Assembly: GCA_944320745.1 (NCBI GenBank)
Contig: CALUIN010000016.1
Coordinates: 1-37,452, forward strand
Length of the DNA stretch: 37,452 nt
Origin: an uncultured Alloprevotella sp.
GTDB lineage: Bacteria; Bacteroidota; Bacteroidia; Bacteroidales; Bacteroidaceae
Direction of reading: 5' to 3'
Shown: one piece after another, positions 1 to 37,452 of the stretch
Position numbering within the stretch: position 1 is the stretch's first letter
Layout of the letters: every line of letters begins with the position of its first letter
Translations under genes and position numbers: made by a program
The notes under the pieces: model-generated
Told to the model about the DNA's origin: nothing
Databases searched by the model: none
The model's input: the letters and a program-made list of their open reading frames with translations, nothing else

Positions 1-77
1 AGAGCCGGGGTCGAACCGGCACGGGTTTCCCCACTGGTGTTTGAGACCAGCGCGTCTACCGATTCCGCCATCTGGGC
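1..77 (-). tRNA. tRNA-Leu (anticodon CAA), 3' end cut by window edge
   Basis: Read on the minus strand, the 5' acceptor arm GCCCAGA begins at position 77. It is followed by a D-arm, an anticodon stem-loop whose loop CTCAAAC carries anticodon CAA, a short class II variable arm (about TGGGGAAACCCGT) and the T-arm with GGTTCGACCCC. The matching 3' acceptor strand starts as TCT at the window edge, so only the last few bases and the discriminator are missing. The anticodon decodes UUG. Confidence 0.93.
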
Positions 78-111
78 ATGTGCATTTTCGCCGTTCCGGT
101 GAAACGCAGTG

Positions 112-142
112 CAAAGGTAAGCGTTTTTTATTAACGGACAAA
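112..142 (-). promoter_or_regulatory. Promoter of tRNA-Leu
   Basis: On the minus strand TACCTTTG (119 to 112) matches the Bacteroidota -7 box TAnnTTTG. TTTG (142 to 139) lies 19 bp upstream and matches the -33 element. Transcription should begin near position 105, about 28 nt before the tRNA. Confidence 0.7.
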
Positions 143-214
143 AAAATGTATTGGATTTTCCTTGTTTTTTTGTTCCTTATCCTTTTTTGATAAGGCGAGA
201 GCAGAAATATTCAT

Positions 215-222
215 TATATTTG
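215..222 (+). promoter_or_regulatory. Promoter -7 box of manC
   Basis: TATATTTG matches the Bacteroidota -7 consensus TAnnTTTG. It lies 32 bp before the chosen manC ATG and downstream of an alternative in-frame ATG at 162. This argues that the upstream ATG is not transcribed and not used. No clear -33 TTTG is seen at the usual spacing. Confidence 0.6.
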
Positions 223-254
223 CCCTTGCAAAGAACGACCAAATACTTGACGTC

Positions 255-1343
255 ATGAGAAAACACAGCGATTATTGCATTATCCTTGCAGGTGGGGTGG
301 GGCGTCGCCTTTGGCCCTGTAGCCGTCAGGAATTGCCCAAGCAGTTTTTGGATTTTTTCGGCACAGGTCGGACATTGCTCCAGCAGACGTTCGACCGCTT
401 CGCCCGCTTCATAGCCCCCGATCATATCCTCGTATCTACCTATCAGGGGTATGCGGATGTCGTGCGTGAGCAGTTGCCAGGTTTGCCCGCCGAGAATGTC
501 CTGGCTGAGCCGGTCCAGCTCTCCACAGCGCCGGCTACGGCGTGGGCCTCTTATCATATTTCCATGCGCGACCCCGAAGCCAATGTGGTAGTGACTCCTT
601 CGGACCAGCACATTGTGGACGAGGGGCGCTTCGTGAAGCAGCTTGACGAAGCGTTCGATTATGTGGAGGCGCACGACGAGTTCCTGGCCATCGGTGTCAA
701 ACCCACCGTCCCCAACACGGCCTACGGCTATATCCAGGTGGGCGAGGAATGCGACAGCAACGGGCTCTACAAGGTCCAGTCCTTCAGCGAGAAGCCGGCG
801 ATGGAGTATGCCCGGCTCTTCGTCGAGAGCGGCGAGTTCCTGTGGAACACCGGCCTATTCCTGTGGCGAACGTCCACGATGATGGCCCTCTTGCGTGAGA
901 TCACGCCCGTCGCTGCCCAGCGCATCGAGTCCGCCGGCGGCAATCTGACGGCCGCGCAGGAGGTGATGCTTGTGCGGGAGTATTATCCCTCTACGCTCCA
1001 CCGGTCCATTGATCTCGTCATTCTGGACAAGTGCAATAACGTCTGTGTGAAGACTTGCGACTTCGGCTGGGCCGACATCGGCTGCTGGCCCGAGATCTAC
1101 GATGTCGCCCCGAAGGACGCCGACGGCAACGCCGTGCTCCCGCCGTCCAAGGCGCTGCTCTCAGGCTGTCGCGAAAACGTCATCAGCGTGCCAGCCGGGA
1201 CGGCCGCCGTCGTCAAGGATCTTGAGGGCTACCTGGTCGCACTCCACGGAAACGTACTCGTGGTTTGCCCCAACGACGACCCCACGCTGGTACGGCGTAT
1301 GGTGAACGAGGCACAGGTGCGCCTGGGCGACGAATTTGTCTGA
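255..1343 (+). CDS. manC: Mannose-1-phosphate guanylyltransferase
   Basis: This 362-aa nucleotidyltransferase makes GDP-mannose from mannose-1-phosphate and GTP in the cytoplasm. GDP-mannose feeds GDP-fucose, capsule and surface glycan synthesis. The signature loop LAGGVGRRLWPCSR is at residues 11-24. TPSDQHI, the FSEKP motif and DFGWADIGCW follow in family order. The protein stops after the catalytic and left-handed-helix part. It lacks the C-terminal phosphomannose isomerase cupin of the roughly 470-aa bifunctional enzymes. The start at 255 is chosen because homology begins just after it and the promoter box at 215-222 lies between it and the upstream in-frame ATG at 162. The gene is a single transcription unit with its own promoter and terminator. 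No other surface-glycan genes adjoin it. Confidence 0.95.
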   Translation: MRKHSDYCIILAGGVGRRLWPCSRQELPKQFLDFFGTGRTLLQQTFDRFARFIAPDHILVSTYQGYADVVREQLPGLPAENVLAEPVQLSTAPATAWASYHISMRDPEANVVVTPSDQHIVDEGRFVKQLDEAFDYVEAHDEFLAIGVKPTVPNTAYGYIQVGEECDSNGLYKVQSFSEKPAMEYARLFVESGEFLWNTGLFLWRTSTMMALLREITPVAAQRIESAGGNLTAAQEVMLVREYYPSTLHRSIDLVILDKCNNVCVKTCDFGWADIGCWPEIYDVAPKDADGNAVLPPSKALLSGCRENVISVPAGTAAVVKDLEGYLVALHGNVLVVCPNDDPTLVRRMVNEAQVRLGDEFV

Positions 1344-1385
1344 TGCGGCCACTGCGTCGGCAGGCATCCGCTTTTCCCGGCCCGG

Positions 1386-1425
1386 ACCGGCCCGCGCGCT
1401 GATTGGCGCGCGGGCCGGTTTCTGT
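1386..1425 (+). terminator. Terminator of manC
   Basis: A perfect 14-bp GC-rich stem (1386-1399 with 1406-1419) closes a 6-nt loop. It is followed by a T-rich stretch (TTTCTGTTTTC). It lies about 45 bp after the manC stop. Confidence 0.85.
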
Positions 1426-1441
1426 TTTCACCTTATTTTCG

Positions 1442-1449
1442 TAACTTTG
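1442..1449 (+). promoter_or_regulatory. Promoter -7 box of the argB operon
   Basis: TAACTTTG matches TAnnTTTG exactly and stands 19 bp before the argB ATG. The leader would be only about 12 nt. A near -33 element (TTTC at 1419-1422) is 19 bp upstream and abuts the manC terminator. Confidence 0.7.
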
Positions 1450-1468
1450 CACCCACAATTTATCCTAT

Positions 1469-2242
1469 ATGAGAGCGCAACTGACAATACTCAAGGTCGG
1501 AGGCAAGATAGTGGAAAACGAAGGCACGCTTTCCGCGCTGGTCCGTTCGTTTTCGGCCCTGTCCGGCCCGCGCCTGCTGGTGCATGGCGGCGGCCGCACT
1601 GCCACGGACGTGGCCGCGCGGCTCGGCTTGCAGACGGTGATGGTCGAAGGCCGCCGGGTGACCGATGCCGACATGCTCCGCGTCGTGACGATGGTCTACG
1701 GCGGACTGGTCAATAAGCAAATCGTGGCGCGGCTCGCGGCCTGCGGCGTCCCCGCGCTGGGCCTGACCGGGGCAGACATGGACGTGATCCGTTCGCACCG
1801 GCGCACCGGCACGGCCGTGGACTACGGCTTTGTGGGCGACGTGGACCGCGTGGACGGCGAGCGGCTGGCGCAGCTGCTGCAGGCCGGCGTAGTCCCCGTG
1901 ATGGCCCCCTTGACACACGACGGCGCCGGACAGTTGCTCAACACCAACGCCGACACCATCGCCGCCGAGGTGGCCCGGGCTTTGGCCTCGCGCTACGAGG
2001 TGACGCTCATCTACTGCTTCGAACACGCCGGCGTCCTGCGCAGACCGGACGATGAGGCCAGTCTCATCCCCGACATGGATCGCGCCGCCTTCGAAGCGCT
2101 CAAGGCCGACGGCACCGTCTCCGGCGGCATGATACCCAAGTTGGAAAACTGTTTTGCCGCCGTCCAGGCCGGGGTGGCGCGCGTCCTCATTTCGCGCGCC
2201 GACTCCTGGGACACCGGACGGGGCACATGGATTCACGTATAG
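1469..2242 (+). CDS. argB: Acetylglutamate (or succinylglutamate) kinase
   Basis: This 257-aa amino-acid kinase carries out the second step of arginine synthesis, phosphorylating the gamma-carboxyl of an N-acylated glutamate. The N-terminal KVGGK (residues 9-13) and the glycine loop VHGGGR near residue 40 are the nucleotide and substrate loops. TVSGGMIPKLE near the C-terminus is the family's ATP-site motif. Studied Bacteroides enter this pathway with N-succinyl rather than N-acetyl intermediates, so the substrate here may be N-succinylglutamate. That is family knowledge, not visible in this sequence. It is first in a run of six same-strand genes (argB to dusB) and only 3 bp separate it from the next gene. 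Confidence 0.93.
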   Translation: MRAQLTILKVGGKIVENEGTLSALVRSFSALSGPRLLVHGGGRTATDVAARLGLQTVMVEGRRVTDADMLRVVTMVYGGLVNKQIVARLAACGVPALGLTGADMDVIRSHRRTGTAVDYGFVGDVDRVDGERLAQLLQAGVVPVMAPLTHDGAGQLLNTNADTIAAEVARALASRYEVTLIYCFEHAGVLRRPDDEASLIPDMDRAAFEALKADGTVSGGMIPKLENCFAAVQAGVARVLISRADSWDTGRGTWIHV

Positions 2243-2245
2243 CCC

Positions 2246-3484
2246 ATGAACGCATCAGACTTTGAAATCATGGCTCCGGCTGGCTCGCGCGAATCCCTGG
2301 CCGCGGCCCTCGAGGCCGGTGCCGGGTCCGTGTACTTCGGCATCGAGTCGCTCAATATGCGCGCCCGCTCCGCCAGTCATTTCACCGTCGACGACCTGCG
2401 CGACATCGCCGCCACCTGTGCCGACCGCGGCGTGCGGGCTTACCTCACGGTCAACACCATTATATACGACGAGGATATGGACCTCATGCGCCGCATCTGC
2501 GACGCGGCCCGCGCGGCCGGCATCTCCGCCATCATCGCCTCAGACGTTTCCGTGCTGGACTACTGCTGCCGGATCGGCCAGGAGGTCCATCTTTCCACCC
2601 AGCTCAACATTTCCAACACCGAGGCCCTCCGCTTCTATTCCCGCTACGCCGACGTGGCCGTCCTGGCCCGTGAGCTCAATCTCGACCAGGTCCGCCACAT
2701 CTACGACTTTATCCACCGGGAGCACGTGTGCGGACCGTCTGGCCGGCCGCTGCGCATTGAAATGTTTTGCCATGGCGCGCTCTGCATGGCCGTGAGCGGA
2801 AAGTGCTATCTCTCTCTCGACAATCTGGGCCATTCCGCCAACCGCGGCGAGTGCATGCAGGTATGCCGCCGCGGCTACACCGTGCGCGACCGCGAGACGG
2901 GCCTGGAGCTCGACGTCGACAACCAGTACATCATGAGCCCCAAGGACCTGAAGACCATCGGCTTCCTGGATCGCATGATGGAGGCCGGCGTGCGCGTGTT
3001 CAAGATCGAAGGCCGCGCCCGCAGCGCCGAGTACGTCTACACCGTGGTGCGCTGCTACCGCGAAGCCGTCGCCGCCGTCTGCGACGGCAGCTTCACCCCC
3101 GAGCGTGTGGCACAGTGGGACGAGCGGCTGGCCACGGTCTTCAACCGCGGCTTCTGGGACGGCTACTATTTGGGTCAGCGCCTCGGCGAATGGAGCGCCA
3201 AGTACGGCTCCAGCGCCACGGAGAAGAAAGTCTATGCCGGCAAGGGCACGAAGTATTATGCCCGCCTCGGCGTCGGCGAGTTCCGGCTTGAGGCCGCCGA
3301 CATTCGCGTGGGCGACCGTCTGCTCGTCATCGGTCCCACCACCGGCGCGCTCTATTTCGATGCCGCCGATCTCCATCTGGACAGCGGCCCGGTGAGCGAG
3401 GCGTGCAAGGGGCAGACCGTCTCCATCCCCGTACCCGGGAAAATCCGTCCTTCGGACAAACTTTATAAACTCGTGAAAGCCTGA
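2246..3484 (+). CDS. U32 family protein, likely tRNA 5-hydroxyuridine modification protein (TrhP-like)
   Basis: This 412-aa protein has the U32 signature E-x-F-x2-G-[SA]-x-C at residues 172-190 (EMFCHGALCM onward). Conserved cysteines stand at 175, 180, 187, 203 and 207. The N-terminus (MAPAGSRESLAAALEAGA) is the start of the TIM-barrel-like fold of this family. U32 proteins were first called collagenase-like peptidases. Characterised bacterial members of this size (YegQ/TrhP) are needed for prephenate-dependent 5-hydroxylation of wobble uridine in tRNA, and the larger RlhA acts on 23S rRNA. Length favours the TrhP group, and a second tRNA-modifying enzyme (dusB) lies in the same gene run. 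The specific reaction is inferred. Confidence 0.85.
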   Translation: MNASDFEIMAPAGSRESLAAALEAGAGSVYFGIESLNMRARSASHFTVDDLRDIAATCADRGVRAYLTVNTIIYDEDMDLMRRICDAARAAGISAIIASDVSVLDYCCRIGQEVHLSTQLNISNTEALRFYSRYADVAVLARELNLDQVRHIYDFIHREHVCGPSGRPLRIEMFCHGALCMAVSGKCYLSLDNLGHSANRGECMQVCRRGYTVRDRETGLELDVDNQYIMSPKDLKTIGFLDRMMEAGVRVFKIEGRARSAEYVYTVVRCYREAVAAVCDGSFTPERVAQWDERLATVFNRGFWDGYYLGQRLGEWSAKYGSSATEKKVYAGKGTKYYARLGVGEFRLEAADIRVGDRLLVIGPTTGALYFDAADLHLDSGPVSEACKGQTVSIPVPGKIRPSDKLYKLVKA

Positions 3485-3532
3485 ACCGGCCGCCCCGCAC
3501 CCGGAACGGCTTCTCCGACAAACGCGACGAAA

Positions 3533-4153
3533 ATGAACCTGCTTTTCGACTTTGGCGGCGTGCTGGTGGATCTCGATGCCGCGCGCTGCGTCCGGGCTTT
3601 CGATGCCATCGGCTTTGATGTCCGCCCCTTTCTCGGCACCTATGCCCAGACCGGCCTGCTCTCCCGCTTGGAGCGTGGCGAACTTTCTGTCCAGCAGTTT
3701 TGCGACGAGCTGCGCCGCGTGAGCGGCCATGCCGCCCTAACGGACGCTCAGATCGTCCATGCCTGGCAGCAGTACCTGGTCGGCGTGCCGGCCGAGCGGC
3801 TCGACATGCTGCTCCGCGTGGCCCGTCACTATCCGCTCTACGTGTTGAGCAATACGAACCCCATCCACTGGGACATGGCCGTCAACGGCTACTTCCGCTA
3901 CCGCGGCCATCAGTTCTCCGATTTCTTCCGCGGCGCCTTCCTCTCCTACGAGCTGGGATGCGAGAAACCCTCGCCCGCCATATATCGCGCCGTGCAGGAG
4001 GGCATTGGCTGTCCGCCGGGCGACATCCTCTTCTTTGATGACTGCGAGGAAAACTGCGAAGGCGCCCGCCGCAGCGGTTTCCAGGCCCGGCTGGCCCCTG
4101 CCGGCGGCGTCTGGCTCGACTACTTTACGGCCGACGGCGTCTACCGCCCCTGA
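3533..4153 (+). CDS. HAD-superfamily hydrolase (subfamily IA)
   Basis: This 206-aa cytoplasmic phosphatase-like protein has all four HAD motifs. Motif I is LLFDFGGVL with nucleophile D6, motif II is S106 (VLSNTNP), motif III is K145 (CEKPSP), and motif IV is the acidic pair D169-D170 (FFDDCEEN). An alpha-helical cap lies between motifs I and II. The general acid usually found at nucleophile+2 is glycine (G8) here, as in YihX-type HADs with DLGN. It is probably a small-molecule phosphatase. Its place just before ribF suggests, without proof, a role in riboflavin precursor dephosphorylation, a step often filled by HAD enzymes. It lies 48 bp after the U32 gene in the same run. Confidence 0.88.
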   Translation: MNLLFDFGGVLVDLDAARCVRAFDAIGFDVRPFLGTYAQTGLLSRLERGELSVQQFCDELRRVSGHAALTDAQIVHAWQQYLVGVPAERLDMLLRVARHYPLYVLSNTNPIHWDMAVNGYFRYRGHQFSDFFRGAFLSYELGCEKPSPAIYRAVQEGIGCPPGDILFFDDCEENCEGARRSGFQARLAPAGGVWLDYFTADGVYRP

Positions 4154-4195
4154 GCGCCACCGCTGCCGGCCTCTTTCCCCATCCACCGTTCCTCC

Positions 4196-5128
4196 ATGAC
4201 CGATTTCGAAATCTACCGCTTCACGTCCCGCCCGGCCGCGCCCGCCGTTGCCACGGTCGGATTCTTCGACGGCGTACACCTGGGCCATCAGTACCTGTTC
4301 CGCCAAGTGCGCGCCCTGGCCGCCGATCAAGGGTACGCCGCGCTGGCTGTCACCTTCGACCGCCATCCGCGCCAGGTGCTCTCCGCCGACTACCGGCCCA
4401 AACTGCTGACCACGCTCCCCGAGAAGCTCGACCTGCTGGCCGCCAGCGGACTCGATGCCTGCGCCGTGCTCCGTTTTACGCCTGCCATGGCCGCGCTCAC
4501 GTCCGGCGCCTTCATGTCGCGCTATCTGGTCGGCGCGTTCGGCGCGCGGAGTCTCGTCGTCGGCTACGACCACCACTTCGGTAGCGACACCGGCGCCACG
4601 CTGGCGGACTATCAGGCCGAAGGCCGGGCGCAAGGTCTCGAAGTCGTGCCCGCCCCCGCCTTCAGCACCGCCGAGTTCACCGTCAGTTCGTCGACGGTCC
4701 GCCGCCTGCTCGAAGGCGGCAACGTGGAGCGTGCCACGCAGTGTCTGGGCCGTCCCTATGCCCTGGCCGGGACTGTCGTCGAGGGCCGCCACTTGGGGCG
4801 CGACATCGGTTTCCCCACGGCCAACCTCCGCCCTTCTGACCCCGGCAAGCTCGTCCCCGGGCGCGGCGTCTATGCCGTCGAGGCCACGGTGGACGGCCAC
4901 ACCTACGGCGCCATGCTCAACATCGGCTGGCGCCCCACGCTTGCCGACGGGCGCGGCCCTACCATCGAAGCACACCTGTTCGGCTTCTCCGGCGACCTCT
5001 ATGGCCGCGGACTCACCCTCCGCTTCTTTCATCGCTTGCGCGACGAGCAGCGGTTCGACTCCCTCGAATCCCTCCAGGCCCAGCTCCGGACCGATGCCGC
5101 CCGTTGCCGCCGGCTCTTAGGCCTGTAA
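4196..5128 (+). CDS. ribF: Bifunctional riboflavin kinase / FAD synthetase
   Basis: This 310-aa protein converts riboflavin to FMN and then to FAD. The N-terminal adenylyltransferase domain carries GFFDGVHLGH (residues 22-31), the nucleotidyltransferase HxGH-type motif. SSSTVRRLL is the family's later ATP-binding motif. The C-terminal riboflavin kinase domain begins near residue 185 and has GRDIGFPTANL around residues 201-211. Length and domain order are normal for bacterial RibF. FMN is the cofactor of DusB, encoded two genes downstream. It lies 42 bp after the HAD gene and 19 bp before the CPBP gene. Confidence 0.96.
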   Translation: MTDFEIYRFTSRPAAPAVATVGFFDGVHLGHQYLFRQVRALAADQGYAALAVTFDRHPRQVLSADYRPKLLTTLPEKLDLLAASGLDACAVLRFTPAMAALTSGAFMSRYLVGAFGARSLVVGYDHHFGSDTGATLADYQAEGRAQGLEVVPAPAFSTAEFTVSSSTVRRLLEGGNVERATQCLGRPYALAGTVVEGRHLGRDIGFPTANLRPSDPGKLVPGRGVYAVEATVDGHTYGAMLNIGWRPTLADGRGPTIEAHLFGFSGDLYGRGLTLRFFHRLRDEQRFDSLESLQAQLRTDAARCRRLLGL

Positions 5129-5147
5129 CTCTCCACCCGCAGTCCGT

Positions 5148-5954
5148 ATGAAAAAGTCCCTGCTCATCCTCCTCTTCTACATCCTTTCGCAGTTCGTCGC
5201 CCTGAACCTCGCCCGCGTGGCCGGCGCGGTGGCGGGCGGCGGCGCGCAGCCCTCTCCCGCGGTGCAGGGAGCGTCGCTCCTGGTGTCCAGCCTCTTGCTC
5301 CTGCTCCTGCTATGGGCGCTCCGCCTGGTGCGTTTCCGGCCGCAGGGCCGCGGGCGCGTCCGTTCGCGCTGGGCCGCCGGGCTGGCCATGCCCGCCGTGC
5401 TCCTGCTGTGCCTGGGACTGAGCCTGCTCTTCAAGCCCCTGTCGCTCGACGACGGCGGACAGATGGCCCTCTTCGACGCCATGAAGGGCAACGTCCTATG
5501 CCTGCTGCTACTCTGCGTGGTCGGTCCGCTGACGGAGGAAATGGTGTTCCGCGAAGGCCTTCTGCGCCACCTTTCCGCCGCCGGTCTGCCGCCCCTCCTG
5601 GCCGCCGCCGTCTCGGCGGGCGTTTTTGCCCTGGTCCACGGCAACCTGGCCCAGGCGTTCCCTGCCGCCGTCCTCGGTTTCGTCCTGGGACTGCTCTATC
5701 TCCGCACGGCCGACGTCCGCCTCTGTTTCCCCGCCCATGCGCTCAACAACACCCTGGCCGTCCTTTTCCTCTACTTTCCCGGAGCGGAGGCCGCGTTGCT
5801 TCCTGACGGTCTGGGGCGGACGTTGGCAGTGGGCGCCGCGTGGACCGTTGCCGGCGCAGGGATGCTCGTCCTGGCCTGGCCCCACCTGCGCCTCGTAGCG
5901 TCGTCGGCGGCGGGCCGCAAACCGGAATCCGTCGGCAAGGCGGCAAAATCCTAA
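5148..5954 (+). CDS. CPBP family intramembrane glutamic endopeptidase
   Basis: This 268-aa multi-pass membrane protein has a hydrophobic N-terminal segment and about six to eight predicted membrane helices. It contains the CPBP (Abi, Rce1-like) signature EExxxR at E130-E131 to R135, FALVHG with H164, and HALNN with H197. These residues form the active site in Rce1-type proteases. Family members cleave prenylated or membrane substrates or act in bacteriocin immunity. The substrate here cannot be told. It is co-directional with ribF and dusB (gaps 19 and 12 bp), so very likely co-transcribed. Confidence 0.88.
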   Translation: MKKSLLILLFYILSQFVALNLARVAGAVAGGGAQPSPAVQGASLLVSSLLLLLLLWALRLVRFRPQGRGRVRSRWAAGLAMPAVLLLCLGLSLLFKPLSLDDGGQMALFDAMKGNVLCLLLLCVVGPLTEEMVFREGLLRHLSAAGLPPLLAAAVSAGVFALVHGNLAQAFPAAVLGFVLGLLYLRTADVRLCFPAHALNNTLAVLFLYFPGAEAALLPDGLGRTLAVGAAWTVAGAGMLVLAWPHLRLVASSAAGRKPESVGKAAKS

Positions 5955-5966
5955 AGCCCTTATCCC

Positions 5967-7019
5967 ATGAAAATAGGAAACATCGACTTGGGCAGCCGCC
6001 CGGTGCTGCTCGCCCCCATGGAGGATGTGACCGACCGCGCCTTCCGTCTGCTCTGCCGCCGGATGGGGGCCTCGATGGTCTATTCAGAGTTTGTGGCCGC
6101 CGACGCCCTGGTGCGGATGGTCAACAAGAGTCTGGCGAAGCTCGCCGTCTGCGACGAGGAGCGCCCCGTGGCCATACAGATCTACGGCAAGGACCCCGTC
6201 GCCGTGCGCGATGCCGCGCAGATAGTCGTGGAGCGCGCGCACCCCGACGTGCTCGACCTCAACTTCGGCTGCCCGGTGAAGAAGGTGGCGGGAAAAGGCG
6301 CCGGCGCCGGACTGCTGCGCAACGTGCCCCTGATGCTCGAGATAGCCCGCGCCGTGGCCGACGCGGTGCCCGTCCCCGTGACGGCCAAGACGCGCCTGGG
6401 CTGGGACGCCGACCATCAGGACATCGTCGCCCTGGCCGAGCAGTTGCAGGACTGCGGCATACAGGCGCTCACCATCCACGGCCGCACGCGCGCGCAGATG
6501 TACACCGGGACTGCCGACTGGACCCTCATCGGCGCTGTGAAGCGCAACCCGCGCATGCGCATCCCCATTATTGGCAACGGCGACCTCACCACGGGAGCCG
6601 ACGCCGTGCGCGCTTTCCGCGAGTATGGCGTCGACGCCGTCATGGTGGGGCGCGCCACGTTCGGCCGGCCCTGGGTGTTCAAGGAAATGCGCGACGCGCT
6701 CGACGGGACGGACTACGACGTGGCCGGCGTCGTGGAAAGCAACAGCCCGCTCCTCTCGCCGGACTGGCAGCTCGACGTCCTCAAGGAGCAGGTGCGTCAA
6801 AGCGTGGCCAACGCCGGCGAGTACGGCGGCATCCTTCACGTGCGCCGCCACCTGGCCGCCACGCCCCTCTTCAAGGGCCTGCCCGACTTTCGCGCTACGC
6901 GCGTGGCCATGCTCCGTGCCACGACGCTCGACGAACTCTTTGCCATCATGGAGTCCGTGCGGCCGATCGTGCAGGCCCATGCCGCCTGCGGCGCGGCTGC
7001 TGCGCCGCAGGCCTGCTGA
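5967..7019 (+). CDS. dusB: tRNA-dihydrouridine synthase
   Basis: This 350-aa FMN-dependent enzyme reduces specific uridines in the tRNA D-loop. LLAPMEDVTDRAFR near the N-terminus is the FMN-binding start of the Dus TIM barrel. LNFGCPVKKV contains the catalytic cysteine C102 and KGAGAGLL follows. TIHGRTR and GNGDLTTG give the remaining FMN-phosphate loops. DusB is the usual bacterial paralogue in Bacteroidota and length fits, but subtype assignment is by general resemblance. It is the last gene of the argB run and is followed by a strong palindromic terminator. Confidence 0.93.
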   Translation: MKIGNIDLGSRPVLLAPMEDVTDRAFRLLCRRMGASMVYSEFVAADALVRMVNKSLAKLAVCDEERPVAIQIYGKDPVAVRDAAQIVVERAHPDVLDLNFGCPVKKVAGKGAGAGLLRNVPLMLEIARAVADAVPVPVTAKTRLGWDADHQDIVALAEQLQDCGIQALTIHGRTRAQMYTGTADWTLIGAVKRNPRMRIPIIGNGDLTTGADAVRAFREYGVDAVMVGRATFGRPWVFKEMRDALDGTDYDVAGVVESNSPLLSPDWQLDVLKEQVRQSVANAGEYGGILHVRRHLAATPLFKGLPDFRATRVAMLRATTLDELFAIMESVRPIVQAHAACGAAAAPQAC

Positions 7020-7044
7020 GCGCGCCACGCCCCTTAGGCGCGTA

Positions 7045-7088
7045 AAAACCGGGCTTAGCCCCGTCGCGACGGGGCTAAGCCCGGTTTT
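7045..7088 (+). terminator. Terminator after dusB; 44-bp perfect palindrome built of two 21-bp repeat units
   Basis: The stretch is perfectly self-complementary over 44 bp (22 bp per half, centred between 7066 and 7067). It starts with AAAACCGGGC and ends with GCCCGGTTTT, so it can terminate transcription from either side. The core ACsGGGCTwAG occurs at 7048 and again at 7069, a 21-bp step. The same core and period are found at 17730-17813 and 26397-26501. Confidence 0.85.
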
Positions 7089-7126
7089 CCGTTGGCCCCG
7101 CCGGGAGGACGGCGGGGCCGCCTTCG

Positions 7127-7158
7127 TTTGGCTGACAGTAGTTTTTTTCGTAACTTTA
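7127..7158 (+). promoter_or_regulatory. Promoter of the SLC13-type transporter gene
   Basis: TTTG (7127-7130), a 20-bp spacer and TAACTTTA (7151-7158) match the Bacteroidota -33/-7 promoter except for the last base of the -7 box (A for G). It lies downstream of an in-frame ATG at 7092, which supports the ATG at 7203 as the true start. Confidence 0.6.
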
Positions 7159-7202
7159 CCCCCATACTACGACTTACACGTCAAACCCAAATAGCAGAAC
7201 AC

Positions 7203-9035
7203 ATGACAGCGACACTCCTCATTCTCCTTGCAGCGGCCGTGCTCTTCGTCACGGGCCGCATCCGTTCGGACCTGGTGGCCGTGTGCGCCGCGCTGGCGCT
7301 GGTGCTCTCCGGCGTGCTCACGCCGGAGGAGGCTCTCTCGGGCTTTTCCAATCCGTTGGTCATCATGATGGTAGGCCTCTTCGTGGTGGGCGGCGGCATC
7401 TTCTCGACCGGCCTGGCCAAGATGGCCGGCAGCCGCATCCTGGGCTTGGCCGGCCGGAGCGAGACCCGCCTCTTCGTCCTCCTGATGCTCGCTACGGCGG
7501 CCGTGGGCGCCTTCGTGAGCAACACGGGGACGGTGGCCCTGATGCTGCCCATCGTGGTCAGCATGGCCCGCGCGGCCGGCCTGTCGTCGGCCCGCTTCCT
7601 CATGCCCCTGGCCTTCGCGGGGAGCATGGGCGGCATGCTGACGCTTATCGGAACGCCGCCCAACCTCATCGTGCGCGACGCGCTGACCCATGCTGGCTAC
7701 GAGCCGCTCGGCTTCTTCTCCTTCACGCCCGTGGGGCTGGTGTGCATTGCCGTCGGCGTGCTGGTGCTCATACCCCTGTCGCGCCGCTTCCTGCGCGGCC
7801 ACGGACAGGAGACCGCCGGCAGCGCGGGCAAGTCGTTGGAGCAGCTGGCCGCCGAGTATCAGCTGATGGAGAGCCTGGCGCCCTGGCGCGTGACGGAAGG
7901 CTCGCCGCTCGCAGGGCACACGGTGCGCGGCCTCGACGTGTATGGCCGCTACGGCATCACGGTGCTCGAAGTGAGGCGCGTGAGGCAGGAGCGCGGCCAG
8001 TTGCTCAAGCGCGTGGAGCAGTTTGCCGCGGCGGATGTGGAGCTGGCCGTGGGCGACGTGCTCTACCTGAGCGGGCCGGAGGAGCGCCTGGAGCGCTTCG
8101 CGGCGGACTACGCCCTGGAGAGCGGACCGAGCGGCAGCGGCGGACGGCTGCGCTTCTATGAAGTGGGGATGGCGGAAATCCTGCTTCTGCCCACCTCCGT
8201 CCTGGCCGGCCGCACGGTGCAGGAGGCGGAGTTCCGCGCGCGCTACGGCGTGAACGTGCTCGGCGTGCGCCGCCGCGGGGAGTATCTGCTGGAAAACATA
8301 AAGGACATCCGCCTGCACGCCTCGGACGTGGTGCTCGTGCAGGGCACGTGGGAGCGCATCGGCCTCTTGGCGGGCGAGGACGACAAGTGGGTGGTCATGG
8401 GCCAGCCCCTGGAGCAGGCGCGCCGCGTGACGCTGGACTACAAGGCGCCCGTCGCGGCCTTCATCATGCTGCTCATGGTGCTGGCCATGGCCGTCGACAG
8501 CATTCCCGTGGCGCCTGTGACGGCCGTCATGACGGCGGCGGTGCTCATGGTGTTCACGGGCTGCCTGCGCAACGTGGAGGAGGCCTATAAGTCCATCAAC
8601 TGGGAGAGCATCGTCCTCTTCGGCGCCATGCTCCCCATGTCCACGGCGCTGGAAAAGACCGGCGCGTCCGAACTCATCTCCCATTCGCTGGTGGGCGCCT
8701 TCGGCGGCTACGGCCCCTACGTGCTGCTGGCGGCGATCTATGTGGCTACGTCGCTGCTCACGTTCTTCATCTCGAACACCGTGACGGCCGTGCTCATGGC
8801 GCCTATCGCTCTGTCCGCCGCGACGGCGCAGGGCTGGAGCGCCGTGCCCTTCCTGATGGCCGTCACCGTGGCGGCGAGCATGTGCTTCGCCTCGCCCTTC
8901 TCCACGCCGCCTAATGCGCTGGTGATGGCGGCCGGCGGCTACCGGCCGATGGACTACGTGAAGGTGGGACTGCCCTTGCAGCTGGCTCTGGCCGTAGTCA
9001 TGGTGCTGGTCCTGCCGCTGCTTTTCCCTTTTTGA
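7203..9035 (+). CDS. SLC13-family (DASS-like) anion permease with two TrkA-C/RCK_C domains
   Basis: This 610-aa inner-membrane protein has an N-terminal block of hydrophobic segments (about residues 1-205). A soluble middle part (about 220-390) contains two RCK_C-like modules, each with the G-x-T-V-x-x-x-x-x-R-x-x-x-G-V/I-x-V-L pattern. A second membrane block (about 415-610) follows. Conserved loops NTGTVALMLP and TPPNLI in the first half are mirrored by SNTVTAVLMAP and TPPNALV in the second. This is the inverted-repeat SNT/TPP architecture of sodium/dicarboxylate and sulfate symporters. The substrate cannot be read from sequence. Dicarboxylate, sulfate or citrate are possible. The start at 7203 is favoured because the promoter precedes it and hydrophobic homology starts there. 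Confidence 0.88.
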   Translation: MTATLLILLAAAVLFVTGRIRSDLVAVCAALALVLSGVLTPEEALSGFSNPLVIMMVGLFVVGGGIFSTGLAKMAGSRILGLAGRSETRLFVLLMLATAAVGAFVSNTGTVALMLPIVVSMARAAGLSSARFLMPLAFAGSMGGMLTLIGTPPNLIVRDALTHAGYEPLGFFSFTPVGLVCIAVGVLVLIPLSRRFLRGHGQETAGSAGKSLEQLAAEYQLMESLAPWRVTEGSPLAGHTVRGLDVYGRYGITVLEVRRVRQERGQLLKRVEQFAAADVELAVGDVLYLSGPEERLERFAADYALESGPSGSGGRLRFYEVGMAEILLLPTSVLAGRTVQEAEFRARYGVNVLGVRRRGEYLLENIKDIRLHASDVVLVQGTWERIGLLAGEDDKWVVMGQPLEQARRVTLDYKAPVAAFIMLLMVLAMAVDSIPVAPVTAVMTAAVLMVFTGCLRNVEEAYKSINWESIVLFGAMLPMSTALEKTGASELISHSLVGAFGGYGPYVLLAAIYVATSLLTFFISNTVTAVLMAPIALSAATAQGWSAVPFLMAVTVAASMCFASPFSTPPNALVMAAGGYRPMDYVKVGLPLQLALAVVMVLVLPLLFPF

Positions 9036-9042
9036 AAGCCGG

Positions 9043-9075
9043 AAAAAAACGCTTCGCTCTTATTGTGGCGAAGCG
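9043..9075 (-). terminator. Terminator of recO overlapping its last codons
   Basis: On the minus strand an 8-bp stem CGCTTCGC/GCGAAGCG (9075-9068 with 9057-9050) is followed by seven T residues (9049-9043). The recO stop codon (9062-9060) sits in the loop, so the 5' arm of the hairpin is coding. It lies only 7 bp beyond the end of the convergent transporter gene. Confidence 0.75.
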
Positions 9076-9797
9076 GAAAACAGTTCCCGAAGCACGGCCA
9101 GCGACTTCAGCTCGGGGAAGTCCGGGATGTGGAGCCGGTAGTAGGCGTTGATCTGTTCGAGCAGGCGGCTGCGCTCCGTGCCCGAAAAGCGGAACAGATG
9201 CATCGTGCCGTAGTCCATGCGCATGAGCAGGGGCAGCCGCGCGGCGTCCTCCGGGGCGACGAAGTGGGCGTGGGGCGGACGGTCGGGCACGAAGCTCCCC
9301 GCCTCCAGGTCGAAGTAGTAGCCCGCCCGGGCTGTGGGCAGGTTGGGCTCGAAGCCGAGGAAATGGGCCAGGCGAAGGAGAAACACGAGGTGGAAATTGG
9401 CAAAGGAGCCGCGGCACGTGTCCAGCCACTCCACCGAGCGGTAGATGTATGCGAAAAGGCCGGGGGAGGGGTCTTCGCCGCGCGTGGCGTGGTAGAGGAA
9501 CTCGGAGAGGAAGAGCGCGATGGCCGCCTTGTGCGGATGGAACGGGATGGAGACAAGCGGCGTAGCGGTCTGGACGGCGCGGGGGTGCCGCAGCCCGCCT
9601 GCCGCGCGTTGGTTCCACTCCAGCTCGAGCAGAGCCATGGGTTGGAAAAGCATGTGGCGCACGGCCGCCCTGGGCGAACGGGAGATGCGCACCATGAAGG
9701 CCACGCTGCCCGCCTGTTCCGTCAGGACGTGGCAGATGATTTGCGCGTCATTATATTTAATGGTGTGGAGCACAATGCCCCGCGACTTGACAAACAT
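9060..9797 (-). CDS. recO: DNA repair protein RecO
   Basis: This 245-aa protein belongs to the RecFOR pathway. It helps load RecA on SSB-coated gaps. The N-terminus (MFVKSRGIVLHTIKYND) is the start of the RecO OB-fold, with the family's typical order of strands up to about residue 80. A helical C-terminal domain follows. Length is usual for Bacteroidota RecO. It lies 55 bp behind the secreted hydrolase gene on the same strand, with no TAnnTTTG box in between, so it is probably co-transcribed with it. Confidence 0.9.
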   Translation of the reverse strand: MFVKSRGIVLHTIKYNDAQIICHVLTEQAGSVAFMVRISRSPRAAVRHMLFQPMALLELEWNQRAAGGLRHPRAVQTATPLVSIPFHPHKAAIALFLSEFLYHATRGEDPSPGLFAYIYRSVEWLDTCRGSFANFHLVFLLRLAHFLGFEPNLPTARAGYYFDLEAGSFVPDRPPHAHFVAPEDAARLPLLMRMDYGTMHLFRFSGTERSRLLEQINAYYRLHIPDFPELKSLAVLRELFSASPQ

Positions 9798-9852
9798 GCA
9801 CTGCGGCTTTTCGGGCGCTGCCGGAGGCGGAGCGCGCGGCGGGCGGCGCCCG

Positions 9853-11091
9853 TCAGAAACCTATTTTCTTTAACCAGGGAAATACGAACTCGTTCTTGTA
9901 GTAGTGGTTGGCGCCGTCCACGTTGACCAGCCGGTAGTACGTGTCCCGGTCCAGCCCCTCGGGCAGCGCGGACAGGTTCTGCCGCGACTGCGGGTCGGCA
10001 AACTTGGCGTAGTGGTGCACCTCCACCGCGTCGGGATGCCCGCTCAGCCGGTAGGCGGCCCGCACCAGGTCCAAGTCGCGGTCCAGTCCGCCCTCGGTGA
10101 GGATGAGCGGACGCGGCGCCAGGCAGGCCACGAGGTCGGGGAAGTTGAAGTACTTCCAGAAGTTCGGAATCAGATGCCGGATGGAGTTCGGGAACGGACG
10201 GTAGCCGTTGGCCGAGGGCCGGGTCATGACGCAGGCGCGCTCCTGAGTCTGGCAAAGGAAGTCGTTGTAGACAAAGCCGTAGATGGACTTGTCCAGCACG
10301 CCGAGCACCATGAGCGGCTCTGTCCCTAAGGAGAAGCCGCTGACGAGAATCCTGTCGGCCCGTATGCCCTTGTCCTGCTTCATCCAGTCGAGGACCTGCA
10401 TGTCCAGGTAGGACGTGTAGCCCAGGTAGCTCCAGCCCACCTCCAGCAACATGCGCGACACGACGTCGTAGTCATAGCTCCGTCCGTGGGTGTACTTCTC
10501 CAGGTCGGACGACTCGCCGGCGGCGGGATTGTCCACGGCGACGGCGACGTAGCCCTTGAGGGCGAAGTTCTTGGCCATGCTTACCCGTTCGGAGCGGTAG
10601 TCATCGTTCAGTTTCTCCGTCTCGCCCGGCTCGCCGGCCAGGCCTTCCTTGCTCATGCCCGAGCCGGGAATGCAGAGCACGGCCGGGCGCGGCGTGTCTG
10701 CCTGGTTGGGGCGGAGGACGAGGAAGGTGCAGACGGCCTCAGGCAGGGGGTAGAACTCCCACTTTTCCAGCGTGTATCCCTCCCTCGGCTCTCGGGAGAC
10801 GCACACGGGGGCTTTCTCGGGCCGATAGTCGGGGAAGCACATCAGTTCCTTCATGGCTTTGGCGACATTGTCCTGCCAGCGGCGGAACTCTTTCGGCGTG
10901 AAGTCCGGGCGGAAGGCCAGGGCGGGGCGGGTGTTCTTGATGAGCTGGTGCGCGATGGCGTAGGAGCTGGAGAAGCGCCCGTCGCTGCGGGAGCTTTGGA
11001 TGACGGCGTGCTGCCCGGGATTCCAGACGGACTGAGCGCTAAGTCCCGTCAGCGACAGCAGCGTATAGCATAACAGGATAGATCTCTTCAT
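9853..11091 (-). CDS. Secreted alpha/beta hydrolase (esterase-like)
   Basis: This 412-aa protein starts with a signal peptide (MKRSILLCYTLLSLTGLSAQ, cleavage near residue 20), so it should be exported to the periplasm or surface. The alpha/beta-hydrolase core begins with PRPAVLCIPGSG (oxyanion region). The nucleophile elbow GFSLG has S254. Likely acid and histidine residues lie in TEGGLDRDLD and DGANHYY near the C-terminus. It resembles the dienelactone-hydrolase/acetyl-xylan-esterase-like exported hydrolases (Abhydrolase_7 type) common in gut Bacteroidota. The natural ester substrate is unknown. The start at 11091 was chosen over an in-frame upstream start at 11181 because the signal peptide begins there and the promoter box lies upstream of both. 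Confidence 0.8.
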   Translation of the reverse strand: MKRSILLCYTLLSLTGLSAQSVWNPGQHAVIQSSRSDGRFSSSYAIAHQLIKNTRPALAFRPDFTPKEFRRWQDNVAKAMKELMCFPDYRPEKAPVCVSREPREGYTLEKWEFYPLPEAVCTFLVLRPNQADTPRPAVLCIPGSGMSKEGLAGEPGETEKLNDDYRSERVSMAKNFALKGYVAVAVDNPAAGESSDLEKYTHGRSYDYDVVSRMLLEVGWSYLGYTSYLDMQVLDWMKQDKGIRADRILVSGFSLGTEPLMVLGVLDKSIYGFVYNDFLCQTQERACVMTRPSANGYRPFPNSIRHLIPNFWKYFNFPDLVACLAPRPLILTEGGLDRDLDLVRAAYRLSGHPDAVEVHHYAKFADPQSRQNLSALPEGLDRDTYYRLVNVDGANHYYKNEFVFPWLKKIGF

Positions 11092-11183
11092 AGATAAGGT
11101 GTCGGAATAATGAGGTAAGTAAAACAACCGGGCGGCCGCATCTGGCGGGGAAGTGGCGCGCGGCCGCCGCGGGCCTTGCAAGG

Positions 11184-11191
11184 CAAAAGTA
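11184..11191 (-). promoter_or_regulatory. Promoter -7 box of the hydrolase-recO unit
   Basis: On the minus strand TACTTTTG matches TAnnTTTG. The expected start near 11177 gives an untranslated leader of about 85 nt before the ATG at 11091. No clear -33 TTTG. Confidence 0.55.
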
Positions 11192-11403
11192 CATATATTT
11201 TAATGAACAGCGCGCTTTTCCTTCAGAAATGATGAAGCAAGAGGGATAAGAGGAAGCGCCGCGCGGCGGCCGGGCGGCGCGCGCGTCCCGGCCATCCCGT
11301 CGCAGCAAGCGGCCCCAAAAGCGGTTCACGGCAGCTGGGTAGGACCTGCGAAAGCCAAAATATCAGGCAAAGGCCTACTTTTTTTGAAAAAAAACCGGAT
11401 TTG

Positions 11404-11435
11404 TTTGGCCGGTAAAAGATATTGTACTACTTTTG
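11404..11435 (+). promoter_or_regulatory. Promoter of tRNA-Glu/rpsT
   Basis: TTTG (11404-11407), a 20-bp spacer and TACTTTTG (11428-11435) are a full match to the Bacteroidota promoter. It is the best-formed one in the window, as expected for a translation gene unit. The start is expected near 11442, about 47 nt before the tRNA. Confidence 0.8.
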
Positions 11436-11488
11436 CACTCGCATTTGAGTTCGCCGCGAGGTGAGAACGAATGCCAAATGTAAGGTAA

Positions 11489-11560
11489 GGCCCATTCGTC
11501 TATCGGTTAGGACGTGAGATTTTCATTCTCAAAAGAGCAGTTCGATTCTGCTATGGGCTA
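11489..11560 (+). tRNA. tRNA-Glu (anticodon TTC)
   Basis: A 72-nt cloverleaf. Acceptor GGCCCAT pairs with ATGGGCT (one G-U), discriminator A60 of the 11551-11560 block follows, and CCA is not encoded. The anticodon stem TGAGA/TCTCA encloses loop TTTTCAT with anticodon TTC. The T-arm has GTTCGATTC. rpsT begins 28 bp downstream with no promoter or terminator in the gap, so the two are almost certainly one transcript. Confidence 0.96.
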
Positions 11561-11587
11561 CTCAAAATTAATAACGGAATATCTAAA

Positions 11588-11842
11588 ATGGCAAACCACA
11601 AATCATCTGTAAAAAGAATTCGTCAGACGGCGACGCGCAGACTGCACAACAGATATTACGCCAAAACCATGCGTAACGCAGTTCGTAAGCTCCGTGCTAC
11701 AACTGACAAAGCGGCTGCCGTTGAACTTCTGCCGAAGGTGCAGAAGATGCTGGACAAGCTTGCTAAAAAGAACATCATCCATAAGAACAAGGCAGCCAAC
11801 CTGAAGTCGAGCATTGCGCTCCACGTAAACAAGCTGTCGTAA
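11588..11842 (+). CDS. rpsT: 30S ribosomal protein S20
   Basis: An 84-aa, lysine- and arginine-rich, alpha-helical protein starting [14 protein letters not shown], the standard S20 beginning. It binds 16S rRNA early in 30S assembly. Length is typical. It is read from the tRNA-Glu promoter and is followed at once by a strong terminator. Confidence 0.97.
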
Positions 11843-11866
11843 TTCTGGCAGGATAGGACTAAACGA

Positions 11867-11917
11867 AACGAAAGAAGCCGGCTCCGCTCATCGCGAAGCC
11901 GGCTTCTTTCGTTCCTA
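11867..11917 (+). terminator. Terminator of tRNA-Glu/rpsT
   Basis: A perfect 17-bp stem (11867-11883 with 11897-11913), whose 3' arm ends in CTTCTTTCGTT, closes a 13-nt loop. The run of T-rich bases is within and just after the 3' arm. It starts 25 bp after the rpsT stop. Confidence 0.8.
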
Positions 11918-11967
11918 CGGCCGCGAAGTTTAGCGACGGTAAGACGCAACGGTTAAAAATTTATATT

Positions 11968-11975
11968 TATCTTTG
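11968..11975 (+). promoter_or_regulatory. Promoter -7 box of the methyltransferase/peptidase unit
   Basis: TATCTTTG matches TAnnTTTG. The start near 11982 leaves a leader of about 100 nt before the ATG at 12083. Confidence 0.6.
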
Positions 11976-12082
11976 CCTGGAAAAACGTAAGCGGCACCGC
12001 CTGCGGGGAGACTCTGTCTGCCGGCTTGCCGTCGCGGGGCGGGCAGGCTGCCCCACTGACCCACAAGTATATAGAATTATTA

Positions 12083-13645
12083 ATGGAAGAATTTGAACTT
12101 ATCGCCAAGACATTCCAAGGATTGGAAGAGGTCTTGGCCCGGGAACTGACAGAACTCGGAGCGCACAACGTGCAGGCTGGCCGCCGTATGGTGTCCTTCA
12201 CGGGTGACCAGGAAATGATGTACCGTGCGAATTTCTGCTTGCGCACGGCCGTCCGCATCCTCAAGCCTATCAAACATTTCGAGGCCAAGGACGCCGATGC
12301 TGTCTACGCCGCGGTCCGCAGCATAGACTGGAGTTCCTATCTGGACCTGGATACGACGTTTTCCGTCGACTCCGTGGTCTATTCGGAGGAGTTCCGTCAC
12401 TCCAAGTTCGTTGCCTACAAGGTGAAGGACGCCATCGTGGACTATTTCCGCGAGACGACGGGCCGTCGCCCCAACATCAGTATCACGAACCCCGACATCA
12501 AGCTCAACATGCACATCGCCGAGGACCGTTGCACGTTGTCGCTTGACGCTTCGGGCGAAAGCCTTCACCTGCGCGGCTATCGTACGGCCTCGGTCGAGGC
12601 GCCTATCAACGAAGTCCTGGCCGCGGGGATGCTGAAACTCGCCGGCTGGGACGGCAGCTCGGATTTCGTGGACCCTTTCTGCGGATCCGGTACGCTGCTG
12701 GTCGAGGCTGCGCTCATGGCCCGCAACATTTATCCCGGCGTGTTCCGCAAGGCTTTCGGTTTCGAGAAATGGAAAGACTTCGACCGCGACCTGCTGGACC
12801 GTATTTATAACGATGATTCGGCCGAACGCGAGTTCCATCATAAGATCTACGGTTACGACTTGAACCTCCGTGCCGTCGAGGCCGCGCTGGCAAACGCCAA
12901 GAGCGCCGGCGTGGCGGATTGCATCGAGGTGGCGCAGCGCGACATCAAGAACTTCAAGCAGCCGGAGGAGAAAACGCTCATGGTGACAAATCCGCCCTAC
13001 GGCGAGCGCCTCGTCACGCCCGACCTGCTCGGCCTCTACCGCACCCTGGGCGAGCGCCTCAAGCACTCTTTCACCGGCAACGACGCGTGGGTGATCAGCT
13101 CCCGGCCGGAGTGCTTCGACGAGATCGGGCTTAAGCCCAGCGTGAGCCTGCCGCTTTACAACGGCGCGCTGGAGTGCGAGTTTAGGAAATATCAGTTGTT
13201 CTCGGGCCGTTTCGACGAATTTCGCGCCGGCGGCGGTACGGTGAAGACCGACGAGGAGCGGCGCCGCATGGCCGAGAAGCGGTACACGCGTCGCAATTAC
13301 CAGGACCGAGGAAACGACGAAGGGCTGAGCGATGACCCTGAATATCTGCTGCTTCGCAACAAACATCGGGAATTTGAGCGGGAATTTGGCCGTCAGTTCC
13401 GCCGCGAGGACGACCGCCGCGGAGACCGCCGCGACTTCGGCCGCCGCGAGGATGACCGTCGCGGAGACCGCCGCAGCTTCGGCCGCCGTGAGGACGACCG
13501 CCGCGGAGACCGCCGCAGCTTCGGCCGCCGCGAGGATGACCGCCGCGGAGACCGCCGCAGCTTCGGCCGCCGCGAGGACGACCGCCGCGGAGACCGCCGC
13601 GACTTCGGCCGCAAACCCTTTGACAGGAAACCAAAAAAGTTTTGA
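12083..13645 (+). CDS. THUMP-domain class I SAM-dependent RNA methyltransferase (RlmL-like) with repeat-built basic tail
   Basis: A 520-aa protein. Residues 1 to about 60 form the ferredoxin-like start (ELIAKTFQGLEEVLAREL), followed by a THUMP domain to about residue 155. The UPF0020 methyltransferase domain has the SAM loop DPFCGSGT (197-204) and the catalytic NPPY (303-306) typical of N2-guanine methylation. It matches the N-terminal half of E. coli RlmKL, which makes m2G2445 in 23S rRNA. The RlmK half is absent. From about residue 440 the C-terminus is a disordered arginine/aspartate tail made of five copies of a 14-residue unit (EDDRRGDRRSFGRR) and a KPFDRKPKKF end. The start at 12083 (MEEFELI) fits homology better than an upstream in-frame ATG at 12026. 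The next gene begins 2 bp after the stop. Confidence 0.87.
   Translation: MEEFELIAKTFQGLEEVLARELTELGAHNVQAGRRMVSFTGDQEMMYRANFCLRTAVRILKPIKHFEAKDADAVYAAVRSIDWSSYLDLDTTFSVDSVVYSEEFRHSKFVAYKVKDAIVDYFRETTGRRPNISITNPDIKLNMHIAEDRCTLSLDASGESLHLRGYRTASVEAPINEVLAAGMLKLAGWDGSSDFVDPFCGSGTLLVEAALMARNIYPGVFRKAFGFEKWKDFDRDLLDRIYNDDSAEREFHHKIYGYDLNLRAVEAALANAKSAGVADCIEVAQRDIKNFKQPEEKTLMVTNPPYGERLVTPDLLGLYRTLGERLKHSFTGNDAWVISSRPECFDEIGLKPSVSLPLYNGALECEFRKYQLFSGRFDEFRAGGGTVKTDEERRRMAEKRYTRRNYQDRGNDEGLSDDPEYLLLRNKHREFEREFGRQFRREDDRRGDRRDFGRREDDRRGDRRSFGRREDDRRGDRRSFGRREDDRRGDRRSFGRREDDRRGDRRDFGRKPFDRKPKKF
13406..13615 (+). repeat. Five 42-bp tandem repeats in the methyltransferase C-terminal tail
   Basis: Units begin at 13406, 13448, 13490, 13532 and 13574. 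Each encodes EDDRRGDRR(D/S)FGRR, with K as the last residue of unit 5. Copies differ by only a few mostly synonymous or S/D changes. That fits recent expansion by slippage or recombination, and such arrays usually vary in copy number between strains. Confidence 0.95.
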
Positions 13646-13647
13646 GC

Positions 13648-15813
13648 ATGAAAAGAATAATCTTGGCAGCAGCTGCCCTATTGCTGCTGCCCGCAATGAT
13701 TATGGCACAGACAAAGAAGAGCTTCACGCTGGACGACCTGATGTGGGGCGGTTCCAATTATTGGAATCTCCAGCCGAAGAGCCTCTTTACCGCTTGGTGG
13801 GGAGACAGGCTCGTCGAACTCGGCCCGGACGAAGTGAGGCGCAGCACCGATGAGAAGGGGCGCAGCGTCTATCCGGAAGTGATGTTTACCGCCGAGAGCG
13901 TCAACCGTCTCCTGACGGACAGCACGCAGGGCCAGGTGCGCAACCTCGCCTATGCCCGCTTTCCCTACGCCGACCGGTCCGAGGCGTTCCTGCAGACCGG
14001 CCGCATCAACCTGCTCTACGACTGGCAGAAAGGCCAAGTAGTCTGGACGCAGCCCCGCACGGCCGGCTCTTCGCATGAAGACTTCTGCTTCGCATCGAAA
14101 AGTGTTGCCTTCGTCAAGGACTGGAACCTTTACGTCACGACGGCCGATGGCCGTACGCACCAGGTCTCTACGGACGGCTCGCGCGAACTGGTCTATGGTC
14201 AGAGCGTGCACCGCGACGAGTTCGGCATCAGTAAGGGCACCTTCTGGAGCCCGGACGGCAGCCTGTTGGCCTTCTACCGCATGGACCAGTCTATGGTGAC
14301 GGACTATCCCATGGTAGACATCGCCCACCGCGTGGCCCAGCTTGCCCCCGAGAAGTATCCCATGGCCGGCATGACCAGCCACAAGGTCACCGTCGGCGTG
14401 TTCAATCCGGCGACGGACCGCACCGTCTACCTGCAGGCCGGCGACCCGACGGACCGCTACTTTACCAACATCGCCTGGAGTCCGGACAGCAAGACCGTCT
14501 ATGTCATAGAGTTGCCCCGCACCCAGGATAAGGCCGAACTCGTTGCCTACGACGCCGCCACCGGCGAGCGCCGCGGCGTGCTCTACACCGAGACCAACGA
14601 GCGCTACGTAGAGCCCATGCATCCCATCGTATTCCTTCCGTGGGACAGCTCTAAGTTCGTCTACCTGAGCCGCCGCGACGGCTACAATCACATTTACCTC
14701 TTCAGCAAGGACGGTAAGGAGCTGGGCCAGCTCACTTCCGGAGCGTTCGAAGTGACCGACATCCTCGGCTTCAACGTAAAGTCCAAGAGCATCATCTACC
14801 GTAGCAACGAAGCCTCGCCTATCCGTTACAACAACTACCGTGTCGATGTGAAGACGCGGAAGCGCACGCTGCTCGGCGCGGCCGAGGGCGTCCATTCCGG
14901 CGGCTCGCTCTCTGCCTCGGGCGCTTATCTGGTTGACCGCTGGTCCGCTCCGGACAAGTACCGCCGTATCGACCTGCTCTCCACGACCAAATCCACGCTG
15001 CGCACGCTCCAGGACGCGCCGTCGCCCTGGACGGACTACGCAGTCCCCGAGGTGGACTGCGGCACCATCAAGGCAGCCGACGGCACCACCGACCTTTACT
15101 ATCGCCTCGTGAAGCCTGCCGGCTTCGACCCCGCCCGCAAATACCCCACCGTGGTCTACGTCTATGGCGGTCCCCATGCCCACAATGTCGACGAGAGCTG
15201 GTTCTACGCCATGCGCCCCTGGGAGGCCTACATGGCCCAGAAGGGTTACGTCATCTTCGTCCTTGACAACCGCGGATCGGAGAATCGCGGCTTCGCTTTC
15301 GAGAGCTGCACGCACCGCCACCTTGGCGACATCGAGATGCAGGACCAGATGAAGGGCGTAGAGTTTCTCAGGACGCTGCCCTACGTCGATGCCGACCGCC
15401 TCGGTGTGCACGGCTGGTCGTTCGGCGGATTCATGACGACAAACCTCATGTGCTCCTATCCCGACGTGTTCAAGGTCGGCGTGGCCGGCGGCCCTGTCAT
15501 CGACTGGAAGTTCTACGAAGTCATGTACGGCGAGCGGTATATGGACACTCCGCAGGAGAATCCCGACGGCTACCGCAGCTCCAGCCTTCTGCCCAAGGCC
15601 AAGAACCTGAAGGGCCGCCTCCAGATCATCGTGGGCTACAACGACCCCACGTGCGTGCTCCAGCACAGCCTCTCCTTCCTCCGCGCCTGCGAGGACGCCG
15701 GGACGCAGCCCGACTACTTCGTCTATCCAGGCCAGGGCCACAACATGATGGGCCGCGACATGGTGCACCTGCACGAGCGCATCACGCGCTATTTCGACGA
15801 CTATCTGAAATAA
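13648..15813 (+). CDS. S9 family prolyl peptidase, dipeptidyl peptidase IV-like
   Basis: This 721-aa exported serine peptidase releases N-terminal dipeptides, typically X-Pro, from oligopeptides. A signal peptide (MKRIILAAAALLLLPAMIMA) is followed by an eight-bladed DPP IV N-terminal beta-propeller (about residues 40-470) and the alpha/beta-hydrolase domain. The catalytic triad is readable: S591 in HGWSFGG, D666 in GYNDPTC, H698 in GQGHNM. The MYGERYMDTPQENPDGY stretch is characteristic of DPP IV. It should act in the periplasm or at the outer membrane in peptide scavenging. It follows the methyltransferase gene by 2 bp, hence is translationally adjacent. ATG 13648 is preferred over the in-frame TTG at 13642. 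Confidence 0.92.
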   Translation: MKRIILAAAALLLLPAMIMAQTKKSFTLDDLMWGGSNYWNLQPKSLFTAWWGDRLVELGPDEVRRSTDEKGRSVYPEVMFTAESVNRLLTDSTQGQVRNLAYARFPYADRSEAFLQTGRINLLYDWQKGQVVWTQPRTAGSSHEDFCFASKSVAFVKDWNLYVTTADGRTHQVSTDGSRELVYGQSVHRDEFGISKGTFWSPDGSLLAFYRMDQSMVTDYPMVDIAHRVAQLAPEKYPMAGMTSHKVTVGVFNPATDRTVYLQAGDPTDRYFTNIAWSPDSKTVYVIELPRTQDKAELVAYDAATGERRGVLYTETNERYVEPMHPIVFLPWDSSKFVYLSRRDGYNHIYLFSKDGKELGQLTSGAFEVTDILGFNVKSKSIIYRSNEASPIRYNNYRVDVKTRKRTLLGAAEGVHSGGSLSASGAYLVDRWSAPDKYRRIDLLSTTKSTLRTLQDAPSPWTDYAVPEVDCGTIKAADGTTDLYYRLVKPAGFDPARKYPTVVYVYGGPHAHNVDESWFYAMRPWEAYMAQKGYVIFVLDNRGSENRGFAFESCTHRHLGDIEMQDQMKGVEFLRTLPYVDADRLGVHGWSFGGFMTTNLMCSYPDVFKVGVAGGPVIDWKFYEVMYGERYMDTPQENPDGYRSSSLLPKAKNLKGRLQIIVGYNDPTCVLQHSLSFLRACEDAGTQPDYFVYPGQGHNMMGRDMVHLHERITRYFDDYLK

Positions 15814-15867
15814 TGCCGCCGGCGCGGAGGCCTGCTTTTTCTCCGCCGGCTGCTGTCATTCTCCCCG

Positions 15868-15910
15868 CCGGGGCGCCGTCTGCTACAGACGGCGCCCCGG
15901 TTTCTTTTGC
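15868..15910 (+). terminator. Terminator after the DPP IV-like gene
   Basis: A perfect 15-bp stem CCGGGGCGCCGTCTG/CAGACGGCGCCCCGG (15868-15882 with 15886-15900) has a 3-nt loop and is followed by TTTCTTTTG. Confidence 0.9.
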
Positions 15911-15982
15911 CTGCGCGGCGGCAATGACCGTTTTTTAGCCGACTAAACGGGCGCATCCCTATCCCGGACGCTCAAACTTTTG

Positions 15983-15990
15983 TAACTTTG
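15983..15990 (+). promoter_or_regulatory. Promoter -7 box of ridA
   Basis: TAACTTTG matches TAnnTTTG exactly. The start near 15997 gives a leader of about 90 nt before ridA. Confidence 0.6.
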
Positions 15991-16087
15991 CCCGGCATGG
16001 TGCGGACCGTCCTGCGGGCGCCGCGTCCGCTCCGCGCCAAGCCCCGCCGGCGGGTTTCGGCCGGCAACCTTATAAAAATACAGCATC

Positions 16088-16465
16088 ATGAAAAATGTGA
16101 TTGAGACTAAGAACGCTCCGGCCGCCATCGGCCCCTACAGTCAGGCCATCGAGGCCAACGGCATGGTCTTCGTATCCGGGCAGCTGCCCGTAGACCCCGC
16201 TACCGGCGAGTTCGCTCCCGGCGGAGTGAAGGAACTCACCCGCCAGTCGCTCACCAACGTCAAGCACATCCTCGCCTCGGTAGGGCTCACGATGGAAAAC
16301 ATCGTCAAGACCACCGTATTCCTGACGGACATGGCCGACTTTGCCGAGATGAACGAAGTCTATACCAGCTTCTTCGGCGGTGCTGCCCCCGCCCGTTCGG
16401 CCGTTGCCGTCAAGGCCCTGCCCAAGGGCGCACGTGTCGAGGTGGAATGCATAGCCGTCCGCTGA
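16088..16465 (+). CDS. ridA: RidA family 2-iminobutanoate/2-iminopropanoate deaminase
   Basis: A 125-aa trimeric cytoplasmic enzyme that hydrolyses reactive enamines/imines released by PLP enzymes such as threonine dehydratase. NAPAAIGPYSQA with Y17, the PARSAV motif with the substrate-carboxylate arginine R103, and the C-terminal VEVECIA with E120 are the key RidA-subfamily residues. Length is exact for the family. It overlaps no other gene. The following LOG gene starts 1 bp after its stop, so the two are translationally coupled. Confidence 0.95.
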   Translation: MKNVIETKNAPAAIGPYSQAIEANGMVFVSGQLPVDPATGEFAPGGVKELTRQSLTNVKHILASVGLTMENIVKTTVFLTDMADFAEMNEVYTSFFGGAAPARSAVAVKALPKGARVEVECIAVR

Positions 16466-16466
16466 C

Positions 16467-17012
16467 GTGGAAGTGCAGAAGATAGGCGTATTCCTCTCGT
16501 CGAAGGAAAGCCTGCCGGCGGCCTACGTCCAGGCCGCTCGCGACGTGGGCGGCTGGATAGGCCGCACGGGGCGCACCCTTGTCTACGGCGGTGCGCGCAA
16601 GGGCCTGATGGAAACGCTCGCCCAGGCCGTGAAGCAGGGCGGCGGCCGCGTCTACGGCGTCGTGCCCGACATCATCGAGCAGCGCGGGCAAGCGAGCGAC
16701 GTCCCCGACGTGGTCTTCCGCACGGCCGATCTCAACGACCGCAAGGCCGTCATGGTGCGCGAGAGCGACGTGCTCCTGGCGCTGCCCGGCGGCATCGGCA
16801 CCCTGGACGAGGCGTTCACCGTCCTGGCCGCCGACCTCATCGGCACGGAGCACAAGCCGCTGGTCTTCTACAACGCCGGCGGCTGCTGGGACGCCCTGCT
16901 CGCCCTCCTGTCCCGGCTCGAGGCCGACGGGCTTGTCGGCGCCGGAGGCGCGCCGCTCTGGCACGTGGCCGCTACCGTCGGCGAGCTGGAGGCGTGCCTG
17001 GCCTCACTCTGA
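16467..17012 (+). CDS. LOG/TIGR00730-family Rossmann protein (nucleoside 5'-monophosphate phosphoribohydrolase)
   Basis: A 181-aa protein with the LOG signature PGGIGTLDE (residues 107-115), YGGARKGLM (40-48) and the RKAVM motif (92-96). Characterised LOG proteins cleave the N-glycosidic bond of AMP or cytokinin nucleotides, releasing ribose-5-phosphate. Bacterial members such as PpnN act on purine nucleotides. It starts with GTG one base after ridA's stop. No ATG is available before the conserved beta strand (KIGVFLSS). The pairing with ridA suggests a metabolite-repair or nucleotide-salvage role, which is inference. Confidence 0.88.
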   Translation: MEVQKIGVFLSSKESLPAAYVQAARDVGGWIGRTGRTLVYGGARKGLMETLAQAVKQGGGRVYGVVPDIIEQRGQASDVPDVVFRTADLNDRKAVMVRESDVLLALPGGIGTLDEAFTVLAADLIGTEHKPLVFYNAGGCWDALLALLSRLEADGLVGAGGAPLWHVAATVGELEACLASL

Positions 17013-17045
17013 CGCGCGGCGCACACCGCGCGCCGTCAGCGGCAG

Positions 17046-17088
17046 GACAGCCGCCCTCCCCGCACGGGAAGGGCGGCTGTCTTCGTTT
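17046..17088 (+). terminator. Terminator of ridA-LOG
   Basis: A 12-bp stem GACAGCCGCCCT with GGGCGGCTGTC on the other side (17046-17057 with 17070-17081) is followed by a T-rich run (TTCGTTTCC). It lies between convergent genes. Confidence 0.75.
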
Positions 17089-17133
17089 CCGGCCGGCCGG
17101 GCGGAGAGCGGGCAGGCCGTCCGCCCCGGGGCG

Positions 17134-17568
17134 TCACGCCTTGAGGAAACTGTACGCCCGGACGTATCTGTCGAGCCTCTCCAAGTCCTTCTCCGTCACG
17201 CGGCTCAGGCGTGAGAGGTCCATGTTGTCCTCCAGGTCATGCAGCTTGACCCGCCGGGCGAGCGGGTTCAGGCTGCATCGCCCGACGTAGTCCTCGTAAG
17301 TCTCTTCCTCCTTGCGCGTCAGGGCTACGACGGCGTCGACCGTCGCGGGCGGGAACCCCTCGGCCAGCAGCTCGTCCGCCGTGACGTCGGCGTCCTCGAT
17401 TGTGTCGTGAAGCAAGGCTGTCATCCGCTCCTCGTCCGTGGCGCAGCGGCACGCCACCCGTATCGGATGAAGCACGTATGCCGCGCCGGCCTTGTCCGTC
17501 TGTCCGGCGTGCGCCCTGAGCGCTATCGCCAGCGCCTTTTCCAGAAGTTCGTTGTGGTTCATACTCAT
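17134..17568 (-). CDS. Small HD-domain phosphohydrolase (MESH1/SpoT-hydrolase-like)
   Basis: This 144-aa protein consists only of the HD hydrolase domain found at the N-terminus of RelA/SpoT enzymes. Metal and catalytic residues are visible: H34 (VLHPIRVA), H54-D55 (LLHDTIED with E58-D59) and D111 in KLHDLEDN, the counterpart of the KLAD motif. No synthetase or regulatory (TGS/ACT) domain follows, so it resembles stand-alone small alarmone hydrolases (SAH) and animal MESH1. It may degrade (p)ppGpp or a related nucleotide such as NADPH. The activity is not provable from sequence. Start codons at 17568 and 17562 are both possible. The longer reading to 17634 would start upstream of the promoter-like box. 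Confidence 0.82.
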   Translation of the reverse strand: MSMNHNELLEKALAIALRAHAGQTDKAGAAYVLHPIRVACRCATDEERMTALLHDTIEDADVTADELLAEGFPPATVDAVVALTRKEEETYEDYVGRCSLNPLARRVKLHDLEDNMDLSRLSRVTEKDLERLDRYVRAYSFLKA

Positions 17569-17605
17569 ATACTTTTTCTTTTGCCTGCTAGCCCGGAAGG
17601 CCCGG

Positions 17606-17613
17606 TAAAGGTA
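17606..17613 (-). promoter_or_regulatory. Possible promoter box of the HD hydrolase gene
   Basis: On the minus strand TACCTTTA differs from TAnnTTTG only in the last base. It lies 38 bp before the chosen start. No -33 match, hence low confidence. Confidence 0.35.
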
Positions 17614-17729
17614 GCGCTTTCTGCGGAAAAGCATCGGCCGACGGCCTGCTTTTTGCGCCGCCTCCGGCCTATGCCCCTCGGCAGGGGCGGTGAGTGCCGC
17701 CCTCCCGCATCAGGATTCCCCGCCACGCG

Positions 17730-17813
17730 CCTTAGCCCCGTAATTTTTCGCCTTAGCCCCGTTTTTCCTTGCCTTAGCCCCGTTTTTCCCGGCCTTAGCC
17801 CCGTGGCCGGCCC
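17730..17813 (+). repeat. Four 21-bp tandem repeats, core CCTTAGCCCCGT
   Basis: Copies of CCTTAGCCCCGT start at 17730, 17751, 17772 and 17793, exactly 21 bp apart. The 9-bp linker is mostly T-rich (for example TTTTTCCTTG in unit 2) and is GC-rich in the last copy. The array lies in the 347-bp gap between the divergent HD hydrolase and murG genes. Apart from this array and the two promoter boxes, nothing else is evident in that gap. The same repeat occurs in opposite orientation at 26397-26501. Confidence 0.9.
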
Positions 17814-17884
17814 GCCTGCGGTCCGAATGTCCGCCGGGTAGCGTAAAATTGGCAGGATGCACGCCTTTTCCCGATTTAATTTGT

Positions 17885-17892
17885 TATTTTTG
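17885..17892 (+). promoter_or_regulatory. Promoter -7 box of murG
   Basis: TATTTTTG matches TAnnTTTG and lies 24 bp before the murG ATG, giving a leader of about 17 nt. Confidence 0.6.
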
Positions 17893-17915
17893 CAAAAATC
17901 CATAACCGAAGCATT

Positions 17916-19031
17916 ATGAGCAAGTCATTACGCGTCATTATCAGCGGGGGCGGCACCGGCGGCCATATTTTCCCCGCCATCTCCATAGCCGATGCCATCC
18001 GGGCCAAGCGGCCCGATGCCAAGATCCTCTTTGTCGGCGCCGAGGGCCGCATGGAGATGCAGCGGGTCCCGGCCGCCGGGTACGAGATCAAGGGCTTGCC
18101 CGTGGCCGGTTTCGACCGTCGCCACCTGCTGCGCAATGTCGGCGTCGTGCTCAAACTGATGCGCAGCCGGCGCATGGCGCGCCGCATCGTGCGCGAGTTC
18201 CGTCCGCAGGTGGCCGTCGGGGTGGGCGGCTATGCCAGCGGGCCCACGCTCGACGTGGCCGGACGCATGGGCATTCCTACCCTCATCCAGGAGCAGAACT
18301 CCTACGCCGGCGTCACGAACAAGCTGCTGGCGCGCAGCGCCCGCCGCATCTGCGTGGCCTACGAAGGCATGGAGCGCTTCTTTCCCGCCGGCCGCATCCG
18401 CCTGACGGGCAACCCCGTACGCCGCTCCCTGCTCCAGGCGCCCGCCTCGCGCGCGGAGGTCCTGGCCGCCTTCGGCCTCGCGGCGGACCGTCTCACGGTG
18501 CTTATCCTCGGAGGCTCGCTCGGCGCACGCACCATCAACGAGAGCGTGCTCGGCCAGCTCGGCCTCATCCGCCAGCAGACGCGCGTGCAGTTCATCTGGC
18601 AAACCGGAAAATACTACAGCGCGCAGATTCGCGAACGACTGGAGCAGCAGAAATGTCCCGACAACCTGCACGTCACGGACTTCATCTCCGACATGGCCGC
18701 CGCTTACGCCGTGGCAGACCTCGTGGTGTCGCGCGCAGGGGCAGGCAGCATCTCCGAGTTCTGCCTGCTGGGCAAGCCGGTGATCCTGGTGCCCTCGCCC
18801 AACGTGGCGGAGGACCATCAGACGAAAAACGCCTTGGCCCTCGTGCAGCACGACGCTGCCGTCTACGTCCCCGACGCCGAAGCGCGGCAGACCCTCCTGC
18901 CCGCGGCCATCAACCTCGTGACGGACAGCGCGCGCCTGTGCCAACTTTCGGAAAATATCCGCCGCATGGCGCGCCCCAACGCCGCCGAGGACATAGCCGA
19001 CGAAGTGATCCGCCTGGCCGAAGGGCAGTGA
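17916..19031 (+). CDS. murG: UDP-GlcNAc:undecaprenyl-pyrophosphoryl-MurNAc-pentapeptide GlcNAc transferase
   Basis: This 371-aa peripheral inner-membrane glycosyltransferase converts lipid I to lipid II in peptidoglycan synthesis. The N-terminal glycine loop GGGTGGH is at residues 11-17. IQEQNSYAGVTNKLLA is the acceptor-side motif. The C-terminal donor site includes ILGGSLGARTIN and RAGAGSISEFCLLGKP, and VAEDHQTKNA also fits. Length is normal. It is the first dcw gene in the window and has its own promoter. The 120-bp gap to murC contains a second promoter. Confidence 0.97.
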   Translation: MSKSLRVIISGGGTGGHIFPAISIADAIRAKRPDAKILFVGAEGRMEMQRVPAAGYEIKGLPVAGFDRRHLLRNVGVVLKLMRSRRMARRIVREFRPQVAVGVGGYASGPTLDVAGRMGIPTLIQEQNSYAGVTNKLLARSARRICVAYEGMERFFPAGRIRLTGNPVRRSLLQAPASRAEVLAAFGLAADRLTVLILGGSLGARTINESVLGQLGLIRQQTRVQFIWQTGKYYSAQIRERLEQQKCPDNLHVTDFISDMAAAYAVADLVVSRAGAGSISEFCLLGKPVILVPSPNVAEDHQTKNALALVQHDAAVYVPDAEARQTLLPAAINLVTDSARLCQLSENIRRMARPNAAEDIADEVIRLAEGQ

Positions 19032-19103
19032 GCCGCGCCGTGCTTGCGTGCGCGCGGCTGAAAAAATAGACCGCGCGGTCTCCGTTCTCCAAAAAATAAT
19101 TGC

Positions 19104-19111
19104 TACTTTTG
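19104..19111 (+). promoter_or_regulatory. Promoter -7 box of murC-ftsQAZ
   Basis: TACTTTTG matches TAnnTTTG. It lies 40 bp before the murC ATG and should drive murC, ftsQ, ftsA, both ftsZ genes and yqeY. Confidence 0.6.
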
Positions 19112-19151
19112 CTTTCAGCTACGTAGCAGTACGAGTATAAAATTCAGTATC

Positions 19152-20537
19152 ATGAACTTAGAAGATATAGCGGCCGTCTACTTCGTCGGCGCGGGCGGTA
19201 TAGGCATGAGTGCCCTGGAGCGCTATTTCCTTTCGCGCGGCGTCTGCGTGGCGGGCTATGACCGCACGGAGAGCGCCCTGACGCGCCAGCTTGCCGCCGA
19301 GGGGGCGGACCTGCACTATGCGGACGATCCCGCCCTGATCCCCGGGCGCTGCCGCGATGCGCGCCACACGCTGGTGGTATTCACGCCCGCCATCCCCGCG
19401 GACCACAAGGAGCTGGCCTACTTCCGTCAGAACGGTTTCGAGGTGCAGAAGCGGGCCGAAGTGCTCGGCCTGCTCACGCGCCACATGCGCGGCCTCTGCG
19501 TGGCCGGCACGCACGGCAAGACCACGACCTCGTCCATGCTGGCCCACCTGCTCCATGAGAGCCATGTGGGCTGCAACGCCTTCCTGGGCGGCATAGCCAA
19601 AAATTACGGCACCAACTGCCTGCTCTCCGCCTCCAGCCCCTACGTGGTCATAGAGGCCGACGAGTTCGACCGCTCGTTCCACCACCTGCGTCCCTTCGCC
19701 TCGGTCATCACGGCGACCGACGCCGACCATCTGGACATCTACGGGACGGAGGAAGCCTATCTGGAGAGCTTCCGCCACTACACCACGCTTATCCAGCCCG
19801 GCGGCGCGCTCGTAGTGCACCGCGGGCTCAAGATGCGCGACGACCTGCAGCCCGGCGTGCGGCGCTACGAGTACGCGCGCGACGAGGGCGACTTCCACGC
19901 CCGCCGGCTGCGCATCGGGCAGGGGCGCATCGTCTTCGACCTCGTGTCCCCGCTGGGCGACATCGAGGACGTGGAGCTGGGCGTGCCCGTCGGCGTGAAC
20001 ATTGAGAACGGCATCGCCGCCATGGCCCTGGCCCAGCTGGCCGGCGCCACGCCCGACGAGATACGCCGGGCCATGCGCTCGTTCAGCGGCGTCGTGCGCC
20101 GGTTCGACTTCAAGCTCAACACGCCGCGGATTGTCTTCCTGAGCGACTACGCCCACCATCCCGCGGAAATCCGCCAGAGCATCCTCTCGCTGCGCGAAGT
20201 GTTCGACGGGCGTCGGCTGACGGCCATCTTCCAGCCCCATCTGTACAGCCGCACGCGCGACTTCTACGCCGACTTCGCCGACAGCCTCTCGCTGCTCGAC
20301 AGCGTCATCCTGACCGAAATCTATCCGGCCCGCGAAGCGCCCATACCGGGCGTGACCAGCCAGCTCATATATGACCGCCTGCGCCCCGGCATGGAGCGCC
20401 GCATGTGCCGCAAGGCGGACGTGCCCCGCATCGTGGAGGAGGGCGACTTCGACGTGCTCATGCTCCTCGGCGCCGGCGACCTGGACGACTACGCTCCCCG
20501 GCTCACGGAGATACTGCGCCGCAAATACCACGTATGA
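19152..20537 (+). CDS. murC: UDP-N-acetylmuramate--L-alanine ligase
   Basis: A 461-aa cytoplasmic Mur ligase that adds the first amino acid of the peptidoglycan stem peptide using ATP. The N-terminal Rossmann motif VGAGGIGMSAL, the P-loop GTHGKTTTSS (starting at residue 119), EADEFDRSF and the C-terminal SDYAHHPAEI are all in MurC order. HHPAEI favours MurC over MurD/E/F. Length is typical. It is first in the murC-ftsQ-ftsA-ftsZ run, 57 bp before ftsQ. Confidence 0.96.
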   Translation: MNLEDIAAVYFVGAGGIGMSALERYFLSRGVCVAGYDRTESALTRQLAAEGADLHYADDPALIPGRCRDARHTLVVFTPAIPADHKELAYFRQNGFEVQKRAEVLGLLTRHMRGLCVAGTHGKTTTSSMLAHLLHESHVGCNAFLGGIAKNYGTNCLLSASSPYVVIEADEFDRSFHHLRPFASVITATDADHLDIYGTEEAYLESFRHYTTLIQPGGALVVHRGLKMRDDLQPGVRRYEYARDEGDFHARRLRIGQGRIVFDLVSPLGDIEDVELGVPVGVNIENGIAAMALAQLAGATPDEIRRAMRSFSGVVRRFDFKLNTPRIVFLSDYAHHPAEIRQSILSLREVFDGRRLTAIFQPHLYSRTRDFYADFADSLSLLDSVILTEIYPAREAPIPGVTSQLIYDRLRPGMERRMCRKADVPRIVEEGDFDVLMLLGAGDLDDYAPRLTEILRRKYHV

Positions 20538-20594
20538 CCCGCCGCCCTGCCGGCCGTACATTCCTCTTCCGAAACCCCACTGAAGGCTGCTGAC

Positions 20595-21329
20595 ATGAAG
20601 ACGTTTCTCAAACTCGCACTACTCCTGGCACTCACGGTCTATCTGATATTCGCCTTTGTCCGGCTCGCCGGCGGCGGCGACGATACGAAGTGCAAGGCCG
20701 TGGACATAACCATCGTGGACAGCACCCATGCCGGCTTCATCACGACCGCCGAGGTGAGGCGCCTCCTGAGCAAGGCGGGCCTGGCCCCCGTGGGCAAGCG
20801 CATGGAGGACATAGACGGGAAACGAATAGAGCAGGTGCTGCTCAAGAACGCATTCGTGAAGCACGTCACCTGCTATAAGACGCCCGGCGGCCGCGTGAAG
20901 ATACACCTTTCCCAACGCCTGCCGCTGCTGCGCGTCATGGCTGACAACGGCGAGGACTACTACCTCGACGCCGAGGGCAACGCCATGAAGCCCGAAGGCT
21001 ATCATGCCGATCTCATCGTGGCTACGGGCCGCATCAGCCGCGACTATGCCCGGCGCAAGCTGGCCTGCCTGGCGCGCCAGTTCCATAGCAACCCCTTCGC
21101 CGCCGACCTGGTGGTACAGGTCGGCGTGGCGCCCGACAGCACCGTCACCCTGGTGCCCCGCGTGGGATGCAGGCTCATCCGCTACGGCAAGCTGGACAGC
21201 CTCAACATGGACCGCAAGTTCAGCAACCTGAAAGCCTTCTACGCGAAGGTGCTCCCTGAAGTGGGTTGGAATACTTACCGGGAAATCAGCCTGGAGTATG
21301 CCGACCAGATAATCTGCAAGAAGAAATAA
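20595..21329 (+). CDS. ftsQ: Cell division protein FtsQ
   Basis: A 244-aa bitopic inner-membrane protein: a short cytoplasmic start, one membrane segment (about residues 5-27) and a periplasmic region. The periplasmic region begins with a POTRA-like fold (about 36-105, FITTAEVRRLL...VKIHLSQRLPLLRV), followed by the beta domain. FtsQ links FtsB/FtsL and the late divisome. Sequence conservation is low, as usual for FtsQ in Bacteroidota, and the call rests on topology, the POTRA pattern, and position between murC and ftsA. It ends 23 bp before the ftsA ATG. Confidence 0.9.
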   Translation: MKTFLKLALLLALTVYLIFAFVRLAGGGDDTKCKAVDITIVDSTHAGFITTAEVRRLLSKAGLAPVGKRMEDIDGKRIEQVLLKNAFVKHVTCYKTPGGRVKIHLSQRLPLLRVMADNGEDYYLDAEGNAMKPEGYHADLIVATGRISRDYARRKLACLARQFHSNPFAADLVVQVGVAPDSTVTLVPRVGCRLIRYGKLDSLNMDRKFSNLKAFYAKVLPEVGWNTYREISLEYADQIICKKK

Positions 21330-21352
21330 AACAAGAAAAGGACAGAACATAT

Positions 21353-22789
21353 ATGGCAATAGAAGACAACTTTATTGTGGCGATTGAACTGGGCTCGTCC
21401 AAGGTGCGGGCACTCGCCGGGCGAAAGGCACCCGACGGCGCAATACAGGTATTGGCCAGCGCCCAGGAACCCTCCGAGTCGTTCATACGGAAAGGCCGCA
21501 TCAACAATTTCAACAAGATGTCGCAGTGTGTCGCCAACCTGAAGGACAAACTGGAGAAGCAGCTTCAGAAGTCGATCAGCCGCGTCTACGTAGGCGTGGG
21601 CGGCATGGGCCTGCACACCGTGCCCAACGTCGTCACGCGCCACTTCGCGGAGAAGACGGTCATTACGCAGGAGATGCTCAACAGCATTCTCAAGGCTAAT
21701 CTCGAGGCCTCGCCCGCCGACAGCATCATCCTCGAGGGCGTACCCCAGGAGTACCGCCTCGGCGCGCAGACCGTATCGGACCCCGTCGGCATGCAGACGG
21801 AGAATATCGAAGGGCACTATCTGAATATCGTCACGCGCGCTGCGGTAAGCGAGGATATCAGCAGCTGCTTCGGCAACGCCGGCGTGCCTATTGCCGGCAA
21901 GCCCATCTCTACGCTCCAGCTCGCCGACACCATGCTCACCGGCCCGGAGAAGCGTTCCGGCTGCGTCTTCGTGGACATGGGCGCGGAAACAACGGCGGTC
22001 GCCGTGTACAAGAACAACGTGCTGCGCCACCTGGCCGTCATCCCGCTCGGCGGCGCCAACGTGAACCGCGACCTTTGCTCCTTCCAGATAGAGGACGATG
22101 AGGCCGAGGAGCTTAAGCGCCGCTTCGGAGCCGCCCTCTATCCCGATACGGAAAAAGAACATGCCCCCGTCGCGCTGCGCGACGGCAGGACCGTGAAGTT
22201 CGATGACTTCAGCGCGATGGTAGAGGCACGCATGGAGGAGATCATCCTCAACGTGAACAACCAGATCGCACTCTCCAGGTACGACAAATCCCAGCTCATC
22301 GGCGGCATCGTCATCACCGGCGGCGCGGCCAATATGAAGGACATGGACAAGGCCTTCGAGCGCTACACCGGATTCGAGAAGTTCCGCTTCGTGAAGTCGC
22401 CCCGCCTCCAAGTGCGTGCAGCTTCCAAGGAGGAGGCCGGATTCAACGACGACGGCAGCTACAACGTGGTCATCGCCCTTATGGACAAGTGCGAGCTGAA
22501 CTGCTGCGGCGGCGACCACGGCTCGCTTGTGCAGGACATCTTCGAGGCCGCCGCGGAGAAGGAGACTCCCGCCGCCGGCGAAGCCCAGAAGGCCGCTGGC
22601 CCCGACGCCAGGAGCGAAGTCCCCCAGCGGCACGCCGCCGACGAGGAGAAAGAGCCTGAGCCCGAACCGCAGCGCCAGAAGTCCGGCAACGGATGGTTCA
22701 GCCGCCTGAGCAAGCGGTTCAGAGACTTGACCGAAAGAGTCATTTCCGAGGACGACGAAATCAAGAAAGGCGGACAGGGGCGCGGCTAA
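21353..22789 (+). CDS. ftsA: Cell division protein FtsA
   Basis: This 478-aa actin-like ATPase tethers FtsZ to the membrane. The N-terminal phosphate-1 motif IELGSSKVRALAG starts at residue 11. The 1C subdomain region follows, then the DMGAETTAVAVY phosphate-2 loop and GGIVITGGAANM adenosine loop. The C-terminus is a long linker rich in E, P and K (about 400-446). An amphipathic helix GWFSRLSKRFRDLTERVI (447-464) is the membrane-targeting sequence, followed by 14 further residues. The start at 21353 fits homology better than an upstream frame-continuous start inside ftsQ (21266). ftsZ starts 60 bp downstream. Confidence 0.95.
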   Translation: MAIEDNFIVAIELGSSKVRALAGRKAPDGAIQVLASAQEPSESFIRKGRINNFNKMSQCVANLKDKLEKQLQKSISRVYVGVGGMGLHTVPNVVTRHFAEKTVITQEMLNSILKANLEASPADSIILEGVPQEYRLGAQTVSDPVGMQTENIEGHYLNIVTRAAVSEDISSCFGNAGVPIAGKPISTLQLADTMLTGPEKRSGCVFVDMGAETTAVAVYKNNVLRHLAVIPLGGANVNRDLCSFQIEDDEAEELKRRFGAALYPDTEKEHAPVALRDGRTVKFDDFSAMVEARMEEIILNVNNQIALSRYDKSQLIGGIVITGGAANMKDMDKAFERYTGFEKFRFVKSPRLQVRAASKEEAGFNDDGSYNVVIALMDKCELNCCGGDHGSLVQDIFEAAAEKETPAAGEAQKAAGPDARSEVPQRHAADEEKEPEPEPQRQKSGNGWFSRLSKRFRDLTERVISEDDEIKKGGQGRG

Positions 22790-22849
22790 GTCCGGCGCAG
22801 CTCCGGAGCCCGCTGCCTCACACAGCAATCAGAAAAGGAAGTGAACAAT

Positions 22850-24175
22850 ATGCCAGAGAATAAGACAGAATCCCTAATCGATATGGGCAAGCCCTCCACC
22901 TCGCCCTCCATCATCAAAGTGATAGGCGTCGGCGGCGGCGGCGGTAATGCCGTCAACCACATGTACCGCGAAGGCATCCACGACGTGAACTTCGTGCTTT
23001 GCAACACCGACAGCAAGGCCCTCTGCGACTCGCCCGTGCCCATGCGCCTACAGTTGGGCAAGGAAGGGCTCGGCGCGGGCAATCGTCCCGAACGGGCACG
23101 CAACGCCGCCGAGGAAAGCGTCGAGGACATCCGCCAGATGCTCAACGACGGGACCAAGATGGTATTCATCACCGCCGGCATGGGCGGCGGCACGGGCACC
23201 GGCGCCGCGCCCGTCATTGCCCGCGAGGCAAAAGGAATGGGCATCCTCACGGTCGGCATCGTCACCATCCCCTTCCTCTTTGAAGGGAACAAGAAGATAG
23301 ACCAGGCGCTCGACGGTGTGGAAGAGATTTCCAAGCACGTGGATGCCCTGCTCGTAATCAACAACGAACGCCTCCGCGAGATCTACCCCGATCTCAACGT
23401 GCTCAGCGCCTTTGAGAAAGCCGACAACACGCTCAGCGTGGCCGCCCGCAGTATTGCCGAAATCATCACCATGCACGGCATCATCAACCTCGACTTCCGC
23501 GATGTCTGCACCGTGCTCAAGGACGGCGGCGTGGCCATTATGTCCACCGGCTACGGCGAGGGAGAAAACCGCGTGACCAAGGCCATCGACGACGCCCTCC
23601 ATTCCCCATTGCTCAACAACAACGACATTTTCAACTCCAAGAAAGTCCTGCTCTCCATCTCCTTTTGCGCCGAGAAGGACGGCGACAGCCTCATGATGGA
23701 GGAAATGAACGAGGTACACGAGTTCATGTCCAAGTTCCACGACGACGTAGAGACGAAGTGGGGCCTCTCCACCGACCCCTCGCTGGGCAAGAAGGTGAAA
23801 ATCACAATCCTGGCCACCGGCTTCGGCATCGCCACCGTCCCCGGCATGAAGGAGAAGCACGACGCCGAGGACGAGAGCCGCCGGCAGCACGATGCCGAAA
23901 AGCAGGAGGAGAACGAGGAGCGCCGCGGACAGTTCTACGGCCCGTCGGACAAGAAAGGCGGCCAGCGCCGCCGTCCCAAGGTCTACCTGTTCGGCCTGGA
24001 GGACCTGGACAACGAGGAAGTCATCTCCATGATAGAACTCACGCCCACCAACCGGCGGAGCAAGGAGACGCTCGGCGAAATCAAGCGGAAGAGCAACGGC
24101 AGCCGCCCCTTCGAGATAGAGGGCAACAACATGCTAGACAGCAACGTCATATCCTTCACCGACGCTCCCGCCTGA
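22850..24175 (+). CDS. ftsZ: Cell division protein FtsZ (first copy)
   Basis: A 441-aa tubulin-like GTPase forming the Z ring. The GTP-binding core has GVGGGGGNAV near residue 26, the tubulin signature GGGTGTG at 112-118, and the T7 catalytic loop NLDFRDV at 213-219. A charged linker (about 335-370) leads to a C-terminal stretch with FGLEDLDNEEVISMIE, of the LDND-type found in Bacteroidales FtsZ tails, and a terminal NVISFTD peptide. Position right after ftsA and the GLGAGNRPE loop suggest this is the canonical copy. The start could also be the in-frame GTG at 22841. The ATG at 22850 is preferred. A paralogue of the same length follows 73 bp downstream. Confidence 0.96.
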   Translation: MPENKTESLIDMGKPSTSPSIIKVIGVGGGGGNAVNHMYREGIHDVNFVLCNTDSKALCDSPVPMRLQLGKEGLGAGNRPERARNAAEESVEDIRQMLNDGTKMVFITAGMGGGTGTGAAPVIAREAKGMGILTVGIVTIPFLFEGNKKIDQALDGVEEISKHVDALLVINNERLREIYPDLNVLSAFEKADNTLSVAARSIAEIITMHGIINLDFRDVCTVLKDGGVAIMSTGYGEGENRVTKAIDDALHSPLLNNNDIFNSKKVLLSISFCAEKDGDSLMMEEMNEVHEFMSKFHDDVETKWGLSTDPSLGKKVKITILATGFGIATVPGMKEKHDAEDESRRQHDAEKQEENEERRGQFYGPSDKKGGQRRRPKVYLFGLEDLDNEEVISMIELTPTNRRSKETLGEIKRKSNGSRPFEIEGNNMLDSNVISFTDAPA

Positions 24176-24179
24176 CCTT

Positions 24180-24230
24180 CGCGCGGCTCCGTCCCGCCAC
24201 TCCCGGCTCGAGGCCGCGCGTCCCGTTTTC
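24180..24230 (+). promoter_or_regulatory. Hairpin between the two ftsZ genes, possible attenuator
   Basis: A perfect 8-bp stem CGCGCGGC/GCCGCGCG (24180-24187 with 24213-24220) starts 5 bp after the first ftsZ stop and is followed by TCCCGTTTTCCCG. The loop is long (25 nt) and the T run short, so full termination is doubtful. Partial termination or mRNA end protection is possible. No TAnnTTTG promoter is seen before the second ftsZ. Confidence 0.4.
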
Positions 24231-24248
24231 CCGTTAAGACACAACGCA

Positions 24249-25574
24249 ATGGAGCAGAAAGACAACAAACCAGGCATCGGGCAGGACAGTCTGCTTGTCA
24301 ATTGGGCCGCCACCAGTGCCCCCTCCGTCATCAAGGTAATCGGAGTCGGGGGCGGCGGCGGCAATGCTGTCGCGCAGATGTACCACGAGGGCATTCCCGG
24401 CGTGAAGCTTATGGTGTGCAACACCGACAGCAAGGCCCTCAGCGACTCTCCGCTCACCGACCGCCTGCAGCTCGGTCCCGGTCTTGGAGCGGGCGGCAAT
24501 CCCGAGATAGGGCGCGAATACGCCGAGGAGAGCATCGACGCCATACGTGCCAGTTTCGACGACGGAGTGAAAATGGTCTTTCTCACCGCAGGCATGGGCG
24601 GCGGCACCGGCACCGGGGCAACGCCTGTCCTGGCCCGCGAAGCCCGCACCCGCGGCATTCTGACCGTCGGCATCGTCACACTCCCCTTCCTCTTCGAGCG
24701 CGAGAAGCAGATCGACAAGGCGCTCGACGGCCTCGACGCCTTGGCCGCCGAGGTCGATGCCCTGCTTGTCATCAACAACGAGCGGCTCATGGAGATCTAT
24801 CCCACGCAGGACATCCTGGCCGCCTTCAAGAAGGTGGACGAGACCCTGACCACGGCCGTGCGCAGCATAGTCGACATCATCAACATGCACGGCCGCGTCA
24901 ACCTGGACTTCCGCGACGTCAGCACCGTGCTTAAGGACGGCGGCGTAGCCGTCATTTCCACCGGCTACGGCGAAGGCCCCGACCGTGTGCGCCGCGCCAT
25001 CGAGGACGCGCTCTATTCGCCGCTGCTCAACAACAACGACGTCTACCGATCGAAGCGTATCGTCATCAAAGTCACCGTGGGGGAAAAGGAAGGCCCCTGC
25101 GCGCTCCAGATGGCCGAATTTAGCGAAATCAACGATTTCACCGCGCGCTTCGGCGACGACCTGGCCACCAAATGGGGCCTCGACTTCGACTCCCGCCTCG
25201 AGGGCAAGGTGAAAGTGACCATCCTGGCATCGGGCTACAGCCTCTACGGCGCGCCCGCCGCATCCGCCCCGGCCCACTTGCCCGACCCCGAAGCCGAGAA
25301 GCGCGAAGAACGCCGCTCCGCCTTCTACACCCGCGGCACGAAGCCGCACACCCGAGAAGTCCGGGCCGCGCGCCTTCACTTCTATCTCTACGGGCTGGAC
25401 GACCTGGACAACGAAATGCTCGTCGAACTTGTCGACGCCGTGCCCACGCGCAGCCGAACGGCTGCGGACCTGCAGCGCATAGCCAACCAGTCCGCGCCCA
25501 AGGAGCAGCTGCCCGACGCAGAGGAGACGGAGCGGCCGGACGTGATTTATTTCAGTGACACAACGACATCATAA
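24249..25574 (+). CDS. Second FtsZ paralogue in tandem
   Basis: A 441-aa FtsZ-family protein. It keeps GVGGGGGNAV, the tubulin signature GGGTGTG at 117-123 and the T7 loop NLDFRDV at 218-224, so GTP binding and hydrolysis should be intact. By eye roughly two thirds of core residues match the first copy. N-terminal tail, linker and surface loops differ (VAQMYHEGIPGVKLM against VNHMYREGIHDVNFV). The C-terminal tail keeps the same plan: YGLDDLDNEMLVELVD and a terminal DVIYFSD. The retained tail suggests it still contacts FtsA or other tethers, perhaps co-polymerising with or modulating the first FtsZ. No frameshift or loss of motif, so not a pseudogene. The yqeY gene starts 12 bp downstream. Confidence 0.95.
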   Translation: MEQKDNKPGIGQDSLLVNWAATSAPSVIKVIGVGGGGGNAVAQMYHEGIPGVKLMVCNTDSKALSDSPLTDRLQLGPGLGAGGNPEIGREYAEESIDAIRASFDDGVKMVFLTAGMGGGTGTGATPVLAREARTRGILTVGIVTLPFLFEREKQIDKALDGLDALAAEVDALLVINNERLMEIYPTQDILAAFKKVDETLTTAVRSIVDIINMHGRVNLDFRDVSTVLKDGGVAVISTGYGEGPDRVRRAIEDALYSPLLNNNDVYRSKRIVIKVTVGEKEGPCALQMAEFSEINDFTARFGDDLATKWGLDFDSRLEGKVKVTILASGYSLYGAPAASAPAHLPDPEAEKREERRSAFYTRGTKPHTREVRAARLHFYLYGLDDLDNEMLVELVDAVPTRSRTAADLQRIANQSAPKEQLPDAEETERPDVIYFSDTTTS

Positions 25575-25586
25575 TAAGGACACAAG

Positions 25587-26039
25587 ATGGATCTGTTTGA
25601 ACAAGTCAGCAAGGACATCGTCGCTGCCATGAAGGCGAAGGACAAACTGCGCCTGGAGGCGCTGCGCAATGTCAAGAAATGCTTTATCGAAGCCAAGACC
25701 GCGCCCGGAGCCGGCGACCAGCTGCCCGATGACGTGGCTTTGAAAATCCTCTCCAAACTCGCCAAGCAGGGACGCGACACCGCCGCGCTCTACACCGCAC
25801 AGCAGCGCCCGGACCTGGCCGAGGAGGAAATGGGCCAGGTGAACGTCATCGAAGAATACCTGCCCAAGCCCCTCTCGCCCGCGGAGCTCGAGGCTGCCGT
25901 GCGCGACGTCATCGCCGAGACGGGAGCAGCGGGTCCGAAGGACATGGGGCGCGTCATGGGCGTGGCCACAAAGCGACTGGCCGGAAAGGCCGAGGGCAAG
26001 GCTGTGGCCGACTGCGTGAAGCGTCTGCTGGCCCTGTAA
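25587..26039 (+). CDS. GatB/YqeY domain protein
   Basis: A 150-aa cytoplasmic helical protein of the YqeY family, related to the tail domain of the GatB amidotransferase subunit that contacts tRNA. DIVAAMKAKDKLRLEALR at the N-terminus, EEEMGQVNVIEEYLPKPLS in the middle and GRVMGVATKRLAGKAEGK near the end are the family's hallmark stretches. Its function is not firmly known. A role with tRNA or aminoacylation quality control is inferred from the domain. It closes the murC-ftsZ run in this genome, and the same neighbourhood with ftsZ is commonly seen in Bacteroidota. A strong terminator follows. Confidence 0.93.
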   Translation: MDLFEQVSKDIVAAMKAKDKLRLEALRNVKKCFIEAKTAPGAGDQLPDDVALKILSKLAKQGRDTAALYTAQQRPDLAEEEMGQVNVIEEYLPKPLSPAELEAAVRDVIAETGAAGPKDMGRVMGVATKRLAGKAEGKAVADCVKRLLAL

Positions 26040-26067
26040 GCGCCCACTTTTCAACTTAACGGCTTAT

Positions 26068-26111
26068 GCGCCGCCGCGGCAACGGATTTGCCCGCGGCGG
26101 CGCTTTTTTTT
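26068..26111 (+). terminator. Terminator of the murC-ftsZ-yqeY operon
   Basis: A perfect 12-bp stem GCGCCGCCGCGG/CCGCGGCGGCGC (26068-26079 with 26092-26103) is followed by eight T residues. It starts 28 bp after the yqeY stop. Confidence 0.93.
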
Positions 26112-26476
26112 GTGCCCGGCCGCGCACGTCGGACCGCCCAGCCGCTATGCCGCGGCGCTGCCCGCCGGCCGGGCGCCCGATGAAACCGCCGAAAACGGCC
26201 GCGTCGCGCCACTCATTCCCCGGAAGATCCGCTGGATTTGTCCGCGTCCGGCCGTTTTTGCCCGATGAAACCGCGCCCGACGGCCCGTTGCGCCCCTTTT
26301 GCCGCTCCGCCAGCCTCCTTGCGCGCCGATGAAACCGCCGTTTTCCGCGTGCGCCGGCCCCTCCCTTCCGCTCCCGCAAGGCCGGAAGCAGCGCGGCAGC
26401 GGACAAGGCCAGGGAACAGGGGACTGGAGCCAGGCAGCACGGGGATAGGCCCCGTAAAAACTGGGATAGGGCTAAG
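26112..26476. other. Non-coding stretch between convergent genes
   Basis: Between the yqeY terminator and the terminator of the DUF3109 gene I see no convincing gene. Open frames here have no recognisable features and run through the 21-bp repeats. The stretch holds three copies of the 12-mer CGATGAAACCGC (26178, 26263, 26327) and most of the 21-bp repeat array (26397-26501). Confidence 0.6.
26178..26338 (+). repeat. Three dispersed copies of CGATGAAACCGC
   Basis: Identical 12-mers stand at 26178-26189, 26263-26274 and 26327-26338, each with a C or G run around it. Spacings are 85 and 64 bp. The sequence between them is not obviously conserved. Confidence 0.7.
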
Positions 26477-26501
26477 AAAAACGGGGCTAAGGGGCGTTTT
26501 T
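26397..26501 (-). repeat. Five degenerate 21-bp tandem repeats, core ACGGGGCTAAGG (plus-strand reading)
   Basis: Units start at 26397, 26418, 26439, 26460 and 26481. The last three are clear (ACGGGGATAGG, ACTGGGATAGG, ACGGGGCTAAGG, the middle two of which end in AAAA) and the first two degenerate. This is the same 21-bp family as 17730-17813, in the opposite orientation. A further, inverted copy at 26506-26519 pairs with the last unit to make the terminator. Confidence 0.8.
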
Positions 26502-26523
26502 CCTTCCCTTAGTCCCGTTCTTT
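26477..26523 (-). terminator. Bidirectional terminator between yqeY and the DUF3109 gene, made from inverted repeat units
   Basis: AACGGGGCTAAGGG (26480-26493) pairs with CCCTTAGTCCCGTT (26506-26519) with a single G-T wobble. Extra A-T pairs lie outside. On the minus strand the stem is followed by TTTT, on the plus strand by CTTT. It ends 40 bp from the stop of the minus-strand DUF3109 gene. Confidence 0.7.
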
Positions 26524-26562
26524 GTGGGGTGATGCGGCCGTGCGGCGCGCTTATGGCCGGAC

Positions 26563-27261
26563 TTAGACCTCTGCCTCGGGCAGATAGCCCTCGCGGCGCA
26601 GCTGGCCGATGAGTTCTTCCAGTTCCGCGTACCAGGCCTCGCCAAAGCGGCGGACAAGCGGTTCGCGCAGGAAGCGGTAGAGCGGCAGATGCAGTTCGCG
26701 GCCCTTGCGCACGGCGTCGGCACAGATGGCCCAGCGGTGGTAGGACAGGCCGGTCAGTCCGCCGCCCAGCTGCCGTTCGCGGATGGGGTAGAGGCTGCAC
26801 GATATGGGTTTGCACCACGCGGTGCGGCCCTGGCGGTAGGCGCGCTCCGTCGCGCAGAGGCAGCAGCCCGCCGCATCGTAGCAGGTGAAGGCGCAGTCGC
26901 GCCCGCCAACGATGCTGGTGACAAGGTCGCCGTCCGCGTCGGTGTAGGCCACGCCCTGGCGGTCGATGACGGCGCGGGCTTCCGGCGCCAGTTCGTCGCG
27001 CACGGTGTCGAGCACCTCCTCGAGCGCCGCGACTTCGTCCAGCGTGACGGGTGCGCCGGCCTCGCCCTCCACGCAGCAGATGCCGCGGCAGGCTTCCAGA
27101 TCGCAGCAGAAGCACTCCGTGAGCAGTTCGGAGGAGAGAATGACGTTGCCCACCTGGAGCAGGGGCGGCAGTTGGGGGCGTCGGGGGTCGTGAGTTTCCG
27201 CGCCGTGCCGGTCCGGCGCGGGCTGGGGGCAGTAGCTGGCGGTATGGTTCTTTGAGCTCAT
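26563..27261 (-). CDS. DUF3109 family cysteine-rich protein
   Basis: A 232-aa protein with the DUF3109 core starting near residue 36 (QVGNVILSSELLTECFCCDL) and two cysteine clusters. The first has C50, C52, C53, C58, C62 and C63 (ACRGICCVEGEAGAPV). The second, around 122-155, includes DCAFTCYD, GCCLC, WCKPISC. The family resembles YkgJ-type metal-chelating proteins and probably binds zinc, iron or an Fe-S cluster. No function is established. The first 35 residues are polar, proline-rich and not part of the usual family, so the real start may be an internal GTG at the V of QVGN. I kept the ATG at 27261 because it sits 28 bp after ung, on the same strand. Confidence 0.8.
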   Translation of the reverse strand: MSSKNHTASYCPQPAPDRHGAETHDPRRPQLPPLLQVGNVILSSELLTECFCCDLEACRGICCVEGEAGAPVTLDEVAALEEVLDTVRDELAPEARAVIDRQGVAYTDADGDLVTSIVGGRDCAFTCYDAAGCCLCATERAYRQGRTAWCKPISCSLYPIRERQLGGGLTGLSYHRWAICADAVRKGRELHLPLYRFLREPLVRRFGEAWYAELEELIGQLRREGYLPEAEV

Positions 27262-27289
27262 GGCTTATGGTTTTAGAGATTTGTGTGGC

Positions 27290-27952
27290 TCACCATTCTA
27301 CGGGCGTGATGCCGTGCTCAGCGAGGTAAGCGTTCGCGCGGCTGAAGTGGTGGTTGCCGAAGAATCCGCGGTAGGCAGAGAGGGGCGAGGGGTGGGCCGA
27401 CGTGAGAACCAGATGGCGCGAGCGGTCGATCATGGCGCCTTTGCGCTGGGCATAGCTGCCCCAGAGGATGAAGACGATGTGCTCGCGCTCTGTGGCCAGG
27501 CGCTGTATGGCCGCGTCGGTGAAGATTTCCCACCCGTGGCCTTGGTGTGAGCCGGCCTGGTGGGCGCGCACGGTGAGCGTGGCGTTGAGCAGCAGCACGC
27601 CCTGGCTGGCCCAGCGGCGCAGGCTGCCGCTGGCCGGTACGGGCCGGCCCAGGTCGTCGTGGATTTCTTTGAAAATGTTCTGCAGCGAGGGCGGGAACGG
27701 CACTCCCTCCGCAACGGAGAAGCAGAGGCCTTCGGCCTGTCCCTCCTCGTGGTAGGGGTCCTGCCCGATGATGACTACCTTGACGCGGTCGAAGGGGCAT
27801 AGGTCGAAGGCGGCGAAGATTTGCGGGCCGGGCGGGTAGCAGGGGCCGGCGTGGTACTCCGCGCGGACGAACTGCGTGAGGGCGGAGAAGTAGGACGCGT
27901 CGAACTCCGGCTGCAGGCGGTCGCGCCAGGTGGCGTCTATCTTTACTGTCAT
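27290..27952 (-). CDS. ung: Uracil-DNA glycosylase
   Basis: A 220-aa family 1 UDG that removes uracil from DNA. The water-activating loop GQDPYH has D65. N123 in LLLNATLTV recognises uracil. The leucine-intercalation loop HPSPLSAYRGFFG carries H187 and L191. Length is standard. It lies upstream of the DUF3109 gene in the same direction and downstream of the speA terminator. The likely promoter is a weak -7-like CATTTTTG (minus strand, 28003 to 27996), one base off consensus. Confidence 0.96.
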   Translation of the reverse strand: MTVKIDATWRDRLQPEFDASYFSALTQFVRAEYHAGPCYPPGPQIFAAFDLCPFDRVKVVIIGQDPYHEEGQAEGLCFSVAEGVPFPPSLQNIFKEIHDDLGRPVPASGSLRRWASQGVLLLNATLTVRAHQAGSHQGHGWEIFTDAAIQRLATEREHIVFILWGSYAQRKGAMIDRSRHLVLTSAHPSPLSAYRGFFGNHHFSRANAYLAEHGITPVEW

Positions 27953-27995
27953 ATTGTGACGGGCTTGGTTTTCGGGTTGAAGGGGATGCGCGGCG

Positions 27996-28041
27996 GCAAA
28001 AATGCCGGCGGGCAGCCCGGACCGGCCGGGATGCCCGCCGG
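27996..28041 (-). terminator. Terminator of topA-aroK-speA
   Basis: On the minus strand a 10-bp perfect stem CCGGCGGGCA/TGCCCGCCGG (28041-28032 with 28014-28005) has an inner CCCGG/CCGGG extension. It is followed by CATTTTTG. It lies about 60 bp after the speA stop. Confidence 0.8.
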
Positions 28042-28102
28042 ATGTGCGGAGCCGCGTGAGTGACCGGCCGCCGTGAACGGTGGGCCGGTCCCGGCCGACG
28101 GC

Positions 28103-29995
28103 TTACTCCAGGTAGGTGTAGCCGTAGAGGCCGGAGCGATAGTTGGAGATGAACTCCTTGCCTTCCTCGACCGTGATGCGGTTTTCCTTGACGGACTTGC
28201 TGACCCATGCCTCGAGCATGCGGACCAGATGCTTGGGGTCGTATTGCACGTATTCCAGGACGTCGGCCACGGTCTCGCCGTCGATGGTCTTGTCGATGCT
28301 GTAGCCTTCCTCGTCGACGGTGATGTGTACGGCATTGGTGTCGCCGAAGAGGTTGTGCATATTGCCCATGATTTCCTGATAGGCTCCTACGAGGAACACG
28401 CCGATGTAGTAGTGTTCGCCGGGAGCTATGGCGTGGAGGGGCAGATAGGTGGTCTGCTGGTTCTGGTTGACGTAGGTCGTGATTTTCCCGTCGGAGTCGC
28501 AAGTGATGTCCTGCAACGTGGCCGAGCGCGTGGGTTTCTCGTCGAGGCGGGCGATGGGCATGATGGGGAACAACTGGTCGACGCCCCAGGAATCGGGCAG
28601 GGACTGGAAGAGCGAGAAGTTGCAGAAATACTTCTCGGCCATCATGCGGTCGAGCTTGCGGAGCTCGTCGGGGACGTGCTTCTGGTGGTGGACGAGTTCG
28701 GCTATCTCGCTCGAGATGCTCCAGTAGAGGCTTTCTATCTGTGCGCGGGTGCGCAGGTCGATGATGCCGTGGCGGAAGAGGTCGAGGGCCTCTTCGCGGA
28801 TGTCCTCGGCGTCGTGCCAGTCCTCGAGCATGGAGCGGGGGGAGAGCTTGTCCCAGATCTCGGTGAGGTCCTTTACGAGCTGATGGTCGTTTTCGGCGGG
28901 CTCGAAGTCCTCGGCCATGTGGGGCACGCTGACGCTTTCCATGACGTCGACGATGAGGACGGCGTGGTGGGCGGTAAGTGAGCGGCCGCCCTCGGTGATG
29001 ATGTTGGGGTGGGGGATACCGTTCTTGTTGGCGGTGTCGACGAGCGTGTAGACGCAGTCGTTGACGTACTCCTGGATGCTGTAGTTGACGGAGCTCTCGG
29101 AGTTGGAGGAGCGGGTGCCGTCGTAGTCGACGCCCAATCCGCCGCCGCAGTCGACGAACTTGATGTTGAAGCCGAGGCGGTGGAGCTGCACGTAGAACTG
29201 TGCGGCTTCACGCAGGGCGGTGGAGATGCGGCGGATTTTGGATATTTGCGAGCCGATGTGGAAGTGGATGAGGGAGAGGCATTCGCGCATGCCCATCTCG
29301 TCGAGCATCTTGAGGGCCTGGAGCAGCTCTGCGGAGTTGAGGCCGAACTTGGAGGCGTCGCCTCCGCTCTCTTCCCATTTGCCTGCGCCGCTGGAGGCGA
29401 GCTTGATGCGTACGCCGAGGTTGGGCCGCACGCCGAGCTTTTCGGCGGTGCGGGCGATGATTTGCAGTTCGGGCAGTTTCTCGATGACAAGGAAGATGCG
29501 CTTGCCCATCTTCTGGGCGAGCAGGGCCAGTTCGATGAAGTTCTGGTCCTTGTGGCCGTTACAGATGATGAGGCTGTCGGAGTCCATGTTCGTGGCCAGG
29601 ACGGCGTGGAGCTCGGGTTTGGAGCCGCATTCGAGGCCGAGGTTGAACTTTTTGCCGTGGCTGATGATTTCCTCCACGACGGGCTTCATTTGGTTGACCT
29701 TGATGGGGTAGATGATAAAGTGCTCGGCCTTGAAGTCGTAGGCTTTCTCGGCGCGGGCAAAGCATTCGGCGGTTTTTTCGATGCGGTTGTCGAGGATGTC
29801 GGGGAAACGCAGCAGCATGGGGGCTGTAATGTCGCGGCTGGCAAGTTCGTCTACTACTTCCTTGAGGTCAACCCTCATGCCGTCCTTGCGGGGGCAGACG
29901 TAGGCGTGACCCTTCTCGTTGATGCCGAAGTAGTTGACTCCCCAACCCTTGATGTTGTAGAGCTCCTCTGAATCTTCAATTCTCCATTTTTTCAT
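28103..29995 (-). CDS. speA: Biosynthetic arginine decarboxylase
   Basis: A 630-aa PLP-dependent enzyme that decarboxylates arginine to agmatine, the first step of putrescine and spermidine synthesis. YFGINEKGHAYVCPR near residue 22 opens the SpeA N-terminus. The PLP lysine lies in IIYPIKVNQ around residue 97-105. IHFHIGSQ and the CGGGLGVDYDGT loop are the family's substrate and phosphate contacts. Length is typical of SpeA. Its ATG overlaps the aroK stop as ATGA (4 bp shared), so translation is coupled. Confidence 0.96.
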   Translation of the reverse strand: MKKWRIEDSEELYNIKGWGVNYFGINEKGHAYVCPRKDGMRVDLKEVVDELASRDITAPMLLRFPDILDNRIEKTAECFARAEKAYDFKAEHFIIYPIKVNQMKPVVEEIISHGKKFNLGLECGSKPELHAVLATNMDSDSLIICNGHKDQNFIELALLAQKMGKRIFLVIEKLPELQIIARTAEKLGVRPNLGVRIKLASSGAGKWEESGGDASKFGLNSAELLQALKMLDEMGMRECLSLIHFHIGSQISKIRRISTALREAAQFYVQLHRLGFNIKFVDCGGGLGVDYDGTRSSNSESSVNYSIQEYVNDCVYTLVDTANKNGIPHPNIITEGGRSLTAHHAVLIVDVMESVSVPHMAEDFEPAENDHQLVKDLTEIWDKLSPRSMLEDWHDAEDIREEALDLFRHGIIDLRTRAQIESLYWSISSEIAELVHHQKHVPDELRKLDRMMAEKYFCNFSLFQSLPDSWGVDQLFPIMPIARLDEKPTRSATLQDITCDSDGKITTYVNQNQQTTYLPLHAIAPGEHYYIGVFLVGAYQEIMGNMHNLFGDTNAVHITVDEEGYSIDKTIDGETVADVLEYVQYDPKHLVRMLEAWVSKSVKENRITVEEGKEFISNYRSGLYGYTYLE

Positions 29996-30570
29996 TGGCT
30001 GTCGGCTTGTGGCGGGGGGACGGCTTGTTGCGCTCCGGCCATCCCGCCGCCTATGGTTTTCGTGATGAGATTGACGATGTCTTTGACTTTATCGAACGAA
30101 TCGAGTACGTTGATGTCAATGATGTGTTGCGCCTTTTCGTAGTACGGGGCGCGTTGTGCCAGCTGGCTGTCGATGAAGCTGCGGAGCTCTTCGTCGGTTT
30201 TCCCCTTGAGCAGAGGGCGTTCGCCGCGGCTCATGGCGACGTGGCGGCAAAGGGTCTCGGTCGAAGCCTTGAGGTAGACGGTTTCGGCTACGGCGTTCAT
30301 GTAGTCCATGTTGTCGTAGAAGCAGGGGGTGCCGCCGCCGCAGGCCAGAACGATGTCCTCGAACTCGGCCACCTCGTGGAGCATGCGGCACTCCAGGTTG
30401 CGGAAGCGGGCTTCGCCTTCTTCGGCGAAGATCTGCGGGATTTTCTTGTGGAAACGCTCCTCGACGTACCAGTCCAGGTCGTAGAACGTGCGGCCCAGGC
30501 GTTTGGCCAGGGCTTTCCCTATGGTGGTTTTCCCGGCGCACATGTAGCCGATGAGGATGATGCACTTCAT
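29992..30570 (-). CDS. aroK: Shikimate kinase
   Basis: A 192-aa P-loop kinase that phosphorylates shikimate in the chorismate pathway. The Walker A motif GYMCAGKTT is at residues 8-16. DLDWYVEERF and FRNLE are shikimate-binding stretches. ACGGGTP is the third conserved loop. The cysteine within the Walker A replaces the more usual G/S-rich bases of the loop but is common in Bacteroidales. It lies 27 bp downstream of topA and overlaps speA by 4 bp. The 3' end (PPPQADSQ) is a short family-unrelated tail. Confidence 0.95.
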   Translation of the reverse strand: MKCIILIGYMCAGKTTIGKALAKRLGRTFYDLDWYVEERFHKKIPQIFAEEGEARFRNLECRMLHEVAEFEDIVLACGGGTPCFYDNMDYMNAVAETVYLKASTETLCRHVAMSRGERPLLKGKTDEELRSFIDSQLAQRAPYYEKAQHIIDINVLDSFDKVKDIVNLITKTIGGGMAGAQQAVPPPQADSQ

Positions 30571-30597
30571 GGTCTGGGCAGTTATGGCTGTGTATGG

Positions 30598-32934
30598 TCA
30601 GGCTTTGGCCTTGCGGCGCGGCGCGCGGGCCGGTCTCTTTCCCTCTTCCTCGATGATGTGGCGGCACTCCTCGAGCGTCAGTTCGGCGGCCCGGGCGGCC
30701 TGTGCCTTGGGGATTTTGTAGTTTTTCCCGTTGAAGGCAATGTATGGGCCGAAGCGGCCGGCGCGCACCTCGAGCCCGGGCTCCTCGGCGTATTGTCGCA
30801 GGTGGCTTTTTGCCTCGCTTTCGCGCTTGGCCTCGATGAGCTCGGTGGCGCGTTCGAGCGTGACGCTCATCGGGTCTTCGTCCTTGGGGATGGAGACGTA
30901 TTTCTTGTCGTGTAGCACGTAGGGGCCGAAGCGTCCGCTGTTGACCACGACGGGCTTGCCTTCGAAGTCGCCCAGGGTGCGCGGCAGCTTGAAGAGGGCG
31001 AGGGCTTCCTCGAGCGTGATGGTGCTGATGCTTTGTCCGCGCGAGAGGGTGGCGAAGCGGGGCTTTTCCTCGTCGTCCGAGGTGCCGATTTGCGCCATGG
31101 GGCCGTAGCGGCCTATCTTGACCAGGACCTTCTTGCCGGAGGCGGGGTCTGTGCCGAGCTCGCGCTCGCCCACTTTGTGCTCCAGCTTTTCGGCGAGGGT
31201 GCGTTCCACTTCGGGCTCGAAGTTATCGTAGAACTGGCGGATGAGTTCTGTCCAGTCCTTATGCCCCTCGGCGACGGCGTCGAAGTCCTTCTCGACGTTG
31301 GCCGTGAAGTTGTAGTCCATGATTTCCGGGAAATTGTTCAGCAGGAAATCGTTGACGACCACGCCGATGTCCGTGGGGATGAGTTTCCCCTTGTCGGCAC
31401 CGGCCATTTCCTCCTTCTGCGTGTCGGTGATGCGTCCGTCGGCCAGTGTGAGGATGTCGTAGGCGCGGGGCTGTCCGGCTTTGTCGCCCTTGACGACATA
31501 CTCGCGTTGTTGGATGGTGGATATGGTGGGGGCGTAGGTCGAGGGGCGGCCTATGCCGAGTTCTTCCATTTTGTGGACGAGCGAGGCCTCGGTGTAGCGG
31601 GCGGGCGGCTGGCTGAAGCGTTGCTGCGCCGTGATGGTGGCCGGCCGGGGGTGCTCGCCTTCCTCCATGTGCGGGAGCAGGCGGCTTTCGGCCTCTTCTT
31701 CGCCGGCCTGGGTATCGCTGCTTTCCCGGTAGACTTTGAGGAAGCCGTCGAAGAGGATGACTTCGCCCGTGGCGACGAACTGTTCCTTGCGGCCGGATAT
31801 GCTGATGGTGGCGGTGGTGCGCTCCAGCTGTGCGTCGGCCATCTGGCAGGCGACGGTGCGCTTCCATATCAGTTCGTAGAGACGGCGCTCCTGTACCGTC
31901 CCGCTGACGGTGTCGCGGCGCATGTCGGTGGGGCGGATGGCTTCGTGAGCTTCCTGCGCCCCCTTGGTGTGGGTGTGGAATGTGCGGCGCTGGTGGTATG
32001 ATTCGCCCATACGCTCGGCGATAAGCGGACCGCACGCGTTCAGGCAGAGCGTGGAGAGGTTCATCGAGTCGGTACGCATGTAGGTGATGCGGCCGGCTTC
32101 GTAGAGGCTCTGGGCTATGCGCATGGTGAGCGCGACGGGGTAGCCGAGTTTCCGGGCTGCTTCCTGCTGGAGCGTGGACGTGGTGAAAGGAGGTGCCGGC
32201 GAGCGGCGGCTGGGGCGCGTGGCTACGGAGGCTACGGTGAACGTGGCCTCGCGGCAGCTTTCCAGAAAGGCCTGGGCCTCGGCCCGGGTCTTGAAGCGCG
32301 TGTCGAGCTCGGCCTTGAGCTCAGCGTTGTTCTCCGCCGGCAGGCGGAAATGGGCCGTGACGCGGTAGGCGGCTTCGCTCTTGAAGGCTTCGATTTCGCG
32401 TTCGCGCTCCACGATGAGCCTGACGGCGACGCTCTGTACGCGTCCGGCCGAAAGGCTGGGGCGCACCTTGCGCCAGAGGATGGGCGAGAGCTTGAAGCCG
32501 ACGAGGCGGTCGAGCACCCGGCGGGCCTGCTGCGCGTCGACGAGGTTGAGGTCGATATGCCGCGGATGGGCTATGGCGGCCATGATGGCCGGCTTGGTGA
32601 TTTCGTGGAATACGATGCGTCGCGAGGTCTCGGGGTCCAGCTGCAGGACCTCGGCCAGATGCCACGAGATGGCTTCTCCCTCGCGGTCTTCATCGGAGGC
32701 GAGCCAGATGGTGTCCGACTTCTTGGCCTGGGCCTTGAGCTCGTTGACTACGTGGACTTTATCGGCTGGTATCTCGTATTCCGGCTGGAAGGTCTTCAAG
32801 TCTACACCGAAATTCTTCTTCTTCAAATCGCGGATATGGCCAAAGCTGGACATGACTTTGTAGTCCGGTCCGAGAAACTTCTCGATGGTCTTCGCCTTGG
32901 CTGGAGACTCGACGATTACCAGGTTTGTTTGCAT
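30598..32934 (-). CDS. topA: DNA topoisomerase I
   Basis: A 778-aa type IA topoisomerase that relaxes negative supercoils. The TOPRIM domain has E9 (NLVIVESPAKAK) and SDEDREGE with D81/D83/E85. The catalytic tyrosine is Y285 in GRITYMRTDS. C-terminal to about residue 590 there are three topoisomerase-C repeats (GRYGPMAQIG, GRFGPYVLHD, GRFGPYIAFN), no zinc-finger cysteines, and a lysine/arginine-rich end (RPARAPRRKAKA). Length and layout match Bacteroidota TopA. It is first of the topA-aroK-speA operon. Confidence 0.97.
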   Translation of the reverse strand: MQTNLVIVESPAKAKTIEKFLGPDYKVMSSFGHIRDLKKKNFGVDLKTFQPEYEIPADKVHVVNELKAQAKKSDTIWLASDEDREGEAISWHLAEVLQLDPETSRRIVFHEITKPAIMAAIAHPRHIDLNLVDAQQARRVLDRLVGFKLSPILWRKVRPSLSAGRVQSVAVRLIVEREREIEAFKSEAAYRVTAHFRLPAENNAELKAELDTRFKTRAEAQAFLESCREATFTVASVATRPSRRSPAPPFTTSTLQQEAARKLGYPVALTMRIAQSLYEAGRITYMRTDSMNLSTLCLNACGPLIAERMGESYHQRRTFHTHTKGAQEAHEAIRPTDMRRDTVSGTVQERRLYELIWKRTVACQMADAQLERTTATISISGRKEQFVATGEVILFDGFLKVYRESSDTQAGEEEAESRLLPHMEEGEHPRPATITAQQRFSQPPARYTEASLVHKMEELGIGRPSTYAPTISTIQQREYVVKGDKAGQPRAYDILTLADGRITDTQKEEMAGADKGKLIPTDIGVVVNDFLLNNFPEIMDYNFTANVEKDFDAVAEGHKDWTELIRQFYDNFEPEVERTLAEKLEHKVGERELGTDPASGKKVLVKIGRYGPMAQIGTSDDEEKPRFATLSRGQSISTITLEEALALFKLPRTLGDFEGKPVVVNSGRFGPYVLHDKKYVSIPKDEDPMSVTLERATELIEAKRESEAKSHLRQYAEEPGLEVRAGRFGPYIAFNGKNYKIPKAQAARAAELTLEECRHIIEEEGKRPARAPRRKAKA

Positions 32935-32966
32935 ACTCCTTTATTGAATGTCTTGTGATTCGCCCG

Positions 32967-32974
32967 CAAAAGTA
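32967..32974 (-). promoter_or_regulatory. Promoter -7 box of topA-aroK-speA
   Basis: On the minus strand TACTTTTG matches TAnnTTTG. It lies 33 bp before the topA ATG. Confidence 0.6.
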
Positions 32975-33026
32975 GGAAAAAAAGCGGGGCCGGGGCAGTT
33001 AGCCCCTGAAAATATTTTGTGACAGT

Positions 33027-33069
33027 CGGCGGCGGGGCAGGGCAGTGCTTCGCCGGCGGCGGGGCAGGG
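33027..33069. repeat. 16-bp direct repeat just past the DUF5686 gene
   Basis: CGGCGGCGGGGCAGGG occurs at 33027-33042 and 33054-33069, a 27-bp step. The second copy abuts the stop codon of the minus-strand gene. Confidence 0.75.
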
Positions 33070-35664
33070 TCAGAACGTGACGCGGAACATGAAGCGGATG
33101 CCCCACTTGTCGGTCCCCGGGCGCTCCAGGTAGGTCAGTCGCCGCACGTACTCTATGTGGAACACCTTGAAGATGTTGTGTATGCCGGCGATGACTTCCA
33201 CGTAGGGCGTCTTGCGGTCCATGACGGTGGAGAGGTATTCATACGAGCCGTCGGCGTTGAAGTGTCCCGGGAAGTAGTATAGCCTGTTGTCGTTCGCATT
33301 CTTGGGAAGGAAGGGGTTGTTCTTGCTGGAGAGCGTGCCCCAGAGCACGTTGCATCCGATGTACTCGCGCCACTTCAGCTTCTTGAGCAGGGGGATGCGG
33401 TTGAAGATTTTGCCGTTCATGTCCCAGGAGAGCATGACGGAGGCATACCTGTCGTTCAGGAACTCCATGTTGTTGATGAGGTTGAACGTGTGGTCCTCCA
33501 TGATGTAGGAGAGATTGGCCGCCGGCATGATGAGCAAGGGGAAGGGCACCTTGTTCCACTGCACGCCGCCCTGCACGTAGGTGTCGATTTTCCCCCAGGA
33601 GCCTACCCAGAAGCGCTTGTAGATGCTGGCTTCCGTCAGGTTGTAGGTGTAGTTGCGGCCTATGTGCTCGTAGAGTCCGGCCGTGTGGGACAGGGAGTAG
33701 ACGGGCGCGTCGTTGTTGGCGGCGATGCGGCGTTGCTTCGTGTTGATCCAGGTGGTCCCCGGCTGGTACGTGAGGTTGAGCATGAGGTCGTTGGTGCGCA
33801 GCTGCTTGCGGTAGTTGGTGGGGTCCTGCGTGGGGGCGCCGTTGCCATCGAGCGACTGATAGAACAGCGCCGCCGTGGGCTCATCCTTCTGCGTGCGCAG
33901 CTGAGCCTTGAAGCGCAGACCATTGGCCCATTCCTTGTCCCACGTCAGACGGAACGTCTCGTAATACATCATGTGGTCCACGGTCGTCCACTTGAACGAG
34001 GTGAACACGTTATCCTTGTCGGTGGGAAGGAACTTGTCGCTGGGCGACATGACATCGCGGCTGTACGTAAAAGTCAGGTTGTTCACCGGATACTCTCGGG
34101 GCAGGTAGGCCTTCTTGTTAAAGGAGTAGGTCACTTCTCCCATGCCCTTCCAGCGGCGGTCCTTGAAGCCGTAGGCCACATAGCCTTTGAGAAACAGCTG
34201 AGGGTGGAAGTTGGCCGTGGTCTGGGCGGAGGCGCGCAGGCGCAGCCCGTCGACGAAGTTCTGTGAGATCATCGTGTTTACCGGCCCGATGTCCACTTTC
34301 GAGGGATGCTTCGGGTCGACGCTCGTTTCCACGAAGTTTTCAATGAAAGCCTTTGCCACGAAGAGCACTGCTTTGAAGCCCTTCACCTGTTCGAGCCGCT
34401 TGACTAGCAGGCTCATCTTGTCCTCCGTTGTCGAGAGGGCCTCCGAGCGGTGTTCTTCCCAGAAGGCCTCGCTGCGGATCATGGCGTTGGCGTCGGTCAG
34501 CTGCTGGCCCTTGAAGTCGAAGGTCTTGTCGCTGATTGGCTGGAAGCTGAAGTCGGAATACTCCGTTGTGCGCCTCACTTGGAATTTCTGTACATGGTTG
34601 GCTATCTTGAGCTGCACGAGCATGTCGTCCTTCACGAGGACCTGCTCGCCGGAGGGCAACTGCTCAAACTTCTGGATGATGCGCATACGTTCCACGAAAT
34701 TCACATCCGAGCGGCCGGGAATGCCCATGTCCGCCATTTTCACGCGATACGTCGAGTCGGCCATGATATAGAGCGAGCCTGAGAAGCCGAAGTCCTGCGC
34801 GTTGTTCGGCGTGAAGTCCACGCGGATGCATTTCACGCTGTCCACGTAGGTCGTGTCCTCGATGAAGAAGCGGTAAAAGCTGATGGCCGAGCGGCTGGAG
34901 ATTGGGCTCGTGAACGGGTATTGCAGCAGGCGCACCTCGTCCTCGTAGATGTTCACGTCGGTGAAGCAGTCCTTCAGCATGGTGGACATGATGTCTCCCG
35001 TATTGAACAGGTCGTTCAGGCCGCTGCTGCGCTGGCCCAGGATGATTGTCTTGTGCGTCTCGGGCGACTTCCGGTAAATGTCCCGGCTGACCGTCTCGTC
35101 CACGGATATGGGCAGGATGAGCTTGCCCGTCTCGTTGCACGTCTCGACGTGTTCCTTGAGGAAGGGGAGGCGTTTGAACTTCCCTTCCTCAAAGATTTTG
35201 TCCGTCACCTCGTTCAGGGCGAAGGTCATCTTGCTGTATTTGTCAATGCTGTAATAGTCGTGCGCTGACAGGTCGTTCTTCCCCTTTGCCGCAATCACCT
35301 TGCGCATGAGCTCCACGGCCGGGTTGTTCTTTCGGGAGTACTTGCCCCGGCGTCCGGTCACTACGGCTTCGCGTATCAGGTTGTCGTTCGCCTCGAGCTG
35401 CACCGTGATGTCTCCCGCGCGTTCCACGTCGACCGTCTTCGTTTCGTAGCCAATCATGGAGAAGCGCACTTTCCCCTTGCGGAAAGGCAGGGTGAAGCGG
35501 CCGTCCGTGTTGGTCTGCGTGGCCGCGCCCTTTTCGCGTACCACGTTGACGAAGGGCAGTTTTTCGCCTGTTTTTTTGTCGACGACTGTGCCCGTCAGGT
35601 TTTGGGCCTGCACAACGAGTGCGGCGCACAGGCAGAGCGTCAGGAGGAAGAGTCTCTTAAGCAC
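33070..35664 (-). CDS. DUF5686 outer-membrane protein with carboxypeptidase-regulatory-like domain
   Basis: An 864-aa protein. A signal peptide (MLKRLFLLTLCLCAALVVQA) precedes a CarboxypepD-regulatory-like beta-sandwich (about 22-95, LTGTVVDKKTGEKLPFVNV...GRFTLPF). A long DUF5686 region follows and ends with a C-terminal phenylalanine (FMFRVTF), the usual BAM recognition end of an outer-membrane beta-barrel. It resembles SusC-family N-termini only in the first domain. There is no TonB box or plug. The role of DUF5686 is unknown. A surface transport or assembly function is likely. The GTG at 35664 is chosen because the signal peptide begins there. An in-frame ATG at 35760 would put 32 residues in front of it. 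No TAnnTTTG is seen upstream, so it may be read with ino1. Confidence 0.82.
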   Translation of the reverse strand: MLKRLFLLTLCLCAALVVQAQNLTGTVVDKKTGEKLPFVNVVREKGAATQTNTDGRFTLPFRKGKVRFSMIGYETKTVDVERAGDITVQLEANDNLIREAVVTGRRGKYSRKNNPAVELMRKVIAAKGKNDLSAHDYYSIDKYSKMTFALNEVTDKIFEEGKFKRLPFLKEHVETCNETGKLILPISVDETVSRDIYRKSPETHKTIILGQRSSGLNDLFNTGDIMSTMLKDCFTDVNIYEDEVRLLQYPFTSPISSRSAISFYRFFIEDTTYVDSVKCIRVDFTPNNAQDFGFSGSLYIMADSTYRVKMADMGIPGRSDVNFVERMRIIQKFEQLPSGEQVLVKDDMLVQLKIANHVQKFQVRRTTEYSDFSFQPISDKTFDFKGQQLTDANAMIRSEAFWEEHRSEALSTTEDKMSLLVKRLEQVKGFKAVLFVAKAFIENFVETSVDPKHPSKVDIGPVNTMISQNFVDGLRLRASAQTTANFHPQLFLKGYVAYGFKDRRWKGMGEVTYSFNKKAYLPREYPVNNLTFTYSRDVMSPSDKFLPTDKDNVFTSFKWTTVDHMMYYETFRLTWDKEWANGLRFKAQLRTQKDEPTAALFYQSLDGNGAPTQDPTNYRKQLRTNDLMLNLTYQPGTTWINTKQRRIAANNDAPVYSLSHTAGLYEHIGRNYTYNLTEASIYKRFWVGSWGKIDTYVQGGVQWNKVPFPLLIMPAANLSYIMEDHTFNLINNMEFLNDRYASVMLSWDMNGKIFNRIPLLKKLKWREYIGCNVLWGTLSSKNNPFLPKNANDNRLYYFPGHFNADGSYEYLSTVMDRKTPYVEVIAGIHNIFKVFHIEYVRRLTYLERPGTDKWGIRFMFRVTF

Positions 35665-35807
35665 GTAGTGGTGGATATGTTCGTATGGAAAAGCGGATAG
35701 TTCAGTGGATAAAAAAGCCCCATGACCCGCCGTTGCCGGTCGGGCCGTGAAGCTTTTCATAGTCAGGAGCGGGCAAGGCCGAAGCGGCCTCGCCTGTTTC
35801 CCGTAGA

Positions 35808-37100
35808 TCAGTCGATTTCTTCGTCAGCCTCGTAGCCGCCCATCTCGCGGATGGCGTTCTTCAGCATGACGTACTGCTGGAAGAGGTGGTTGACGGGCAC
35901 CTCGCCGTTGACGTAGTCGTGCATCGGGCTCTTGAGGAAGAAGCTCAGGAAGCGCTGGATGCCGTAGCGTCCGGCGCGGGCGGCCAAGTCGCTCAGGAGC
36001 ACGAGGTCGAGCACCAGCGGAGCTGCCAGGATGGAGTCGCGGCAGAGGAAGTTGATCTTGATCTGCATCGGGTAGCCCATCCAGCCGAAGATGTCAATGT
36101 TGTCCCAGCCCTCCTTGTTGTCGTTGCGGGGTGGGTAGTAGTTGATGCGCACCTTGTGGTAATAGTCCGTGTAGAGGTCGGGCTGGTTTTCGGGGACGAG
36201 GATGCTTTCGAGCGTGGAGAGCTTGCTGACCTCCTTGGTGTGGAAGTTGGCGGGTTCGTCCAGCACGAGGCCGTCGCGGTTGCCCAGGATGTTGGTGGAG
36301 AACCATCCGGACAGGCCCAGGCAGCGCGTGCCTATGATCGGTGCGAAGCCGGACTTCACGAGTGTCTGGCCGGTCTTGAAGTCCTTGCCGGCGATGGGCA
36401 GTTTGGTCTTCTCCGCCATTTCCCACATGGCCGGGATGTCCACTGTCGTGTTCGGTGCGCCCATGATGAAGGGAGCTCCCTCGGCCAGGGCGGCGTAGGC
36501 GTAGCACATGGAGGGCGCGATGTGCTGGCGGTCGTCAGCCTTCATGGCGGCTTCCAGTGCGGCCAGCGTGCCGTGCACCTTCATGTCCACCGGGACGTAG
36601 ATTTCCGTCGAGGCGGCCCATATCACCACAATGCGGCTGCAGCCGTTGGCTTCCTTGAAGTCGCGGATGTCCTTGCGCAGGGCTTCTACCATTTCCCAGC
36701 GGGTGGCGCAGTCCTTCACGTTTTGGCCGTCCAGGCGGCGGGCATACTCGTGATCGAAAGCGGCCTTCATCGGGACGATTTTTTCCAGCTCGTCCCGCAC
36801 GGGGTTAATGTCCTTCTCTTTGAGAACTTCTGCGCTGATTGCGGACTCGTAGGCGTTGGAGGAATATACGTCCCACGCGCCGAATACCAGGTCGTTCAGG
36901 TCGGCCAGCGGAACGATTTCCCCGTAGTGCAGGTACTTCTTGTCCTTGCCGCGGCCTACGCGGATCTTGTCGTATTGCGTCATCGAGCCAACGGGCTTTG
37001 CCAATCCCTTGCGGACCATCAACACGCCTGTAATGAATGTCGTGGCGACGGCTCCCAGCCCGACGCACATCACTCCTAATTTTCCTGTTGCAGGTTCCAT
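35808..37100 (-). CDS. ino1: Inositol-3-phosphate synthase
   Basis: A 430-aa NAD-dependent enzyme that converts glucose-6-phosphate to 1D-myo-inositol 3-phosphate. The dinucleotide loop GLGAVATT is at residues 14-21. Later conserved regions are APNTTVDIP, GKDFKTGQT and FLCRDSILAAPLVLDLVLL, the last belonging to the catalytic domain of the family. Length matches the bacterial MIPS of Bacteroides rather than the longer eukaryotic enzyme. In Bacteroides thetaiotaomicron the MIPS gene stands with phosphatidylinositol-phosphate lipid genes. Here the next gene on the strand is a DUF5686 outer-membrane protein and no lipid gene is in the window. It has its own promoter box. Confidence 0.95.
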   Translation of the reverse strand: MEPATGKLGVMCVGLGAVATTFITGVLMVRKGLAKPVGSMTQYDKIRVGRGKDKKYLHYGEIVPLADLNDLVFGAWDVYSSNAYESAISAEVLKEKDINPVRDELEKIVPMKAAFDHEYARRLDGQNVKDCATRWEMVEALRKDIRDFKEANGCSRIVVIWAASTEIYVPVDMKVHGTLAALEAAMKADDRQHIAPSMCYAYAALAEGAPFIMGAPNTTVDIPAMWEMAEKTKLPIAGKDFKTGQTLVKSGFAPIIGTRCLGLSGWFSTNILGNRDGLVLDEPANFHTKEVSKLSTLESILVPENQPDLYTDYYHKVRINYYPPRNDNKEGWDNIDIFGWMGYPMQIKINFLCRDSILAAPLVLDLVLLSDLAARAGRYGIQRFLSFFLKSPMHDYVNGEVPVNHLFQQYVMLKNAIREMGGYEADEEID

Positions 37101-37140
37101 AATTTATTTGTATGTTAGAAGATTTCTCTCTTTGAAACGC

Positions 37141-37148
37141 CAAAGGTA
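37141..37148 (-). promoter_or_regulatory. Promoter -7 box of ino1
   Basis: On the minus strand TACCTTTG matches TAnnTTTG. It lies 41 bp before the ino1 ATG. No -33 TTTG. Confidence 0.6.
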
Positions 37149-37336
37149 CGAAAAGTTTTCGGCTATACTCCGGCTTTATAGAACTTTTTAATTTTTCCGT
37201 TTTCCGGCCCTTCCGACGCTGGCGGGATGGCGGGGCTCCCGGCGTTTTTCGCGTGCTGCGGTTTCCCCCGTCCCTACACCATATTATATATAAGGTGTCC
37301 GGCACGTCCTCGTCCGTCGGTCGGGCAGTCAAGCAA

Positions 37337-37370
37337 AGAGGGCACCCTCCTTTACTGATGGGTGCCCTCT
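37337..37370 (-). terminator. Terminator of tRNA-Asn
   Basis: A perfect 11-bp stem AGAGGGCACCC/GGGTGCCCTCT (37337-37347 with 37360-37370) stands 8 bp beyond the tRNA 3' end. On the minus strand it is followed by TTGCTTGA, a weak T run. Confidence 0.7.
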
Positions 37371-37377
37371 TGTTCTG

Positions 37378-37451
37378 CGCTTCAGGATGGGCTTGAACCA
37401 ACGACCCCCTGATTAACAGTCAGGTGCTCTAACCAACTGAGCTACTGAAGC
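37378..37451 (-). tRNA. tRNA-Asn (anticodon GTT)
   Basis: A 74-nt cloverleaf on the minus strand. Acceptor GCTTCAG pairs perfectly with CTGAAGC, the anticodon loop CTGTTAA carries GTT, and the T-loop has GGTTCAAGCC. CCA is not encoded. Its promoter would lie outside the window. Confidence 0.96.
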
Positions 37452-37452
37452 A

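Follow-up and report, generated by a model that had tools for sequence, protein, structure and literature searches.

The stretch of DNA analysed here (the window), 37,452 nucleotides from an uncultured Alloprevotella sp., carries two adjacent ftsZ genes behind ftsA, and the reading we favour, with a probability of roughly 0.5 for the explanation as a whole, is that the second, ftsZb, is an old paralog of the first, ftsZa, which arose by tandem duplication within the dcw cluster before this genus and a neighbouring one in the same family diverged, and that its product acts with FtsZa in a two-FtsZ ring as a modulator subunit that is tunable and dispensable. The pair itself is real, and the presence of an old, maintained second FtsZ that looks active from its sequence is supported.

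The gene order on the forward strand is murG-murC-ftsQ-ftsA-ftsZa-ftsZb-yqeY, in which the upstream part of the dcw cluster (murG, murC and ftsQ, 17916..21329, named from their position and from matches between the loci) leads into ftsA (21353..22789), whose product ends in an amphipathic helix. ftsZa (22850..24175) has 441 codons from ATG 22850, or 444 from an in-frame alternative start at GTG 22841, and its product falls in with the FtsZ of related genera that have just one. The diverged second gene, ftsZb (24249..25574), is complete, as is ftsZa, with 441 codons from ATG 24249, and is followed after 12 bp by yqeY (25587..26039). In the 73-bp gap that separates the genes (24176..24248), a simple scan of both strands found nothing resembling a terminator, and a weak promoter-like match lies upstream of this gap, inside ftsZa (24006-24033; one found against 0.5 expected). 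The initial annotation had placed two 441-codon ftsZ frames behind ftsA and in one operon with yqeY, and both coordinates and order are as it claimed; the GGGTGTG motif, the T7 loop NLDFRDV (23486..23506 in ftsZa, 24900..24920 in ftsZb), the LDNE region and the terminal peptides VISFTD (24146..24163) and VIYFSD (25542..25559) that it listed for the two copies are likewise all there. Both proteins match PF00091 (148.3 bits for FtsZa and 140.8 for FtsZb, cut-off 33) and TIGR00065 FtsZ of NCBIfam (322.1 and 297.5 bits, cut-off 295.2), the latter narrowly in the case of FtsZb. The reverse-strand genes further downstream (26563-37100), for DUF3109, uracil-DNA glycosylase, arginine decarboxylase, topoisomerase I, DUF5686 and myo-inositol-1-phosphate synthase, showed nothing out of the ordinary.

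For a census of the genus, the loci of strong matches were fetched from 58 genomes, the window's included, and their gene order was read. All but one have an FtsZ match (57/58, the sole exception being a 55% complete genome), and 41 have an FtsZb-class gene, which stands in tandem with ftsZa in 37, again counting the window. The others are an intact ftsZb that sits with yqeY on a contig apart from ftsA-ftsZa (G056), a copy on a separate contig (G050) and two relocated copies (G016 and G019). FtsZa comes first in 36 of the 37 tandems, with ftsA visible ahead of it in 34 and the contig ending there in the other two; in the remaining tandem (G035) the diverged copy is first, as it also is in the tandem of a second genus, g12 (G197). 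A role peculiar to one species, as had initially been suggested, is contradicted by a tandem pair in 37 of 58 genomes, and the possibility then allowed for, that the second copy would prove an artefact or the property of one isolate, did not come about, the gene being present in 41. It is hardly credible that the pair is an assembly artefact: the genome of the window is a draft in 50 contigs with a completeness of 84% (in which no third FtsZ was found at E 0.001), but 36 further members of the genus have the pair, including G004, which is a single contig, and G003, where it lies on a 2.76-Mb contig. The remaining 16 of the 58 have FtsZ and lack FtsZb, so FtsZb is not required for division as such and appears useful rather than essential.

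The trees speak for an old duplication. In a quick tree with 126 rows, the 42 FtsZb rows make up a single clade (SH-aLRT 99); in a careful one with 105 rows, a 20-row clade (support 98/96, the bootstrap not having settled) unites the sampled FtsZb with the first copies of g12 and G035 and the two relocated copies. Because a second genus also contributes a copy to this single clade, the duplication is old, which is the outcome by which a phylogeny was to support an old and maintained second gene. The g12 first copy falls within the FtsZb clade of the 105-row tree; a free search on 45 rows missed the grouping of the two, and the tree constrained to have it was slightly better (p 0.57). On a neighbour-gene tree of 67 rows, G035 and g12, both with the pair, join at the base of the genus side, and ten changes in the presence of FtsZb are needed, nine of them forced by well-supported branches; such counts cannot alone separate gain from loss, and the most economical account is a single duplication that preceded the g1/g12 split, with the gene then lost repeatedly. 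Several derived residues are common to FtsZb and the FtsZ of its family and fit an origin within that family, f1. The FtsZ of Segatella copri groups with a member of f1 (100/99 in the 105-row tree), and f1 is therefore probably Bacteroidaceae as broadly defined in GTDB. A duplication that is recent or confined to a single isolate is ruled out by the census together with the FtsZb clade. Also rejected is a kinship of FtsZb with the non-last copies of the tandem arrays in other families described below (p-AU 7e-60, 45 rows).

A further paralog, the dispersed FtsZc, occurs in five of 57 genomes of the genus (L041, L053, L070, L072 and L035) and in five genomes of other genera of the family (L103, L107, L112, L114 and L118), the latter chosen partly for having two FtsZ. 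It forms one clade (100 in the 126-row tree, 100/100 in the 105-row tree), is frameshifted in L103 and N-terminally truncated in L035, and no neighbours or partner gene common to its loci were found. FtsZb and FtsZc could together be one still older second FtsZ of the family, and not the product of a duplication near the base of the genus. We think this unlikely: the sisterhood of the two is not rejected (p-AU 0.23), and in both glycine stands at FtsZa positions 81 and 86 (N and A in FtsZa itself), but both careful trees keep them apart, and there are derived residues in FtsZb and FtsZa, for example at positions 226 and 306, that are missing from FtsZc. Positions 81 and 86 (numbered from GTG 22841) belong to the T3 loop, and their glycines could reflect either shared descent or convergence of extra paralogs.

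The second gene evolves faster than the first and is nevertheless constrained. Over 162 genome pairs, which are non-independent and were taken with dS under 1.5 for both genes, dN/dS at core positions is 0.017-0.67 for FtsZb (median 0.33) and 0.005-0.24 for FtsZa (median 0.10), with many dS values near 1, so that single figures are rough; FtsZb has the higher value in all 162. Values for whole frames, from stop to stop, ran higher and included tails and pre-start codons, and the core-only values are preferred. A ratio near 1, named beforehand as the sign of an unconstrained copy, is thus not what is seen, and the core median indicates purifying selection. Among 35 genomes FtsZa has a mean amino-acid distance of 0.150 and FtsZb one of 0.397; FtsZb evolves 2.65 times faster. 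Its 36 nucleotide-site and T7 positions have a mean conservation of 0.94 against 0.67 for the rest of the core (0.98 against 0.88 in FtsZa), and this site and loop are thus the protected part of the protein, as expected of one that still polymerises. Both T7 aspartates are kept in all 42 FtsZb-class rows and the asparagine ahead of them in 30, given which hydrolysis by FtsZb may be altered. The initial description of the second copy as divergent yet apparently active is borne out by these kept GTP-binding and T7 residues and by the purifying selection. No internal stops occur in the matched operon copies of ftsZb in the genus census, which together with the kept residues and dN/dS disfavours a pseudogene or neutral copy. 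There is little probability, in our estimate, that FtsZb is a slowly decaying duplicate with little function, kept by chance. The faster evolution, a dN/dS above that of FtsZa and the roughly ten presence changes on the neighbour-gene tree would all suit decay, but the three closest pairs have core values of 0.13, 0.10 and 0.02, the catalytic residues persist, and operon copies with internal stops are missing. More improbable again is gene dosage, that is, two interchangeable copies raising the level of FtsZ: both are FtsZ by family models and they lie in one gene run, but dosage predicts similar copies, whereas the FtsZa and FtsZb found together in a genome have, on average over 35 genomes, different residues at 39% of core positions, and their tails differ too. 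Pure dosage control, one of the roles first suggested for the pair, is unlikely for these same reasons.

The tails bear on how such a pair might be held at the membrane. The C-terminal peptide of FtsZ generally binds FtsA; at its position the window's FtsZa has PTNRR (24044..24058), where most relatives have PTYKR, and FtsZb has a diverged PTRSR at the equivalent place (25443..25457). We derived from the relatives a canonical pattern, P[AT][YFWHC]xR near the end, which neither of these peptides matches, both fitting the loose pattern only. Across the genus the canonical form is found in 41 of 56 FtsZa and 8 of 39 FtsZb, and the loose form in 51 and 30 (shuffled-tail means 3.8 and 4.2), in counts that omit one short FtsZa row, two relocated FtsZb rows and one cut by a contig end, and that include the g12 copy among the 39. 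With 15 of the 56 FtsZa also lacking the canonical motif, weakening of the tail is not confined to FtsZb. In this weakening the tail of FtsZb resembles plastid FtsZ1. As for self-anchoring by the operon FtsZb, none of the 39 passes an FtsA-tail HMM that recovers 54 of 83 held-out FtsA and whose threshold is the 99th percentile of the scores for 3,280 shuffled tails, and 2 of 39 pass a moment test over 11 residues, close to the 3.8% seen with shuffles. The two relocated copies (L051 of G016, 4300-5601, and L056 of G019, 4652-6121) are placed with FtsZb in the trees and end in an amphipathic helix; kinship with FtsZc is not rejected (p 0.108), and their filing under FtsZb is unsure.

How might the two proteins work together? 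In the modulator reading, ftsZa and ftsZb would be co-transcribed from one gene run, FtsZb would polymerise through its conserved longitudinal face, and it would either enter FtsZa filaments or run alongside them and alter their turnover, while the link to the membrane through FtsA, presumably the anchor of the pair, would be carried mostly by FtsZa. The single clade, purifying selection, kept catalytic residues and weakened tail are all consistent with this, as is a correlation between the distance matrices of FtsZa and FtsZb (r 0.43 over 35 genomes; best of 999 permutations 0.33), which partly reflects shared species history and is no proof of contact. Weighing against it are the T7 asparagine, missing from part of FtsZb, the FtsZa tails that also lack the canonical peptide and the genomes with no FtsZb. 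It is conceivable, though on balance we doubt it, that FtsZb forms filaments of its own for a separate job, such as cell shape or asymmetric or condition-specific division, with no shared ring. Its faster evolution and its loss from part of the genus would be natural for such a protein, as would the relocated FtsZb-class copies that in two genomes have their own amphipathic helix, but FtsZb adjoins ftsZa in 37 of the 41 genomes that have it, and the longitudinal face is what it has conserved.

Tandem ftsZ genes also occur elsewhere in the order, so the window is not unique. In 107 genomes, one for each other family of Bacteroidales (E 1e-10), one FtsZ match was found in 96, two or three in eight and none in three, and the initial remark that most Bacteroidales have a single ftsZ therefore holds. 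The genes are in tandem in seven of these families, two of which have three in a row, and in every case directly behind ftsA; one further family has two dispersed matches. Among the best 80 of the named-genome matches listed, tandems are present in Maribellus luteus XSD2, Prolixibacter bellariivorans ATCC BAA-1284 and Draconibacterium orientale FH5T, and none is of the window's type. No adjacent ftsZ genes were found in 127 genomes of other orders of the phylum, six of which (G395, G411, G418, G426, G434 and G445, all of family f123) have dispersed second or third matches. The seven families and three named strains provide ten arrays (L201-L207, L157, L160 and L180) of two or three copies behind ftsA, and the canonical FtsA-binding peptide is present in all ten last copies and in none of the 12 earlier ones, the T7 motif N.D..D being kept in all 22. 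At the ends of the earlier copies are short hydrophobic segments, a suggestion that these copies may bind the membrane directly. At a moment of 0.6 in an 11-residue window, 5 of 12 earlier copies pass, compared with 9.6% of shuffled versions of the same tails and with none of ten last or 19 single copies; in a 14-residue window none of the 12 does.

The FtsZc tails present a related picture. None of the ten has the FtsA-binding peptide, and all nine that were scored (the frameshifted L103 being left out) reach a moment of 0.6 in the 11-residue window. The FtsA-tail HMM is passed by 5 of 10 FtsZc, 3 of 12 earlier tandem copies and both relocated FtsZb, several of them with scores below the best shuffle (11.9 bits), and by none of 140 other FtsZ tails. 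An FtsZc with an FtsA-like amphipathic helix, taken with the earlier tandem copies, suggests that these FtsZ anchor themselves. FtsZ-mts is a laboratory fusion, of which a self-anchoring FtsZ would be the natural counterpart. A single origin of the amphipathic-tailed FtsZ (non-last tandem copies plus FtsZc) is rejected (p-AU 0.005, 45 rows). It is tempting to speculate, at odds that we would put a little short of even, that in Bacteroidales a duplicated ftsZ has repeatedly become a second division tubulin, a modulator in the lineage of the window and a self-anchoring copy elsewhere. In the former a co-polymerising FtsZb would rely on FtsZa for the membrane; in the latter the extra copy would have gained an amphipathic segment of its own at the C-terminus in place of the FtsA-binding peptide and would work beside an FtsA-bound FtsZ, an arrangement that would have evolved more than once. 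One very diverged FtsZ/tubulin-like protein (L082 of G043, 5121-6197), 24% identical to FtsZa and with a weak Pfam match (40.5 bits), may be a different member of the tubulin family.

The usual teaching is that a bacterium has a single FtsZ, and a second FtsZ within the operon across most of the sampled genus is a natural experiment on the limits of a single one. Arrays of up to three copies with divided tail types bear on filament dynamics, FtsA dependence and membrane anchoring, and the named tandem strains of Draconibacterium orientale, Maribellus luteus and Prolixibacter bellariivorans put part of the question within bench reach. A search of titles and abstracts, with preprints and most subscription papers outside it, found no description of tandem ftsZ in Bacteroidota or of a bacterial FtsZ with an FtsA-like tail, which is weak evidence that none exists.

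FtsZa and FtsZb share with the known dual-FtsZ systems that two paralogs have long been kept in one lineage. Their gene order, ftsA and then multiple ftsZ, is that of Draconibacterium, Maribellus, Prolixibacter and the seven family arrays; in those arrays the earlier copies do not form one clade with FtsZb and are all without the FtsA-binding peptide. In the few bacteria with two ftsZ genes, the extra copy is reported to be outside the dcw cluster (PMC9871819), whereas ftsZb sits inside it. Archaeal FtsZ1 and FtsZ2 (Odinarchaeota, Haloferax) are also paralogs with different tails and membrane links (PMC12583498); their duplication is ancient, however, and SepF or, in OdinFtsZ1, an N-terminal helix is used. 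Direct membrane binding by FtsZ is described there for Odinarchaeota, with Mycoplasma and plastid cases cited. Of the plastid FtsZ1 and FtsZ2 (FtsZB and FtsZA), one is reported to provide stability and the other dynamics (PMC12343686). FtsZa and FtsZb are similarly two FtsZ in one compartment, but of separate origin inside Bacteroidota and from one dcw cluster, and with losses of FtsZb that indicate dispensability. By analogy, the role of FtsZb would be comparable to that of the second FtsZ of plastids or archaea.
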